A stretch of DNA of 64,000 nt, taken from NCBI RefSeq assembly GCF_000816085.1, contig NZ_CP008747.1, positions 1,860,001-1,924,000 on the forward strand, in the 5' to 3' direction. Of this stretch, positions 1-64,000 are shown in pieces. Made by a program: the position numbers and the translations under genes. The stretch comes from Staphylococcus hyicus. Lineage in GTDB: Bacteria; Bacillota; Bacilli; Staphylococcales; Staphylococcaceae. The notes under the pieces were generated by a model. The model did no database searches, was not told the origin of the DNA, and saw nothing but the letters and a program-made list of their open reading frames with translations. Within the stretch, counting starts at the first letter, position 1; every line of letters begins with the position of its first letter.

Positions 1-227
1 GGTGTCCCAAAATCTGAATACGCCTGAAGCAACATAGGATACCGCTTCACTCGATGCACTCGAAATTTATCGCTTATGTTTTCAAAGGCTTTAATTGCAG
101 GGTTTTTAGGATCATTAATTGCAATTAAATCTACATCATATCCTGCTTCAGCTAGTGTTGTACACTCACGATTTACCCGTGCATCATTCGTGAAATGATT
201 CCAGACAAACATTCCTACTTTTTTCAT
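1..227 (-). CDS. glycosyltransferase, N-terminal part (cut by window edge)
   Basis: Only the first 75 codons are inside the window. The start ATG ends at 227 and has a strong Shine-Dalgarno sequence (AGGAGGGGAG, 231-240). The protein opens MKKVGMFVWNHFTNDARVNR and continues with a GAGYDV-like stretch (AEAGYDVDLIAI), the pattern of the N-terminal Rossmann half of GT-B, family 4 glycosyltransferases, where the first strand is followed by a DARV-type helix. It follows the TagH-like gene in the same direction with a gap of about 96 bases and is probably the next gene of the surface-glycan operon. The donor and acceptor sugars cannot be read from this fragment. Confidence 0.75.
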   Translation of the reverse strand, partial: MKKVGMFVWNHFTNDARVNRECTTLAEAGYDVDLIAINDPKNPAIKAFENISDKFRVHRVKRYPMLLQAYSDFGT

Positions 228-323
228 ATACTCCCCTCCTATGTATCGTTTGTATATCATGTATTACCTTCAAGATAGTAACTTACCTGTCAAAACGTAT
301 AAAATGGGGCTTGCTTATAATGA

Positions 324-1232
324 TTAACTAACAATTTGCCAAAATATACCTGCAATAAATAAGCCTAAACTAGCAAAAACAGGTATAAATGCCGTCCAAT
401 GTGCCTTCTCAAGTTGGGATTCGTCAATTGTATCACTACGTTCTTGTTGAAGTCTTAACATCTTCTTTTTATATGCAAGTTGGCCCTTTTTATCCCGTGC
501 TTTAAAACCACGAATAAGCGTATTATAACGGTTGACAACGTGGTTGACTTCACCATATTCTATCATTTCGCCATAATGAATCCATATGGCTTTATCACAC
601 ATGTTTTTAATTTGTGCTGCAGAATGAGACACAAAGAATATCGTTTTCCCTTGTTGTTGCAATTCTTTCATTTTCGAAATACATTTATTCGCAAATGTTT
701 CATCTCCAACCGATAAAGCTTCATCAACAATTAATACATCTGGATTGGTGTGAATCGCAATAGAAAACCCTAATCGTGCTTTCATTCCACTTGAATAACT
801 TTTAATCGGTTGATATATAAACTCATCTAGCTCTGAGAACGCGACAATAGCATCAAAAACATCATTGATTTCTTTAGATGACATGCCATGCATCAAACAT
901 TTATATCGAATATTTTCCTCACCTGTAAAATCATTTTTTAACCCAGCTGATATCGCAATGAGAGAGGATTTTCCATTGATATCAACAGCGCCTCGTGACG
1001 GAATTAACACTTCAGCCAGAATATTAGAAAGCGTTGATTTACCTGAACCGTTCAAGCCTATGAGCCCAACAGACGTCCCCTCTTCAACTTCAAAAGAAAC
1101 ATCATATAACGCATAATAAGGCTTCGGTTTATAAAAATATCCAAATGATAAAAGCGAAATGATTTTACTGATTTTATTATTATTCAAATCATAAATTTTT
1201 GATACATGGTCAACTTTAACTTTGTACGTCAT
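324..1232 (-). CDS. TagH-like ABC transporter ATP-binding protein (polysaccharide/teichoic acid export)
   Basis: ATPase of a polysaccharide ABC exporter, 302 residues. Walker A is GLNGSGKST (59-67), the signature is SSGMKAR (147-153), Walker B ends in D170/E171, and the switch histidine is H203. The stretch between Walker A and the signature (AISAGL, FTGEENI, ELDEFIYQP) closely resembles S. aureus TagH, the ATPase that exports wall teichoic acid. Unlike the 264-residue S. aureus protein as I know it, this one continues through a charged linker into a hydrophobic segment (about 279-301), which looks like a C-terminal membrane anchor. The likely partner is the TagG-like permease at 9805-10617, in the same operon but eight genes away. 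It is probably a second TagGH-type exporter beside the housekeeping one, which is not in this window. Confidence 0.88.
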   Translation of the reverse strand: MTYKVKVDHVSKIYDLNNNKISKIISLLSFGYFYKPKPYYALYDVSFEVEEGTSVGLIGLNGSGKSTLSNILAEVLIPSRGAVDINGKSSLIAISAGLKNDFTGEENIRYKCLMHGMSSKEINDVFDAIVAFSELDEFIYQPIKSYSSGMKARLGFSIAIHTNPDVLIVDEALSVGDETFANKCISKMKELQQQGKTIFFVSHSAAQIKNMCDKAIWIHYGEMIEYGEVNHVVNRYNTLIRGFKARDKKGQLAYKKKMLRLQQERSDTIDESQLEKAHWTAFIPVFASLGLFIAGIFWQIVS

Positions 1233-1251
1233 GTCATCACCTTGTTTAATC

Positions 1252-3252
1252 TTATTTTTCCGAGTTAAAACGCGCTACATTCATTTTTATTTGTTTAAAG
1301 CCATCTATATAATGTTCAAAATCTTCGAGATGTGTACGAATAATGTCACTATCTTGATCCATCATGCTATTTTCTTCGGTAAATGCCCATATCGCTTTAC
1401 CGCTACCTTTATAATCACTTAATTTAGAAGGGATATATGGGTTAAGTGGTTTAATACCCTTTGTATGTGCATCAAATAATAATAAGCCATCTAAAAGCGT
1501 GGTTATATTTAAAAATTCAAAGTAACCTACTAATGAATGTAAGACGATATAATCATTAAAATCACTATTTCGATGAAGAACTTTGACATTTCCTTTCAAA
1601 TTTGTAAAACAATGAATTTTAAAATTCGTCTCACCTTTAGCTTCTAAATATTTACAAACTAATTCTATTTCATTAAAACCGCGAGTTTCATAAAAATTTC
1701 CAAAATAACCTAAGTTAATGACATCTGGATCAACATTGTAATGTGTCATTTCTTTACGATAATCAGATTTTAAAGGAACCGGATGGCGTGAAATCACTGC
1801 TCTATCACGAATAGATTGTTTTAGTGTTTCATCAAAACGTGCAATCATATACTCCAATTGGTTTTCATTCGTAAAGATTAGTTCATTTGCGCCTGACAGT
1901 GCTAATAGTTCACAGACATTAAAAACGTTATCATCGACTAAATCTCTAAGTTCCGGTTTTAATAATATTTTTACCTTTTCAATGTATGCTTCGTCTTCAA
2001 TCGGAGCAAAGCGTAAATCACTGGTCACAGTTGAGTGCAGTGGATCAGAAAACTCAGCACGCCAGTATATGTCTGGATACGCTTGTTTAATTTCAAATGC
2101 TAAAAAATGAGATTGGGGAAACATGGCGCGCGAATACAAATAGTGATATGATTTAGGATTTTGTTTTAAAATGTCTAAACCTTGTTCCACAAATCCGCTA
2201 ATACTCTCCCAACTTGAAAAAGCTTGCTTTGCTTCTAATTGGTAATGACAATCTATAAGATGGTGTGCTAATGATGTTAATTTTTCATCAGTTTTGCGTA
2301 ATCGGGCCATATTATTAGAAATGACGTCAACAATTTCATTTTTATCACGAATACGCTTTGCCATGACATTCCCACTCGTATCAATATATGGTGGAAAACA
2401 ATATGCAATCACTAATGTTTCAGCTTTACCATTGTTTAATAAATGATAATTAAACTGATCCATCGATTGATGTATATACTGATACAATTTGTCTCTTGTT
2501 TGTTTATCTTGTCGATTCAAAAATTGACCAATACTTTCAATTAATGCATTGGCTTCATACTTTATCCGCACATCCGAATGAATCGTCATTGTTTCATTAT
2601 ATATCGCTTTAATCGTCTCAAGTGCTTGAATGACATCATTTGAAGACTGTATACGAGGTAAGTGATGCGTTTTGTTGTGACTCGTTTTCACATCATAAGA
2701 AATATGATAGGTATGATTTACAACTTCATCAATATAGTACCGAATATACTGATGTAAACGATAATGTAAATTTAAATTTTTAATTCTATATGTCGGGTAA
2801 ATTTTTTGACTTCCTGCTCCGTACACTACCGATTGAGATAATCGTTCTGTTTCCACCCTGTCAACAATGTGTGAATCATTTTCAAAATAAAAGCAACAAT
2901 GCGACTGATTGATGCGTTGTGTTACAAATCTAAAAGAATAATGAAATGCTCTGTCATCAAAATAGTAAAAAACATGTGGTGCTTCTTTTAAAGATGAACG
3001 TACAAACTCCGATAACGCCACTTGTGTTTTAAAAACGACAATCACTTGTTCAAAACGGTCAATAATGGGCTGGATAAATTGAATATCACATTGGTCTAAA
3101 AACAATATATAACTGATGCCTTTTTGAAGATTTTGAGGTTGAAATGCATCCATTGACTTCAATGCTTCATTTATAAACGTATGGGCTTGTCTTCGTTTAG
3201 GTTTTTGCATTGCTTCTAATTGTTCTGCACTATACGCTTCATGCACATTCAT
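1252..3252 (-). CDS. large glycosyltransferase-like protein (GT-B fold, 666 aa)
   Basis: Probable glycosyltransferase. From about residue 290 it reads like a GT4-type enzyme: the first strand and glycine loop (VIAYCFPPYIDTSGNVMAKR), then a second Rossmann half starting at INLGYFGNFYETRGF, and a nucleotide-side stretch near PSKLSDYKGSGKAIWAF. The first 280 residues are not a recognisable part of a normal GT4 enzyme and have a Rossmann-like start (ISYILFLDQCD). At 666 residues it is much longer than the usual 370-400. It overlaps the upstream 239-residue gene by four bases (ATGA) and lies 19 bases before the TagH-like gene, so it is translated as part of the glycan operon. The sugar transferred is unknown; the family is inferred from fold-level motifs only. 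Confidence 0.65.
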   Translation of the reverse strand: MNVHEAYSAEQLEAMQKPKRRQAHTFINEALKSMDAFQPQNLQKGISYILFLDQCDIQFIQPIIDRFEQVIVVFKTQVALSEFVRSSLKEAPHVFYYFDDRAFHYSFRFVTQRINQSHCCFYFENDSHIVDRVETERLSQSVVYGAGSQKIYPTYRIKNLNLHYRLHQYIRYYIDEVVNHTYHISYDVKTSHNKTHHLPRIQSSNDVIQALETIKAIYNETMTIHSDVRIKYEANALIESIGQFLNRQDKQTRDKLYQYIHQSMDQFNYHLLNNGKAETLVIAYCFPPYIDTSGNVMAKRIRDKNEIVDVISNNMARLRKTDEKLTSLAHHLIDCHYQLEAKQAFSSWESISGFVEQGLDILKQNPKSYHYLYSRAMFPQSHFLAFEIKQAYPDIYWRAEFSDPLHSTVTSDLRFAPIEDEAYIEKVKILLKPELRDLVDDNVFNVCELLALSGANELIFTNENQLEYMIARFDETLKQSIRDRAVISRHPVPLKSDYRKEMTHYNVDPDVINLGYFGNFYETRGFNEIELVCKYLEAKGETNFKIHCFTNLKGNVKVLHRNSDFNDYIVLHSLVGYFEFLNITTLLDGLLLFDAHTKGIKPLNPYIPSKLSDYKGSGKAIWAFTEENSMMDQDSDIIRTHLEDFEHYIDGFKQIKMNVARFNSEK

Positions 3253-3968
3253 TTTGCTTTCACCCTTTTCAACATCAATTTCAGTAATTTATACATATTG
3301 CGTTTATTGACTTTCTTCTTATAATACGCGATGCGCTCTAAATTATTGATCAGTACTTCATTTTCTAAATACTTTTTCTTATATTTCCAAGCACTTCTTT
3401 TGAATTTATGCAATTCTAGAAATGCGAACTGCATGCGCTTATGCGTCGATACATACGTATCGTAAAGGGCATCATAATCTTTTTTTATCGTCAGTAATTC
3501 TTGTTTTAAGCGCATGTCATTCATAATAGGACGCTCACGTTCTGCTCTAAAGTCTGACTTTAATTGTTCGAATAAATAAAGATTATGTTTCCCATCATAT
3601 GGAACAATATCATTACCAAAAAATTCAATATGTAATGTCCCTTTACTGTAATAGTAAATGTTAATCGTATATTCTTTAATAAGTTTCCCTATTATTGCTT
3701 CAATATGTTCAAACTGTACATGTAAGGATTGAAAAATCAGTTTCACCGTAATATGACTTTTTAAATGATGGACGAGTTCTTGAAAAATCATCATTTGTAC
3801 ATGGTTGATCGTTTCATCAAAATAAAAGTTAACCTTTTGGAGGTGGGACATTTGGTTGACAACACGTTTTAATAGAGAAACATCGTTGTCGCTACTTTTA
3901 AACCAAACGTCTAATACACTTTCATCTTTAGATAAATGTTTAGAAATGATAAATTCATTATTGACCAA
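3249..3968 (-). CDS. protein of unknown function in glycan operon (239 aa)
   Basis: I do not recognise this protein. It has no signal peptide and no clear membrane segment. The first 130 residues look like an alternating alpha/beta domain (for example KVNFYFDETINHVQ, ITVKLIFQSLHVQ), and the last 100 are helical and very rich in lysine, arginine and tyrosine (KRSAWKYKKKYLENE, ending KLMLKRVKAK), so the C-terminus may contact membrane phospholipid or nucleic acid. I place the start at a TTG codon (3966-3968) because it has AGAGGAAG six bases upstream and the first nearby ATG is out of frame. It sits between the 119-residue protein and the large glycosyltransferase-like gene, overlapping the latter by four bases, so a role in the same pathway is inferred. 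Confidence 0.7.
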   Translation of the reverse strand: MVNNEFIISKHLSKDESVLDVWFKSSDNDVSLLKRVVNQMSHLQKVNFYFDETINHVQMMIFQELVHHLKSHITVKLIFQSLHVQFEHIEAIIGKLIKEYTINIYYYSKGTLHIEFFGNDIVPYDGKHNLYLFEQLKSDFRAERERPIMNDMRLKQELLTIKKDYDALYDTYVSTHKRMQFAFLELHKFKRSAWKYKKKYLENEVLINNLERIAYYKKKVNKRNMYKLLKLMLKRVKAK

Positions 3969-3983
3969 GTCGATCTTCCTCTC

Positions 3984-4343
3984 TTAAAAGACTTTTATCT
4001 CTTTGGTTTCTGCTACTTTTTGCGCATTATTTTGTTGCACAAACGCTTTAATTCTATATTTACCTGGTTCTAATGATAGGTGAAATACATTTTGCTGTTG
4101 GTACATTAATTTTTCTTCAGGAATCGACTGTCCTTTTTTATAAATATATAACGCATATTTCATGTGTTCACCTGAACTACTTACAGTAATGGTAACCTGT
4201 CCTTCTTCAGTTTGATCTGCGATAATTTCATCAATTCTTAAAGTAGCTGGATTATGGTCAAGTAATATTGCCGTCTCAACCATAATGTCTTCTAATTGAC
4301 TTTCTAAATATTCATATGCTTTTTTATAGTCGACATTAGTCAT
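3984..4343 (-). CDS. small beta-rich protein of unknown function in glycan operon (119 aa)
   Basis: Not recognised. The first 45 residues are helical (KKAYEYLESQLEDIMVETAI). The remainder alternates short strands and turns (GQVTITVSSSG, KYALYIYKKG, FHLSLEPGKYRIKAFVQ, VAETKEIKVF) in the manner of an immunoglobulin-like or carbohydrate-binding beta sandwich. No signal peptide is visible, so it should be cytoplasmic. The start overlaps the end of the preceding glycosyltransferase gene by eight bases, which implies coupled translation. A small accessory subunit for one of the neighbouring glycosyltransferases, or a binding domain that senses the finished polymer before export, are both possible; neither is shown by the sequence. 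Confidence 0.65.
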   Translation of the reverse strand: MTNVDYKKAYEYLESQLEDIMVETAILLDHNPATLRIDEIIADQTEEGQVTITVSSSGEHMKYALYIYKKGQSIPEEKLMYQQQNVFHLSLEPGKYRIKAFVQQNNAQKVAETKEIKVF

Positions 4344-5472
4344 TTAAAATCACCTCTAACTCTTTTTTGATTACTACATCATTACCTGTTAGTGCTTGAA
4401 TTTTAGAAGAAGCGGTGTGACTCATTTCTTTAAATTTATTTGGATGTTCCACTAAATACATAATGGCGTCAACCATTTGATCCACGTTATTTCGCTCTGC
4501 TAAAAAGCCTGAAACACCATGTTCAACAAAATCAGGAATCCCACCAATAGCATTTGAAATCGGCACTAATCCTGAACTCATGGCTTCATTTAAAGATACT
4601 CCTTGTGAATCGTGTCGACTTGGTCCTAAATAAATACCGTGCGCTGCATGCAAATCAGAAATTTCATGTTGCGGCACAAACATTTTATTTAAACTGACGT
4701 TATTGAACTGACGTAATGGCACAGTTAATGTCTCAAATAAAGGACCGTCGCCATAGAGTGAGAATTTCATTTTTTTAAAACATTTCTTTTTAGACAATCT
4801 TAATATTACTTCAACCGTTAAATCATTAGCATAATTTTTAGCAGTGTACGGTCGAATCGATAAGATATTAAAACGCGCATCCTCACTTTTTTCTTTGTAT
4901 GGAAACATATGCTTATCAATAATATTAGGTATGATTTCAAACTTTTCTGGTGACGCCGCTACAAATGGATCGACATACAACGTCTTTAGACCTTTAGATA
5001 CATATACAAATTGAACATTCATATCTTGACGCGTCATCAACTTTTCAAAAAATGCGCGTTGTTGCGGATAATGTGCATCTTTTTTTCTAAGTTGCTCATT
5101 TAATGTTTTAGCCGAGGCTAAATAATTATAATATCTTGTATACCAAGCTTCAGCCTCAAACCCGTGTATCCACACTGCTACTTTGGGTTTATGTTCCAAA
5201 CGTTCAATGGCTTGAAACATTTTATAATTAATAAAATGAAACAATAGTTTGTCATATTGGTTATATAATAGGTGGTTGTATAATTGTGCTTCATTCATAT
5301 ACATTATTTTCACGCCATCAAAATACGCATCACGTTTAATCTTAGTTGTAAATACAACAATAGTGATGTCTAAACTGTGTGCTTGATATCCTTTAACTCT
5401 TCTATGAATAAAAGCGTTAGCGTAAATTTTATCTTTGTTGGGATACGCATTTGTAATTAATAAATAACCCAT
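4336..5472 (-). CDS. glycosyltransferase family 4 protein
   Basis: GT-B glycosyltransferase, 378 residues, the normal length for family 4. The N-terminal strand and loop are LLITNAYPNKDKIYANAF. The C-terminal nucleotide-sugar domain starts around FNILSIRPYTAKN, contains LYGDGPLFE, and carries the diagnostic donor-site stretch SRHDSQGVSLNEAMSSGLVP, with the conserved glutamate of NEAMSSG, followed by GGIPDFVEHG. No signal or membrane segment, so it acts at the cytoplasmic face. It starts one base after (in fact sharing position 5472 with the stop of) the 852-residue transferase and overlaps the next gene by eight bases. It is likely to add one sugar of the repeat or chain of the surface glycan. 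The family assignment is firm; the substrate is not known. Confidence 0.88.
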   Translation of the reverse strand: MGYLLITNAYPNKDKIYANAFIHRRVKGYQAHSLDITIVVFTTKIKRDAYFDGVKIMYMNEAQLYNHLLYNQYDKLLFHFINYKMFQAIERLEHKPKVAVWIHGFEAEAWYTRYYNYLASAKTLNEQLRKKDAHYPQQRAFFEKLMTRQDMNVQFVYVSKGLKTLYVDPFVAASPEKFEIIPNIIDKHMFPYKEKSEDARFNILSIRPYTAKNYANDLTVEVILRLSKKKCFKKMKFSLYGDGPLFETLTVPLRQFNNVSLNKMFVPQHEISDLHAAHGIYLGPSRHDSQGVSLNEAMSSGLVPISNAIGGIPDFVEHGVSGFLAERNNVDQMVDAIMYLVEHPNKFKEMSHTASSKIQALTGNDVVIKKELEVILND

Positions 5473-8030
5473 TATTTAACCTCGCTTTGTAACTTTTTTA
5501 TAGCTGCTAAGAGTGTCTCGTCATGTGGACGTTTCATTGAATCGTAAAGGTGATAAATATTTAAAAACGCTACGATTACAGCGTTATCTACATGTGTCGC
5601 ACGATTAATACGTGCGATGTACCAATGTTTCATATAAAAATTAAAACGATAATGCATATACGTCTCTAGATAACCGTGTCGTTTTAAAAATTTAATTTTC
5701 TCCTTTTCCAATTTATAATACTTCTTAAAAAATGACGGTGATATTGTGTTAGTCATGGATTGCGCAATAGCGGCATAATACGTGTGCACAATCGTATCAA
5801 CGACCTTCACTTTACGTGCATTGTGCATGACATTGAGAAAAAATAATGAATCTTGGCCAAGTGCACCAGGAACCATTTGTATGTGATGGTGTTGAATGAA
5901 AGCGGTACGCATAATTAAAGCTTGAATACTCGCTGTTTTAAGCTTGGTTTGCTTTAAAAGCGTTTGTGTATCGTACGTGATATCTTGATGCATTGTATTT
6001 ATAAACTGTTGATAATACGTATGTGTTTGCGTTTTCTCATTATCCACTTTAATCATATTACCGATCACTACATCGAGTTGTGCATCTGCTTGAATCGCTT
6101 CTAATAATTGATTAATTCCATCTCCAACCCATTCATTATCTGGATCAAGAAACGTTAAGTATGGTGCGCGGGCATGCGTCATGCCAACGTTTCTAGGTGT
6201 AGAGGCACTTCCTGATGCAACATCTAATGAAATAACTTTAATATTGTCATACCATCTATTATAAAGTGAAATAGTGTTGCGCGTTAAAGCATCTGTTGAC
6301 CCATCATCAACTAATATCACTTCAAATTGATTAAATTGAGGATTACGTATGATAGATCTCAACGCTTTATGTTCAAGATGACGTCCATTGTTATGAATGG
6401 GCACAATCACACTCAAAATTGGTTTTGAAGAAGATGTTGTTTGTGGTGATTGATTTAAAAATGTCGCGTCACGTGCGTAACCATGTTGATAAGATGTTAC
6501 TTTCGATTTAAACAAAGTGTAGGACTTATCGTCATAACTAGAGACATATTGATTTTCAAGCGTTGATTTCGTAATAAATGACGTATTAGTAAATGCTAAA
6601 GGTAAAACCAAGTCATCCAAGTATTCGGGTTGATAATCTTGTCGACCTTCAAAATACGTATAAAAAGGCGTTTTTACATCGTTTATAGAATTGACAGCGA
6701 CCTTAAATGGATAATATTGGTCGTCAAACATTTGACGTGCGCGTGCGTCTTTTGGATCAATAATCACTGAAACGATTGGCCATTCTGTAGGTTTGGGATT
6801 CATGTCACACCATGTTGCAATTTGTTTCAACCATTCAAATTGATTAAAGTGTTTCACAACTTGTTGTTCACCTATTTTACGGGCGCGCTGTAATAAAACA
6901 GAGTCCATGCCTAAAGTTGAGGCAACATCTTTTTGATCGAAGATGATTTGAATTTGTGGCATTTCTGCATTTACAAACGTATTGTAATTAGAAAAAATAA
7001 AATTCGAAATGCCTTGAAGTTCATATATACGATTGGCACACATCGTCGTTGAATATTTAATGGTATTTAGATTTATTGAAACCGGAAACTGTTTGTGCAT
7101 CGACATCGTACGTTCATGTGATAACGGGGCTGCAATAGATGAAATAAATTCTGCTGGAAATTGATATTTTAGCTGATTCAACCATAAATTACGATCATAA
7201 ATTGTTAAATCATACGCGCTATTCAAGACGCCATTAAATAAAGTTATTGCATCTTGATTACGTTCTGCATACTTTTCAATCCATGATCCAGCAAAAACAA
7301 CCTCTTTCGTATCCGTGATTTTTTTAGTGCCTACAGAATTATGTTGTTGTAAATTAATTGGAAATTTCAAATGATACACGCGTTGATGATTCACGTGTTT
7401 TTGATAAGTTGGAATTAACGTTTCTTCAGTCGTTACAACAATATCCGCCAATTTCGCATGTGGTAAAAACACATCAAAATTAACAGGATCTTCCTTATTA
7501 AAAAAAACAACGGGAATATTTTGCGATTGATACGTTTGAATGCGTGTTTGTAATTCTATAAACTTGTCACTATTGGGATTAGTTACGCCTTCCCAATAGC
7601 CATCAATGCCCTTCCATGTCGATGCCACTATAATAAAATCAAATGCTTTTTGAACGTTTGCATCATTTAAATAGATGAGATGACACACACCTTTTAGTGC
7701 ATCATATAAAAAGGTGTCGGCAATAATTCCCACCTTTAAATCTTGTTTTTGATACAAATAAGCATCCCAATCATCATGGTGATATGTTGTAAGTAAATCT
7801 TCACGATTGCCTTTACCATATTGATGAAATGCTTGAATATAATCGATATACATTTTTAAAAATGACGCCTCATTGATATTATGAATCGCTTTTTCAGGAC
7901 ATTGATTCATAACTTCAGCAATGTGCTTTAATGTCCGTAACTCCGTTTCATCATGGACAATTGTCTCACGTGTCATTTGAAATGGTTTAGGTTTACCAAA
8001 CAAAATATCTTTTAACGAATTAAAGTTCAT
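5472..8030 (-). CDS. two-domain glycosyltransferase (CgeB-like GT-B plus GT2)
   Basis: A fusion of 852 residues. The first half resembles the CgeB / glycosyltransferase-group-1 type: an early stretch (LKVGIIADTFLYDAL) and a later one (KEVVFAGSWIEKYAERN, then FPVSINLNTIKYS and CANRIYELQG). The second half, from about residue 540, is a family 2 GT-A domain: LSVIVPIHNNGRHLE, VILVDDGSTDALT, SASTPRNVGMTHARAPYLTF and then a DPDNEW metal-binding site in place of the usual DxD. I start it at the ATG ending at 8030, because GGGAGAG lies six bases upstream and this start overlaps the preceding stop as ATGA; an in-frame ATG at 8045 has no ribosome site. Two active sites in one chain suggest a polymerising or two-sugar-adding enzyme, which is inference. 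Confidence 0.82.
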   Translation of the reverse strand: MNFNSLKDILFGKPKPFQMTRETIVHDETELRTLKHIAEVMNQCPEKAIHNINEASFLKMYIDYIQAFHQYGKGNREDLLTTYHHDDWDAYLYQKQDLKVGIIADTFLYDALKGVCHLIYLNDANVQKAFDFIIVASTWKGIDGYWEGVTNPNSDKFIELQTRIQTYQSQNIPVVFFNKEDPVNFDVFLPHAKLADIVVTTEETLIPTYQKHVNHQRVYHLKFPINLQQHNSVGTKKITDTKEVVFAGSWIEKYAERNQDAITLFNGVLNSAYDLTIYDRNLWLNQLKYQFPAEFISSIAAPLSHERTMSMHKQFPVSINLNTIKYSTTMCANRIYELQGISNFIFSNYNTFVNAEMPQIQIIFDQKDVASTLGMDSVLLQRARKIGEQQVVKHFNQFEWLKQIATWCDMNPKPTEWPIVSVIIDPKDARARQMFDDQYYPFKVAVNSINDVKTPFYTYFEGRQDYQPEYLDDLVLPLAFTNTSFITKSTLENQYVSSYDDKSYTLFKSKVTSYQHGYARDATFLNQSPQTTSSSKPILSVIVPIHNNGRHLEHKALRSIIRNPQFNQFEVILVDDGSTDALTRNTISLYNRWYDNIKVISLDVASGSASTPRNVGMTHARAPYLTFLDPDNEWVGDGINQLLEAIQADAQLDVVIGNMIKVDNEKTQTHTYYQQFINTMHQDITYDTQTLLKQTKLKTASIQALIMRTAFIQHHHIQMVPGALGQDSLFFLNVMHNARKVKVVDTIVHTYYAAIAQSMTNTISPSFFKKYYKLEKEKIKFLKRHGYLETYMHYRFNFYMKHWYIARINRATHVDNAVIVAFLNIYHLYDSMKRPHDETLLAAIKKLQSEVK

Positions 8031-8590
8031 GAACGTCTCTCCCATAGTTTAATTTGGATACGTCCCAGCCTTGATTCTCGCAATTTCAAATAACGATTCA
8101 ATAGTGTATCTTTCATCTCTATTAATTGTTTAACATGATTGCGTTTTTTAATATTATCTCCAAGTAGTTTTTTCACAGCTAATTGATGGTTATGATTGTG
8201 TAGTTGTTGCGTTATGTATAAGTGTTTTGCAATTTGTTTCCAGTAGCATTCTATATGTATAGGGACCGTTGCTTTATCCTTGCTATCGTAGCGCAATGAA
8301 GGCTTTTCATGTTTAATAATGGTATACTGGTTCAATTTAAAGTCATACGCATCATATAACATGAGTGAGACAGCTGACTTCGGTACAAAAATGCGTTGTT
8401 CTTGAATTCGAAGTGCAAGCGTGTTTGCATCATGCTCATACAACACTTGAGCATACGACTCATGTTGATGTAATCGAATTTCTTTCGTCAAAGCTTCATC
8501 TTTATATCCCGTTAAAACCGACGTGTTAATATGAACATAACAATGTGCATAAGATAATGTTTCTAAAAATGATTTTATTTCAGCATCCAT
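8027..8590 (-). CDS. protein of unknown function in glycan operon (187 aa)
   Basis: Not recognised. It has no signal peptide or clear membrane span. The first 120 residues look like mixed strands (AHCYVHINTSVLTGY, NTLALRIQEQRIFVP, YTIIKHEKPSLRY). From 125 on it is a basic helix (KKLLGDNIKKRNHVKQ, NRYLKLRESRLG, ending IKLWERRS). This plan, a beta-rich front and a basic helical tail, is shared with the 239-residue protein of the same operon, although I cannot align the two with confidence. The start follows directly after the stop of the family 4 transferase, and its stop overlaps the start of the two-domain transferase, so it is tightly co-translated with glycosyltransferases. Confidence 0.68.
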   Translation of the reverse strand: MDAEIKSFLETLSYAHCYVHINTSVLTGYKDEALTKEIRLHQHESYAQVLYEHDANTLALRIQEQRIFVPKSAVSLMLYDAYDFKLNQYTIIKHEKPSLRYDSKDKATVPIHIECYWKQIAKHLYITQQLHNHNHQLAVKKLLGDNIKKRNHVKQLIEMKDTLLNRYLKLRESRLGRIQIKLWERRS

Positions 8591-9784
8591 TTAAACACCT
8601 CTTAATTTTCCAGTTAATTTAGGAAAATTATTTTCCCAAATAAACTGCTTATCTCTTAAATTTTTTGTTTGAGAGATAATATGATTCAATAATTTTGGAT
8701 TCTTTTTAATTTGCTCTATATAGTCGATAATCTCTTCTGTTGATGCTCCAGCTTTGGCAAAGCCTAATTGTTGACTGTTAATCAACTCGCCTGTATATCC
8801 CCCCACATTACTCACCACTGGTGTTCCTGAGCAAATACTATCAACAATTTTACCTGGCATCACATTCATAAATACCTCACTAGGCTCTAAAATGGATAAT
8901 GATACGTGATGTCTAGATATGGCTTTTAAACACGCGGCTCTCTTCATTGGTGGCACAAGATGTATTGATGTCAAATGCTCTTTTTTAACAGCCTCTCTAA
9001 ATACATCGGCTTGTACACCATAAATAATTGCTGTCATTTGGATATCCTTTGCGTGCAACCCACGTGCAATGTCTATCAATTGATCCACATTTTGGGCATA
9101 TCCAATATTGCCGGTATACACAACGGAGAAAGTATCATTTTTGACCGGATACAAACATTCCGCTTTTGAAACTGCATTTGGTAAATAGATCATTTCATGA
9201 TTTTCATCCAACATTGTATTAATATAGGATTGAAAGTATGGGTTGTTCACAACGATTTCATCCGCTCGCATATACATTTGTTTTTCCAACCATTTTAGTA
9301 AAGGCAATAAAAACCTAACTTTTATTTTCTTTAAACATAAAAAACTATCTGGCCATAAATCACGTATTTCTAGAAAATATTTTGCTTTTGTATTGCGCTT
9401 AAAAAATAATGTCGCCCAAGCTAAGAAAATATTCGGACTGGATACATAAACATTATCATAGTGTCCCAGTTTCCCTATATACAAACGTACTTTAATCATA
9501 AGTTCGATATAATAAAACAACCGATGGACTAAATCGGAGTGTTGTTTTTGGCAATGCATCCGTATTCTAATAATGCGATATCCTTCTAACGCATTTAATT
9601 CAGCGTCATCGTAATATGAATGATCGTTAAATAATGCATGATTCGGATATGAGGGTTCTGTCGTCACAATTAAAGGTTCATACCCAGCTTTTTCAAATTG
9701 TTTATACAGTTGTTTCATACGATTGGCTGCCGAACCCAATTCCGGATAAAAATTTTGACTGATTAATAAAATTTTACCTTTCAT
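8591..9784 (-). CDS. glycosyltransferase family 4 protein (WbuB-like)
   Basis: GT-B glycosyltransferase, 397 residues. It opens KILLISQNFYPELGSAANRM, the classic start of the WbuB/ManNAc-type subgroup, in which a pro-glu-x-gly-ser loop precedes an alanine/asparagine helix. Other landmarks are FLEIRDLWPDS (138-147), the second Rossmann strand VVYTGNIGYAQN (221-232), and the donor-site stretch MPGKIVDSICSGTPVV (309-324). The usual donor-site glutamate region is SEVFMNV..PGKIVD here. It lies 20 bases after the TagG-like permease gene and directly before the 187-residue gene. WbuB-type enzymes often transfer N-acetylated sugars in polysaccharide loci, which would fit the neighbouring UDP-ManNAc dehydrogenase; that is inference. 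Confidence 0.87.
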   Translation of the reverse strand: MKGKILLISQNFYPELGSAANRMKQLYKQFEKAGYEPLIVTTEPSYPNHALFNDHSYYDDAELNALEGYRIIRIRMHCQKQHSDLVHRLFYYIELMIKVRLYIGKLGHYDNVYVSSPNIFLAWATLFFKRNTKAKYFLEIRDLWPDSFLCLKKIKVRFLLPLLKWLEKQMYMRADEIVVNNPYFQSYINTMLDENHEMIYLPNAVSKAECLYPVKNDTFSVVYTGNIGYAQNVDQLIDIARGLHAKDIQMTAIIYGVQADVFREAVKKEHLTSIHLVPPMKRAACLKAISRHHVSLSILEPSEVFMNVMPGKIVDSICSGTPVVSNVGGYTGELINSQQLGFAKAGASTEEIIDYIEQIKKNPKLLNHIISQTKNLRDKQFIWENNFPKLTGKLRGV

Positions 9785-9804
9785 AATGAGTCCTTTCTTC
9801 CATA

Positions 9805-10617
9805 TTATAGGAAATCTAATAAGCGATCTTTAAAGCGATGATGTACTAATGCCCCTAACGTCAATACGAGAAAAGTAAATGACCAATAGTAAAAATGATC
9901 TGCTGGTGTACCGTATAACACCGGACTATGGTGTACAAAAGCACTTCGATATACTTCAACTAAATACGTAAACGGATTGAGCCGTGCGATGGTTTGTAAT
10001 ATAGGCTGAGCTGAACTCAATCCCCAAAAAATGGGTGTCATAAAAAATCCAAGTCTCAATACATTTTGAAGCACATTTTTTGTATCTCTAATCACAATGA
10101 CTAATGAACTCATTAAGAGTGAAATGCCAAATATTGCAGGAAATGACGCAATAATAAAATAAATAAAAAGACTATACTTCCATATTGGAACATATCCATG
10201 TAATACTGATACAACAAATAAAATGCTCGTCATAAAAAATAAATTAAACAATGTATTAGTAAATGATATGGATAGTAATACTGATGATGGGAATTTCATT
10301 TTTGTGACTAAACTTAAATTAGATTGAATGGCATTCGCACCTGAATTAATACTTTGCGAAATAAACAACCAAGGAAATAAGCCTGAGATTAAATGCACAA
10401 TAAAGGGGGCGCCATCTACAAGGCGATCTCCCCCTCCTCTTAGTCCTAAACCAAAGATCAAATAATAAACTCCGACTTGCATCATCGGTTGTAAAATATT
10501 CCAAAACACACCCAAGTAATGGTTTGAGTACTGACTTTTCATATTATAGACAGCGAGTTGCAATATTTGTTGCCAATTTTCAATTTGTTCTCTTAGTATG
10601 ATGATTAATGCTTTCAC
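9805..10617 (-). CDS. TagG-like ABC-2 permease (polysaccharide export)
   Basis: Membrane component of a polysaccharide ABC exporter, 270 residues with six expected membrane spans. Family hallmarks are visible: the cytoplasmic amphipathic start followed by NHYLGVFWNILQPMMQVGVYY, the GLFPWLFISQSINSG segment, and near the C-terminus NPFTYLVEVYRSA, all typical of the TagG/KpsM/Wzm (ABC-2) family. It should flip a lipid-linked glycan across the membrane with the TagH-like ATPase encoded at 324-1232. The gene lies 25 bases after the CapO-type dehydrogenase and 20 bases before the next transferase. Having the permease at the front and the ATPase near the back of the operon is unusual, since tagG and tagH are commonly adjacent or divergent. 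Confidence 0.9.
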   Translation of the reverse strand: MKALIIILREQIENWQQILQLAVYNMKSQYSNHYLGVFWNILQPMMQVGVYYLIFGLGLRGGGDRLVDGAPFIVHLISGLFPWLFISQSINSGANAIQSNLSLVTKMKFPSSVLLSISFTNTLFNLFFMTSILFVVSVLHGYVPIWKYSLFIYFIIASFPAIFGISLLMSSLVIVIRDTKNVLQNVLRLGFFMTPIFWGLSSAQPILQTIARLNPFTYLVEVYRSAFVHHSPVLYGTPADHFYYWSFTFLVLTLGALVHHRFKDRLLDFL

Positions 10618-10642
10618 AATATAACCTACTATCTAAATGGAC

Positions 10643-11908
10643 TTATGACTTTTTCGTGAATTCATACAAATTTCCGTAATTATAGTATCGTACGGTCTCA
10701 AAGTGATGTTGCATCACATTTTTTGTATCGAAAATAACTTTATCTTTCATGGATGAAAAATCATGGTCTGTTAAATGTTTAAACTCTGAGTGGTCACTCA
10801 ATACGAGCACTAATGATGCATCTTGAACAGCTTTTTCAAAATCTTTTTCAACAAAGTCTAATTCAACATGTGGGTCATATGTGACGACATTCAAAGTCTC
10901 ATCTTGACGTAAAATTTCATAAATATCAAATGCTGGTGATTCACGTATATCATCTACATCACCTTTATATGTCAATCCTAAAACTGTGATTTTAGTGCCA
11001 TTTAACTGTTTGAGCATTTCTCTCGTTTTCTCAACAACGTAGTGAGGCATAGAACGATTCACTTTACGTCCTGTTTGAATGAGCGGTGAGTGCTCTGGAT
11101 CTTTGGCAATAATAAAGTATGGATCCACCGCTAAACAATGTCCCCCCACACCTGGTCCTGGTAAATGGATGTTTACGCGTGGATGTTTATTCGCCATTTC
11201 AATAACATCTAAGACATTTATGTTTAAATTATTACTGATTTTAGCGAGTTCATTAGCAAGTGCAATATTCAAATCACGATACGTGTTTTCCATTAATTTA
11301 CTCATTTCAGCAGTACGTGCATCTGTCTCAATCATTTCACCTTTAACAAACGTGCTATATATACGTTTCCCCGCTTCAATACATGCTGGTGTTATCCCAC
11401 CTATGATTCGATTATTATTGATTAATTCTTCTAAAATTTTCCCAGGTAATACACGTTCAGGACAATGAACAAGATATAAATCTTCCCCTATCGTAAATCC
11501 TTGTTCTTCTAAATATGGCTTAACATGATCATCCATCGTTCTAGGAGCAATCGTTGATTCTACAATAACGGTATTCCCCTTTTTCAAATAAGGAACAATG
11601 CTTTTAGTTGCACTCATAACAATTGAAATATCGCATGATTCATATTCATCATCATTATTGGGCGTCGGTACCGCAATAATAAATGCATCAGCCTCTTCAG
11701 GCGTAAGAGATGCTTTAAACTTACCTGTAGCCAACACTTCTTCATAAGCATCTTGTAAACCTGGTTCCTCTATATGAATGTGACCATTATTCAAACTATT
11801 TACTGCTTTTTCATTAATGTCAACGCCAATAACATCTATGCCATGCTTGGCAAACATAATAGATGTAGGTAATCCAATATATCCTAAACCAACAGTCGTT
11901 AATTTCAT
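10643..11908 (-). CDS. capO: UDP-N-acetyl-D-mannosamine dehydrogenase (CapO/WecC type)
   Basis: Cytoplasmic NAD-dependent enzyme oxidising UDP-ManNAc to UDP-ManNAcA in two steps, 421 residues. The NAD fold is at the start (GLGYIG, 7-12), the substrate-recognition region includes IVESTIAP, CPERVLPGK and ENTYRDLNIALANEL, and the catalytic cysteine is C258 in GPGVGGHCLAVDPYF. The sequence is very close to what I know of S. aureus Cap5O/Cap8O. UDP-glucose dehydrogenases of the same superfamily are the alternative, but the GKILEELINNNRIIGG region fits the ManNAc branch. I start it at the ATG ending at 11908, nine bases after GAAGGG; an in-frame GTG nine bases earlier touches that ribosome site. 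It is the first gene of the operon. UDP-ManNAc would come from the housekeeping MnaA epimerase, not in this window. Confidence 0.88.
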   Translation of the reverse strand: MKLTTVGLGYIGLPTSIMFAKHGIDVIGVDINEKAVNSLNNGHIHIEEPGLQDAYEEVLATGKFKASLTPEEADAFIIAVPTPNNDDEYESCDISIVMSATKSIVPYLKKGNTVIVESTIAPRTMDDHVKPYLEEQGFTIGEDLYLVHCPERVLPGKILEELINNNRIIGGITPACIEAGKRIYSTFVKGEMIETDARTAEMSKLMENTYRDLNIALANELAKISNNLNINVLDVIEMANKHPRVNIHLPGPGVGGHCLAVDPYFIIAKDPEHSPLIQTGRKVNRSMPHYVVEKTREMLKQLNGTKITVLGLTYKGDVDDIRESPAFDIYEILRQDETLNVVTYDPHVELDFVEKDFEKAVQDASLVLVLSDHSEFKHLTDHDFSSMKDKVIFDTKNVMQHHFETVRYYNYGNLYEFTKKS

Positions 11909-12267
11909 TTCATACACCCTTCTTGTTTAATCAATATTATGTGCTCTAACCAAAGATATTAAACCTATATTAATTCTTAATTAAATTTGAAATAATTTCA
12001 ATCTTAAAGCTACCTTCTTCCTTAATTTTAACACTAACTTAGAATATGATTAAATTTAACTATATAATTTTTACAATTTCTTAATAAATGCTGCTATCAC
12101 CAATAATTTTATATAAGTATAAATATCTTTAATGTTTATCATATTATATATCAATATATCAAAACTTCAAATTTTTAAATGTTGCAACTTTTCATTTAAT
12201 ATAGTATGAAATTAAAACCTACAAGCATTAGTATGATTTAGTTATCGCTGGTGCCTTTAACTGAAAA

Positions 12268-12384
12268 ATTGGGTTAGGACGTAAAACATTTCAATATATG
12301 ATTGTCCTTAATGCCTCGCTTTTCTAGGCGCCTTACCTCAACTAATTTTAAGAGCAGAAATCTCTTAGATTTCTGCCCTTAAAA
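12268..12384 (+). repeat. intergenic hairpin repeat, plus-oriented copy
   Basis: A sequence reading GGGTTAGGACGTAAAAC at 12271-12287 is followed by a strong hairpin, TTTTAAG.GCAGAAATCT (12346-12363) against AGATTTCTGC.CTTAAAA (12367-12384), with a three-base loop and one mismatch. The GGTTRGGACRTAA start resembles that of the minus-oriented copies at 12491-12573 and 44824-44964. From general knowledge of staphylococcal genomes, GGGACATA-led hairpin repeats are common between genes. Confidence 0.5.
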
Positions 12385-12490
12385 TAGATTTTCGGTTTCA
12401 TTATAATGCCTCAGAAATCTCGCCTAAGGAATTAATCACACTTCATTACATGGTCCATCACTAAAATTAAATTTATTAATATAGATAGAT

Positions 12491-12573
12491 AATAGCCAGT
12501 AAAGTTCATATATTATTAAATTTTGTTGGCTTATTTTTAATTAACAGGGGGGCTATGTCTCACCCCCCTTAAA
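12491..12573 (-). repeat. intergenic hairpin repeat, minus-oriented copy A
   Basis: Read on the minus strand it begins with a G6/C6 hairpin whose loop is TGAGACATAG, then TTAATTAAAAATA, then a second inverted repeat built from AATAAGCCAACAAAA and ACTTTACTGGCTATTAT. The same order of parts occurs at 44824-44964 with a conserved GACATA loop and a different first stem, so the stem changes while the loop is kept. Confidence 0.55.
12546..12569 (-). terminator. probable pgcA terminator
   Basis: Six G-C pairs (GGGGGG 12547-12552, CCCCCC 12563-12568) in a short hairpin downstream of pgcA, followed on the minus strand by TTAATTAAAAAT. It is part of repeat copy A. Confidence 0.5.
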
Positions 12574-12679
12574 TACATAAGTCACAGATTATTCCATTTT
12601 AATCCGCTCCCCCCTCAATACACTATAAAAAAGTGATTGGAAATGAAGAACTTATTAATATACTAAAACTATATTGAGA

Positions 12680-14323
12680 CTACAAAAATTGTTGTTGAAA
12701 TGCCTTAATGACATTTTCAAAATTTCCCACTTTAAGTGAAAAATAGATTTTCATTTTAGGTTCCGTCCCTGATGGACGAATCGCGATAAAACCTTCATCA
12801 AATGTAAAGCGAATCACATTTGAAAACGGTAAAGTCATCACTTCTTGTACACCAGTTTCAATGTTCGTTGCCAAGCCTTCACGATAATTTTCTATCGTTT
12901 TAATTTTTAAACCACACAAGTGTGTATCGCTGTATTGACTAAAAGTGGTCATTAACGCTTTGATTTTGGCTCGCCCTTCTTTTCCATCATAAACCGGCGA
13001 GAGTGTTAAATCTTCAAATCGTCCTACTCGTCGATAAATATCTTGTAGTACATCATAAAGCGTTCGGCCATCATCATGCAATTGTTGTTTATATTTTACT
13101 AATAAAGGAATGCATTGAATGGCGTCTTTATCCCTTGAGAAATCTTGAATTAAGTATCCATGACTTTCTTCATACGCTAACACTAGCTGTTGATTCATAT
13201 TTGAGCGTTTCTCAAGTTGATCAGATATATACTTAAAGCCTGTTAATACATTTACACTATCTAATCCAAGGTGCTGAGCTAATGCCTCACTCGTTGCACC
13301 TGTCACAATCGTTTTTATAATGTATTTGTGCATTGTACACTCTGACAATTCTTTTGCACGCAACATCATTAAAATTAAACCTATTTCATTCCCGTTAAAA
13401 AAGTAGTGTGAACCATCTTCATAACGCTCGATGATACCAAATCGGTCTGCATCAGGATCAGTCGCTATTATCAATTGTGCATGTGTTTTATTTGCAAGTT
13501 TTATCGCGTGATCAAACGCCACGGGATCTTCTGGGTTTGCAGTTTTACACGTTGGGAATGCACCGTCAGGTATCGATTGTTCTTCATCAATTGAAAAGTT
13601 TTCAAACCCTAATCGTTTAAGAATATGCGAGAGGATCGGTAGGCTTGTACCGTGTAAACTTGTGAGTAGTACATGCGCCCCATGATCCTGAATAGCCCCA
13701 TACAGACGTGTCACATGAACAATGTACTGTTCAGTCACTGATTGAGGTAAGTCACGAATAAATCCGCTTTCAATTAAGACCTCCATTGGCTCTACATCTA
13801 TATTTAACGGTGAGTCTATCGCATTGATATATGTGCTCAACGCTTCAGACGCTTCTGGCAACAATTGTCCACCCTCTCGACCGTATATTTTTATGCCATT
13901 ATAATCACTTGGATTATGGCTTGCCGTAATCATAATGCCTGCATCAGCTTTAAGATATCTTATCGCAAAGGATAACTCGGGTGTAGATTTATATGTATTC
14001 GATACAATGACATACACTGACTGAGTTGCTAAAACTTTAGCCATTTCTTTCGCAAATGCTTCTGATAGATAACGTGTATCATAATGAATTACGACTAAAG
14101 GTTCTACTAAGTCACGACGAAGAAGTTGTGCTAGACCTAGTGCAACTTTTCGAACTGTAAATTTATTCAACCGACCAGGTCCAAGACCAAATTTACTTCT
14201 AATCCCAGCAGTACCGAATGTTAATTCATCCTCGAACGCTTCCATACGCTCTTGCTCATTTTGTTGCTCATAGAAGGTTTTTACTAAACTTTCTTCTAAA
14301 CGTGACATCCATTGTGCCTTCAA
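12680..14323 (-). CDS. pgcA: alpha-phosphoglucomutase
   Basis: Cytoplasmic enzyme converting glucose-6-phosphate and glucose-1-phosphate, the entry to UDP-glucose for glycolipid and wall polymers. It is an alpha-D-phosphohexomutase with four domains in the usual order: the phosphoserine loop TASHNPSDYNG, the metal loop DPDADRFG, the sugar loop EESHG, and the C-terminal phosphate loop RPSGTEPK. I prefer a TTG start ending at 14323, giving KAQWMSRL, because AAGGATGGTG lies at a normal distance; an in-frame ATG ending at 14335 directly touches AAGG and has no spacing. The gene stands alone, facing lcpB divergently. UgtP and LtaA, which use its product for the lipoteichoic acid anchor, are encoded at 49.9-52.2 kb of the same window. 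Confidence 0.92.
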   Translation of the reverse strand: MKAQWMSRLEESLVKTFYEQQNEQERMEAFEDELTFGTAGIRSKFGLGPGRLNKFTVRKVALGLAQLLRRDLVEPLVVIHYDTRYLSEAFAKEMAKVLATQSVYVIVSNTYKSTPELSFAIRYLKADAGIMITASHNPSDYNGIKIYGREGGQLLPEASEALSTYINAIDSPLNIDVEPMEVLIESGFIRDLPQSVTEQYIVHVTRLYGAIQDHGAHVLLTSLHGTSLPILSHILKRLGFENFSIDEEQSIPDGAFPTCKTANPEDPVAFDHAIKLANKTHAQLIIATDPDADRFGIIERYEDGSHYFFNGNEIGLILMMLRAKELSECTMHKYIIKTIVTGATSEALAQHLGLDSVNVLTGFKYISDQLEKRSNMNQQLVLAYEESHGYLIQDFSRDKDAIQCIPLLVKYKQQLHDDGRTLYDVLQDIYRRVGRFEDLTLSPVYDGKEGRAKIKALMTTFSQYSDTHLCGLKIKTIENYREGLATNIETGVQEVMTLPFSNVIRFTFDEGFIAIRPSGTEPKMKIYFSLKVGNFENVIKAFQQQFL

Positions 14324-14557
14324 AATGTGCACCATCCTTAATGTATAATTTAAATAACCACATCATCATTATTATACATGATGTTTAAATGCATTGTGAA
14401 ACAATCCAATGTATTTAATGCAGTGGCTTACATCTTTAACAATCGGTGTTATACGCTTAATTTTTTGTCATATATAGATTAAACGACAGTATGATACGTT
14501 GCATTTTCACACGCACCATAATGAAAACGCTTATTTCATCATTTTTATGTAAAATCA

Positions 14558-14587
14558 TTGAAAGGCAGTTACATTTTCCTATACAAT
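14558..14587 (+). promoter_or_regulatory. candidate lcpB promoter
   Basis: TTGAAA (14558-14563) and TACAAT (14582-14587) are separated by 18 bases and lie about 45 bases before the lcpB start, a good match to a vegetative sigma-A promoter. A ribosome site (TTAGGAGCAACTTACA) follows. Confidence 0.55.
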
Positions 14588-14632
14588 AAGGAATCATAGA
14601 GATAAAATACACTTTTTTAGGAGCAACTTACA

Positions 14633-15856
14633 ATGAATAAAGTTTTCAAATACGTGCTGTATTTGCTTGTTCTCATACTCGTAATTGTTCCTGCAATATT
14701 TGCTTTTATTTTATTTAATTCGTCAAGAGATGCTTTTGACGATTCTTTTTCGCAAAAAGATAGAAGAGAATCTGTGCTGCGACAACATAAAGTGAATCCA
14801 TCCAAAGAACCTGTATCCATATTATTTCTAGGTATAGATGATAGTGATGCACGTAGAGAAAATGGTCAAAGTGTCGAACAATCGCGAACGGACGCGATGA
14901 TTTTATCAACGTTAAATCCTGATAAAAACCAAATTCGTTTGCTCAGCATTCCTCGAGACACTTTAAGTTACATTCCAAAAGTAGGTTATTACGACAAAAT
15001 CACACATGCACATGCATATGGTGGACCTGAATCATCTATGGATACGGTTGAAAAGACATTAAATATTCCAGTTGATTATTATGTTCGTATTAATATGGAT
15101 GCTTTTGCAGAAGCTGTCGATGAATTAGGTGGCATAGAATTTGATGTGCCATATGATATTAATGAGCCAAACAGAACAGATCAAGGTCGAATTAAAATAA
15201 AAAAAGGAAAACAAGTTTTGAATGGAGAAGAAGTTCTCGCTGTGACAAGAACACGAAAACAAGATTCCGACTTAAAACGCGGTCAACGTCAAATGGAAGT
15301 TTTAAAAACATTATTCCATAAAGCGCAAGAATCACAATCTCTGCACAAACTAGACGACATCATTAAAATTGTAGGAAGCAATTCACAACATAACTTATCG
15401 TATGATGAAATACGCGCACTCGCAACCAATTATCTTGTCAGTGATACTGAAATTAAAACAGAACAACTCAAAGGTGAAAACGAGCTTTTAAATGGTATCT
15501 ATTATATCAATCCTGATATAGATGCGCTGATCAAAACTGCAAATCGATTACGCAGTGATTTAGGCTTAGAGCCTATTAAAGATCATCAAAAATTTCTTAT
15601 TGAACGGGTGAAACGTGCATTTGGAGAAATTCCTCCCCTACTCAATATTGACGATAGCTTGTTAGATCCAAATTCTAAGAAGAATACTGAGGAAACGCCA
15701 TCAAACGAACAAAATGATACAGCGGCTCAAGACCATGTTCCAACAGACGCCACACCCCCTCAGAATCAAAATGCAGGTCAGCCCGCTGTTCAAGATAATT
15801 CGAATGTACAAGACAATACCAATGTTCAAGACCCTAATACGCAACCCGTATACTAA
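14633..15856 (+). CDS. lcpB: LytR-CpsA-Psr family wall-polymer ligase LcpB
   Basis: Membrane-anchored LCP protein, 407 residues, expected to transfer lipid-linked wall polymers onto peptidoglycan outside the cell. There is a short cytoplasmic start, a signal-anchor helix (about 7-30), then the LCP domain with ILFLGIDDSDARR, the arginine/aspartate set in SRTDAMILSTLN and LLSIPRDTL, the KITHAHAYGG stretch, and VTRTRKQDSDLKRGQRQ. The tail from about 340 is low-complexity Q/N/D/T. Gene order (lcpB, a DUF2538-type gene, an acetyltransferase, atl) matches S. aureus, where this LCP paralogue is LcpB. LCP paralogues differ in preference between teichoic acid and capsule, so it could also handle the glycan encoded at 1-11.9 kb; that is inference. 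Confidence 0.87.
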   Translation: MNKVFKYVLYLLVLILVIVPAIFAFILFNSSRDAFDDSFSQKDRRESVLRQHKVNPSKEPVSILFLGIDDSDARRENGQSVEQSRTDAMILSTLNPDKNQIRLLSIPRDTLSYIPKVGYYDKITHAHAYGGPESSMDTVEKTLNIPVDYYVRINMDAFAEAVDELGGIEFDVPYDINEPNRTDQGRIKIKKGKQVLNGEEVLAVTRTRKQDSDLKRGQRQMEVLKTLFHKAQESQSLHKLDDIIKIVGSNSQHNLSYDEIRALATNYLVSDTEIKTEQLKGENELLNGIYYINPDIDALIKTANRLRSDLGLEPIKDHQKFLIERVKRAFGEIPPLLNIDDSLLDPNSKKNTEETPSNEQNDTAAQDHVPTDATPPQNQNAGQPAVQDNSNVQDNTNVQDPNTQPVY

Positions 15857-15873
15857 AAAAGGAGGTATCTAAC

Positions 15874-16344
15874 ATGTCGCGACACACATATGAAAAAATC
15901 AATCAAATTAATGGGATGTTTACAATGTTAGAGCAACAAATTATCCATAGTAAAGATATGGCTCATTTTCGCTCAGAACTCTTTTATGTTAATCATGCCC
16001 ATCGTGAAAATTATGAAGCCCTCCTCGTTTACTATTCAGATAGTGAAGTAAATCCAGTTATTAACGCAGCTTGTTATATTGTGGCGTTACCTGAAATTTT
16101 TGACGCTATCGATGTTTTTGACTCACCCCTTCCTTTTTCATGGGTTTATAATGAAAAAGGTTTGACACCTGAAATGCAAAGTTTAAGCGTACCCATACAA
16201 TATCTTGTTGCAGCAGCTTTGGAAGTGACTGATGTCAATATTTTCAAACCTTCTGGATATACAATGGGTATGAACAATTGGAATCTCGTTCAAATGCGTA
16301 TTTTCTGGCAATATACGGCTTTAGTTCGACAACAAGCAGAGTAA
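15874..16344 (+). CDS. DUF2538 family protein
   Basis: Cytoplasmic protein of 156 residues found next to lcpB and atl in staphylococci; no biochemical role is known to me. It is largely helical, rich in aromatic residues, without signal or membrane segments. Typical stretches are EKINQINGMFTMLEQQI, YVNHAHRENYEALLVYYSD and MNNWNLVQMRIFWQYTALV. It starts 17 bases after lcpB with an ideal ribosome site (AAAGGAGGT), so it is co-transcribed with lcpB, and a strong terminator follows at 16368-16401. The DUF number is from memory and should be treated as a family label only. Confidence 0.72.
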   Translation: MSRHTYEKINQINGMFTMLEQQIIHSKDMAHFRSELFYVNHAHRENYEALLVYYSDSEVNPVINAACYIVALPEIFDAIDVFDSPLPFSWVYNEKGLTPEMQSLSVPIQYLVAAALEVTDVNIFKPSGYTMGMNNWNLVQMRIFWQYTALVRQQAE

Positions 16345-16367
16345 AATATAAATAAAACAATAAAACT

Positions 16368-16401
16368 GAGAGTTTGTATGCGGATAACGCTGCAAACTCT
16401 C
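16368..16401 (+). terminator. rho-independent terminator after the lcpB operon
   Basis: GAGAGTTTG pairs with CAAACTCTC, followed by TTTTTAG. It closes the lcpB-DUF2538 unit. Confidence 0.8.
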
Positions 16402-16470
16402 TTTTTAGTATGTTGAATTCATTGTATAAATAATTTAATGTAAAGAAAAAATACTTGAGGAGTGATTTAA

Positions 16471-16899
16471 TTGATTAAAAAAGTGGAAAGTGAAAAAGAG
16501 TACCAAGATGTATTATCGATTCGAATGACTGTTTTTGTAGATGAGCAAAATGTTCCCAAAGAGGAGGAGATAGATGAATTTGAACATATCTCTACACACT
16601 TTATCGCGTATGATGATAACGGTATGGCTCTAGCCACAGCAAGATACCGCATTGTGGATTCAATTGTTAAAGTAGAGCGAGTAGCTGTCTTAAAAGACGC
16701 TCGGGGATTAGGCGTTGGTAAACAACTCATGCTTTTTCTAGAAAATGACGCATTGCAACAAGGCTACACTCAATTCAAGTTAGGTGCGCAAACACATGCT
16801 ATCCCATTTTATGAAGCGTTAGGCTATACAGCTTATGGTGATCAATTTTTAGATGCTGGCATCCCTCATTATTTCATGAAAAAGCAAGTAAGATTGTAA
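16471..16899 (+). CDS. GNAT family N-acetyltransferase
   Basis: Acetyl-CoA-dependent acetyltransferase of 142 residues, cytoplasmic, substrate unknown. It reads like the ElaA/YjcF subgroup: VLSIRMTVFVDEQNVPKEEEID near the start, then the central strand KVERVAVLKDARGLGVGKQLM, which contains the acetyl-CoA pyrophosphate loop (R-x-x-G-x-G-K), and a C-terminal LGAQTHAIPFYEALGYTAYG with the family's alanine-x-x-phenylalanine-tyrosine helix. The start is a TTG codon at 16471 with GAGGAG eight bases or so upstream. It is a single gene between two terminators/promoter regions, in the same place as in S. aureus (between the lcpB unit and atl). Confidence 0.85.
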   Translation: MIKKVESEKEYQDVLSIRMTVFVDEQNVPKEEEIDEFEHISTHFIAYDDNGMALATARYRIVDSIVKVERVAVLKDARGLGVGKQLMLFLENDALQQGYTQFKLGAQTHAIPFYEALGYTAYGDQFLDAGIPHYFMKKQVRL

Positions 16900-17096
16900 A
16901 AATTAATAATCCTGTAATATTTCTCTAATCAATTCACTAATAACGAAATATAAAAAAGTTTGAATCTAATGTATATCGTGAAACGATTATTAAAATTAAA
17001 TTACAATACAATTAAAAACACCATTTGTGAGTTGGGACACTATATAATGATATCAATCAACTTTATACTATCTTACAGATAAAAAGGGGTAATGAA

Positions 17097-20000
17097 ATGG
17101 TAAAAAAAATTGGGTATAAAACACCTTCTATTATTGCATTGACGATTGCAGGAACAGCAATTTCAGCACATCATGCTGACGCAGCTGAAAATACGACACA
17201 AGCAACACCTAACAAAGTATTAGACAGTCAAAAAGCATTACAACAAGCTGAGCAAGCTAAAACTGCTACTACGTCACAACAAACTACTGTTTCTGGCACA
17301 AAAGCATATCAAGACCCATCTAAAGTTTCAACAAGCAATACAACAACTACTCCGGCTCAACCAAAACAAGCAACATCTTCTGTAAACAAAACAACAAAAC
17401 AAACTGCAACATCAGCATCAACACAAACATCCGCAGTACAACCAAAGGACAGCCACATCCAATTACACAATGAGGCACAAGTTTCACCAGAAAAATATGC
17501 ACAAGCTAATAGTTCAACAACAGCACAAACGAACAACACACAATCTACGCAAGCATCAACTCAAAACAACACGAAAACCGCACAATCTTTATCAGCACAA
17601 CCTCAAACTTATACTGCTCAAGCGAGCAATACAGATATCAATACAAACCCTAACGGGCCGACACCTCCAAGAATTGGTGGTAAAGGCGGTCCTGCGACGT
17701 TATCATTAAATTCCAATACATCAACAGGAAAAACAGCGCTTCGTGCAAATGCACCGACAGCATATAAACCACAAGTCTCATCACAAATTAATGATTATAT
17801 TCGCAAACAAAATTACACTGTACCAAAATATGAAGAAGATTTTTCAAGCTACTTTCCTAAATATGGCTACCGTAACGGTGTAGGTAAACCTGAAGGTATT
17901 GTTGTACATGATACAGCCAATCCAAATTCTACCATTGATGGTGAAATTAGTTATATGAAGCGTAATTACCAAAGCGCATTCGTACATGGTTTCATTAATG
18001 ATCAACGTATTATTGAAACGCAACCAACAGATTACCTTTCATGGGGTGCAGGACCTAACGCAAACGAGCGCTTCATTAATATCGAACTTGTTCACGTTTA
18101 TGGTTATGACAAATTTGCTCGTCAAATGAATAACTTTGCTGATTATGCAGCTACAAACCTTCAGTATTATAACTTACGTCCAAACAGTGCAGAATATGAT
18201 GGTCAAGGTACAGTATGGACGCATGATGCAGTCTCAAGATTTTTAGGTGGTACGGACCATACCGATCCACATGGTTACTTACAATCTCGCGGATACTCAT
18301 ACAACGAGTTATATGACTTAATCAACGAAAAATACATGATTAAAATGGGATTAGCTGCACCTGCTTATTCGCCTGGTGGCTCAACTACACCATCAAAACC
18401 AACACCATCAAAACCAACACCGTCAACGCCAAGTACGACACCGTCTTCACCTTTAACAGTAAATAAAGATACAGGTGTTGGACGTATTAAAACAGCGAAT
18501 AGCGGTTTATATACAACAGTGTATGACGATGCTGGCAAGAAAACATCAGCGACAAATCAAACATTCAATGTTACTAAAAAAGCATCATTAAATGGTAATA
18601 CTTTCTACCTTGTCTCTGACTATAATACCGGGTCAAATTTAGGCTGGGTGAAACAATCAGACGTTGATTATCGTACAAGTCAACCTGCTGTTAAAATTAG
18701 TAAAAACTTTACGATTCCTGCTGGCACAACCCTTTACAACGTGCCTTGGGGTACTAACGCTCAAGTGGCTGGTGCAGTTAAAGGAACAGGCGCACAAGCA
18801 TTTAAAGCAACGCAACAAAAGCAAATTGCGAATGCGATTTACATTTATGGTACAGCAAATAACATCTCTGGTTGGGTAAACCAAAACATCCTCTCTGTAC
18901 CTACGTATACAAATCAATTAAAAGTAACTGCAGACACAGGTGTTGGACGTATTAACACAAAAAATAATGGTTTATACGCGTCTGTGTATGATGCATCAGG
19001 TAAAAAAACAACTGCGACAAATCAAACATTCAATGTCACTAAAAAAGCATCATTAAATGGTGAGCAGTTTTATCTTGTAACGGATTACAACAATGGCACT
19101 AATATTGGTTGGGTAAAACAATCAGACGTTGATTATCGTACAAGTCAACCTGCTGTCAAAATTAGTAAAAACTTTACGATTCCTGCTGGCACAACCCTTT
19201 ACAACGTGCCTTGGGGTACTAACGCTCAAGTGGCTGGTGCAGTTAAAGGAACAGGCGCACAAGCATTTAAAGCAACGCAACAAAAACAAATTGCAAATGC
19301 TGTGTACATTTATGGTACCGCTAATAACCTCTCTGGTTGGGTAAATCAAAGTGTATTATCGTTACCTAAAGCAACACAACAAATTGTGCAAGCTGTATCA
19401 CAAATCGGTCAATTGAAAGCTACAAATTCAGGTGTAAGAGCTACAATTTTCGACCCAACTGGTAAAGATGCTTCAAGTCATGCAGACCGCACCTATAAGA
19501 TTACTAAAACCGCTTCAGCGAACAATCAAAATTTCGTATTATTACAAAATGCAAATAATACACCATTAGGTTGGTTTAAAACTGAAGACATGTTATCACA
19601 ACAATTAGGCAAAGAAGTACCAGCTGCTGGTCAATATGTTGTAAATACAAATACAACAGGATTATACGCAATGCCTTGGGGTACTGCTAAACAACGCATT
19701 GATACACTTAAAGCGTTAACTAATCGTTCATTTAATGCCACTAAATCAGTACTTGTGGGTAAAGACACTTACCTATTTGGTAACATTAACCAAAAAATGG
19801 GTTGGATTAATAAAAATGAGTTGACTGCAAAAGCAATCGCACAGCCTAAACCTACTCCAACGCAAATTAAAACGTTAACAAAACCTGAAGATTACGTCGT
19901 TTATAATCGAAATGGCCAATACTTCACAAATATTGGAGATGCAAAAGCGCGAGGTTATTTATCAAGTTATTATGAAAGCCTATTTAATGTTCAACGCACA

Positions 20001-20819
20001 GCACTTGTGAATGGTGTGACGTGGTATTATGGTCAGTTTAATGATGGTACACGTGCATGGGTTAAATCTGCAGACTTACGTTCACAACTTACACGTTACA
20101 TCAATTCGCCATATAGCTTTAATCAAGCAGTTGGCATTCAATCGCAACTATCATACAAACCACAAATTCAAAGAGTTCCAGGACAATGGGTTGATGCGAC
20201 ACGTGCAGAAGTTGCGAATGCAATGAATCCATTAACTATTGAAAAAGATCCAACTCAAAAGTATCAATTCCTTAAATTGGATAAATATCAAGGTTTAGAT
20301 GCTACACAACTCAATAAATTATTAGCTGGTAAAGGTATACTTGCGGGACAAGGTGCAGCCTTTAAGCAAGCAGCGCAAGCGAACAATATCAATGAGATCT
20401 ACCTCATCTCTCACGCTTTGCTTGAGACAGGGAATGGATCATCTACCCTTGCAAATGGCGGTTATGTCGATGCCAAAAATAAAGTTGTTACGAATGCGAC
20501 TCCGAAATATTACAACATGTTCGGTATTGGTGCTGTGGACACAGATGCTATTCGTGGTGGATTTAAAACTGCAGAAGCTTACGGTTGGAATACTGTAAGT
20601 AAAGCAATTGTAGGTGGCGCAAGCTTTATAAAAGACCGTTACATCGGTATTGGACAAAATACGCTTTACCGTATGAGATGGAATCCTGATCAACCAGGTA
20701 CTCACCAATATGCGACAGATATTAACTGGGCAAGTCATAACGCAGCACGTATGAAACAATTTTATGATGCAGTGGGTGCTGTAGGTAAATATTTTGATGT
20801 AGATCGATACAAACAGTAA
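17097..20819 (+). CDS. atl: bifunctional autolysin Atl (amidase / glucosaminidase)
   Basis: Major secreted peptidoglycan hydrolase needed for daughter-cell separation, 1240 residues. A signal peptide ends near residue 29 (SAHHADA). A T/Q/A-rich propeptide runs to about 200. The zinc amidase (about 240-420) has the expected ligands H271, H376 and D390. Three repeat regions with GW-type modules (about 450-1000) bind lipoteichoic acid and target the septum; a proline/threonine linker precedes them. The C-terminal endo-beta-N-acetylglucosaminidase (about 1020-1240) has the catalytic glutamate E1110 in SHALLETGNG. The protein is normally cleaved into the two enzymes. It has its own ribosome site (AAAGGGGT) and two terminators behind it. 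The R1 and R2 repeats share an almost identical DNA tract. Confidence 0.97.
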   Translation: MVKKIGYKTPSIIALTIAGTAISAHHADAAENTTQATPNKVLDSQKALQQAEQAKTATTSQQTTVSGTKAYQDPSKVSTSNTTTTPAQPKQATSSVNKTTKQTATSASTQTSAVQPKDSHIQLHNEAQVSPEKYAQANSSTTAQTNNTQSTQASTQNNTKTAQSLSAQPQTYTAQASNTDINTNPNGPTPPRIGGKGGPATLSLNSNTSTGKTALRANAPTAYKPQVSSQINDYIRKQNYTVPKYEEDFSSYFPKYGYRNGVGKPEGIVVHDTANPNSTIDGEISYMKRNYQSAFVHGFINDQRIIETQPTDYLSWGAGPNANERFINIELVHVYGYDKFARQMNNFADYAATNLQYYNLRPNSAEYDGQGTVWTHDAVSRFLGGTDHTDPHGYLQSRGYSYNELYDLINEKYMIKMGLAAPAYSPGGSTTPSKPTPSKPTPSTPSTTPSSPLTVNKDTGVGRIKTANSGLYTTVYDDAGKKTSATNQTFNVTKKASLNGNTFYLVSDYNTGSNLGWVKQSDVDYRTSQPAVKISKNFTIPAGTTLYNVPWGTNAQVAGAVKGTGAQAFKATQQKQIANAIYIYGTANNISGWVNQNILSVPTYTNQLKVTADTGVGRINTKNNGLYASVYDASGKKTTATNQTFNVTKKASLNGEQFYLVTDYNNGTNIGWVKQSDVDYRTSQPAVKISKNFTIPAGTTLYNVPWGTNAQVAGAVKGTGAQAFKATQQKQIANAVYIYGTANNLSGWVNQSVLSLPKATQQIVQAVSQIGQLKATNSGVRATIFDPTGKDASSHADRTYKITKTASANNQNFVLLQNANNTPLGWFKTEDMLSQQLGKEVPAAGQYVVNTNTTGLYAMPWGTAKQRIDTLKALTNRSFNATKSVLVGKDTYLFGNINQKMGWINKNELTAKAIAQPKPTPTQIKTLTKPEDYVVYNRNGQYFTNIGDAKARGYLSSYYESLFNVQRTALVNGVTWYYGQFNDGTRAWVKSADLRSQLTRYINSPYSFNQAVGIQSQLSYKPQIQRVPGQWVDATRAEVANAMNPLTIEKDPTQKYQFLKLDKYQGLDATQLNKLLAGKGILAGQGAAFKQAAQANNINEIYLISHALLETGNGSSTLANGGYVDAKNKVVTNATPKYYNMFGIGAVDTDAIRGGFKTAEAYGWNTVSKAIVGGASFIKDRYIGIGQNTLYRMRWNPDQPGTHQYATDINWASHNAARMKQFYDAVGAVGKYFDVDRYKQ
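18651..18820 (+). repeat. near-identical tract in atl repeat R1
   Basis: This 170-base stretch recurs at 19116-19285 with a single base difference (a T/C third-position change at about 18692). The offset is exactly 465 bases (155 codons). The flanking parts of the two repeats have diverged clearly more. Confidence 0.85.
19116..19285 (+). repeat. near-identical tract in atl repeat R2
   Basis: Partner of the tract at 18651-18820, in the second repeat region of Atl and in the same reading frame. Confidence 0.85.
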
Positions 20820-20830
20820 ACATATTAAAT

Positions 20831-20868
20831 TGATTAAAGGAGCTGTGATTTTGCAGCTCCTTTAATCA
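20831..20868 (+). terminator. atl terminator 1
   Basis: TGATTAAAGGAGCTG pairs perfectly over 15 bases with CAGCTCCTTTAATCA; the loop is TGATTTTG. Confidence 0.8.
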
Positions 20869-20871
20869 TGA

Positions 20872-20911
20872 AAGCCCACAAAATTCATTTTTTCATGAAC
20901 TTTGTGGGCTA
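20872..20911 (+). terminator. atl terminator 2
   Basis: AGCCCACAAA and TTTGTGGGCT arms with extra inner pairs TTCAT/ATGAA, followed by ATTTTTTAT. A second, independent stop behind a highly expressed gene. Confidence 0.8.
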
Positions 20912-21375
20912 TTTTTTATATCTTACTCTTTGTATGTGTTGAGGCAAGTTCTCCAAGAAAAGCGAAATAACCACAACACTGTAAATAAGATGATTGATGT
21001 CTTGATATATTTTTCACTCACCCCTTTACTCTTGCAAATTACAATTACTTTAAGTGTTATTACCCCCATCGACAAAGGGCTCTCAAATAAAAAGATACTC
21101 TGTAATGAACTGTTCCCTTACACATAAAACCCATTTCAATTGTTTAGAGGTGATGAAGAGCAATTTTCGTAATTATAGAGAGAATAAAAACTACAATCAT
21201 CGCAATTGATTATTACAATATAAATATAGATGCCTCTTTCATCAAATATTTTTTATAAATATATCAACACATTTATAAAATGGGTATAATATTACGTCAG
21301 TTTCCCCTTTCAATTGCAATCATACCTTGAATTGTAATACATTTATATTAACGATTTTTAAAGGAGCATAACTCA

Positions 21376-22383
21376 ATGGCACATGTGATTAAACGTGATG
21401 CATTTTTCGACAATGCACGTGCATTACTTATTTTTTTAGTTGTATTTGGACACTTAATACAACCGTATACCGATGCACATCCAGCAGTGAACGCATTGTA
21501 CTTAACAATATATAGTTTTCATATGCCAGCTTTCCTTTTTATCTCTGGCTATTTTTCAAAAAATGTTGGTCGCGTAGGCTATCTTGAAAAAGTTGGTAAA
21601 AAGCTGTTAGGACCTTACCTTATTTTCTTTACCTTTTTCTCGATTTACTATTTTATCTCTGGTAAAAATAGTTCCATTGATTTGGATCCTTTTGACCCTG
21701 TTTTTGCATTATGGTTTTTATTAACTTTATTTTGTTTTAATGTAATTATTGTCATTGTTAAAAACTATAAATGGACCTATGTACTACCCATTGCCATTTT
21801 AATCGCTGTTTTGGCAGGATTTTCATCCAATATTGATGGTTACTTGAGTTGGTCGCGCACTTTAGTTTTCTTCCCAATTTTTTACATTGGTTACATTCTT
21901 GGGGAAAACTTTAGTAAAATCATTCGTTGGAAAAAACTCGTACCGCTCTCTTTTTTCACGCTCTTTACGTTTTTCATTGTATATTATATCCATCCAATCG
22001 ATTCGTCATGGTTACTAGGAAGCTCTCCTTATGCTAATACATCAGGGTGGAATGTTTTATTAAGTCCTTTAAAACGGCTGACATTGTATCTTATCATTTT
22101 CACTACGCTGTTTGCATTTTTAAACCTTGTGCCTCAGCAACGGCAAAAATGGACTTATATAGGCTCTAGAACAATGTACGTTTATTTATTACACGGCTTA
22201 TTTATTGGTATTATTCGAGGTCATCATTTGTTTCCTTTTATTGACCACCCATTGGCAGGTATGATTTACAATTTTATACTTTCCATTTTTATCGTTTGGT
22301 TATGGTCAACAAATGTTGTCGCAAAATGGACAAATCCATTTGTTCATCTTCAAAAACCATCACAATTTAAACCTTATTCATAA
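21376..22383 (+). CDS. membrane acyltransferase (acyltransferase 3 family)
   Basis: Integral membrane acyltransferase, 335 residues with about ten membrane spans. The N-terminus has the family pattern: RDAFFDNARALLIFLVVFGHLIQPYT, in which the D-x-x-R-A set and the histidine of the second half of the helix are conserved, then TIYSFHMPAFLFISGYFSKN. The C-terminus has SRTMYVYLLHGLF, also typical. The family O-acylates extracytoplasmic sugars or peptidoglycan; the subgroup looks like the fucose 4-O-acetylase type. The substrate is not known. The gene sits between atl and patA, the same position as in S. aureus, and ends 71 bases before patA with a terminator in between. Confidence 0.82.
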   Translation: MAHVIKRDAFFDNARALLIFLVVFGHLIQPYTDAHPAVNALYLTIYSFHMPAFLFISGYFSKNVGRVGYLEKVGKKLLGPYLIFFTFFSIYYFISGKNSSIDLDPFDPVFALWFLLTLFCFNVIIVIVKNYKWTYVLPIAILIAVLAGFSSNIDGYLSWSRTLVFFPIFYIGYILGENFSKIIRWKKLVPLSFFTLFTFFIVYYIHPIDSSWLLGSSPYANTSGWNVLLSPLKRLTLYLIIFTTLFAFLNLVPQQRQKWTYIGSRTMYVYLLHGLFIGIIRGHHLFPFIDHPLAGMIYNFILSIFIVWLWSTNVVAKWTNPFVHLQKPSQFKPYS

Positions 22384-22390
22384 AGAATTA

Positions 22391-22436
22391 AAGAGAAGTC
22401 ACACAAAGTATGGTATGCTTTGGTGTAACTTCTCTT
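22391..22436 (+). terminator. terminator between acyltransferase and patA
   Basis: AGAGAAGT.ACAC and GTGT.ACTTCTCT arms with AAAG/CTTT inside, followed by TTTTTTAG. Confidence 0.75.
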
Positions 22437-22453
22437 TTTTAGGATGTGATGTT

Positions 22454-23632
22454 ATGAAACTTGAACTCAATAAACAATCTCAATTTTTAAAAGCACCGAG
22501 TATTCGGCAATTTTCAAATCGCATCAGTCAATTAGACGATGTTATTAATTTGACTGTTGGACAGCCTGATTTTAAAATGCCCTCACCTGTAAAAAAAGCG
22601 TATTTAGATGCGATTACAAATAATTTAACCACGTATTCTCATAACAAAGGATTACTTGAAACTCGCCAAGCTATCTCACACTATCTCAAACAACGGTATC
22701 ATGTCACGTACGATGCTGAATCGATGATTATAACCAATGGTGCCTCAGAAGCATTAGATACAAGCTTAAGATGCCTTTTAAATCCCGGTGATGAAGTCCT
22801 TCTACCTGGACCAGTTTATGCTGGATACATTCCACTTATACAAACTTTAGGGGGACAACCTGTGTTTATGGATACGCGTGAAACTCAGTTTAAAGTAACA
22901 CCAGAACTCATTGAATCACATATCACACCAAAAACAAAAGTAGTCCTTTTAAATTATCCTTCTAACCCCACAGGGATGACGCTTTCGTATGATGAAGTTA
23001 AAGCGCTAGTGGATTGTTTGAAAAATCACCATGTTTTCATCATTAGCGATGAAATTTATGCTGAAAATACGTTTAACACTCATCACACGTCATTTGCACA
23101 ATTTGATGAAATTAAAGCGCAACTGTTACTCATTAACGGTCTTAGTAAATCACACGCTGCAACAGGCATTCGAATAGGATTTTTGGCGGGTCCACAATAT
23201 ATCATAGACAAACTTACATTTATGCATGCCTATAATTGTATATGCGCAAATGTACCAGCACAAGCCGCTACAATAGCCGCTCTAACAGAAAGTATGAAAG
23301 CACCCCAAGAAATGAATGCCACCTATATTGAACGGCGTGATTATTTAATAAAGGCATTAACCGATATGGGATTTGTATTAGATGCGATTCCTCAAGGTGC
23401 GTTTTACATTTTCCCTAAAATTACACGCTTCACAGAAAACGACCATGACTTTTGTGTCGATGTTCTTGAAAAAGTGGGTGTCGCCATGGTTCCTGGATCA
23501 TCTTTTACGGTATACGGTAAAGGGTACATTCGTATTTCTTACGCCTATCATATCGATGCATTAAAAGAGGGCATGCGACGGCTTAAACGTTATTTAGAGA
23601 CACACTACCCTCATGTCTCATCGCCTATGTAG
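22454..23632 (+). CDS. patA: PLP-dependent aminotransferase (PatA type)
   Basis: Class I/II aminotransferase, 392 residues, cytoplasmic. The PLP-binding lysine is K232 in NGLSKSHAATGIRIGF. Other class I landmarks are LTVGQPDF near 34-40, TNGASEALD around 94-102, NYPSNPTG around 167-174, and SDEIYAE around 198-204. The gene position beside the men cluster fits S. aureus patA, annotated as N-acetyl-L,L-diaminopimelate aminotransferase; as staphylococci use lysine in peptidoglycan, this would serve lysine synthesis. The exact amino acid substrate cannot be fixed by sequence. I start it at the ATG at 22454 (AGGATGTGA upstream); a longer in-frame ORF beginning at 22313 runs back through the terminator and into the preceding gene. 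Confidence 0.85.
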   Translation: MKLELNKQSQFLKAPSIRQFSNRISQLDDVINLTVGQPDFKMPSPVKKAYLDAITNNLTTYSHNKGLLETRQAISHYLKQRYHVTYDAESMIITNGASEALDTSLRCLLNPGDEVLLPGPVYAGYIPLIQTLGGQPVFMDTRETQFKVTPELIESHITPKTKVVLLNYPSNPTGMTLSYDEVKALVDCLKNHHVFIISDEIYAENTFNTHHTSFAQFDEIKAQLLLINGLSKSHAATGIRIGFLAGPQYIIDKLTFMHAYNCICANVPAQAATIAALTESMKAPQEMNATYIERRDYLIKALTDMGFVLDAIPQGAFYIFPKITRFTENDHDFCVDVLEKVGVAMVPGSSFTVYGKGYIRISYAYHIDALKEGMRRLKRYLETHYPHVSSPM

Positions 23633-23704
23633 TCTACTTTAATCCATAGATAAGCTATAGATGAACTGCAATCATGTTTTAACATATCTTGATAGATCAA
23701 TAAA

Positions 23705-23742
23705 AGCCTTCTAAATTCTATTTACACTGAATTTAGAAGGCT
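23705..23742. terminator. bidirectional terminator between patA and menB
   Basis: AGCCTTCTAAATTC pairs perfectly with GAATTTAGAAGGCT over 14 bases. It lies between two convergent genes, with A-rich and T-rich flanks. Confidence 0.8.
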
Positions 23743-23833
23743 ATATTTATGTGCCTCACATATGGCACTCATTTTTATTTGAAACATGTATCGCGTTCGA
23801 CTAGAGTTAGGCTATCGTTTTAACGTCACGATC

Positions 23834-24652
23834 TTAAGGGAATTTTGGAAATTGATCAAAATCCGGTGAGCGTTTTTCTTTAAACGCATCACGACCCTCT
23901 TTCGCTTCGTCAGTTGTATAGTATAGTAATGTCGCATCACCAGCAAATTGTTGTAAACCTGCTAATCCATCAGTATCAGCGTTCATCGCAGCTTTTAAGA
24001 AACGTAGCGCAGTTGGTGAATGTTGTAAAATTTCTTTACACCACTGTACCGTTTCATCTTCAATTTTATCTAAAGGTACGACTGTATTGGCCATTCCCAT
24101 ATCTAAAGCTTGTTGGGCATCGTATTGACGACATAAATACCAAATTTCGCGTGCTTTTTTATGACCTACAATACGTGCTAAATATCCTGAACCATATCCT
24201 GCGTCAAATGACCCTACTTTAGGACCTGTTTGCCCAAATTTCGCATTGTCCGCAGCAATTGTTAAATCACATACCACTTGAAGTACATTTCCTCCACCGA
24301 TAGCATATCCTTTAACCATCGCAATAACAGGCTTAGGAATAACACGAATTAAACGTTGTAAATCAAGTACATTTAAACGTGGAATTTGATCATCACCTAC
24401 ATAACCACCATGGCCACGAACTTTTTGGTCGCCACCAGAACAGAATGCTTTATCTCCTTCACCTGTTAAAATAATCACACCAATACGCTCATCATCTCGC
24501 GCACGCGTAAAGGCGTCTATCATTTCATGTACTGTATTTGGCGTAAAAGCATTATGTACCTCTGGACGATTAATCGTCACTTTCGCGATACCTTCAAAAT
24601 ATTCATATTTAATTTCTTTATATTCTTTTAATGTCTCCCATTGTCTTTCCAT
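23834..24652 (-). CDS. menB: 1,4-dihydroxy-2-naphthoyl-CoA synthase MenB
   Basis: Crotonase-fold enzyme of 272 residues that closes the naphthoquinone ring of o-succinylbenzoyl-CoA in menaquinone synthesis; cytoplasmic. The sequence shows the crotonase core: [11 protein letters not shown], the oxyanion-hole stretch [21 protein letters not shown], and [20 protein letters not shown] with the conserved aspartate, followed by [18 protein letters not shown]. Length and sequence are typical of firmicute MenB. It has a good ribosome site (GGAGGCC) that lies inside the end of menH; the two genes overlap by 35 bases. It is the last gene of the menF-menD-menH-menB unit. The sspABC genes that follow in S. 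aureus are absent. Confidence 0.96.
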
Positions 24653-25460
24653 GGTTGGCCTCCTTATTTAAACCATTAATAAAAGCTAATGCTATTGTAT
24701 CAAATTTTACAACATCTTCCACATGTACCGTATGTCCTACTTGCGACACAATTTCAAGGCGCGCGTAAGGAAGCTGTTCTTTCATTTTCTGAGCAATACT
24801 CACAAACTTTTCGTCCCACTCTCCAACAATAAGCTGAACCGGAATTTGGAGAATGTTCAACTCATTCCATAAGTTTGGCATGATACCCGTGCCATAATCT
24901 CGCAACGCTTTCGCTAATCGAGATGGAGATTGACGTAACCGCATGTGTCTAATACGTTGTTTTTCTATATCCGATAGAAATCGTTGTGACTGAAAAAGCG
25001 GTAGTTGTTCCCAATCGTTGACAAATGTCTCTAACGGGGCAAGTTCAAGCACCCGTGCGCGCGCAGCATCTACTTGTATCCGTTCCTCGCGCAACATTTC
25101 CTCTTGAATACCTGGCGAACCACTTTCTAAAATTAAGCCTGACAAGTCTGAAGTATGATGACAGGCATAATAGAGGGCTACACGTGCCCCCATCGAATAC
25201 CCATGTAATATGGTATGTTTTTCTTTTAGAGTGTTTACAACTTTATGAAGTTGATGAGAAATCCACTCAAAATCCCATATTTGTTCCATGCTTGAACTGT
25301 CTTGACCATGTCCTGGCAAATCGATTGTCACAACTTTCATCGTTTCTGATAAACGGTCAATATGCTGCTCAAACGTACTGCTATCACTAATGAATCCATG
25401 TAATAATATTAATACAGTTTCAGACGGCTTTTTTGCATCATATAAATTATAATGTAACAT
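24618..25460 (-). CDS. menH: MenH, SHCHC synthase (alpha/beta hydrolase)
   Basis: 2-succinyl-6-hydroxy-2,4-cyclohexadiene-1-carboxylate synthase, 280 residues, menaquinone pathway. Alpha/beta-hydrolase fold with the oxyanion stretch [12 protein letters not shown], the nucleophile elbow [14 protein letters not shown] (serine in G-Y-S-M-G), the acid in GEWDEKF and the histidine in [10 protein letters not shown]. The pattern G-Y-S-M-G-A-R is diagnostic for MenH. I start it at the ATG ending at 25460, which has TGAGGTCG upstream and overlaps the end of menD by 14 bases; an in-frame start four codons earlier has no ribosome site. It overlaps menB by 35 bases. Confidence 0.93.
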
Positions 25461-27120
25461 TGACGACCTCACTCAACTGTTCATATAGCGTTTGATGTGC
25501 TTCATAGTTATGATCTCGATTTGTTATAATTTCATACAGCGTTGCCGACATCGTATTTAATTCTGCGTAGTCAAACGTTTGCACATCTGTAAAGCGTTTA
25601 TATCCAAGTTGATATAATTGTGCAACATGCTCAAAATCAAGACCCGTTGGCGTCCCAAACAGACGTTCAAAGTGTGGTGCTGCAGAGGATTTTTGAGGTA
25701 AATATGAAAAGATACCGCCCCCATCATTATTCACTAAAATAATATTCATTTGAATATCATTTAATTTTGACATCAATAAGCCATTCATATCATGGTAAAA
25801 TGCAATGTCACCAATTAAAAGTGTCACTTTTTTATGCACAGCCATACCAAGGGCAGTGGAGACGACACCATCAATACCATTTGCTCCTCGATTTGCATAG
25901 ATGCTAAAATCCCGTTCATAATACAGATTATCGATATCACGAATTGGCATACTATTACTCACAAACAAATGGTCGCTCGCATCAAGTTTATCAAGTAACT
26001 TTGAAACAAATCCGGCTTCATCACGGGCTTGTTTTTGATGATACGTGATTTTTTCCCGCGCCTGTGATTCCATTTGTTGCCAATGTTTTAACCAAACTTT
26101 TCGATATGAACTTTCTAAACAACCGAGTGATCTGAAGAAATCATTTGCTGACATTTCATAATAATAGTCTGGCATTTTAGGAAACGCTTCTATATCTTTA
26201 CTATTCTGAATTAAAATTTGTGTAGCATTCGTATGTTTTAACCACTGGTTCAACTTTTTAGACACCACTGGTTTTCCTACTCTAATCACAAAATCCGCTT
26301 CTATTTCAAGACCGGAACGTAGTAATAAATCATACGTAGCAATCACATTCGGATGCTTTGTTCGGCGTATAGGATTTAATGGGTCTGCTAAAATTGGCAA
26401 ATCATATTCCGTTGAAAATGTGAGTAGCTGTGACACATCTTGATGTTGCATATCCCCAACAATAATGAGCCCTTTCACTTGTTTCAGTGTATCGGCAATT
26501 GGCATGGGGTCAATGTTTTTTTGATATTTAGGTAACGTATACGTATGTGTCGTTAATAAATCTGTCCGTGACCAATCAGGCGTTAACGGTTCCCTAAATG
26601 GTAAATTAAAATGCACAGGACCTTGATGTGGACCTACAAAGTATTGACTTGCTTTTTGAAGCTGATATCGATTGGCTTCTAATGTATGTTTTGTCCCATC
26701 TGCAATAGGCATATCAAACTGGAAGCGCACATAATTTTCAAACATATTGACTTGATTGATTGCTTGAGGTGCACCAACTTCTCGTAGCTCATGCGGACGA
26801 TCACTCGTTAGCACTACGAGTGGTAGGCGACTAATATGACTTTCTGCTACTGCTGGTACATAATTAGCTGCTGCAGTACCTGACGTACACACTAACGCAA
26901 CAGGTCGGTTGCTTCCTTTAATTAATCCTAGCGCAAAGAATGCCGCACTACGTTCATCAGGATGTACCCAAGTTGTGATTTCGGAATGGCATTCACATGC
27001 GATTGCAAGGGGCGTAGAACGTGATCCTGGACTAATAACTACTTCTCTTACACCATATGCATAAAGTTCTGATATAAAATGAAACACTTGTTCAGTTAAA
27101 TGTTGTTGCGCATGCGTCAA
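25447..27120 (-). CDS. menD: SEPHCHC synthase MenD
   Basis: Thiamine-diphosphate-dependent 2-succinyl-5-enolpyruvyl-6-hydroxy-3-cyclohexene-1-carboxylate synthase, 557 residues, menaquinone pathway. The N-terminal PYR domain carries [15 protein letters not shown] and [13 protein letters not shown], with the glutamate that activates the cofactor; the C-terminal domain has [17 protein letters not shown] and the metal/diphosphate motif [15 protein letters not shown]...NNDGGGIFS. The start is a TTG codon (27118-27120) directly after the menF stop; its ribosome site GGGGTGA is formed by the last codons of menF, so the two are translationally coupled. Confidence 0.96.
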
Positions 27121-27121
27121 C

Positions 27122-28474
27122 TTAGTTCACCCCTAAAGCGTCCATCATTGGACTAAATTTCAAAGCTGTTTCAGCCACTTCTGCTTTTGCATTTGATTCT
27201 TTAACAATGCCAGCACCAGCAAAAAGAAGTGCTGTATTGTCATTAATTAACATAGAACGTATAGCGACGATAAATTCACTATCATCATACATATCAATCA
27301 TACCTACTGGTGCCCCATACAAGCCTCTTGCATTGAATTCATGTGCATCTATATATTGAACTGCTTGCGCTTTAGGATAGCCCCCTAATGCAGGTGTTGG
27401 ATGCATCACATCAATAAGTTCAATATAATTTGGTGTCGCTAATGGACCACTTATTTCAGTATACAAATGATATAAATGATCATTTTTAAGGATGTTTGGC
27501 GTCGCATGATAATGTACATCGTTAACGAATGGTTTGATATCTTCAAGTATACTTTCAACAACGATGTGGTGTTCAACTAAATTTTTAGCATCTTGTAAAA
27601 ACGCTTCTACTTGTGCTTGATCTTGCTCAGTATTTAATGTTCTTTTGATTGTTCCTGCTACTGCTTTAGTTGAAAGCATATTATTTTGAACTTTAAATAA
27701 TTGTTCAGGCGTTTGAGAAATGAAACAATCATTGCCCGACTCTATTAAAAATAGATAACTATTTTTTTCGTTTTTTAAAGCTCGGTCTAACACAGTGGCA
27801 ATATCAATCGTTGTATTGAATTTTATTTCTCGTCGTCGTGATAATACAATCTTTTCATCTGACTTTAATTGTTGAATCGTTTTGTCAACTAAACGCTCCC
27901 ACGCATCAATATCTAAATCTTGTTGTGCACATACATGCATTTCATGTTCTTCAAGTATATGCGACGTTCTATCAATATGACTTAAATATGTGTAAATATC
28001 TTTAAATTCTTGAAATGAAAAATCTGTTTTTCGTATTGTATATGTTAAGTACGTGGCACCCTCAATATGAGAAATTAATATCTCTGGTAAGATAAAATGA
28101 TTCATATCAAATTGTTGCCATTCTGAACTCGTTCGTTCGGTAGAAAATTGAAAACCGCCATATATACGCAAATGATGTTTGGGCGTGGATGGATGAATCA
28201 ATGCGATATCTTCTTTAAAACGATTCCATTCTTTAAAAATTGACCGCTTACTTTTATTATTATTTTTAAATTCTTTCGCAACGCGACATCCAAAAAAAGC
28301 TGTTTCATTATCATTAAGCCGAAAATAAAAGCGGTTACCCGCTTCCTGATTGGTTTTTCTAAATAATGTTACTGGATCCAATGTATGTGGCAAGCGCACC
28401 TCTATAGAAATCCAAGTTTTAGATGTATTCGCTATTGCGTCAATGATTTCCTGCTCACCAACGTCAACAGTCAT
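27122..28474 (-). CDS. menF: isochorismate synthase MenF
   Basis: Converts chorismate to isochorismate, the first step of menaquinone synthesis, 450 residues. The chorismate-binding domain occupies the second half: [58 protein letters not shown], then [12 protein letters not shown] and the closing FVAIRSMLI...[16 protein letters not shown]. These are the family's magnesium and chorismate-contact regions. It is the first gene of the menFDHB operon and lies divergently from menA; both promoters should lie in the 174-base gap 28475-28648. The ORF starts with [10 protein letters not shown] after AGTGAGAAAC, a modest ribosome site. Confidence 0.95.
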
Positions 28475-28648
28475 CTGTTTCTCACTTCTTTCTCATAATC
28501 ATAATCCCATTAACATTTATTTTAACATTTTTTAATGTTAAATGTGAGAGACATTGCTTAAATCATAGAGTTTGTTATTGATTTCATTTCTAAACTTTTC
28601 TATACTGATTTTGTATTACTAATATAAATAATCGAGGTTTTGATCTAT

Positions 28649-29587
28649 ATGGTGAATCAATTTCAGCAACATTCAACCTTTCATAAGTATTGGCAATTAA
28701 TGCGACCTCACACTTTAACTGCTGCCATTGTTCCAGTTTTAGTTGGTACAGCCATCGCAAAAATCTTCCAACTTGGTAGTGAAGATCACATCAATATGGG
28801 GTTGTTTATCGCAATGTTGCTCGCTTGTCTTTTAATTCAGGCGGCAACGAATATGTTTAATGAGTATTATGATTATAAAAAAGGCCTTGATGACCATGAA
28901 TCCGTGGGAATTGGTGGTGCTATCGTACGTCACGGTATGACACCTAAATCCATTTTTAATTTGGCTATCGCATTTTATGTTGTCGCTACTGTATTAGGGT
29001 TGTTTATCGCGGCACAAACTTCTTTTTGGCTCATTCCTGTGGGCTTATTATGTATGGCGATTGGCTATTTATATACTGGGGGGCCGTTCCCGATTTCTTG
29101 GACACCTTTAGGAGAAATTTTCTCAGGTATTTTTATGGGCATGTTCATTATTTTAATTGCTTTCTTTATTCAAGCCGGACATGTCAATAGCACCGTCGTT
29201 TGGATGAGTATTCCAATAGTCATTACTATTGGTTTAATTAACATGGCAAATAACATTCGTGATCGCGTGAAAGACAAACGAAGCGGACGCCGAACGTTAC
29301 CGATTCTGTTAGGCAAGCGATTGTCCTTAATCGTTTTAGCAGCCATGTATGTCCTCGCCTATGTCTGGGTCATTTACACAGTATTTTTCGTTCCAGGTGG
29401 TTCAATTTTCTTTTTACTTGTTCTATTAAGTTTTCCGTGGCCTGTAAAAGTGTACCGCCGTTTTAAAAAGAATGACACACCAGAAACAATGATGCCAGCC
29501 ATGATTGCTGCTGGAAAAACGAATACATTTTTCGGTTTACTTTATGCATTAGGTATATATATTAGTGCGTTATTAGGTAATATTTAA
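28649..29587 (+). CDS. menA: 1,4-dihydroxy-2-naphthoate polyprenyltransferase MenA
   Basis: Membrane prenyltransferase of 312 residues that attaches the isoprenoid side chain to DHNA, giving demethylmenaquinone. UbiA-family hallmarks: WQLMRPHTLTAAIVPVLVG, the first aspartate-rich motif NMFNEYYDYKKGLD, and the second NMANNIRDRVKDKRSGRRTLP. Eight to nine membrane spans are expected. I use the ATG at 28649 with CGAGG upstream; a TTG three codons earlier is in frame but closer to that site. It lies divergently from menF, as in S. aureus, and is followed by a bidirectional terminator. Confidence 0.94.
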   Translation: MVNQFQQHSTFHKYWQLMRPHTLTAAIVPVLVGTAIAKIFQLGSEDHINMGLFIAMLLACLLIQAATNMFNEYYDYKKGLDDHESVGIGGAIVRHGMTPKSIFNLAIAFYVVATVLGLFIAAQTSFWLIPVGLLCMAIGYLYTGGPFPISWTPLGEIFSGIFMGMFIILIAFFIQAGHVNSTVVWMSIPIVITIGLINMANNIRDRVKDKRSGRRTLPILLGKRLSLIVLAAMYVLAYVWVIYTVFFVPGGSIFFLLVLLSFPWPVKVYRRFKKNDTPETMMPAMIAAGKTNTFFGLLYALGIYISALLGNI

Positions 29588-29590
29588 ATA

Positions 29591-29626
29591 AAAACCCACT
29601 TAACAACTTAAACGTTAAGTGGGTTT
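29591..29626. terminator. bidirectional terminator menA / fetB-like
   Basis: AAAACCCACTTAAC and GTTAAGTGGGTTTT pair perfectly. The hairpin covers the last codons and stop of the convergent FetB-like gene (its stop begins at 29615). Confidence 0.8.
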
Positions 29627-30391
29627 TATGTCATCTTTTTTTATTTGAATCAATTGGTGACGATAATTAAAAAATTGGCGATAGCTTAAGTATGTTGCTA
29701 CAAGTGCTGAAATGATTGTGGCTGTTGTATGAATAAAAACAACCATAAGCTGAAATTTAATCGCTTGTAATGGCGGCACTCCCGCAATAATCAATCCTGT
29801 CATCATACCCGGAATGGAAACAAGCCCATAAGTCTTCACAGAATCGATGGTTGGGACAATAGCCACTTTAATACTTTCACGTATCGCTTCTTTTGCTGCA
29901 AGTGAAGGCGTTGCACCTAAAGATAACTTTGCTTCAATCGATTCCGTTTCCTTTGTGAAAATACGATTAAGATTTTGGTAGCTTAAATTTATCGCTATCA
30001 TTCCATTACTTCCCACCATACCTGCGACTGGTATGATTTCATTTGGTGTAAAATCGATCGCGCCAGTAAGTAAAACGCCGCCTAACGACAAAACTGCTCC
30101 TGTCATAATCGCTACAAAGGACACCCAAAATACATGATGCATTATAGTAGATGCACGTTTTTTAGTATTTGCAGCTGCATTAATCATAATCACTAAAATG
30201 AGCGCAAGCACAATCCACATCTCTTCTACTTTAAATACAAATTCAAGTAAATAACCAATTAAAACCAACTGAACGACTGCTCTTACAGCCGCAATGATTA
30301 AATCTTTAGCGATGCGAAGTTTTTCTTTATACGAAATAATGATAGGTATCAGCAACAAGAGTGATGTCAAAAGTAAAGACGTTGTTGTCAT
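29615..30391 (-). CDS. fetB: FetB-like ABC transporter permease
   Basis: Membrane subunit of a two-gene ABC transporter, 258 residues with about seven spans. It matches the UPF0014/FetB (YbbM) family: an early AAVRAVVQLVLIGYLLEFVF, ALILVIMINAAANTKKR, then PVAGMVGSNGMIAINLS and SLGATPSLAAKEAIRESIKVAIVPTIDSVKTYGLVSIPGMMTG, which is the strongest family signature. In E. coli FetAB is linked to iron export and oxidative stress resistance; that role here is inferred from the family. It overlaps fetA by four bases (ATGA) and its 3' end lies inside the shared terminator with menA. Confidence 0.85.
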   Translation of the reverse strand: MTTTSLLLTSLLLLIPIIISYKEKLRIAKDLIIAAVRAVVQLVLIGYLLEFVFKVEEMWIVLALILVIMINAAANTKKRASTIMHHVFWVSFVAIMTGAVLSLGGVLLTGAIDFTPNEIIPVAGMVGSNGMIAINLSYQNLNRIFTKETESIEAKLSLGATPSLAAKEAIRESIKVAIVPTIDSVKTYGLVSIPGMMTGLIIAGVPPLQAIKFQLMVVFIHTTATIISALVATYLSYRQFFNYRHQLIQIKKDDIKPT

Positions 30392-31035
30392 ACCGTCTCC
30401 TCCTTCACAAGTTCACCGTTATGTATCGTCATAATACGATGAAAATGTCGATGACTTTGTTCGATATTGTGCGTGATCCATAACACTGCTGTCCCTGTCT
30501 TGACCATCTCAAAGATTAGTTTTTCAATGGCTTGACTATTTTTATCATCTAAAGCGCTCGTTGCTTCGTCTAGCAATAACACTTCGGGCTGATACATTAA
30601 TTGTCGTGCGATAGTTACACGCTGTTGTTCTCCCCCAGACATATGTTGCACGCGCGCGTTCAATTTATATTTTTTAAGTCCAACGGCCTCTAACAACGCC
30701 TTTGCGCGTGCTTTATCAAATGTATCCTGACGCGCTAACGATGGGAAAGCAAGATTATCATATATTGTTTCTCCAAATAGTTCTAATCGTTGTGGTAAAT
30801 AGCTGACCCGTCGTCTTAATATTTCAGGTTCATATGCTTGATATGAATGACCTTTGAAAAGAATGTCCCCCTCTGTTGGTGAAATTAAATCCGCAATCAC
30901 ACGCAATAATGTACTTTTCCCACTTCCTGACGCCCCTACAACTGCTATCGCTTCGCCTTTTTTTACGTTAAAATTAATTTGATTTAAAATGCGCTGATCA
31001 TCTACATGATAACTCACATTTTTTAAATCAAGCAT
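30388..31035 (-). CDS. fetA: FetA-like ABC transporter ATP-binding protein
   Basis: ATPase partner of the FetB-like permease, 215 residues. Walker A is GASGSGKST (34-42), Q-loop in SYLPQRLELFG, signature MSGGEQQR, Walker B VLLLDEATSALD, and switch histidine in LWITHN. Its short length and pairing with a UPF0014 permease identify the FetA/YbbL type. It lies 11 bases after the preceding acetyltransferase gene with a clear ribosome site (AAGGAGGG), so three genes are likely co-transcribed. Confidence 0.87.
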   Translation of the reverse strand: MLDLKNVSYHVDDQRILNQINFNVKKGEAIAVVGASGSGKSTLLRVIADLISPTEGDILFKGHSYQAYEPEILRRRVSYLPQRLELFGETIYDNLAFPSLARQDTFDKARAKALLEAVGLKKYKLNARVQHMSGGEQQRVTIARQLMYQPEVLLLDEATSALDDKNSQAIEKLIFEMVKTGTAVLWITHNIEQSHRHFHRIMTIHNGELVKEETV

Positions 31036-31046
31036 AGCATCCCTCC

Positions 31047-31604
31047 TTAGTTTTTATAAATCATATAATCATAAACATGACCGTATAACGTTTTTTCAAT
31101 ATATGACTTAAAACCCATATTTTCATATAATCTTCTCGCACGTACATTATTACGATCACAATTCAAACTCAGCGTTTGACCTTTATATTTTTCAAAAATA
31201 TACTTCATTAACGCTTTCGCAATACCCCGTCCTCTATATTGTGGAAATGTAGCAATTGATTCGATATACCTGTCTGTATCCTCAGCCTCTTTAACAGGTA
31301 ATGGTGTTTTTGTGGATAGAGGGAGACTTTTAGCACGATGGAGCATGGTCCAACATTGTTCATAATATAACTCCTTATTCCCATCATATGTAACAATCAT
31401 GCCTGCTACTTGACCTTCAACGTCATACACATGAACATGAAGATAACTATTTCGATAAGACGAAGATATTACACTGTCTTTTATGGCTTGTATGACCTCG
31501 GACTGGTGGTATTTTCTAACAATTTCTAATTCCATATCTTGCCAAATGAGATATGTTAATGTTGCAATCGCTGTCGCATCGTTTATCGTCGCTTTTCGTA
31601 TCAT
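31047..31604 (-). CDS. GNAT family N-acetyltransferase
   Basis: Acetyltransferase of 185 residues, substrate unknown. The GNAT fold shows in MIRKATINDATAIATLTYLIW at the start, the acetyl-CoA loop IESIATFPQYRGRGIAKALMKYIFEK (Q/R-x-x-G-x-G/A), and LNCDRNNVRARRLYENMGFK with the family asparagine and tyrosine. It probably heads the unit with fetA and fetB (11 bases to fetA). It starts with a good ribosome site (AGGAGGAA) and follows the terminator of the tRNA pair. Confidence 0.83.
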   Translation of the reverse strand: MIRKATINDATAIATLTYLIWQDMELEIVRKYHQSEVIQAIKDSVISSSYRNSYLHVHVYDVEGQVAGMIVTYDGNKELYYEQCWTMLHRAKSLPLSTKTPLPVKEAEDTDRYIESIATFPQYRGRGIAKALMKYIFEKYKGQTLSLNCDRNNVRARRLYENMGFKSYIEKTLYGHVYDYMIYKN

Positions 31605-31697
31605 ACCATTCCTCCTATAATCCTATTTTAGAGGAATACATCATTTTATGGAACAAAAGTACACTTGTAAGGTACAGAGTAAAATACACATAAAAAA

Positions 31698-31723
31698 AGA
31701 ACATTGCGATTGCAATGTTCTTT
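31698..31723 (-). terminator. terminator of the tRNA-Asn/tRNA-Ser unit
   Basis: On the minus strand AAAGAACATTGC and GCAATGTTCTTT pair around a four-base loop and run into a T tract, directly after tRNA-Ser. Confidence 0.8.
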
Positions 31724-31726
31724 AAA

Positions 31727-31815
31727 CGGAAACGGAGGGATTCGAACCCTCGCGCCGCTTTCACGACCTACACCCTTAGCAGGGGCGCCTCTTCAGCCAA
31801 CTTGAGTACGTTTCC
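31727..31815 (-). tRNA. tRNA-Ser (anticodon GCU)
   Basis: Read on the minus strand it folds as a cloverleaf with acceptor GGAAACG/CGTTTCC and discriminator G, a T arm with GGTTCGAATCC, an anticodon loop CTGCTAA giving anticodon GCU, and the long variable arm of class II tRNAs. Length 89 bases; CCA is not encoded. It follows tRNA-Asn by three bases. Confidence 0.95.
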
Positions 31816-31818
31816 TAA

Positions 31819-31893
31819 TGGCTCCACAGGTAGGACTCGAACCTACGACCGATCGGTTAACAGCCGATAGCTCTACCACTGAGCTACTGTGGA
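31819..31893 (-). tRNA. tRNA-Asn (anticodon GUU)
   Basis: On the minus strand the acceptor TCCACAG pairs with CTGTGGA, the anticodon stem ATCGG/CCGAT encloses CTGTTAA (anticodon GUU), and the T arm has GGTTCGAGTCC. The terminal CCA is encoded, unlike in the neighbouring tRNA-Ser. Length 75 bases. Confidence 0.95.
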
Positions 31894-31966
31894 TTCATAT
31901 TATTTTTTTGTAAGCACAGATACTATTATATCAATTCACCCCAGGAAATCAAGAGTTAAAATTAAA

Positions 31967-32015
31967 AAAGTTAACGGAATATTTACACTATAGGAGGGGA
32001 AGTTCCGTCAACTTT
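31967..32015 (-). terminator. terminator of the yolD-like gene
   Basis: On the minus strand AAAGTTGACGGAA and TTCCGTTAACTTT pair (one G-T pair), followed by TTTAATTTT. It lies about 30 bases after the stop of the YolD-like gene. Confidence 0.65.
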
Positions 32016-32046
32016 ACGTTTTGCACAATGTAATCACGCCATTTTT

Positions 32047-32457
32047 CTACTCTACTGCATAAAGTTCATTCAAACCAATCGTCAGTCGATCTGATTGCCG
32101 TTCATTTGAAATCGTAAGTTCATTATTGAATGTATTAATCGAAGTAATGTAGCCTTCTATCGTATGAATGTAACCCGAACGCCAGTAAGAAATTTTAGCA
32201 TTTTCATTTTTAGAAATTTTAAAGTGCAACATATGATTGATTTCTATGATTTGATCTTCACTCAAATCCGGACGATCAATTTTATGTTGATTTGCTTCAA
32301 ACTGTTTAATTCTTTCAAACTGTTCTGGAAGTGTCCCAAAAGGTGCCCATTTGACAATGCCACGCCCCATTGGTATACGACCATTTAAATATTGACGGGG
32401 TATTTTCCGATAATCCGTTTCTGTTTGATACTTAGGTGGTAGTGTACGATCCAACAT
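32047..32457 (-). CDS. YolD-like family protein
   Basis: Small cytoplasmic protein of 136 residues. It matches the YolD-like family: RTLPPKYQTETDYRKIPRQYLN, then GRGIVKWAPFGTLPEQFERIKQFE (family core W-x-P-F), then IIEINHMLHFKISKNENAKISYWRSGYI and a C-terminal beta stretch ending in DRLTIGLNELYAVE. YolD proteins are often next to UvrX/DinB-type Y-family polymerases and thought to be involved in their control, but no polymerase gene is adjacent here. I start at the ATG ending at 32457, preceded by GAGGTGA; the open frame continues upstream without a better start. Confidence 0.85.
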   Translation of the reverse strand: MLDRTLPPKYQTETDYRKIPRQYLNGRIPMGRGIVKWAPFGTLPEQFERIKQFEANQHKIDRPDLSEDQIIEINHMLHFKISKNENAKISYWRSGYIHTIEGYITSINTFNNELTISNERQSDRLTIGLNELYAVE

Positions 32458-32579
32458 ATTTATCACCTCGCACTCATTATAGAACATATGTTCGTATTTG
32501 TGAAGTGATTTTTTTAATGCTTCAACCTTTGACCCATTAAAAAACGGCTTAAGAAAAACGCACACCGTTAAATGTCAGA

Positions 32580-32666
32580 TTAAATATCCATAATCGTCAT
32601 TATGAACAATAGCGCAGAAAGTACAAAAATACTTACTGTTAACGGAAATGACAGTTGATGTTTCAT
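32580..32666 (-). CDS. possible 28-residue single-span membrane peptide
   Basis: A short frame encodes a peptide with the start MKHQLSFPLTVS, followed by one continuous hydrophobic stretch and a short acidic end (MDI). It would make a single membrane helix. A hairpin AACGG..CCGTT with a T run follows (32538-32572), and a weak promoter-like pair (TTGAGA, TATTCA) lies upstream. The ribosome site GGGGGAG is 16 bases before the ATG, which is too far; a competing TTG in another frame is better spaced. So the unit may be expressed but the frame is uncertain. Confidence 0.33.
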   Translation of the reverse strand: MKHQLSFPLTVSIFVLSALLFIMTIMDI

Positions 32667-32870
32667 TTTTGTTCAAAAGACACTCCCCCGACCTTTAACT
32701 GACTTTTGAATACCATACAAACAATTGATATCTCAAAAACAATTTGGACAATATTCAGAATAATGGTAAGTCGATTCTTATTATAATTAATCAAACAACG
32801 ATTTTTAATTGCCTACATATTATTTTACAATACGATGAGAATACGTTCCCTTCTATTTTGAGTTAACACA

Positions 32871-33320
32871 CTATAACTGCTTTTTAAAACGCAACATATC
32901 TCTGCACCAAACGCCATTTTCATAAATAGGTGCTTCATTATCTTGAATAAAGAAATCAAATATCACATCTATTAATCTAAAACCTGCTTTTTGATAAAAT
33001 GCAATTTGATTAATACTTGAATTGCCAGTACCCACAATCATCTCTTTAAATTGATTTTCAGTTGCATAAGCTATTGCATGATCAAGTAGTTTTTTTCCAA
33101 TACCTCCACCTTGTTTAGAAGCTTTAACAGCAATATTCACTAATTCAATACGTTCAGAATCAAGCATCACTAAAATATAACTACCTACAATACAATTATC
33201 TTCTTTCTATACGATACATATTCCAGATTTTAAGTGTTCCATTACCCTTTGATAAGAAGGATCAGCAAGTAATAATAAATCCATTGGCGGTTCTTCATTC
33301 AATTTCACTTTTTCAAACAT
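32871..33320 (-). pseudogene. GNAT acetyltransferase gene interrupted by an in-frame TAG
   Basis: An acetyltransferase-like gene of 149 codons whose frame is intact from MFEKVKLNEEPPMDLLLLAD (start ATG ending at 33320, with AAAGGATGA upstream) to RDMLRFKKQL, except for a TAG at codon 38 (33207-33209). After the stop the same frame continues KEDNCIVGSYILV and then the acetyl-CoA loop QGGGIGKKLLDHA, NSSINQIAFYQKAGF and ENGVWCRDM, matching staphylococcal GNAT proteins that begin in this way. No frameshift is present. A shorter product could start at the ATG ending at 33170, but it would lack the first two strands of the fold. So it is either a recent pseudogene, a suppressed stop, or a sequencing error. 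Confidence 0.8.
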
Positions 33321-33347
33321 AATGACATCATCCTTTAACATAAAAAC

Positions 33348-33392
33348 ACACTTATACCTCTACATTAGCATACTCAATAGAAGTATAAGTGT
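33348..33392 (-). terminator. hairpin after the 51-residue ORF
   Basis: ACACTTATAC and GTATAAGTGT arms extended by TCT/AGA; on the minus strand followed by TTTTTATG. It lies 26 bases after the stop of the small ORF at 33418. Confidence 0.6.
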
Positions 33393-33417
33393 TAATACAA
33401 CAAAATATGAATCCGTT

Positions 33418-33573
33418 TTAAATTACATTTGGAATACCATTACATCGCGCGTTTTTACTTGCAATAACAAATTCAATCGTATGATTTAAGCATACACAAA
33501 AATTACCTAAGGATTTTAATAAAATGTTAATTATTAAATATGTTGAAAAGAAAACTTTAAAATGATGACTCAT
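33418..33573 (-). CDS. small ORF of 51 residues with ideal ribosome site, unknown function
   Basis: Not recognised and too short for most gene callers. The ATG (33571-33573) is preceded by AAGGAGG seven bases upstream, and a terminator hairpin follows the stop. The peptide starts MSHHFKVFFSTYLIINILLK, which is a short basic start followed by a hydrophobic stretch of about 15 residues like a signal or membrane segment, then GNFCVCLNHT, and ends SKNARCNGIPNVI. It has three cysteines (26, 28, 44). It lies between comK and the broken acetyltransferase gene, in the same direction. A secreted or membrane peptide is possible; a signalling peptide linked to ComK would be speculation. Confidence 0.5.
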   Translation of the reverse strand: MSHHFKVFFSTYLIINILLKSLGNFCVCLNHTIEFVIASKNARCNGIPNVI

Positions 33574-33694
33574 ATGGGGCCCTCCTTAACATCAATAGTT
33601 AGCCTACTATACCCTTTAATTTTCATATTAGTTGCATGAGTCAATATATCAAATAAAAGTTGGGATAATTAATAAGATAATAACGTTGAAGGTT

Positions 33695-34333
33695 CTATAC
33701 TTCTGGAAGATTTGGAAATGGTTTTGACGCATTAGGTCCTGGTTCGTAGTTGGTACGTTGATTTTCTAATATCGCATATCTAGAGAGCGCTTCATAAATG
33801 TTGAAGTTGTCTTTATTATAATCTATAGGCTTCTCGGGATTTGTAGTAAGTGCTTTCGCTTTGCGGTCTAAATGGTAGGAAAATGTAATACAATTATGAA
33901 ATTGTGTTGAAGCAGTATGTTCTGATACATTTAAAATAACTGATTGACTGTTTACAAAAATAATTTTAGATTTAGCACCTTTTAATTTTTTAATTCGTTC
34001 TACAAAATGCATATTAATCCAGCTATTTTCGGTTGCGCGATCGGAATGTGACGGGAAATAATACGAAGGGAATATCGGAGTGATATTAATTGGAAGTTTA
34101 CTTTTGAGGCTCGAAATACGACGTGTTTGTTCTTTTCTAGACTGATACGTTTCACCATAACATTTACAACTGTTTTCAATGATTTGAGTCAGCGGTTCGT
34201 GAACAATGATTGGTGGCTCATCATATTTCAAAATTTCAGTACTTTGATTGATGCCGTTTGGTCCATCCGTGGGACGTAAAAACATGTCTCCTTTCATAAT
34301 AATATAGTTGTTTTCTTTGATTTGATTTTTCAT
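33695..34333 (-). CDS. comK: competence transcription factor ComK
   Basis: DNA-binding activator of competence genes, 212 residues. Similarity to ComK is clear in IIENSCKCYGETYQSRKEQTRR, matching the SCRFFGSSYAGRKAGT region of the B. subtilis protein, then LPINITPIFPSYYFPS, SWINMHFVERI, and SVILNVSEHTASTQFHNC. Those regions make up the ComK core. The last 30 residues (rich in asparagine and proline) go beyond the B. subtilis length of 192. No frame damage is visible. It stands divergently from the IDEAL gene and near lplA, as comK does in S. aureus. Expression in staphylococci is usually silent and under sigma-H; no sigma-H promoter was identified here. Confidence 0.9.
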   Translation of the reverse strand: MKNQIKENNYIIMKGDMFLRPTDGPNGINQSTEILKYDEPPIIVHEPLTQIIENSCKCYGETYQSRKEQTRRISSLKSKLPINITPIFPSYYFPSHSDRATENSWINMHFVERIKKLKGAKSKIIFVNSQSVILNVSEHTASTQFHNCITFSYHLDRKAKALTTNPEKPIDYNKDNFNIYEALSRYAILENQRTNYEPGPNASKPFPNLPEV

Positions 34334-34558
34334 TGGGTTCCCCCTTTTTGGATTAATTTTTGTCTCTATGTACTATCCATTATATCTAAACAAAACTATA
34401 TGTCAACGAAAATTAGATATTTTATGAAATTTAACTCCGTGCATTCTCCTCGTATCTTTTTAAAACTTTTAAAAATTCAGAATTTTCATTGCATTTGTGT
34501 TATTGTTTCGTTATACTGATAAATAACTATTTAATCAACATACAAGGAGTGATTTGCT

Positions 34559-34786
34559 ATGAAACATCAACTCGATGCAAAAATATATAATAATACGCAC
34601 GCAATGCAAATGGTTCATCAACTTGCTGTAGAATTAGTAATTGAAGACGCATTAAAAAACCAGCGTAAGCAACAACTTAAACACTTAATTGATGAGGCAC
34701 TACAAAACAAAAACGAAGCCAACTTCAAAACGTATACAGCTGAATATTTGAAATTGGAGGAACTTGAAGTTGAAATCATTTCATAA
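34559..34786 (+). CDS. IDEAL domain protein
   Basis: Small cytoplasmic protein of 75 residues. The core LVIEDALKNQRKQQLKHLIDEALQNKNEANFKTYTAEYLKLEE fits the IDEAL domain, a helical module named after its conserved I-D-E-A-L stretch (here HLIDEAL) and found in Bacillus ComK-region and other firmicute proteins. It has a strong ribosome site (AAGGAGTGATTTGCT). It lies between comK (divergent) and lplA (convergent). Its role is not known; IDEAL modules are thought to mediate protein contacts. Confidence 0.85.
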   Translation: MKHQLDAKIYNNTHAMQMVHQLAVELVIEDALKNQRKQQLKHLIDEALQNKNEANFKTYTAEYLKLEELEVEIIS

Positions 34787-34797
34787 CTACAATTAAA

Positions 34798-34838
34798 AAC
34801 AGGCCGCCACATTGCACGCAAACAATGAGCGACCTGTT
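34798..34838. terminator. bidirectional terminator IDEAL gene / lplA
   Basis: AACAGG.CGC and GCG.CCTGTT arms with inner ATTG/CAAT, flanked by A-rich and T-rich sequence; it separates two convergent genes. Confidence 0.75.
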
Positions 34839-34842
34839 ATTT

Positions 34843-35835
34843 TTATACCATTAGATCAATAATATCTTCTTTAGAAATGTCACCGAAATAATAATAGAAA
34901 TCATAGTTAGCTAACGCGTCTTGAATCGCTTCTTTTTGATGAAATACGCCTTCTAATGCATATTCTAATTCCGTAACATTTCCTTCTCCAAAGAAATCAC
35001 CAAATATTTTCGCATGTTCGATGCGGCCCTTTTTAACGTCTAATTTAATTTGAATAAACCCTTTATCAAATTTATGTTCTCTTTCAAAGTTATATTTAGG
35101 ATTTTTACCATAATTCCAATCCCAAGTTCGGTATTTTTCGTCACTAAGTTTTTCGATATTGTGCCAGTCTTCATCTGTTAATACATATTCTTCAACTTCA
35201 TTTTCTCCAAAAAGTTGTTTTAAAATAATGTGTTTAAAGTCTTCGATATCTAATGGTTCGGCTAAAAATTCTTGAATATTAGCTACACGCTTGCGCACTG
35301 ATTTGACACCTTTAGATTGAATTTTAGCTGGATTAACCCTTAATGCATTTTGAACTTCATCTAACTCACTATTAAGCATTAATGTGCCATGGCTAAACAT
35401 ACGGTCTTTCACTTTTACCATTGCATTACCTGATATTTTAGCTTGACCTACTTGAATATCATTACGTCCAGTTAATGCTGCATCGACACCCATTTCATTT
35501 AAAACATCAACAATCGGTTGCGTAAACTTCTTGAAGTTATGAAAACTTTGCCCATCATCTTTGGTTATAAAACTAAAGTTTAAATTACCAAAATCGTGAT
35601 ATACTGCGCCACCACCAGAAATGCGCCGCACAACATCAATGTGATGTGCATTAATATAAGGTTGGTTCACTTCTTCAATTGTATTTTGATTCTTTCCAAC
35701 AATAATAGAAGGTCGATTAATATAAAATAAGAAATAACTATCCTCTTTATCCATTGGTACTGTATTTAAAACGTACTCCTCCATAGCTAAATTCAATGTA
35801 GGATCCGTGATATTATTGTTACGAATAAATTTCAT
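34843..35835 (-). CDS. lplA: lipoate-protein ligase LplA
   Basis: ATP-dependent ligase that attaches free lipoate to lipoyl domains of dehydrogenase complexes and GcvH, 330 residues, cytoplasmic. Family landmarks: IIVGKNQNTIEEVNQPYI (R/G-x-N-Q), VVRRISGGGAVYHDFGNLNFSFI, GRNDIQVGQAKISGNAM with the catalytic lysine, and FSHGTLMLNSELDEV; a C-terminal accessory domain follows (FERGHKFDKGFIQIKLDVK-like). I start at the ATG ending at 35835, seven bases after AAGGAGAG; the open frame extends 25 codons upstream without a ribosome site. Confidence 0.93.
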   Translation of the reverse strand: MKFIRNNNITDPTLNLAMEEYVLNTVPMDKEDSYFLFYINRPSIIVGKNQNTIEEVNQPYINAHHIDVVRRISGGGAVYHDFGNLNFSFITKDDGQSFHNFKKFTQPIVDVLNEMGVDAALTGRNDIQVGQAKISGNAMVKVKDRMFSHGTLMLNSELDEVQNALRVNPAKIQSKGVKSVRKRVANIQEFLAEPLDIEDFKHIILKQLFGENEVEEYVLTDEDWHNIEKLSDEKYRTWDWNYGKNPKYNFEREHKFDKGFIQIKLDVKKGRIEHAKIFGDFFGEGNVTELEYALEGVFHQKEAIQDALANYDFYYYFGDISKEDIIDLMV

Positions 35836-36009
35836 GTCAATTCTCTCCTTTTGATAAGGTTGATCAATTTTAATATCGCACGATACATGGTTAAAAGCTA
35901 CTGTTTTCACTTAGAGATGACAAAAAGATTAAAATTAACGCAAATTGTTTATTTAAATTGTAAATTTTAGTACAATATATGCTAGTTAAATTTCTAAGGG
36001 GGCGTACAT

Positions 36010-36195
36010 ATGACGATTGCTGAAGTTGGAGACATCGTAGAATTTTACGATGGTATTAGAGGTAAAGTTGAGAAAATCAATGACAACTCTGTTATAGTAG
36101 ACCTTACAATAATGGAGAATTTTGCTTCTCTTGACTTGCCAGAAAAAACAGTCATTAATCATAAAAGATATAAGATTGTTGAACAAGAAGGTTAA
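36010..36195 (+). CDS. DUF2187 family protein
   Basis: Small beta-barrel-like protein of 61 residues. GDIVEFYDGIRGKVEKINDNSVIVDLT is a KOW-like turn that fits the DUF2187 (YkvS) family, followed by EKTVINHKRYKIV. Ribosome site AAGGGGGC lies eight bases upstream. No function is known to me. It is followed three bases later by a membrane protein gene and is likely co-transcribed with it. Confidence 0.82.
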   Translation: MTIAEVGDIVEFYDGIRGKVEKINDNSVIVDLTIMENFASLDLPEKTVINHKRYKIVEQEG

Positions 36196-36198
36196 TCT

Positions 36199-36804
36199 AT
36201 GATGAAAAAATTAAACAAGCCGCTACTTTGGTTTATCTTAAGTTTTATTGGTTTTCACATTATTTTACTTATAATGTGGGGAGAATATAATGTTTACTGG
36301 CAATTATATACAGGTATTATGCTTATCGCAGGTATCAGTTACGTCTTTTACCAACGTGATATCGCGTCAAAACGATTACTTACTTCAATCGCAATAGGTT
36401 TAGCAACCGGCATACTGCTTGTACTTGTTCAGGTCATTATTGCTTTAATCACCTCAGATCTCAGCTATACATCACTTATTAAGCAACTGTCTCGAACAGG
36501 CGTCTATTTCAAGTGGCAAATGTTAATAACGTTACTGTGTGTCATGCCCTGCCATGAATTATATATGCGTACGATATTACAAAAAGAACTGACTATACTA
36601 ACGCAACGACCTTGGGTAGGTATTGTTATTGGAGCTATTTTATCGAGCTCATTCTTTATTTATCTTGATCGTTGGTGGATTGTTCTTTTTATCTTCATAT
36701 GCCAACTTATTTTAGGTTTCAGTTATGCCTATACACGTCGAATTGTCACAACAACAGTAGCACAGATTGTAGCGGTGGTCCTTTTACTTATTTTTCATGG
36801 GTAA
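36199..36804 (+). CDS. CPBP-like membrane protein with degenerate motifs
   Basis: Integral membrane protein of 201 residues with about six spans. The order of spans and the sequences PCHELYMRTILQKEL and ICQLILGFSYAYTR fit the CPBP (CAAX protease/bacteriocin-processing) family, in which motif 1 is EExxxR. Here the first glutamate is histidine (H-E-L-Y-M-R), and motif 2, usually F-x-x-x-H, is SSFFIYLDRWW with no histidine. It may therefore be a non-catalytic member with a scaffold or regulatory job. It follows the DUF2187 gene by three bases. The family call is moderate. Confidence 0.6.
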   Translation: MMKKLNKPLLWFILSFIGFHIILLIMWGEYNVYWQLYTGIMLIAGISYVFYQRDIASKRLLTSIAIGLATGILLVLVQVIIALITSDLSYTSLIKQLSRTGVYFKWQMLITLLCVMPCHELYMRTILQKELTILTQRPWVGIVIGAILSSSFFIYLDRWWIVLFIFICQLILGFSYAYTRRIVTTTVAQIVAVVLLLIFHG

Positions 36805-36907
36805 AAGATATGGGTGTGAGCCTCAGTCAATGGATTAGCCATTGCGTCATCCCCTATTACATTTCTAAGCATATGCATAAAAATGTAAATAAAAACTTTC
36901 TAAATAG

Positions 36908-36938
36908 AATGGGGCTGGAACTCACGTTCCAGCCCCAT
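36908..36938. terminator. bidirectional terminator upstream of adhesin 3' end
   Basis: AATGGGGCTGGAAC and GTTCCAGCCCCATT pair perfectly around TCAC, between two convergent genes. The same GGGGCTGGAAC hairpin type is common between staphylococcal genes. Confidence 0.85.
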
Positions 36939-36945
36939 TTATTCA

Positions 36946-39426
36946 TTAAATATCTCTTTTTCTTCTTTTCAATAAAACTAAACCAATTAGACTCATTAAT
37001 CCAGCGACTAAGATTGGCTGTTGTCCAGATTCACTTCCTGTATGTGGAAGTTCCTCATGTAGATTATGCTTCTCTTCATGTTTTACATGCGCTTTTCCAT
37101 CATTATTTATTTTATTAGATATCGTACTCATCACTTTAAATTTAGGTTTTTCATTTACAACCGTTGGGACGAATTCATCAGTCTTTGGTGATTCCTCTTT
37201 TTCTTCATCCATTCTAGGTGAATCTTCTTTTACTTTAGGCGTTGGTTTTAATTCATTATCTTTCTTAGGCGCGTCATTTTCAGGTGTTTTCGGAATATCT
37301 GGTTGTTCCGCTTTTGGTTCATTTGGGTGAGGTGGCTGAGTATCATCTTCTTCTACAAGGACACCTTTCGTATGACCATGTTCAATAATAATTGTATCTT
37401 CAATGATTTCAATAGGATTATGCGGCTTCTCTTCTACAGAAGGACGATCATTATTAGTATCTTCTTCAAACGTCGTATTATTCGAACCGTTTTCTGTGCC
37501 AATTTCACTTATCATATCAATAACGTTACTGTCTTCGATTTCTTCGATAGTTCCGTTAACTTCTCCTTTGATTTCACCATTACCTGTGTCTTCTTCAAAG
37601 GCAATCAAATAATTATCTTCAACAATGTCAATCATACCTTCAACATGACCCGTTTCACCTTCAGGAGTAGTGATTTCAACAATATCAATATGATGATTGT
37701 CTTCAATTTCTTCAATTACACCTTCAGCATGTCCAGAGATAGAAGGCGGTAACGTATTTTCATCTTCGAACTCAATTAAATGATTGTCAGTCATGTATTC
37801 CATTGTATCTTCTAAAGTTGTATGGTCTGAAACAGCACCCGTAATGATACCTTTCGCTGTTTCTTCTTCAAATTCAATAACATCACTTGTGTGATTCGTA
37901 TGGCCACCGCCCGCATGCGTATCTTCTTCAAATTCAATCACACCCGTAGCATGATTTGAACCATGAACAGTATCTTCCATAATCTCAACTGGACGCGTAT
38001 CTTCTGTTTCCTCAGTATATACATATTCCCCATTTCCAGATATCGTCTCTTGAGTCACATAATCTAAATCAATAGGTTGACCAGCTTGAATAATAGGCTC
38101 AGAAGGTTTATCCTTTCCACTACCACTCGCATTGTTAGAGTAGAATTGGACACCATTATCCCAAGTTAGCGTGCTTGGGTAGTAATAATAATGGTTATTG
38201 TAATAATAATAGCCTGATAATTGAGTCTGTAAATTCAAATTAGCTGCATTAACATCATATTTACCATAATATTGAATCACATATGTTTCACCATTAAGTC
38301 TTTCAAAGTCTAATTTATATGAACCGTCTAAAATACTTAGTTTCATATTATTAGTAACATCTTCAAAGTCTGCATTATTGAAGTCTACATATACACTTTT
38401 AGCTAAATTTGATTGACCTTTATATTTATAAATTTTTATATTTGGTCTTTCATCGCCTTTGGAATGACCTTCTGTAATTCTACCTGTGACAGATACTGCG
38501 ACCATATTTTTCTTCTCAGGATTAATGTACGCAATATGGTTAATAGTTCCATTATTTTTGTCGAGCCTATCAATTCTTCCATTTATACGCATCCCATTAT
38601 TATCTCTAACACCATTTAAATATTGCACATTAAATTGCGACTCAGTTTTGGAATTATTTATAGTAGTTGATACAGTTTGATTACCATCGTTTAGAACTAC
38701 TGATGGCTTAAAATATAAATTGATAGATAATTGAGCCTTAATATCTCTTCTATTTGTAACATAATTAGAAAAGGTATATCTTATTGTTTGATCATTAAAT
38801 AGATACCCAGTTGCGATAATAGCAGTGTTATCTTTAATATCTGGCATATATCGCTTAGTCCCTATACCCATTGTATCCACATTATTACTTAATTTAATGT
38901 CAAAATAGTCACCTTGTCTGATATTATCATTAAATTTCAATTTATAATCGAGCGTCACTCTTTCAGCTTGATGAGGATTAATTGTTGTAGCACCATCTTT
39001 GCCTTTAATTGACCCTTGTTCAACGGTAACTTTATCAGATACATCTTGACCTTGTGTCACTTGTTTATTTTCAGTGCTAGTCTGTGTTTGTGACACTGTT
39101 CTTGGTGCTGCTACTTCAGTTGGCTTATTTTCATTTGAAATGATACTGCTAGGTTTGCCTATCTTTTCTGGTGCTATTTCATTTGAAGTAGCCTGACTGT
39201 CTGTATTCAAAAATTTAGTTTGTGACGCAATTGATAGTTTCTCTTCTACTGTCTCACTATCAGTTTTTAAACTGTTGTTCGTAACTTCAATTACCTGGTT
39301 CCCACTCATTTCCGATGCTTGTGCATCCGTCTGGTCAGTTAACCCGATAACTGCGACTGTGCCTAACGCGATTGAAGCAGCTCCAATGCTATATTTTCTA
39401 ATGCCGTACCTTTGTTTATTGTTCAT
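36946..39426 (-). CDS. YSIRK/LPXTG adhesin, fibronectin-binding protein type
   Basis: Cell-wall-anchored surface adhesin of 826 residues. A YSIRK-type signal peptide (RYGIRKYSIGAASIALG) is cut near residue 37. Residues about 130-460 form the N2-N3 domains of an MSCRAMM: RYTFSNYVTN corresponds to the TYTFTDYVD motif, and TLTWDNGVQFYSN precedes the latch region (fibrinogen-type dock-lock-latch binding). Residues about 465-690 are diverged repeats built on EDT, VIEFEEDT and IEEIEDN, which match the tandem beta-zipper fibronectin-binding units of FnBPs. A P/K/E-rich wall-spanning region follows, then LPHTG (793-797), a membrane span and RRKRDI. It resembles FnBPA/B and the SpsD/SpsL type; ligand binding is inferred. 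A terminator-like hairpin lies 80 bases before the start. Confidence 0.88.
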   Translation of the reverse strand: MNNKQRYGIRKYSIGAASIALGTVAVIGLTDQTDAQASEMSGNQVIEVTNNSLKTDSETVEEKLSIASQTKFLNTDSQATSNEIAPEKIGKPSSIISNENKPTEVAAPRTVSQTQTSTENKQVTQGQDVSDKVTVEQGSIKGKDGATTINPHQAERVTLDYKLKFNDNIRQGDYFDIKLSNNVDTMGIGTKRYMPDIKDNTAIIATGYLFNDQTIRYTFSNYVTNRRDIKAQLSINLYFKPSVVLNDGNQTVSTTINNSKTESQFNVQYLNGVRDNNGMRINGRIDRLDKNNGTINHIAYINPEKKNMVAVSVTGRITEGHSKGDERPNIKIYKYKGQSNLAKSVYVDFNNADFEDVTNNMKLSILDGSYKLDFERLNGETYVIQYYGKYDVNAANLNLQTQLSGYYYYNNHYYYYPSTLTWDNGVQFYSNNASGSGKDKPSEPIIQAGQPIDLDYVTQETISGNGEYVYTEETEDTRPVEIMEDTVHGSNHATGVIEFEEDTHAGGGHTNHTSDVIEFEEETAKGIITGAVSDHTTLEDTMEYMTDNHLIEFEDENTLPPSISGHAEGVIEEIEDNHHIDIVEITTPEGETGHVEGMIDIVEDNYLIAFEEDTGNGEIKGEVNGTIEEIEDSNVIDMISEIGTENGSNNTTFEEDTNNDRPSVEEKPHNPIEIIEDTIIIEHGHTKGVLVEEDDTQPPHPNEPKAEQPDIPKTPENDAPKKDNELKPTPKVKEDSPRMDEEKEESPKTDEFVPTVVNEKPKFKVMSTISNKINNDGKAHVKHEEKHNLHEELPHTGSESGQQPILVAGLMSLIGLVLLKRRKRDI
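37324..38030 (-). repeat. fibronectin-binding-type repeat region of the adhesin
   Basis: About six to eight degenerate units of 25-35 codons, each with an acidic EDT or EFEE core and an H-x-x-G or G-x-x-x-G spacer. The copies are well diverged, so they are old rather than recently expanded. Confidence 0.65.
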
Positions 39427-39506
39427 GTTATGTTAATCCACCTTTTAATATTTTTGATTAATAAAATAACTTTTATGCCCTGTATTATTTAAAAAAGCCA
39501 ATAAAA

Positions 39507-39532
39507 AAAACTACTTCGCTCAAAGTAGTTTT
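39507..39532 (-). terminator. terminator-like hairpin in the adhesin leader
   Basis: On the minus strand AAAACTACTT and AAGTAGTTTT pair around TGAGCG and run into a T tract of eight. It is 80 bases before the adhesin ATG and 280 bases after the terminator of the preceding gene, so it either ends a short RNA or attenuates the adhesin. Confidence 0.7.
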
Positions 39533-39815
39533 CATCACTAAATATCTAACTTACAAAAATAATTATATAGCGCCATTTTTGGTTTTGCAATATAGTTATA
39601 TTAAATATACCTTAAGTGATTTTTAAATATATTTAACACATTATAACCATTTTTAGCAGACCCTTTTTCCCTTTATACCAGTACTTTCACTGTCCTTCAC
39701 ACCTTCTAAAAATCCTTAAATCTAAATTAAAAATTAATAATTATTTAGATATAATTGGTATTCACTCAAAGAAATACAATCGTGATTATTTTTTAAATAG
39801 GTACGTCTAATGATT

Positions 39816-39849
39816 AAAAAGAAGCTAAAACACTTGCTTTAGCTCCTTT
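39816..39849 (-). terminator. terminator of the nucleotidase-like gene
   Basis: On the minus strand AAAGGAGCTAAA and TTTAGCTTCTTT pair around GCAAGTGT, followed by TTAATC. It lies five bases after the stop. Confidence 0.7.
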
Positions 39850-39854
39850 AAATA

Positions 39855-41348
39855 TTACATCCCTACTATCATCATATTCTGTTTTCTCTTATTTATAGGC
39901 GTTGGTGAAGATAAACGCTTCATCAATAATTCTGGCATAGATATTTTAGATACATGATGCATGGGTACATGTTCTAAATATTGCCGGTAGTGACGGAAAC
40001 AATAATCCGTCATCATCACACGATAGGTGTAATCTTGTTTTAAACTTATTTGAATCACCCTATGATTCACAGGCTTTGATACATCTACCGTAAAGTCAAA
40101 TCCTCTCCAAAATAAGAAATGTGTTGGATCAATCCCATTTAATGTAAGCGTACCGTTTTCAACATGTAAGTAGGCAACACTTTTTTCAATCAACATTTTA
40201 ATCACTTCACCACTGAGTGTTATATCAATCAAATGATCGGGATGAGGATAAACATGAAACACATCTTCATAGTTTAATGGCATCACACATCCTTTAGATG
40301 AAGGTAAAGGTAAATGTACACAAGTTATATCAGTAGGATAGTCATGATGGATACTTTCATGTAACAATTCGATAAACGGATGAGGGTATTCTATTAATTC
40401 TTTGAACGTGGTAAAACGCGCATCCAGATGTAACCCATCTAGCGTCTTATTTTTCCATGTTTGAACAGCTTTACGATCATATTTTGTCATATCTAATAAA
40501 GCCTCATGTTCATCATACTGACTGAGTGTTACAATTGTTGAATTAATATCAATCGTCTCATAAGAAGACTGTCTACGTCTAAATGTCACTTCTACATGAA
40601 CGAGATGTTCTCCGTTTTGTCCCGCTCTTACCACTAATGTACCGTCTGCATTTTCAATTGTTGTTGTTTGTTGATGACCTGTAATAAACAAGTCCACGAT
40701 GCCAATATTTTTTAACATTTCATCTGTATGCGCTTGATCCAATTGTTGTGATGTTAATACGCCTCCATGATATAAAACAATTAGAAAATCAGGTGCTTCA
40801 GCTTCATAAATATATCGAATCCAACGTTTTGCTGAAACAATTGCGCGTTCAATCGCAATGTCTTTCTCCATTTCAACATTTTGGTTTTTCACTAACGTTT
40901 CAGATGTTAATCCAATGACTGCGATGCGCAAATCCTTTATTTTATGGATGATATACGGCGTAGAAAAATAAGGTTCATGAGTCATTGCATATTCAATATT
41001 GGCAGATAACCATGGAAACCGAGATAAAGCAATCGAACGATTTAAAAAGTCAAGGCCGAACTTAAACTCATCTGCACTTACACCACTCGCATCATATTCT
41101 AATGCGTTCATCACTTTGATCATCGGATGCCGCTTGTGCGGTGCAATTAATGCGTAATAAAATGCAACAATATTACCAGCTAAACTTCCACCATTATCTA
41201 GTAAAAGGACATGCGGTTCTCGTGCGCGTATTTCTGAAACATATGTCCCCGCACGATAAATATGCGATCCCGCATCATCATTCAGAATATGACTATGGAT
41301 ATCAGATGTCGCTAAAATGTTTAATCGTAGCTCTTCATATTGACGCAT
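39855..41348 (-). CDS. 5'-nucleotidase/metallophosphatase-like protein with altered metal site
   Basis: Protein of 497 residues with the two-domain plan of the UshA/YfkN 5'-nucleotidase family: an N-terminal metallophosphatase (LNILATSDIHSHI, D16/H18 kept) and a C-terminal 5'-nucleotidase domain from about 320 with DITCVHLPLPS and LNYEDVFHVYPHPDHLIDITLSG. But key metal residues are changed: the usual G-D of the second motif is DNGGSLAG (51-58), the usual G-N-H-E/D is S91-A92-D93-E94, and the usual G-H-x-H is GHQQT. There is no signal peptide, so it is cytoplasmic. It may bind nucleotides or use another mechanism rather than act as a normal two-metal phosphatase. No neighbour suggests a pathway. 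Confidence 0.75.
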   Translation of the reverse strand: MRQYEELRLNILATSDIHSHILNDDAGSHIYRAGTYVSEIRAREPHVLLLDNGGSLAGNIVAFYYALIAPHKRHPMIKVMNALEYDASGVSADEFKFGLDFLNRSIALSRFPWLSANIEYAMTHEPYFSTPYIIHKIKDLRIAVIGLTSETLVKNQNVEMEKDIAIERAIVSAKRWIRYIYEAEAPDFLIVLYHGGVLTSQQLDQAHTDEMLKNIGIVDLFITGHQQTTTIENADGTLVVRAGQNGEHLVHVEVTFRRRQSSYETIDINSTIVTLSQYDEHEALLDMTKYDRKAVQTWKNKTLDGLHLDARFTTFKELIEYPHPFIELLHESIHHDYPTDITCVHLPLPSSKGCVMPLNYEDVFHVYPHPDHLIDITLSGEVIKMLIEKSVAYLHVENGTLTLNGIDPTHFLFWRGFDFTVDVSKPVNHRVIQISLKQDYTYRVMMTDYCFRHYRQYLEHVPMHHVSKISMPELLMKRLSSPTPINKRKQNMMIVGM

Positions 41349-41465
41349 CGACAGAACTCCTTTTCGTCATTTACTTCTATTTTATCATAATATAAAATGT
41401 GCAATCATTTACCTTTTGTTCGTTTCATTATTCACAATTGAAAAATCGCTATGAATCATAAAAAA

Positions 41466-41501
41466 GAAATGGTTATGAAATCAACTGTTTCATACCATTT
41501 C
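41466..41501 (-). terminator. terminator of ktrD
   Basis: GAAATGGT.TGAAA and TTTCA.ACCATTTC arms; on the minus strand followed by TTTTTTAT. It lies just after the ktrD stop. Confidence 0.75.
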
Positions 41502-41514
41502 CAATTTACTTAAG

Positions 41515-42873
41515 TTATCCAATTTGTACACGCTCTTTAGGAAAGTGGAATTTAGCTGGTTCACGATTACCACTAAACATAATAATAAATGAAATTAACC
41601 CTACACGTCCGATAAACATTAAACACATTAATACTACTTTTGAAACGCCACTTAAATCTCCGGTTATACCTGTTGATAACCCGCACGTTCCGAAAGCTGA
41701 CATGATTTCAAAATAAATGTGAATGATATTAAATTGACGCCCTTCTGCAAGTAGCATAATAAACATACCTAAAAATGTTAAAAAAATGGCAATTGCAAAA
41801 ACAGCGAAAGAACGCTGTATGTCTTGGGTATGGATTTCTCTATTAAACGCTTTAACACCTGATTTTTCAGCATTTGGTTTATAGTTAATTAAAAATAAAA
41901 TTAGAATTGCAAATGTCGTCGTACGGATACCTCCGCCTACAGAACTTGGAGAAGAGCCAATGAACATCAGTCCCCCCATAAATAAATTTGTCGCATCGGA
42001 AAATTGCGAAACGTCTATCGTTTGTAACCCTGCACTGCGTGTCGTAGATGATTGGAAAAGTGCATAGAAAAAAGATTCGTGCCACGAATGCCCTTTTAAC
42101 ACACCATGACTTTCAATTAACAAAATCCCTATCATACCTACAATTAAAATCGCCAAATAAGTTACAGTTGTTATTTTAGTAAACAGCGTAAAACGAAAGT
42201 TAGGTATACGGTTTGTAATATATGCTTTCATCTCCAATAATACCGGAAACCCAATTGATCCAAGTATAATTAAAAAGATTATAATAGTTTGTACAAAATA
42301 ATCTGTCGCATATGGAATTAGGGACTCACCCGTGATATCCAATCCGCCATTAGTGGTTGCTGATACAGAAACAAATATGCCTTGTATAATAGCTTCTTTG
42401 ATATCATGAATATCTCGGTAAAAATAAAATGAAAGCAAAATTGCCCCCACTGCTTCAATAAGCAACATTGCACGAACGATATCAATAATTAATTTAACTG
42501 TCCCACTCATCGATTCTTTATTGTTATCTAACATAATTAATTGGCGCTCACGAATACCGATATGTTTACCTAAAACGACCCACAATAACGTACCGATAGC
42601 CATCACACCAATGCCACCAATATTTAAAATGAGTAATATAATAATGTAACCAAATGTTGAATATGTTTCAGAAATATTCACAGGGGTTAATCCAGTTACA
42701 CTCACACCTGAAACAGCTACAAAGAGTGTGTCAATTGGCGCCACTTTAACACCTGGTTTATGTACACCCGGAATATTTAACAATAAGAATGCGACAATAA
42801 TCGCGACTAGATAATACAATACAATCCCTTGTTGCGGGCTTGCTTTTCTAAAAAGTTGGTTCACTATCGACAC
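41515..42873 (-). CDS. ktrD: potassium uptake membrane protein KtrD (TrkH/KtrB family)
   Basis: Potassium-translocating subunit, 452 residues, with four M1-P-M2 repeats. Pore loops carry the family glycine: VSGVSVTGLTPVN, VSATTNGGLDITGES, SSTTRSAGLQTID and SAFGTCGLSTGITG. It works with a cytoplasmic KtrA/C gating ring encoded elsewhere. The gene order (ktrD next to an HtrA-like protease gene) is that of S. aureus, where KtrD is the second of two KtrB-type proteins; the name rests on this synteny. The gene starts 17 bases after the stop of the protease gene with a fair ribosome site (GGAGTG), so the two are probably co-transcribed. Confidence 0.9.
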   Translation of the reverse strand: MSIVNQLFRKASPQQGIVLYYLVAIIVAFLLLNIPGVHKPGVKVAPIDTLFVAVSGVSVTGLTPVNISETYSTFGYIIILLILNIGGIGVMAIGTLLWVVLGKHIGIRERQLIMLDNNKESMSGTVKLIIDIVRAMLLIEAVGAILLSFYFYRDIHDIKEAIIQGIFVSVSATTNGGLDITGESLIPYATDYFVQTIIIFLIILGSIGFPVLLEMKAYITNRIPNFRFTLFTKITTVTYLAILIVGMIGILLIESHGVLKGHSWHESFFYALFQSSTTRSAGLQTIDVSQFSDATNLFMGGLMFIGSSPSSVGGGIRTTTFAILILFLINYKPNAEKSGVKAFNREIHTQDIQRSFAVFAIAIFLTFLGMFIMLLAEGRQFNIIHIYFEIMSAFGTCGLSTGITGDLSGVSKVVLMCLMFIGRVGLISFIIMFSGNREPAKFHFPKERVQIG

Positions 42874-42889
42874 GATTGTTCACTCCACA

Positions 42890-44500
42890 TTATTTCAATT
42901 TGAACGCAATGTTCACTGTTCGACCTTGACGCATTACCTTTAATTTTAAAGGTTTAGCGTTATCTGTATGTCTAAAGAGTTGTTGTCTGTAAGATAATGT
43001 ATCTTTAATAGGCTGACCATCTAATTCTATTATTATATCATCTTTTTGTAATCCTGAATCTTTCGCAGGACTATTATTTTCAATTTGTTTTACAACCACA
43101 CCTTGTTTCACATCTTGTGGAAGCTTAAAAGCGGTACGTTCATTTGGAGATAATTCTACAACATTTTGCATACCAATTTTTGTATTCGGATATGTAATGC
43201 CCCCCTCTTTTTCCAACTGTTTTGCGACATGAAGCGCATCATTGATAGGAATACCGAATGCCATGCCTTCTACGTTTGGCATTGTAATTTTTAACGATGC
43301 AATACCAACTAAATCACCATTTTGATCTATAATCGCCCCACCAGAATCTCCTGGATTGATTGGTGCATCTACTTGAAAAGCACGCAGTAACATGTCATAT
43401 TGGTTGTCTTTATCAATATCTACTGGAACATTTCGTTTTAATCCTGAAACGATTCCTTCTCCAACTGAATTATAAAAATCTAGTCCTAAAGGATTTCCCA
43501 TTACGATAATCGGTTCACCAAGCACTAATTGATCTGAATTCCCAGTATGTATCGGTTTCAACTGTTGTGCTTTCTCCGCAGGCACTTTTAATACTGCAAC
43601 ATCTGACCATTTATCCGTCCCCACAACAGTAGCTGTAACTTTTTTATCCGTTAAGTACGTGAGTGTTTGGTTTTTACTTGTTCCAATTACATGCGCATTC
43701 GTTAAGATATAAAGAGAGTCGTCTACTTTTTTGTAGACGACACCTGATCCAGTTTCATTTTCTTGTTGGGACTGATTTTTTACATCTTGAACGTTTTCTG
43801 GTGTTGCATGCGCTACACTTTCAACAGCCACCACTGAGTTTAAAGCCGCATTGGCATGTTCCATAGTTTTCGTGATAGATTTGTGCGTGCCTTGATCTTT
43901 TTGTTGGTGTTCAAGTGTTGTACGTACATTATCATCACTTCGGTTGACATTATTAAAAATCGCAAACAAAAGGACTAAAATGAGTATTGCAGCTAAGACT
44001 ATCAAAATTTTTGCCCATTCTTTCGTAATGAACTGCGTGATTTTTTCAGTCCAATCTTTTTTAGCAGTGTAACGATGTTTATCTTGCTCATCACGTACTG
44101 CATTGTTTTCGTGAGTAGAAGACGTTTGTGATGTATGCGTTTGTGTCTTATGTTCTGTTGGCGTATGTTTTTTGATTTCTTGAGCTTGTTGCTTATATAA
44201 GTTCGTTTGTAACGCGTCATTCTGACGTGTAGACGCTTGTTCATTAGATGCATCATCTTCATGAAGTTGTCCAGTATTCACTTTATCTTCATGTGTGATT
44301 TTTTCGATACGCGCTTTTCTTAAATTATCTTTTACACGTTCTTCATTATTTTTCACTTGTGCCTTTTCGCGTTCTTTTTTTAAACGTGTCGCTTCTTGTT
44401 CTGCTTTGATGCGTGCTTCACGTTCATCATTATGAAAAAATTCACGTCTTTTACGTTTATATTTGTGTCGTGGAATGACATGTTTTTTATCCTGATCCAA
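42890..44500 (-). CDS. HtrA/DegP-like serine protease, membrane anchored
   Basis: Surface quality-control protease, 536 residues. The first 160 residues are a long, highly charged cytoplasmic region (K/E/R rich, then Q/T/H rich), followed by one membrane span (about 162-182). The trypsin-like domain has the triad H270 (TNAHVIG), D300 (KWSDVAVL) and S386 (NPGDSGGAI). One PDZ domain (about 430-530) ends the protein (GIVSG type loop, SPAKDSGLQKDDIIIELDGQPI). The long cytoplasmic tail is typical of the larger staphylococcal HtrA-like protein (SAUSA300_0923 type), as is the location beside ktrD. Confidence 0.9.
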   Translation of the reverse strand: MDQDKKHVIPRHKYKRKRREFFHNDEREARIKAEQEATRLKKEREKAQVKNNEERVKDNLRKARIEKITHEDKVNTGQLHEDDASNEQASTRQNDALQTNLYKQQAQEIKKHTPTEHKTQTHTSQTSSTHENNAVRDEQDKHRYTAKKDWTEKITQFITKEWAKILIVLAAILILVLLFAIFNNVNRSDDNVRTTLEHQQKDQGTHKSITKTMEHANAALNSVVAVESVAHATPENVQDVKNQSQQENETGSGVVYKKVDDSLYILTNAHVIGTSKNQTLTYLTDKKVTATVVGTDKWSDVAVLKVPAEKAQQLKPIHTGNSDQLVLGEPIIVMGNPLGLDFYNSVGEGIVSGLKRNVPVDIDKDNQYDMLLRAFQVDAPINPGDSGGAIIDQNGDLVGIASLKITMPNVEGMAFGIPINDALHVAKQLEKEGGITYPNTKIGMQNVVELSPNERTAFKLPQDVKQGVVVKQIENNSPAKDSGLQKDDIIIELDGQPIKDTLSYRQQLFRHTDNAKPLKLKVMRQGRTVNIAFKLK

Positions 44501-44823
44501 TGTTCACGTCCTCCTCAATATCGTGTGCTTATGTATTATTATGACATATTGGTCTTCAAATTTCTTTAATAATCTATCTATAATTGTTAAAAATTTATGA
44601 TGTATACACGATGATGACTTATTAAAAGTCGACATATAGTCACTTAAATAAAGTGGCCTTCATGCATCATTTTATAGTTTGGTTGTTATGCTCGTTTTTT
44701 TGAATATCTTTTCCTAACATATTTTGAGAGCGGATTTACGTCATTAGCTAAGCTATCAAACAAATGTTTTTTTCACCTCATATCTTTAAACAATAGTGAC
44801 TCGCTATTTTTAAAGATAAATAT

Positions 44824-44964
44824 AATAGCCAACAAAGTTCATATTGATATGCTCCATTTAAAGTAGACACTTAAAAAGTGGAAACTTTAAGGGCTGATGT
44901 TCAAAATGAGTTTTATTGGCTATTTTGATTAAAGGCGCGGTTATGTCCCAACCACGCTTTAATT
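44824..44964 (-). repeat. intergenic hairpin repeat, minus-oriented copy B
   Basis: Read on the minus strand: a hairpin AAAGCGTGGTT/AACCGCGCCTTT with loop GGGACAT, then TTAATCAAAATA, then 24-base arms (starting AATAGCCAATAAAA and ending TTTGTTGGCTATT) that match in 20 of 24 positions. Copy A at 12491-12573 has the same parts, but here the second hairpin carries about 60 extra bases in its loop, including CACTTTTTAAGTG. Confidence 0.6.
44929..44962 (-). terminator. probable terC terminator
   Basis: The first hairpin of repeat copy B lies a few bases after the terC stop and is followed by TTTAATC on the minus strand. Confidence 0.55.
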
Positions 44965-44967
44965 AAT

Positions 44968-45768
44968 TTATTTAGTTTGTTTTTTATTATGAGCTACTGA
45001 TGTAAGCCATCCTACTACAACAAGACCAATCATAACCGTCCAGAATATGATTTGCCATAGTGTTGAGTGTGGAAAATCATGTGGAATCATTGCGATATCT
45101 TTGTGCGCCAATACAAGCACAACAAGTTTAATACCAACCCAGCCTACGATCGCAAATGCTGCGCCTTCTAAACCCGGGTATTTATTAAGCAACTCTACAA
45201 AAACTGTTGCCGCATAACGCATTAAAATAACACCAATTAAACCACCAAGGAACATGACACCAAATTGCCCCGCATCCATGCCACCAAAATGAATACCTAT
45301 TTTTGGCAACGTAACAGCAATCGCTAATGCCGCAAGCATAGAATCAATTGCAAAGGCGATATCTGCAAATTCAACTTTCGCAACTGTGCCCCAAAATTCT
45401 TTTGTGCTCACTTCTTTTTCGACACCAGATTCATCATAATGATGGTCATCATTATCTGATGTAGGTGTATCTTGATGTTTACTTTTAAAGAACGTATATA
45501 GATTTTTAATTGACATGTAAATTAAATAAATCGCACCTGCTGCTTGTATCCACCAAAAATTCACTAAAATACTAATTAAGAATAAAGCGATAAAACGAAA
45601 TACAAATGCTCCTAATAAACCGTAAAACAATGCTTTTTTACGTTGTTTTGGTGGTAAATGTTTAACCATAACAGCCATTACAACAGCATTATCCGCTGCA
45701 AGTAAACCTTCTAAAAAGACCAGTACTAAAACAACCCAGCCATAGGTTAACAATAACGTTGGATCCAA
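44968..45768 (-). CDS. TerC family membrane protein (manganese exporter type)
   Basis: Integral membrane protein of 266 residues with seven to eight spans. TerC signatures: LEGLLAADNAVVMAVMVKHLP near the start and KVEFADIAFAIDSMLAALAIA in the middle, each with the conserved aspartate in a membrane helix. A histidine/aspartate-rich loop (DNDDHHYDES) lies between spans and could bind metal. It is preceded by a yybP-ykoY riboswitch, which senses manganese, so a role in manganese efflux or metalation of exported proteins is well supported by family knowledge. The start is a TTG codon with GGAGGAATT upstream, giving MDPTLLLTYG. Confidence 0.9.
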   Translation of the reverse strand: MDPTLLLTYGWVVLVLVFLEGLLAADNAVVMAVMVKHLPPKQRKKALFYGLLGAFVFRFIALFLISILVNFWWIQAAGAIYLIYMSIKNLYTFFKSKHQDTPTSDNDDHHYDESGVEKEVSTKEFWGTVAKVEFADIAFAIDSMLAALAIAVTLPKIGIHFGGMDAGQFGVMFLGGLIGVILMRYAATVFVELLNKYPGLEGAAFAIVGWVGIKLVVLVLAHKDIAMIPHDFPHSTLWQIIFWTVMIGLVVVGWLTSVAHNKKQTK

Positions 45769-45836
45769 AATAATTCCTCCTCATTATATAAAATGATGTC
45801 GATTTAAAGTCGACGTTCATTCCTTTTTGCATAATT

Positions 45837-45980
45837 AAAGAGACCCATGCTAAATACATAGCAAAGGTCTCACTCAGCAAAAATATTGCCCGTTTTACCG
45901 GAAGATAATTCTTCGTAATGACGACAAAACGTTTTTAACGATAAACGTTAAACAAGTTACTCCCCTCTGACAAAGCTGTC
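45837..45980 (-). promoter_or_regulatory. yybP-ykoY manganese riboswitch upstream of terC
   Basis: On the minus strand, 70 bases before the TerC gene, the sequence shows the family's parts in order: AGAGGGGAGTAAC, CGTCATTACG, TCCGG...CGGGCAA, and GCTGAGTGAGACC, followed by a stem GAGACC/GGGTCTC with TTTAATT after it. These match the conserved yybP-ykoY core, including the GGGGAGTA and CTGAGTGAGACCTTTGC boxes. Such riboswitches turn on TerC/MntP-type genes when manganese is high. The last stem could be a terminator or anti-terminator partner. Confidence 0.9.
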
Positions 45981-46061
45981 ATAGGTATTTAATTATGATG
46001 TAATTATTATACCCAATTCACAGAGAAAAAAACAACCATTTATTTATATTTGATGAAGCTA

Positions 46062-47624
46062 TTACAACAAGCTATACAATTCTATCTCAGGAAACTTGTC
46101 TTCAAACCAGCGCGTAGCAAATTCATTTTCAAATAAAAACACTTTATTGTCATATCGATCATTAACAAGTATTGAACGACTTGTATTCATTTTTTCTTGA
46201 ATATCATCTTCATTACGAATCCAACGTGCGATCTTTTTACCTACAGGTTCCATTACGACATCTACATTGTATTCATTTTTCATACGATGTTCGAACACTT
46301 CAAATTGTAATTGACCAACGGCACCTAAAATAACTTGATTCGTATGTGGTGATTTGTAGTACTGAATTGCACCCTCTTGAACCAGTTGCTCAATACCTTT
46401 ATGAAAGTGCTTTTGTTTCATGACATTTTTCGCTGAAACTTTCATAAAAATTTCAGGCGTGAATTGTGGTAAAGCTTTAAAATTAAATTTTTGATTTCCG
46501 CCTACTAACGTATCACCAATTTGGTAGTTGCCCGTATCGTATAAGCCGATAATATCACCGGCAACAGCATGATTCACGGTTTCTTTATCATCCGCCATAA
46601 ACGTCGTTGAACGCGTGATTTTTTGTTTTTTGTTCGTACGTTGTAATTTGACATCCATACCACGTTCAAATGCACCACTTACAACACGCATAAATGCGAT
46701 ACGGTCACGATGGCGTGGATCCATATTCGCTTGTATTTTAAAAATAAAGCCTGAAAATTGATCATCGAAAGGACTAACATCAATATCTTCTTCTGTTTGA
46801 CGTGCATGAGGCATTGGCGCATGGTCGACATACGCGTTCAAGAAATTTTGTACACCAAAATTCGCTAGTGCTGAACCAAAAAAGACGGGTGTCAAATCAC
46901 CTTGTTTTAAAGCTTCTGTATCAAACGCTTCTCCTGCTTCGTCCACCAACATCAATTCTTCAATAGCTTGTTGGAACACACTGTCTTGGGCAATATCGTG
47001 CGACTCTTCAAGTTCATAAGCTTCATTAATATGGAGTATATTTTCTTCATCTCTGAAAGGCTCAATCGTACGTTCTTTACGATCAATAATACCAAAGAAG
47101 TTTTGACCCATTCCAATAGGCCAATTCATCGGATATGTTTCAATTCCAAGTGTGGTTTCAATTTCATCTAATAAATCAAACGGATCTTTACCTACGCGGT
47201 CTAATTTATTAATAAATGTAAAAATGGGAATACCACGCATTTTACACACCTTAAACAATTTAAGCGTTTGTGGCTCTATACCTTTCGCACAGTCAATCAC
47301 CATGACAGCACTATCAACCGCCATTAACGTGCGATACGTATCCTCTGAAAAGTCTTCATGACCAGGTGTGTCCAAAATGTTAATTTTGTAGTGATCATAA
47401 TCAAATTGCATGACTGAACTTGTGACAGAAATACCACGTTCTTGTTCCACTTTCATCCAGTCACTTGTCGCAAATTTTCCTGTCTTCTTTCCTTTGACAG
47501 TCCCTGCTTCACGAATAGCACCGCTAAAATATAATAATTTTTCAGTTAAAGTCGTTTTCCCCGCATCCGGGTGCGAAATAATCGCAAACGTTTTACGGGA
47601 TTGGATTTCATCTTTAATACTCAT
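46062..47624 (-). CDS. prfC: peptide chain release factor 3
   Basis: GTPase that removes RF1/RF2 from the ribosome after termination, 520 residues. GTPase motifs: G1 SHPDAGKTT (18-26), switch region RGISVTSS, G3 DTPGHEDF, G4 NKLDR; then domain 2 ([25 protein letters not shown]) and the RF3 C-terminal domain. Length and the DPRHRDR stretch separate it from EF-G. Ribosome site AAAGGAGAAC lies a normal distance upstream of the ATG. It follows the 79-residue gene by 13 or so bases and is likely co-transcribed with murE. Confidence 0.96.
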
Positions 47625-47637
47625 TATTGTTCTCCTT

Positions 47638-47877
47638 TTATACTTCTTGTAACCAATGCGTTATACGTAAAGCAAGGGTATTCGCTTCATCCTCATCAAT
47701 GACATTGAATAAGTGGACAAACAAATGTTCAGTTAAACTTTCGCCATATAACGCTTCATCTATTAAAATTGACCAGTTTAAATCTGGAATTGACACAACA
47801 TAATAGTCTTCTTTTTTGTTTTGGTAAATAAAGACCTTTGCAGAATAATGGTCACTATGTGATTCCCTAATTTTCAA
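47638..47877 (-). CDS. small conserved protein between murE and prfC (79 aa)
   Basis: Protein of unknown role, 79 residues, alpha/beta with no membrane segment: [20 protein letters not shown] at the start and [21 protein letters not shown] near the end. A gene of this kind lies between murE and prfC in S. aureus too. I place the start at a TTG codon (47875-47877), because GGAGGTGG is seven bases upstream; that ribosome site is formed by the glycine codons at the end of murE. A GTG ending at 47886 is in frame but sits inside the ribosome site. So it is coupled to murE translation. Confidence 0.75.
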
Positions 47878-49357
47878 CAGGACCACCTCCGAATTTTTTG
47901 TATGCTGCTTCTAAACCAATTAAATCATCTCGATGGGGTACTTTTACATGTCCTGGCATAATTTGATACGGTTCACGTCCTTTGGAAGCTAAAACAACGG
48001 TATCTCCTGGTTCAGCCATTTCAATCGCGTGTCTAATTCCTTCTGCACGATCTGTAAATTCAACATAGTTTTGATGTGTCGCACCTTTAGCCAGTTCAGC
48101 TGTGAGCATTTTAGGATCATCGTTAGCAGGGTTATCAGGTGTAAATATGACATAATCTGCACGTGATGCCACGCGTCCCATTTCAGGTGTTTTCGTTAAA
48201 TCTCGCTCCCCTGCCATGCCCACTAGAAAGATGAGCTTTTGTTTAACGAATGGCTCCACTGCATCAATCAACTTCGTCAATCCGTCCGCTGTGTGTGCGT
48301 AATCGATTATTAAATCAATAGGTAATTCAGGGTCAAGTACCTCTAAACGCCCTTCCACAGGTTCTAAATCAGCCACAAGGCGTGTAATAGTTTCTAAATC
48401 AGTGCCTTTTACCCAAACACCTAACATAGCTGCCATTAAGTTCGCGATATTAAAACGGCCTACATATGGAGATCTCACGGAATATGTGCCAAATGGCGTT
48501 ACAAAGTCGAATGTAACCCCTTGTAGTGTTTCATGAATATTCGTCGCCATGAATTGTGCTTGCGCTTCAATTCCGTATGTAAGTGTTTCATACGGCGTCA
48601 CTTCTTTCAGATAGTTAGAAAATGCATCATCCGCATTCACGATAGCATATTTATCTTGTGATAAGTCTTGTCCTAATTGACTGAATAGCAACGATTTTGC
48701 ATGGCCATACGCTTCCATAGTGCCATGAAAATCCAAATGATCCTGAGTTAAATTAGAAAAAATAGCAACATCAAAAGTCACCCCACTTAATCGTCCTAAC
48801 AATAAGCCGTGGGAAGATACTTCTAAAGTCATCGCCTCTGCACCTGCTTCTACAGCCTCATTCAGACGCTTTGTTAAAGAGACGGTTTCAGGCGTCGTAT
48901 TCGCACCTTTTGTTATTTTTTCATTAATTTGGAAGCCATTTGTTCCTAAGTAGGCACTCCCTTTACCCAATTTACGGTAAATGTGGTGAATCATCGTTGC
49001 GATGGAGGTTTTACCATTTGTGCCAGTAACACCAATTGTTGTTATCTCATTGCTTGGGTAATGATAAAGTTGATGCGCAAGATGACTGGCAACTCTTAAT
49101 GTATCAGGAACTATAATTTGAGTAACGTCGCCTTCAAGTGTTAATGTTCGGTTAACGACGATAAGACGACATCCTGCATCCACAACTTGTTGCGCAAATT
49201 GATGACTGTCTACTGTATAACCTTCTGAAGCAACAAAAATGCTACCCACTTTTGCAGTCCTTGAGTCTGTCGTTATATCTACGACTTCACGATCTAATGT
49301 TCCTATTACTTTTTTGATTAAAATTTTATCAAATAATCGTTGCGCATTCACAAACAT
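47867..49357 (-). CDS. murE: UDP-MurNAc-tripeptide synthetase MurE (L-lysine adding)
   Basis: ATP-dependent ligase that adds L-lysine to UDP-MurNAc-L-Ala-D-Glu, 496 residues, cytoplasmic peptidoglycan precursor pathway. The Mur ligase P-loop is GTNGKTS (112-118 region), followed by [12 protein letters not shown] and [11 protein letters not shown]. The amino-acid specificity motif is DNPANDDPK, the lysine form found in S. aureus; diaminopimelate ligases have DNPRxE. The sequence is very close to S. aureus MurE throughout, including the C-terminal [13 protein letters not shown]. It is the first gene of the murE-79aa-prfC unit and lies divergently from ugtP. Confidence 0.97.
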
Positions 49358-49869
49358 CTCTCCTTTTTATTACACTCACTCATTATACACTTTTCTCGTT
49401 AAAATCATATATGAACGACTATAATTTTACGATTGAAACGAGCAATTTTCATACACGAATCAAGCATTGATATTTTTAAAAATCCATCTCCTAAAGCTAC
49501 AAGTCAACCTCACTCTTTAGATGTATTCACTTTTTTGTTGTTTCTATGTTATGTATATATTAAGATATAATAATGGATTTGTTTACGTATAAATAGTTTT
49601 AAGACATACATACATGTGTCATACGTCCTACATTTCACCTATTATGATGACTCAAATAACTTATTTTCTTATGTAGGCATTAAACTCATAAAAAATTTTA
49701 ACATCTATTACTATAGATTAAAATTGTAATAATTTTGTTAGGATTAAAATAACCTTTTCACAAACTCACACATATAAGTTACACTAAAAGTGTATCCAAA
49801 GGTAATTATGAACATTTCTGTTGCATTATTCTATTTCCACAGAAAACTTTAAATGAAGGGTGGCCAATC
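49358..49869. other. 512-base divergent promoter region murE / ugtP
   Basis: AT-rich, no gene seen. It must hold the murE and ugtP promoters, but no hexamer pair stands out. A short perfect dyad, TACACT-AAA-AGTGTA (49780-49794), lies 75 bases before ugtP and could be an operator. Confidence 0.45.
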
Positions 49870-51045
49870 ATGGTGACACAAAAGAAAAAATTATTAATCA
49901 TTACTGGGTCATTTGGTAACGGACATATCCAAGTCACAAACAGCATTGTGGAACAACTGAACAACCTCAAACTAGATAACCTATCTGTGATTTCACATGA
50001 TTTATTCTTAGAGGCGCATCCTATACTTACAACTTTAACTAAAAAATGGTACATCAATAGTTTTAAATACTTTCGACGCATGTATAAAGCATTTTATTAC
50101 AGTCGACCTGATGACTTAGATAAATGTTTTTACAAATACTACGGACTTAATAAATTATTGAATCTCCTTTTAAAGGAAAAGCCAGATTTAATATTATTAA
50201 CATTCCCAACGCCGGTTATGTCCGTTCTAACAGAGCAATTTAATATGAATATTCCAATTGCAACAGTAATGACTGATTATCGTATGCATAAAAACTGGAT
50301 TACGCCAAATTCTGCACGATATTATTTAGCAACTGATGATTTAAAAGCTGAATTTGAAAAGATTGGTATCCCCACAGATACAATAAAAGTCACCGGCATT
50401 CCTATTTCCGAAAAATTTGAATCTATGATTGATACTACGGACTGGCTTTTACAACACCAATTAGATCCGAATGCCCAAACAATATTAATGTCCGCTGGTG
50501 CCTTTGGCGTCTCTAAAGGCTTCGATCAAATGATTCAACGCATTTTAGACGAAAGTCCGAATGCACAAGTGGTGATGGTCTGCGGTAAAAGCAAAGAGTT
50601 AAAACGTCAATTATCATCTACATTTAAAGATAACCCTAAAGTGTGTATTTTAGGGTTCACAAAACATATGAATGAGTGGATGGCTTGCAGTCAAATGATG
50701 ATTACCAAACCTGGGGGGATTACGATTTCTGAAGCACTCACAAGACAAGTGCCAATGATTTTCTTAAATCCTGCACCTGGTCAAGAATTAGAAAATGCCT
50801 ATTATTTCGAGGAAAAAGGTTTTGGTCGAATCGCATATACACCTGATGAAGCCATCGACTTTGTGACGCAATTAACCCATCATCCAGACCAACTGAACAC
50901 GATGGTCGAAACAATGGCATCTCTAAGAACAAAAAACGCTACACAACGCTTGTGTGAAGATTTATTGGATTTATTATACGATGCTACTGAATACGAAAAA
51001 GTATACGGAAAGGTTCCTTTATATGCAAAATTACTCGTCAAATAA
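49870..51045 (+). CDS. ugtP: processive diacylglycerol beta-glucosyltransferase UgtP
   Basis: Transfers two glucose units from UDP-glucose to diacylglycerol, giving the glycolipid anchor of lipoteichoic acid; membrane-associated, 391 residues, MGDG-synthase (GT28) type. The N-terminal domain has [19 protein letters not shown]; the C-terminal domain has [30 protein letters not shown] and the donor site [31 protein letters not shown]. It is very similar to S. aureus UgtP (YpfP). Ribosome site GAAGGGTGG precedes the ATG. It overlaps ltaA by 23 bases, so the two act as one unit; PgcA at 12.7 kb supplies the UDP-glucose route. Confidence 0.96.
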
Positions 51046-52210
51046 CGATAACTATATGAAGAATTTTTATTTATTACTAGTTATCCTCTTTTTGATGGAA
51101 TTTGCGCGTGGTATGTATGTTTTAAGCTATTTACCTTTATTGCCTACGGCGACAAGCATTGCAGTAGGTATCACTTCGATCGCAGTTTCCATCCATTTTA
51201 TCGCAGATTCAATTTCTAATTTCATAGTTGGTTTTGTGTTAAAACGTTTAGGAACAAAAATTGTTTTAACAGTAGGATTTCTTCTTGCGCTAGCGAGTCT
51301 TTTCCTTGTCATTTGGCTTCCAACGTCGCCATTCGTTCTCATCCTTAGTGCGTTAATGTTAGGTATCGCAGTATGTCCGATTTGGGTGATTATGCTCGCA
51401 AATGTTCAAGAAACCACACGTGGCAAACAAATGGGTTATGTTTATTTTGCATGGCTTGCAGGCTTGTTATCCGGTATGATTGCGATGAATTTAATCTTCA
51501 AAGCCCATCCGACGCATTTTAACTTTATTATGACGTTATGTGTTGCTATCGCGTTTATGTTGTATATGTTTGTAAAAGTGACACTAACTGCATATCACCC
51601 TAAAAATGTAAAACAACAAATTAGACAGATTGTAAGCGTCTCTAAAAGGCATTTGATATTATTCCCTGGTATTTTAATCCAAGGTATTGCAATTAGCGCC
51701 TTGATACTTGTACTTCCAATTTATGCCATTAATATAATCGGTGTCTCTACTGTAGAATACACTTTTGCAATTGTGATTGGTGGTATTGGATGTACGATAT
51801 CAATGTTATTCCTATCAAAAATCATTGACCATTATTCAAATACATTTATGTATGGTGTGATTTTCTTTGGCTTTTTAATATATGCAAGTGCGATTCTTTC
51901 ATTCGCATTCATACACCAAATTATGATTGTGTGGATTATTGCCTTTTTTATAGGACTGCTGTACGGCCTACTACTTCCTGCTTGGAATACTTTTATGGCA
52001 AGTTTTATCCATCCAAATGAACAAGAAGAAACTTGGGGTGTAATCAATAGCATTCAAGGATTCGGGGCGATGATCGGTCCCTTACTTGGTGGCCCTATTT
52101 CACAATTTACAGGAAGTCCTGTATACACATTTTACTTTGCTGCACTACTCATATATTTTTTAGCTTTCTTCTATGGTACTTATTTTTTAAAACGACATCG
52201 CGCATCTTAA
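51023..52210 (+). CDS. ltaA: glycolipid flippase LtaA
   Basis: Major-facilitator-type flippase of 395 residues with 12 spans that moves the diglucosyl-diacylglycerol made by UgtP to the outer leaflet for lipoteichoic acid synthesis. The sequence tracks S. aureus LtaA closely: [54 protein letters not shown] and [23 protein letters not shown] start at the ATG at 51023, inside the end of ugtP, giving [10 protein letters not shown], as in S. aureus. The open frame reaches back to 50954, but that part only mirrors ugtP. A terminator follows at once. Confidence 0.94.
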
Positions 52211-52256
52211 TCCAAAAAGGACACGAAACATTATGTTTTTTCGTGTCCTTTTTGGA
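52210..52256. terminator. bidirectional terminator ltaA / zinc-ribbon gene
   Basis: AATCCAAAAAGGACACGAAA pairs with TTTCGTGTCCTTTTTGGAT, about 19 pairs, starting at the ltaA stop and covering the last codons of the convergent gene. Confidence 0.85.
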
Positions 52257-52533
52257 TGTTCTCAAGATTTTCCGGTTTGAATTCACTTTGACAATCTACA
52301 CAATAATAGCGTTCTCCCTTTTTCTTATAAATCCACCAAACAATAAATAAAATCGCTGCGTAAACGGTGAGTACAACTAGGCTCCCTATTAGATTTTTAG
52401 TAAGCGCACCTGAACTCACATAAACAATGCATTGAATACCAAAAAAGATTGTTGTAAAGATGACAAGTAAAAGCAAGCAACCGCTTCTCGTTTCCCCTAT
52501 ACGTTCTGATTGACATTTAGGACATTGTGTCAT
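52231..52533 (-). CDS. small membrane protein with split zinc ribbon
   Basis: Protein of 100 residues with two membrane spans between two metal-binding halves: CPKCQSERIGE at the start and YYCVDCQSEFKPE after the second span. The four cysteines would form one zinc ribbon on the cytoplasmic side. The two spans are LLLLVIFTTIFFGIQCIVYV and SLVVLTVYAAILFIVWWIY-like. Its function is unknown. I start it at the ATG ending at 52533, about seven bases after GAGGGGGG; two earlier in-frame ATGs have no ribosome site. Its last codons lie in the terminator shared with ltaA. Confidence 0.75.
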   Translation of the reverse strand: MTQCPKCQSERIGETRSGCLLLLVIFTTIFFGIQCIVYVSSGALTKNLIGSLVVLTVYAAILFIVWWIYKKKGERYYCVDCQSEFKPENLENIQKGHEKT

Positions 52534-52620
52534 AAGCATACCCCCCTCAATTTTATTTTGCAATACTTAATTTCATTATACACATAAATGTACTAAAAAG
52601 TATGTATTTGCCACAAAAAA

Positions 52621-52660
52621 ATACACATTTCCTGCTTCATTAAAAGCAAAAAATGTGTAT
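52621..52660 (-). terminator. terminator after the YjcG-type gene
   Basis: On the minus strand ATACACATTT and AAATGTGTAT pair around TTTGC..GC, followed by TTTTTTTG. Confidence 0.8.
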
Positions 52661-52691
52661 CCCATCCGAATTTCTAATTAATCATAAACGA

Positions 52692-53201
52692 TTACGCAAA
52701 GTTATATGTTTCTATTTCTTCCCACTTATCATCATCATTATTAAATTTCATAAGAGATAATTTATCAATGACTTCTTTGTGATCAATACCAGCTAAACGT
52801 ACTTGGCCATATATATCTTCAAACTCTTGACTCGTTAAGCCTTGTGCAATTGTAAAATGAGGCACAAATGGATGTTCCGCTTCACCATAAAAATCATCAC
52901 CGTCAAATCGATCAAATAAATCTTGTAACTCATTTGTTTTTTCAACTTTAAAATAAATAACATTTGAAGTTGGAGCAAAATTCGACGCTTTAGTCGCGTG
53001 AACAGTAACTGGCTGAACACCTTCAATACGTTTTTGAATATCTTGTTTAATTGAATCTAAAGCATGATCATCAACTTCAAAACGACTTTTAACTGTAACA
53101 TGCGGTTTAATTTTTGTGTAATGTTTATCATAGCGTTTACGATATGCATTGACCTCATCTTGAAACGCTTGTGACGGAATTAACGCTAATCCTAGAATCA
53201 T
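52692..53201 (-). CDS. YjcG family protein (2H phosphoesterase / 2'-5' RNA ligase-like)
   Basis: Cytoplasmic protein of 169 residues with the two H-x-T/S-x motifs of the 2H phosphoesterase superfamily, HVTV (34-37) and HFTI (115-118), which form a symmetrical active site. The length and start [18 protein letters not shown] fit the Bacillus YjcG subgroup. The natural substrate is not known; the superfamily acts on 2'-3' cyclic or 2'-5' linked nucleotides. Ribosome site GGAGGAATTTCA precedes the ATG. It follows the esterase gene by about 50 bases in the same direction, as yjcH and yjcG do in related firmicutes. Confidence 0.87.
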
Positions 53202-53251
53202 TGAAATTCCTCCTTTGTTTGTCCTTGCATCTATTATAGCAAAAATTTATA

Positions 53252-53992
53252 TCATTGGTTACTTAAAAAGTATTTTAACAATTCGGGTAGTTCCTTTTTC
53301 CAAGTTTTCCAATTGTGTCCTCCATCCAGTTCCTTATAAAAGTACGTTACATCTGTTTCAGAAAGACGCGCATACATGTCACGATTGGGCGTTAGAAAAT
53401 CAGCACGTTTTCCGCTTGTAGGTAATTCAAAATCCGTTTCCTCTTTACCAATGACATGCCAAATTGATAGTGCATTCAAAAATTGACAGCGCGTTATTAA
53501 TGCCGCAACGGTCTCATCATAGTGTGGGCTTAAAAGACCCACTTGACTCATTACACGCGGGTAAGATAACGCTGTTAACAAAGCGATACTCCCTGCCAAA
53601 CTGTCACCTAATAATAAACGTGCGTTGCCTACTTTATACGTAGGGAACGTCTCATCAATCCAAGGGAAAATCTCACGGGCTACGGCTTGAACTGTCTGGG
53701 CCGCTTTTTTACCTTGTGGGTGGAATTCAATGCGCCGTTTTTCAACACTTTCGTAATGAAAACCAACGATGATTGCGCGTTCTATATCGTTATTTTTTCT
53801 TAACCGCTCATACACACGATGTAATTGGCCGAACCTTAAAAAATCCCGTCCGTCAAAACAAAAAATAACTTTACTTTTATAAAGGTCAGAATAATCTTCC
53901 GGTAAATAAACGGACAATGTGACCTGCCTATCTAATATGACACTATGTACATTTACAGTTGATATTTTTCCAGGTTTAAAATCAGACATCAT
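53252..53992 (-). CDS. esterase family protein (YjcH/enterochelin-esterase-like)
   Basis: Alpha/beta hydrolase of 246 residues. The early stretch SVYLPEDYSDLYKSKVIFCFDGRDFLRFG is the start of the esterase D/Fes-like fold. The nucleophile elbow is LLGDSLAGSIALLTA (serine in G-D-S-L-A-G), the acid is probably in VIGKEETDFE, and the histidine is in LDGGHNWKTWKKELP. No signal peptide is visible, so it is cytoplasmic. The substrate is unknown; despite the similarity to siderophore esterases, no iron-uptake gene is near. Ribosome site AGGGGGCG lies before two adjacent ATG codons. Confidence 0.83.
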   Translation of the reverse strand: MMSDFKPGKISTVNVHSVILDRQVTLSVYLPEDYSDLYKSKVIFCFDGRDFLRFGQLHRVYERLRKNNDIERAIIVGFHYESVEKRRIEFHPQGKKAAQTVQAVAREIFPWIDETFPTYKVGNARLLLGDSLAGSIALLTALSYPRVMSQVGLLSPHYDETVAALITRCQFLNALSIWHVIGKEETDFELPTSGKRADFLTPNRDMYARLSETDVTYFYKELDGGHNWKTWKKELPELLKYFLSNQ

Positions 53993-54116
53993 TAAAGCGC
54001 CCCCTATACGAATTAACTACTATTGTATCAAGAGACGCTTTACTTGTTAAATAGACAGTGCTAAACCAAACTTTTGCCATGCCTATCTATCGATTTACTT
54101 GTAATCTTTAATGCCT

Positions 54117-55712
54117 TTACTCAAACTTTGTAATATCATTGTCCGGTTTATAATTTTGTTCTTTTAATAGACGTGGATAATCTTCTAACCAGAATTTAGC
54201 TGTAGGTAATTCATCTGCATTTGGACGATAAATAGCCGTTTTACCAGTACCATATTTCTTTTTATGTTGCTCAAAGTCTTTCAACGCGTTTAAGGCAGGC
54301 TTACATAATATCCATATCGCAATAATGTTTAACCATGCCATCATCCCAACACCTAAATCACCCAATGCCCATGCCACATCTGCAGTTTTAACAGAACCAT
54401 AAGCAGTCGCAGCTATAAGTATGACTCGAATGACGTTACGCCATAATTTATTCTGTTTTTTTGCAATTCTATTCGTAATATAACTGACATTCGTCTCCGC
54501 CATATAGTAATATGCTAAAATTGTCGTAAATGCAAAAAAGAAAAGTGCAATTGCAATAAAATATGAACCTAACCCAGAAAATGTCGGATCAAAGTGATAG
54601 TTTGATCCTTGGAATGCTTTATCAATACCTGCTTGGGCATACATCGCCGTTCCAGAATAATCTTTTGTACCGTCAGCATTTTGAACATAGATACCACCAT
54701 TTTCAATTAATCCTGGACGCCCATCTGCCGTTGTCGTACCATCTGTAGTATTGTATGTACCAGAAATTAAAATGATTAATGCCGTCGCTGTACAAACAAA
54801 CAATGTATCTACATACACTGAAAATGCTTGTACCAGCCCTTGTTTGGCTGGATGAGAAACTTCAGCCGCCGCCGCTGCGTGTGGACCTGTACCTTGACCT
54901 GCTTCATTGGAATATAAACCACGTTTTACACCTATTTCAATCATCGCACCAATTATGCCACCAAATGCTGCTTCCATACCGAAAGCTGATTTAAAAATTA
55001 ACGCAAATAATGCAGGTACTTCTGTGATATTAATGGCGATAATCACGAGAGCCATTAAAATATAAATAATAGCCATAAATGGCACAACTGCTGTCGCTAC
55101 TTTGGCAATCCATTTTACACCGCCAAAAATAATCAGCCCTAAAATAATAATAAGGGCAATCGCAATCACCCATGTTGGGATACCAAACGCATTGTTCATA
55201 GAACTTGCTATCGCATTAGACTGTACCCCGGGCAGTAATAAGCCTACAGAAATGATAGTAACTACCGCAAATAACAACCCGTATGCTTTACCAAATTTCC
55301 CCTTAATCCCCTGTTCTATGTAATATGCTGGTCCACCGCGATATTCACCATCTTCTTCTTTTTTAAAAATTTGACCGAGTGTAGATTCAATAAATGCTGT
55401 TCCTGCACCTAAAAATGCAGTAGCCCACATCCAAAACACAGCGCCTGGACCACCGATAAATATCGCTGTTGAAACCCCTACGATATTACCTGTACCTACA
55501 CGTCCTGCCAGTGATAAGGCAATAGCTTGGAAACTTGAAATCCCCGTAGGAGATTTTTCCCCTTGAAACATTAACCGAATCATTTCTTTAAAGTGTCTTA
55601 CTTGTAAAAAGCGTGTCATTAAACTAAATAAGATTCCCGTGAGTAAGAGACCATAAACAAGTGGTTTACTCCAAACAATTTCATTCAACCACCCCACAAT
55701 TGCTTCAACCAT
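54117..55712 (-). CDS. sodium:alanine symporter family protein
   Basis: AGCS-family amino acid transporter, 531 residues with about ten spans. Landmarks: LQVRHFKEM, GISSFQAIALSLAGRVGTGNIVGVSTAIF with the family's G-T-G-N sodium site, GAVFWMWATAFLGAGTAFIESTLGQ, GGPAYYIEQG, and YSNEAGQGTGPHAAAAAEVSHPAKQG. It carries alanine, glycine or glutamine with sodium; which one is not clear. I start it at the ATG ending at 55712, seven bases after GGGGG; a longer ORF starting 18 codons earlier has no ribosome site. It faces the AI-2E-family gene divergently across about 190 bases. I see no clear terminator after it. Confidence 0.9.
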   Translation of the reverse strand: MVEAIVGWLNEIVWSKPLVYGLLLTGILFSLMTRFLQVRHFKEMIRLMFQGEKSPTGISSFQAIALSLAGRVGTGNIVGVSTAIFIGGPGAVFWMWATAFLGAGTAFIESTLGQIFKKEEDGEYRGGPAYYIEQGIKGKFGKAYGLLFAVVTIISVGLLLPGVQSNAIASSMNNAFGIPTWVIAIALIIILGLIIFGGVKWIAKVATAVVPFMAIIYILMALVIIAINITEVPALFALIFKSAFGMEAAFGGIIGAMIEIGVKRGLYSNEAGQGTGPHAAAAAEVSHPAKQGLVQAFSVYVDTLFVCTATALIILISGTYNTTDGTTTADGRPGLIENGGIYVQNADGTKDYSGTAMYAQAGIDKAFQGSNYHFDPTFSGLGSYFIAIALFFFAFTTILAYYYMAETNVSYITNRIAKKQNKLWRNVIRVILIAATAYGSVKTADVAWALGDLGVGMMAWLNIIAIWILCKPALNALKDFEQHKKKYGTGKTAIYRPNADELPTAKFWLEDYPRLLKEQNYKPDNDITKFE

Positions 55713-55904
55713 ACACATACCCCCATGTTTTCTGAAAAGATTAAAAATTTTCAGATAAATATGCACTAATTATAACTGTAAAATATAATCCGCGCAACAC
55801 AATTCAAAATTTAGTATTTGTAATTTTATTCACAAATAGTTGTTTCATCATCCCCTAAATTGGGCTATACTGAAATGTGACAAAATTATAAGGAGGTACA
55901 AGCG

Positions 55905-57011
55905 ATGACAAATAAAGTGTGGTTTCGTACTGGTGTTGCTTTGTTAATACTATTCCTTTTAATAAAGCTCTTTTTAGAAATCAATCATATTTTTATGCCA
56001 CTCATTATTATCGTTCAATCTGTATTATTACCATTATTAATGGGCGGATTTTTATTTTACATATGTTTACCTTTTCAAAAAATGCTTGAGAAAAGACATG
56101 TCCCTAGATGGGCAAGTATTACAATTATTCTTTTAGGATTAATGACAATTATCGGTGCTATTATTGGCATTGTTGGTCCTGTCATTACGAGCCAGGTACA
56201 AAACTTAATTAAAAACATCCCGATGATCCAACGAGAAGCACAAGGTTTAATTAATTTTGTTCTCGATCAACGAGATCGTTTACCATCGAATGTTACCGAC
56301 AAAATCAATAGTTTGATTTCTCAAGTTGGTTCATATACAACAGATATTTTATCCAACTCATTCAACATCATTTCGAGCATTATTTCTACCTTATTTTTAC
56401 TGATCTTAGTACCATTTTTCTTAATTTTTATGTTAAAAGACCATGAACGCTTTATTCCTGCCATTGCGCGTATTTTTAATGGAGATCGTAAAATCTTTGT
56501 CGTTAATCTATTAACAGATTTAAATCACACATTAAAATCTTACATTCAAGGTCAAGTAATGGTCAGTTTAATCTTAGGTGTTATTTTATTTATCGGTTAT
56601 AGCCTCATCGGTCTAGAATATACGGTATTGCTTGTAATGTTTGCGATTATTACCAATATGATTCCATTTTTAGGGCCGTGGATGGCATTTTTACCTGCGG
56701 GTATCTTAGGACTTATTCAAAGCCCTTCAACATTTGTATGGGTATGTGTTGTTACACTTGTTGCACAACAACTTGAAGGTAATGTCATCACGCCAAATGT
56801 TATGGGTAAATCATTGAACATTCACCCTTTAACGATTATTATCGTCATTTTAGCTTCAGGTAGCTTAGGTGGCTTCGGCTTAATTTTAGTTGCAGTTCCA
56901 TTATATGCAGTCTTAAAAACGATTGTCCGTAATATCTTTAAATATAGACATCAAATTATGTTAAAAGCACGTAGTGACGTTGAGGTTCACAAGCCAAACT
57001 CCAAAATTTAA
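55905..57011 (+). CDS. AI-2E family transporter
   Basis: Integral membrane protein of 368 residues with about seven to eight spans, of the AI-2E exporter/UPF0118 (YdiK, TqsA, PerM) family. Signatures: LPLLMGGFLFYICLPFQKMLEK near the start, LVPFFLIFMLKDHERFIP in the middle, then YIQGQVMVSLILGVILFIGY, MIPFLGPWMAFLPAGILG, and QQLEGNVITPNVMGKSLNIHPLTIII. Some members act as sodium/proton antiporters, so autoinducer export should not be assumed. A strong ribosome site (AAGGAGGTACAAGC) precedes the ATG. It ends in a terminator shared with fabI. Confidence 0.88.
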   Translation: MTNKVWFRTGVALLILFLLIKLFLEINHIFMPLIIIVQSVLLPLLMGGFLFYICLPFQKMLEKRHVPRWASITIILLGLMTIIGAIIGIVGPVITSQVQNLIKNIPMIQREAQGLINFVLDQRDRLPSNVTDKINSLISQVGSYTTDILSNSFNIISSIISTLFLLILVPFFLIFMLKDHERFIPAIARIFNGDRKIFVVNLLTDLNHTLKSYIQGQVMVSLILGVILFIGYSLIGLEYTVLLVMFAIITNMIPFLGPWMAFLPAGILGLIQSPSTFVWVCVVTLVAQQLEGNVITPNVMGKSLNIHPLTIIIVILASGSLGGFGLILVAVPLYAVLKTIVRNIFKYRHQIMLKARSDVEVHKPNSKI

Positions 57012-57032
57012 TCACAAGCATATATCCAATAT

Positions 57033-57067
57033 AAAAAGGTTCTCAGACATTGTCTAAGAACCTTTTT
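57033..57067. terminator. bidirectional terminator AI-2E gene / fabI
   Basis: AAAAAGGTTCT.AGACA and TGTCT.AGAACCTTTTT arms, flanked by A and T runs, between two convergent genes. Confidence 0.85.
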
Positions 57068-57076
57068 AAATTATCA

Positions 57077-57847
57077 TTAACGAATTGCATGATATCCAGC
57101 ATCAACATGAATATTTTCACCTGTGACACCACTAGAAAAATCACTTAAAAGATAAGCCGCTGTTTTACCCACTTCTTCTTGGTTGACATTGCGTTGTAAC
57201 GGTGCACGTTGCTCAATTTCTTTTAAAATTGTTGTAAAGTTACCTACACCACGTGAGCTTAATGTTTTGATTGGTCCAGCAGAAATGCAGTTGACACGAA
57301 TGTTATCTTGACCTAAATCAGCCGCTAAATATTTTACACTTGCTTCTAAACTTGCTTTTGCAATCCCCATCACATTGTAGTTTGGTACCGCGAACTCACC
57401 ACCGATGTATGAAGATGTCACGATACTACCGCCATCTTTCATGATTTTACGTGCTTCACGCGCAACAATAGTTAGTGAATATGAACTAATATCTTGTGCC
57501 AATAAGAAACCGTCACGAGATGTTTCAGAATAACGGCCACGTAATTCTTCAACACGCGCAAAAGCGATAGAATGGAAAACACCATCAATATTACCCACAT
57601 CTTTGCCGATTTGTTCAAAACCTTTTTCAACATCGTCATCACTTTGCACATCAATTTGATACACATGCTTTTCTTTTTGATTTAATTGATCAATCAACTT
57701 ATCTAATTCATTAAAACTACGTTCTTTACGGTATGTAAATACAAGATTTGCTCCTAATTCGTCTAACACTTTCGCAACGCCAAAACCAATACTTCTTTTA
57801 TTGGCAATCCCCATTATTACATATGTTTTTCCTTCTAAATTCATCAC
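57077..57847 (-). CDS. fabI: enoyl-ACP reductase FabI
   Basis: NAD(P)H-dependent last reductase of fatty acid elongation, 256 residues, the target of triclosan. The nucleotide-binding start is GIANKRSIGFG; the active site has Y147, Y157 and K164 (SSYIGGEFAVPNYNVMGIAKAS), the same numbers as in S. aureus FabI. That agreement supports the GTG start (57845-57847) rather than the ATG next to it; AAAGGAG lies about nine bases upstream. A FapR-like operator lies at 57893-57909. Single gene between a terminator and the antiporter operon. Confidence 0.96.
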   Translation of the reverse strand: MMNLEGKTYVIMGIANKRSIGFGVAKVLDELGANLVFTYRKERSFNELDKLIDQLNQKEKHVYQIDVQSDDDVEKGFEQIGKDVGNIDGVFHSIAFARVEELRGRYSETSRDGFLLAQDISSYSLTIVAREARKIMKDGGSIVTSSYIGGEFAVPNYNVMGIAKASLEASVKYLAADLGQDNIRVNCISAGPIKTLSSRGVGNFTTILKEIEQRAPLQRNVNQEEVGKTAAYLLSDFSSGVTGENIHVDAGYHAIR

Positions 57848-57892
57848 AATGAATTACTCCTTTGAAATAAAATTTGCTAGATTACTTTAATT

Positions 57893-57909
57893 TTAACATC
57901 TGGTCTTAA
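57893..57909. promoter_or_regulatory. candidate FapR operator upstream of fabI
   Basis: TTAACATCTGGTCTTAA, 46 bases before the fabI start. It agrees with the FapR consensus as I remember it (TTAGTACCTGGTCTTAA) at 14 of 17 positions and is itself nearly palindromic. FapR represses fatty acid genes until malonyl-CoA rises, and fabI is a known member of that regulon in Bacillus. Confidence 0.55.
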
Positions 57910-57941
57910 ATTTTAAAAATCAAATCTCTTTAAATTGAAAA

Positions 57942-57982
57942 ACAAGCAAAATCCTCATTATGATTTTGAGCATTCTGCTTGT
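57942..57982 (-). terminator. terminator of the antiporter operon
   Basis: On the minus strand ACAAGCA.AAT and ATT.TGCTTGT arms with an imperfect middle, followed by TTTTTCAATTT, directly after the CPA2 gene. Confidence 0.6.
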
Positions 57983-57988
57983 CTTCTT

Positions 57989-59824
57989 TTATTTAAACAT
58001 CTCTAATTCGATTTTAAGTTGATCGACATACTCTTTCGACCCTGTTACGATAAGGCGATCACCATATTGTAGTTTCGTATCTCCATGCGGTACAATCGAT
58101 TCATTATTTCGAATGATCCTCACAAAGATGATATCACCATCAAATGGAAAATTACGTAATTGTGTTTGGTCAAACGCATAATTAAACATTCCAATTTCAT
58201 AAATAGATGTTTCAACATTACTTAATAAGTTAAGCATGTTCGGTGTTTCAATCATCCCTTTAAGTAAAATTTGGTTACTTTGGAAGTTACTAAAAATTTC
58301 GATACCTTGTGATTTTAAAGTTTGTTCCTCATCATTCGTTTCTAATCGACAAATGACCCGTTCAACCCCAAACTCTTTAGCCATTAATGCTACTTTTCTA
58401 TTAATGGCATCATCATTGGTGGAACAAACGACGATATCACTTTCAAATAACCCTAAGCGTTCTAACATTTTTGATTCATAATCGGCGATTTCTATCATTG
58501 TAATATCATCCGATAAAATACGATGATCTGTTAAATCTTTTCGATAATAAAGCGTCACTTTGTATAGGTGAGATTGTAAGCTTTGGGCAATAGGGATCGA
58601 TAATTGATTCTTCCCTATCATGGCTACTTTTATAGAACGCTGCATCTCATCGGGTAATGGAAACATTTTTTTAAAGACAATTGGTACAAAGACACACGTA
58701 ATAACAGCACTTAAAATTAATATACCTGATGTATCAGAACTTATCGTTCCTAAACGCTCAGCAATTTTTGCTGCTGCAATAACGAGCGACAATGTTGATG
58801 TTAATAAAAATGCAGATGCGATTGTCGTTTTTATATCAAACCACTTTTTAATAATCAATACTGGCAGTAATTTGGAAATTAAAAACGCCAAAATCAATAC
58901 TGGTATGATTATAAGAATTGATGGATTTTTAATTAGGGATGGGATATTTAAGTCCACTCCTACCATAATAAAGAATATCGGTATAAAGAACCCATAACCA
59001 AAAGAATCTAACTTCTCAACCAACTCTTTATCTGGTTGTAGTAAAGAAACAACAACCCCAGCTAAAAATGCGCCTAAAATATGTTCTGCACCCACACCTT
59101 CTGCAAGTGCAACTAATAAAATAATTAGTGCAAACACTGCACGAATACCAATTTGTGTCGTACCAGCCATCAATTTATTTAAAAATGGTGCTTTTTTGAA
59201 TAAACCACCTACGACATAAAAGACAATAGTGAAAACAACTAAAATACCAATTAACCAAATCGTGCCGCCACCTTTGGCATGAATTGCTCCGTACACAGTA
59301 AGTAGCAACATCGTTGCCAAATCAGCAAGTACGGCAACCAGTAATATAAATTGCCCAATCGTTGTACTCATAATATTCATTTCTTTTAGTGTGGGTACGA
59401 CCACCCCTAATGAAATCGTCGAGATTATAATAATCATGAGCAATACGTCATTGATGAGACCAATCCACATAAAACCAAACGCGAGTACAATGGATATTGC
59501 CATAATAAATATAAATACATAAAATGCGAGTGATAAATGACTTGGTCCTTGTGTATGCTCTTTTTTAGGTTTCCCTTTTTCTTTTTTAAATGCATTAAAA
59601 TCAATTTCTAAACCACTTAAAAACATTAAAAAGATAAATCCTAATGTTGAAAGAATATTTAAAACATCATCTCTATGTACCAAGTGTAAAAATGAATTAC
59701 CAATCATGATACCCATTAAAATTTCTGCCACAACCACAGGTAAAAAGGAAATTCTAAGTCGATTGACTAGAATAGGTGTCAGTAGTGCAGCAATAATAAC
59801 TATAACGAGTGATACAAATTCCAT
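57989..59824 (-). CDS. CPA2 cation:proton antiporter with TrkA regulatory domains
   Basis: Monovalent cation/proton antiporter of 611 residues. The first 380 residues make 12-13 spans with family marks LGFIFLMFLSGLEIDF, and LADLATMLLLTVYG; then a cytoplasmic TrkA-N-like (RCK) domain (about 395-510, KVAMIGKNQLSIPIAQSL and DIVVCSTNDDAINRKVALMAKEFG) and a TrkA-C domain ending in LQYGDRLIVTGSKEYVDQL. The plan matches KefB/KefC-like and CPA2 antiporters controlled by nucleotide or ligand binding. The transported ion (potassium or sodium) is not evident. It is the last gene of a six-gene operon, 11 bases after mgtE. Confidence 0.9.
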   Translation of the reverse strand: MEFVSLVIVIIAALLTPILVNRLRISFLPVVVAEILMGIMIGNSFLHLVHRDDVLNILSTLGFIFLMFLSGLEIDFNAFKKEKGKPKKEHTQGPSHLSLAFYVFIFIMAISIVLAFGFMWIGLINDVLLMIIIISTISLGVVVPTLKEMNIMSTTIGQFILLVAVLADLATMLLLTVYGAIHAKGGGTIWLIGILVVFTIVFYVVGGLFKKAPFLNKLMAGTTQIGIRAVFALIILLVALAEGVGAEHILGAFLAGVVVSLLQPDKELVEKLDSFGYGFFIPIFFIMVGVDLNIPSLIKNPSILIIIPVLILAFLISKLLPVLIIKKWFDIKTTIASAFLLTSTLSLVIAAAKIAERLGTISSDTSGILILSAVITCVFVPIVFKKMFPLPDEMQRSIKVAMIGKNQLSIPIAQSLQSHLYKVTLYYRKDLTDHRILSDDITMIEIADYESKMLERLGLFESDIVVCSTNDDAINRKVALMAKEFGVERVICRLETNDEEQTLKSQGIEIFSNFQSNQILLKGMIETPNMLNLLSNVETSIYEIGMFNYAFDQTQLRNFPFDGDIIFVRIIRNNESIVPHGDTKLQYGDRLIVTGSKEYVDQLKIELEMFK

Positions 59825-59834
59825 AGGTCCCTCC

Positions 59835-61220
59835 TTAAATCAAATAGGTCATAAATGTAGTTGCGAGTCCGAAATAGATCAGCATACTTACAATATCGTT
59901 AATCGTTGTGATAAAAGGCCCACTAGCGACAGCTGGGTCAATACCAATTTTATTCATAATAAGTGGAATCACTGAACCTATCGTTGTCCCTACTGTCATC
60001 GCAATCGTCAAACTACTACCGACAATTAATCCAAGAATGGGTTCACGATAAATGAGTAAAATAATAAAAAATAAACTCGTGGCACAACAGATTCCTGTTA
60101 ACAAACCACTTCCTGACTCACGTAATGCAAGTTTGAATTTACTTTTTTCATCAATTTCTCCCGTCGAAATGTTACGAACTGCAACGGCAAGTGATTGTGT
60201 TCCTGAATTTCCCGACATCCCACTAATAATTGGAATAAACGCAGCGAGTAACGCAACCTTTTCTAATGTTTCTTCAAAAGATCCTAAAATTGAAGCTGTA
60301 ATCATACCAAGAACCGTTAAAATCATTAACCATGGTAAACGCTTCAAAGCAGTCTTAACAATAGAATCATCTGTAGAGTCAATGTCTGAAACCCCGGCTA
60401 AACGTGAGTAGTCTTCACTTGCTTCTTCATCCATAACATCGACGATATCATCAATTGTAATGATACCCAACAAATGATTTTGATAATCCACAACAGGCAT
60501 CGCAATAAAGTCATAATCTCGCATCGTTTGTGCAACATCTTCTTGGTCATCCGCAACATTTGCACTAATGACACGCTCACTCATAATATCTTCTATATAT
60601 GCATCGTTTTCTGCTACGATTAAATCTCTTAAAGAAATAACCCCTACAAGTTTTTTCTGTTCATCAACAACAAAAATCACGTAGATGGTCTCAGCGTCCG
60701 GTGCTTGGTCTTTTACACGCATCATCGCTTCGTGTACAGGCGTATTAATGGTTAATGAAATGAACTCCGTTGTCATGATACCACCGGCAGTATCTTCGTC
60801 ATAATGTAATAACGCCTTAATTTCAGCTGCATCTTCTTTATTCATGAGTAATAATAAACTCGCGATTTTACGCTTTGTGAGTTGATTTAAAATATCTACC
60901 GCATTATCGTATGACATATGCTCAAGTATTTGACTCGCATACGTAGCATTCATTTCCTCGAATAAATCTTCATAAGCTTCTTCATCTATTTCTAAATGCT
61001 CGAAAAATTCTGCGACTTCTTCAGGTGAAAGGAATTGGTACATTTTCTGACGAATATCACTTTCACTTTCCTCGAAATATTCACTTTGTTCATACGAGTG
61101 GAGTTCAAGAAATGCGTGTCGAAACCCATCAATATCATTCTTTAAAATGTATTCATCAAGTAACGCTTTATCATACATTTCTTCATCGTCTAAAACTAAT
61201 TGCTCTCTTTCATCCATCAT
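59835..61220 (-). CDS. mgtE: magnesium transporter MgtE
   Basis: Magnesium channel/transporter of 461 residues. Order: acidic N-domain (LHSYEQSEYFEE, LSPEEVAEFFEHLE), two CBS domains (MTTEFISLTINTPVHEAM, then MSERVISANVADDQEDVAQTM), a plug helix, and five membrane spans with SGNSGTQSLAVAVRNISTGEI and ASGPFITTINDIVSMLIYF, where the conserved pore aspartate of the last span is seen. I start it at the ATG ending at 61220, six bases after GGAGGTGG; an in-frame ATG 15 bases earlier has no ribosome site. No M-box riboswitch is found, since the gene lies inside an operon, 27 bases after rluA-like. Confidence 0.95.
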   Translation of the reverse strand: MMDEREQLVLDDEEMYDKALLDEYILKNDIDGFRHAFLELHSYEQSEYFEESESDIRQKMYQFLSPEEVAEFFEHLEIDEEAYEDLFEEMNATYASQILEHMSYDNAVDILNQLTKRKIASLLLLMNKEDAAEIKALLHYDEDTAGGIMTTEFISLTINTPVHEAMMRVKDQAPDAETIYVIFVVDEQKKLVGVISLRDLIVAENDAYIEDIMSERVISANVADDQEDVAQTMRDYDFIAMPVVDYQNHLLGIITIDDIVDVMDEEASEDYSRLAGVSDIDSTDDSIVKTALKRLPWLMILTVLGMITASILGSFEETLEKVALLAAFIPIISGMSGNSGTQSLAVAVRNISTGEIDEKSKFKLALRESGSGLLTGICCATSLFFIILLIYREPILGLIVGSSLTIAMTVGTTIGSVIPLIMNKIGIDPAVASGPFITTINDIVSMLIYFGLATTFMTYLI

Positions 61221-61247
61221 TTTGGCCACCTCCATCTCTCATGTTTC

Positions 61248-62102
61248 TTACAAAGTCATCAACAATTGGTGAAAATCAGGATGATTATTTTTGATATGTA
61301 CGACCGCCTTTGTAATTGGATGTGTAAATTTAATTTCTGCACATTTTAGTAATTGTGTGGCATGCATAGGATGCGGGTTCCCGTATAACCCATCACCCAC
61401 AATAGGGGCTCCTAGGTATTGAAAATGCACACGAATTTGATGTGTTCTTCCCGTTACAAGTTTAACACGGCATAATGTATAAGTCTTGAAGTTTTTAACT
61501 GGCCAATACAACGTTTTCGCATATTTTCCATCATTTGAAATACAACGTGATATGATGCTATCGTTTGCTCTTGCAATCGGAGCTTCAATCTCTCCATATT
61601 GAGTCAGTTCGCCTTCACATATACATTCATAATATTTATCGATGTCTGTATGTGTCATTAAATGGTGTAAATGACGAGATTTGGCAAATATCACAATGCC
61701 CATCGTATGACGGTCTAAACGCGTGACAATATGTGGTATCCCTTTTTCTTGATGATGTTGCATATGGCTAAGTGCTTGTTCCACTAAACTGTAATGAGGA
61801 TGTTCACGAGACGGCGCACTATTTTGATGCCCGGGCTTTGATACAATTAAAAGCCACTCATCTTCAAAAAGTATATGTAACGGCATATCATAGGGGATTA
61901 AGTTTGGGCTCGGTACTTCTTTAGGCAATTGAACTTCAACATTATCTCCGACAGAAAGCATTTTCCTAACAGTTACAGGTTTCTGATTAACAAGTAAAGC
62001 GCCATTTTGTTTAATGGCGCTAATCGTCTTTTTAGAAAACTGTTGCTCATATAAAAATGTTTTAAGTTGCATATTCTCACGAATCGTAAACCTATAGATC
62101 AT
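61248..62102 (-). CDS. RluA family pseudouridine synthase
   Basis: RNA pseudouridine synthase of 284 residues. An S4-like N-terminal RNA-binding part ([29 protein letters not shown]) is followed by the catalytic domain with [17 protein letters not shown] (catalytic aspartate D130) and [20 protein letters not shown]. It modifies uridines in rRNA or tRNA; the exact target (RluD- or YjbO-like) is not set by the sequence. It overlaps nadK by four bases (ATGA) and precedes mgtE, the same order (relQ-nadK-rluA) as Bacillus yjbM-yjbN-yjbO. Confidence 0.93.
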
Positions 62103-62908
62103 ACGTCATCGCCACTTGATATAAAAGAATCATGCACGCGTTTCCAAAATGGAAACGGCCTAAAACGTGCAAAACGGATTTTTTCATTGGCAACACGGTA
62201 TTGTATCGCATTCACATTTTTGTGTTTAATACTCACATGATCAATGGTCGTTAAAATAGCGTCGTGATTAACCGGCTTAATATGGCACGTATGATGTTTT
62301 GGCAAAACTAATGGAGACCCTACCGTTCTAAATACACGGTTGTTGATAGAAGCAATTTCAGCAATTTGAATGGCCTCTAATGATGGATGAATCAATGCGC
62401 CTCCTAATGCTTTATTATAAGCCGTCGATCCAGAAGGCGTCGAAATACACAATCCGTCACCTCTAAAACGTTCAAAATGTTGACCTCGAATATCTAAATC
62501 GACTACAAGTGTTGTGCCATTTTCTGTTTTCATCGTTGCTTCATTAAGCGCAAGGTGTCGTGTTTCATAACCTTTATCGTTATAACGTACAATGATTTCA
62601 AGTAAGGGATATTCAATGACTTGAAACTCAGAATTATTAATTTCTATAATGAGTTTCTCCACTTCATGTGGTAACCAATCTGCATAAAACCCAAGGTGCC
62701 CTGTATGTATCCCTACAAATGCACATCTCGATAACATATGACTATATTGATGAAAAGCCTGCAATAGCGTGCCATCTCCACCTACAGATATGACTATTTC
62801 AGGATTAACTTGATCTTCAATCATTTTAAAATCCCGCATATGGCTCATCATTTTATGTTTTAACGCTTCTGATTTTGCATCACCTTTAGATAATATTACA
62901 AAACGCAT
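62099..62908 (-). CDS. nadK: NAD kinase
   Basis: ATP-dependent kinase making NADP from NAD, 269 residues, cytoplasmic. The diacylglycerol-kinase-like fold has the GGDGTLLQ motif (43-50, catalytic D45) and the conserved [41 protein letters not shown]. Both are diagnostic for firmicute NadK (PpnK). It overlaps the stop of relQ by one base and the rluA-like gene by four bases, so the operon is tightly coupled. Confidence 0.96.
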
Positions 62909-63552
62909 TATTCCACCCCACGGTTTTCATGCTTGTCTGCACGTTTTTTGGAATAAAACTTTTGAGCTTCTTTAATTTCTTCCTTAATTTCAGACATTTC
63001 TTCATCAAGTAGAAAAGCCGCTTCAGCCGCACGTTCTAAACGTTTCTGAATTTCCGGGGGATAATCCCCATCATATTTATAACGCAACGTATGTTCAATC
63101 GTTGCCCAAAAATTCATCGCCAATGTCCTGATTTGAATTTCAGCTAAAATTGTTTTTTGACCTTCGAGCGTCTCAATCGGATATTCAATAATCACATGGT
63201 ATGAACGATAACCACTTTGTTTTGTATCTTTAATGTAATCACGTTCTTCAACGACCCTAAAGTCTTCACGTTGACGTAAAAGTTCCACAACTTTATCAAT
63301 ATCATCCACAAATTGACACATCATGCGTAATCCAGCAATGTCATACATTTCTTCACGCAAACGGTCAAATGGAATGCCCCTTTTATTCGCCTTATCAATA
63401 ATACTCGTGATTGGTTTTACACGCCCAGTAACGAATTCAATGGGCGAATTATGTTCGGTAACTTGATAAGCTTTACGTAGCCCTTTTAACTTTATTTTAA
63501 GTTCGTCAATCGCTTGACGATAAGGCGAAAGAAAAATTTCCCATTGATTCAT
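62908..63552 (-). CDS. relQ: small alarmone synthetase RelQ (GTP pyrophosphokinase)
   Basis: Single-domain (p)ppGpp synthetase of 214 residues. The synthetase motifs are visible: [59 protein letters not shown], and [24 protein letters not shown]. It has no HD hydrolase or ACT domain, as expected for SAS1/RelQ. A C-terminal helical region supports the known tetramer. It makes alarmones in cell-wall stress in S. aureus. Gene order UPF0738-relQ-nadK is the one seen in Bacillus and S. aureus, which supports RelQ rather than RelP. Confidence 0.95.
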
Positions 63553-63568
63553 TTTACCTCACTCCGCT

Positions 63569-63916
63569 TCATACTAATTCAAAAGTCTCTTCAACCGCCG
63601 ATACGAAATCATTACCGTAATTAGAGTTTCCTTCGATATTATCTAATAAGTACTCTAATTCATCTCTAAATTGTGTTAATTTTATCGTATCGTTAATAAT
63701 AATTTGTTTATCTTTGTGCTCATGAAGCATAGACCAAGTTTCCTGAACAAATATGAGATATGAAAACGTGGATCCATTATCCATTAAATAAACGAAAGAA
63801 AAATGATCACTGTCAACAATCATTTGACCGACTTCAGTCAAACCTTCAGTAGACTTATCTGTGTAACATAGTACTTGATTATCTTGAATTTTAATTTCAT
63901 TAACATAAATACGCAT
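63569..63916 (-). CDS. UPF0738 family protein (YjbL-like)
   Basis: Conserved firmicute protein of unknown role, 115 residues, cytoplasmic, alpha/beta. The sequence [20 protein letters not shown], then [38 protein letters not shown] and the end [19 protein letters not shown] is close to the S. aureus UPF0738 protein. I start it at the ATG ending at 63916, five or six bases after AGGAGGAGAACG; the longer ORF from 63949 has no ribosome site. It is the first complete gene of the relQ-nadK-rluA-mgtE-antiporter operon. Confidence 0.88.
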
Positions 63917-63927
63917 ACGTTCTCCTC

Positions 63928-64000
63928 CTATATGAGCATTGTCACCCAATACTCATATTGCTTTTGTTCAGTTTGTGATGACATATGTATTGCAAACTAT
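63928..64000 (-). CDS. possible C-terminal end of an upstream gene (cut by window edge)
   Basis: One minus-strand frame is open from the window edge to a TAG at 63928-63930, ending [14 protein letters not shown], and its stop sits in the ribosome site of the UPF0738 gene. That spacing fits an operon, but 23 codons are too few to identify a family. Confidence 0.25.

Follow-up and report, generated by a model that had tools for sequence, protein, structure and literature searches.

The teichuronic acid of Micrococcus luteus, with the structure [-4-ManNAcA-(1-6)-Glc-]n, GlcNAc at the reducing end and anchoring through a phosphodiester (PMC3005890), is one of the described polymers to which the predicted product of the Staphylococcus hyicus operon presented here can be compared. 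They have the supply of ManNAcA in common, a likeness drawn between polymers and not between genes. The M. luteus polymer also involves paired transferases, and its anchoring takes place near the reducing-end GlcNAc; however, in the synthetase model the enzyme complex itself pushes the chain out (PMC3005890), unlike the ABC pair encoded in the operon. Staphylococcal wall teichoic acid (WTA; tagO-A-B-F/tar, TarGH) has a TarGH-type exporter in common with the operon, and probably LCP attachment and an undecaprenyl primer too, but the operon lacks TagB/TagF and polyol genes and includes capO. The cap5/cap8 capsule loci share with it a CapO ortholog, ManNAcA and a variable centre between conserved ends, whereas they are Wzy-dependent and their product is ligated by LcpC (PMC7831098), in contrast to the ABC pair of S. 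hyicus.

Two other systems are relevant. The tuaA-H genes of Bacillus subtilis also direct a uronic-acid wall polymer, and the GT4 and GT2 proteins of the operon are weakly similar to TuaC/TuaG models. The tua locus, however, relies on UDP-glucuronate and Wzx/Wzy-type genes. The teichuronic acid-like (TUA-like) glycan of Streptomyces griseus is likewise a polymer of a ManNAc-derived uronic acid with locus diversity across species, but it is attached to WTA, and its utr genes constitute a different set (PMC13274773).

The S. hyicus operon starts within a window of 64,000 bases (positions 1860001-1924000) of a complete genome of 2,472,129 bases. It consists of 11 minus-strand genes that run leftward from capO to GT4z, which, according to ORF reading, spans the left window edge. 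The genes and two neighbours, in window coordinates, are the following:

10643..11917, minus strand: CapO, UDP-ManNAc 6-dehydrogenase (UDP-ManNAcA supply); Pfam UDPG_MGDP_dh domains, Cap5O structures 3ojl/3ojo
9805..10617, minus strand: ABC-2 permease, TarG-like; PF01061, TarG 6jbh
8591..9784, minus strand: GT4a, GT4 glycosyltransferase, WcaI-like; PF00534/PF13579, NF007640 below cut-off
8027..8590, minus strand: U187, protein of 187 aa; alignments and motif scan
5472..8045, minus strand: GT857, N-terminal GT-B-like part and C-terminal GT2 domain; PF00535 at 545-695
4336..5472, minus strand: GT4b, GT4 glycosyltransferase; PF00534/PF13692
3984..4343, minus strand: U119, small conserved protein of 119 aa; weak beta-sandwich-type matches below cut-off
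3249..3968, minus strand: U239, protein of 239 aa; no family, low-confidence model
1252..3252, minus strand: T666, predicted GT-B (GT4-like) transferase behind a degenerate GT2 domain; model and Foldseek
324..1232, minus strand: ABC ATPase, TagH/TarH-like; NF010065/NF010066 below cut-offs, 7dd0, 6jbh
1..260, continuing to genome C1:1858878 (L002 18878), minus strand: start of GT4z, last operon gene; ORF reading, left extension
12680..14335, minus strand: phosphoglucomutase/phosphomannomutase (PGM), neighbour; PGM_PMM domains
14633..15856, plus strand: LcpB-like LCP ligase, divergent neighbour; PF03816

The first-pass annotation had described at least 11 co-directional genes from capO to the edge, overlapping or separated by 0-25 bases, with a largest gap of about 96 bases. 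All these genes were found as read, and the eleventh crosses the edge. The spacing also agrees, with the only wider gap located ahead of GT4z and measuring 63 or 96 bases depending on the start chosen for this gene. On the left, the operon meets the convergent qox genes, with folD and the pur operon farther away, while on the right PGM is encoded about 760 bases from capO, followed by the divergent lcpB and atl (core neighbours such as folD, pur and atl were named from reading their sequences). PGM was rejected as a member of the operon, as it also occupies the site in species without it.

When the sequence was extended past the left edge, only GT4z was found before qox, and no TagF/TarL, Wzx or Wzy is encoded between capO and qox. 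This stretch therefore lacks the Wzy polymerase and Wzx flippase of a cap5/cap8 capsule locus, as well as the TagB/TagF-type (PF04464) polymerase of a tag/tar WTA locus. It holds the permease and the ATPase of an ABC-transporter-dependent glycan pathway, with Wzx/Wzy absent, and a CapO orthologous to Cap5O, that is, the dedicated UDP-uronate synthesis of teichuronic acid pathways. Pfam and NCBIfam profile searches of the operon revealed no PF04464, CDP-polyol synthase or sugar-phosphate transferase family and no capsule lipid-anchor genes. The initial view that the locus is neither cap5/8 nor tag/tar is thus upheld.

The absence of TagF/TarL and Wzy applies to the operon and does not extend to the whole genome, where both systems are present as separate loci. 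Five PF04464 proteins are encoded at 418-423 kb, 2.110 Mb and 2.164 Mb, all outside the operon, and there is a WTA locus tagA-tagH-tagG-tagB (tagH and tagB assigned by sequence starts and gene order). At C1:479-497 kb (L087) lies a capA-G-like locus that encodes membrane proteins of the Wzx/Wzy type and has no CapO match; its genes were assigned by sequence starts and order and not by family search. The existence of these two loci led to the rejection of the operon as part of the genome's WTA system and as a displaced cap5/8 locus, respectively. The genome also holds three LCP genes, one TagA-family gene, and UDP-GlcNAc 2-epimerase-family genes at 807 kb and 487 kb.

CapO aligns with the S. 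aureus Cap5O structure (3ojl/3ojo) over 419 residues with no gap (736 bits), and on this alignment it is regarded as the ortholog of Cap5O. The best solved-structure match of the permease is TarG of 6jbh (E 4e-41), and those of the ATPase among solved complexes are TagH of 7dd0 and TarH of 6jbh. The ATPase scores below the cut-offs of NF010065 and NF010066 (NCBIfam). The permease shares only 30% identity with the other TagG-like permease of the genome, which is encoded in the tagA-tagH-tagG-tagB locus. Judged by these matches, the transporter is of the TarGH type and differs from the TagGH that serves WTA in this genome. The earlier proposal of an acidic ManNAcA glycan, finished inside the cell for export through a TagGH-type pair of its own, agrees with the Cap5O ortholog, the TarG/TarH matches and the lack of a polymerase or flippase to the left; the product itself, as well as its export as the substrate of the TarGH-like pair, stays at the level of prediction.

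Regarding the glycosyltransferases, GT4a and GT4b score above the Pfam cut-offs, and the ortholog of GT4z in S. agnetis (L004 13148-14503) carries PF00534. GT857 comprises 857 aa (852 aa counted from the next ATG); its homologs show Glyco_trans_1_2 in the N-terminal half, and the S. hyicus protein has its GT2 domain at 545-695. T666, 85% identical to the S. agnetis DSM 23656 ortholog, reached no Pfam or NCBIfam family at cut-off, and RIG-I_C was discarded as its family since the Pfam match was below cut-off. The model of T666, built from an alignment of five rows, has a mean pLDDT of 62.9, is confident across most of 200-660, and matches the GT-B transferases MshA, BshA, PglA and TarM in Foldseek. 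The prediction for T666 is accordingly a GT-B enzyme of the GT4-like type, with its domain at ~200-660 behind a decayed GT2 domain. Homologs from Arthrobacter and Boudabousia conserve an intact GT2 domain (PF00535) N-terminal to the GT-B part, whereas in Staphylococcus this region is degenerate and GT857 bears an extra C-terminal GT2 domain. Because of this distribution, the GT2 activity seems to have passed from one protein to another inside a conserved gene set, a move that would be compatible with a common polymerase assembly.

T666 was found in 9 of 84 Staphylococcus species, every time within the complete 11-gene order (type I). The conservation of the full order in these species, with proteins diverging down to 33% identity, rules out a chance arrangement. 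In one genome (G057, L028) the genes for CapO, GT4a, GT857, GT4b and U119 are interrupted, with the adjoining PGM and LCP genes intact; as atl is also split in this genome, an assembly error is possible. Other genera of the family and order have relatives of T666 at 37-54% identity, in several cases as two paralogs. In another genus of Staphylococcaceae (L069), LcpB and a 156-aa gene are the immediate divergent neighbours of the operon, and in L070-L072, from a different family of the order, LcpB is encoded inside the same cluster.

Outside this order, 14 of 248 genomes of a sample which we take, from its Arthrobacter membership, to represent the Micrococcaceae have a T666 relative. In six of the loci read (L006, L048, L049, L050, L051, L052) it is clustered with GT857-like and CapO-like genes, to which L006, L048, L050 and L051 add the permease and the ATPase, and L052 the permease. 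The Arthrobacter-group clusters unite GT4, permease, ATPase, GT857-like, CapO-like, a protein with the C-terminal tail of U187 (see below), and T666. M. luteus belongs to this same actinobacterial family, and clusters resembling the S. hyicus operon occur in the family of the teichuronic acid producer.

Five species without T666 (G015, G068, G051, G022 and G036) have a related operon (type II). Compared with the window, its CapO is 86-90% identical and its GT857 about 39%, and, where covered, the permease is 58-61%, the ATPase 61-66% and GT4a 48-49%; a GT4z counterpart (70%) is seen in L123. Type II includes, where read, proteins of 617-623 aa, 308-318 aa and 271 aa (hydrolase-like) that are absent from type I. 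The first of them shows weak asparagine-synthase-type Pfam matches, and amidation of the uronic acid may be the task of this asparagine-synthase-like enzyme (621 aa). In L121-L124 the type II operon is located beside lcpB/PGM in the same position and direction as in the window, which places it at the lcpB-qox site in four of the five species; in G036 the operon and lcpB are on separate contigs, so the site is not shown for this genome. A third arrangement is found beside lcpB in G042, and the other genomes read at the lcpB-qox site have no such operon (coverage was incomplete, mainly for L129).

In a maximum-likelihood tree of LcpB, type II G015 groups with type I G000, G001 and G053 (100/100), while type I G019 groups with type II G036, G068, G051 and G022 (100/99). 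Type I requires 4 changes on this tree, and the starred branches force at least 3; five of its rows were labelled as lacking the operon because they have neither T666 nor a full-length GT857 match. The two main forms are intermingled, and therefore the cassettes have been repeatedly exchanged or lost, although this is the tree of one neighbour gene, whose own recombination could play a part. The pattern is that of a serotype-like cassette in which CapO and GT4z (where seen) are common at the ends, and the centre and the transporter are replaced. The initial statement that this set of features fits no nameable locus consequently had to be corrected: the gene set recurs in relatives, adjoins LcpB, is one of three or more versions interchangeable at a single site, and resembles pathways for teichuronic-acid-type wall polymers.

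Of the small proteins, U187 evolves fast, but alignments and a motif scan revealed a conserved C-terminal tail, LGR(I/L)Q(I/V)KxW. A similar tail closes the U187 counterparts of L069, L070, L073, L006 and L050 (in the form LTLKxW in the last two) and also the protein of 308-310 aa encoded by type II in L121 and L123. As a guess, the tail proteins could act as scaffolds or membrane tethers; Ribo_biogen_C was discarded as the family of U187, since its Pfam match was below cut-off. U119 co-occurs with GT4b in other genera, and its matches to beta-sandwich-type profiles are weak and below cut-off. U239 is also fast-evolving and belongs to no Pfam or NCBIfam family; its model, with an alpha/beta N-terminus and a long C-terminal helix, has a pLDDT of 53, too poor to be used.

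In S. aureus, LcpA, LcpB (SA0908) and LcpC are partly redundant, with LcpA and LcpB acting on WTA and LcpC chiefly on capsule (PMC7831098). An LcpB-like LCP is present in all 84 staphylococci, most of them without the operon, and S. aureus LcpB works on WTA, so the link between LcpB and the operon is one of position. From this position, LcpB would be the candidate ligase of the operon polymer.

According to these data, the operon quite probably directs the synthesis of a ManNAcA-containing, teichuronic-acid-like wall glycopolymer by the ABC route, with its own TarGH pair and ligation by LcpB. UDP-ManNAc from an MnaA-type epimerase of the genome would be converted into UDP-ManNAcA by CapO. GT4a, GT4b, GT4z, T666 and the two catalytic regions of GT857 would then build the finished chain at the inner face of the membrane on an undecaprenyl-linked primer, with U187, and perhaps U239, serving as scaffolds or membrane tethers for its assembly. 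The TarGH-like pair would export the chain, and the neighbouring LcpB-type enzyme would join it to peptidoglycan.

It is unlikely that the product is an ABC-exported capsule or exopolysaccharide without a covalent link to the wall, being either lipid-anchored or released. Capsules do typically vary in a serotype-like manner at one site, and the operon itself has no ligase gene; nevertheless, the known substrates of TarGH-type transporters are wall teichoic acids, an LCP gene adjoins the operon or sits inside the cluster in several genera, and no capsule lipid-anchor genes are seen in the operon. Less credit still is given to a glycan that decorates WTA or a surface protein instead of forming a free-standing polymer. 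The S. griseus chain appended to WTA (PMC13274773) offers a precedent, and S. hyicus has a separate WTA pathway, but intracellular decoration of WTA needs no dedicated second TarGH pair, and here the operon and the pair are conserved together, and a different cassette brings a different transporter type. A variant WTA pathway for a sugar-phosphate or polyol-phosphate polymer would account for the TarGH-like transporter and the LCP neighbour, but is very improbable given that the operon lacks PF04464 (TagB/TagF), CDP-polyol synthase and sugar-phosphate transferase families, the acidic group being supplied by CapO instead.

A search of the openly licensed literature, carried out for a published account of the same gene set with a known polymer, found no description of the locus. 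The recurrence of the full order in 9 of 84 species, the alternative cassettes at lcpB-qox and their interleaving on the LcpB tree are new here, as are the position of the operon next to LcpB in related genera and the T666/GT857/CapO/ABC cluster of the Arthrobacter group. The surveys found in this search scored only cap5/8 genes. In a bovine survey, capM, capO and capP were detected in all S. chromogenes isolates and other cap genes in 7-14%, and this species is discussed as largely devoid of capsule genes (PMC6401416). The capO of S. chromogenes likely belongs to an operon of the S. hyicus kind, which would explain this stray gene.

Since the operon adjoins a wall-attachment gene at a site with exchangeable species versions, animal-associated staphylococci probably make a second surface polymer, serotype-like in character, which has so far been overlooked. 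More tentatively, and with the balance somewhat against it, it can be proposed that in the hyicus and intermedius groups a second wall polymer is anchored by LCP and encoded by interchangeable serotype cassettes and, in addition, that LcpB, which S. aureus keeps as a WTA ligase with partial redundancy, had as its ancestor an enzyme dedicated to ligating this polymer. Farm and companion animals are infected by S. hyicus, S. agnetis and related species, and surface polymers govern phage adsorption, immune recognition and vaccine design. The exchange of cassettes at a core site provides a ready typing locus, and the neighbourhood of LcpB suggests a testable origin for one of the three partly redundant ligases of S. 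aureus.

Several genes of the type I operon are interrupted in one genome (G057), in contrast to PGM and LCP, which are intact in the same locus:

L028, 8961-16844: interrupted genes for CapO, GT4a, GT857, GT4b and U119

The atl gene is likewise split there, and therefore the broken operon genes may reflect either decay or an assembly error.

In a clade without the operon, the interval between lcpB and qox encodes a 397-aa protein, a putative FmtA-like candidate by its position:

L130, 3994-5187
L131, 3466-4659
L132, 3809-5002

The S. hyicus genome (G000) also holds a distinct capsule locus (L087, C1:478001-498000), cap5/8-like, with the capA-G order and two polytopic proteins, which is apparently Wzy-dependent and in which no match to CapO was found. 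Within the window, sequence reading points to a surface protein:

36946-39426: 826 aa long, ending in LPxTG and carrying acidic repeats as well as a YSIRK-type signal

The alternative type II operon encodes an asparagine-synthase-like protein (617-623 aa) that could amidate uronic acid:

L121, 3731-5596
L122, 12541-14409
L123, 5143-7014
L124, 3869-5722

Between this operon and PGM, one locus carries cell-wall-hydrolase-like insertions at the same site:

L121, 10825-13964: two SH3_5-domain genes, one of them also with CHAP

The operon relative in another genus includes an acyltransferase recognized from its sequence:

L069, 8732-10702: OatA-like acyltransferase

Its presence within the operon suggests that the polymer of that genus may be O-acetylated.
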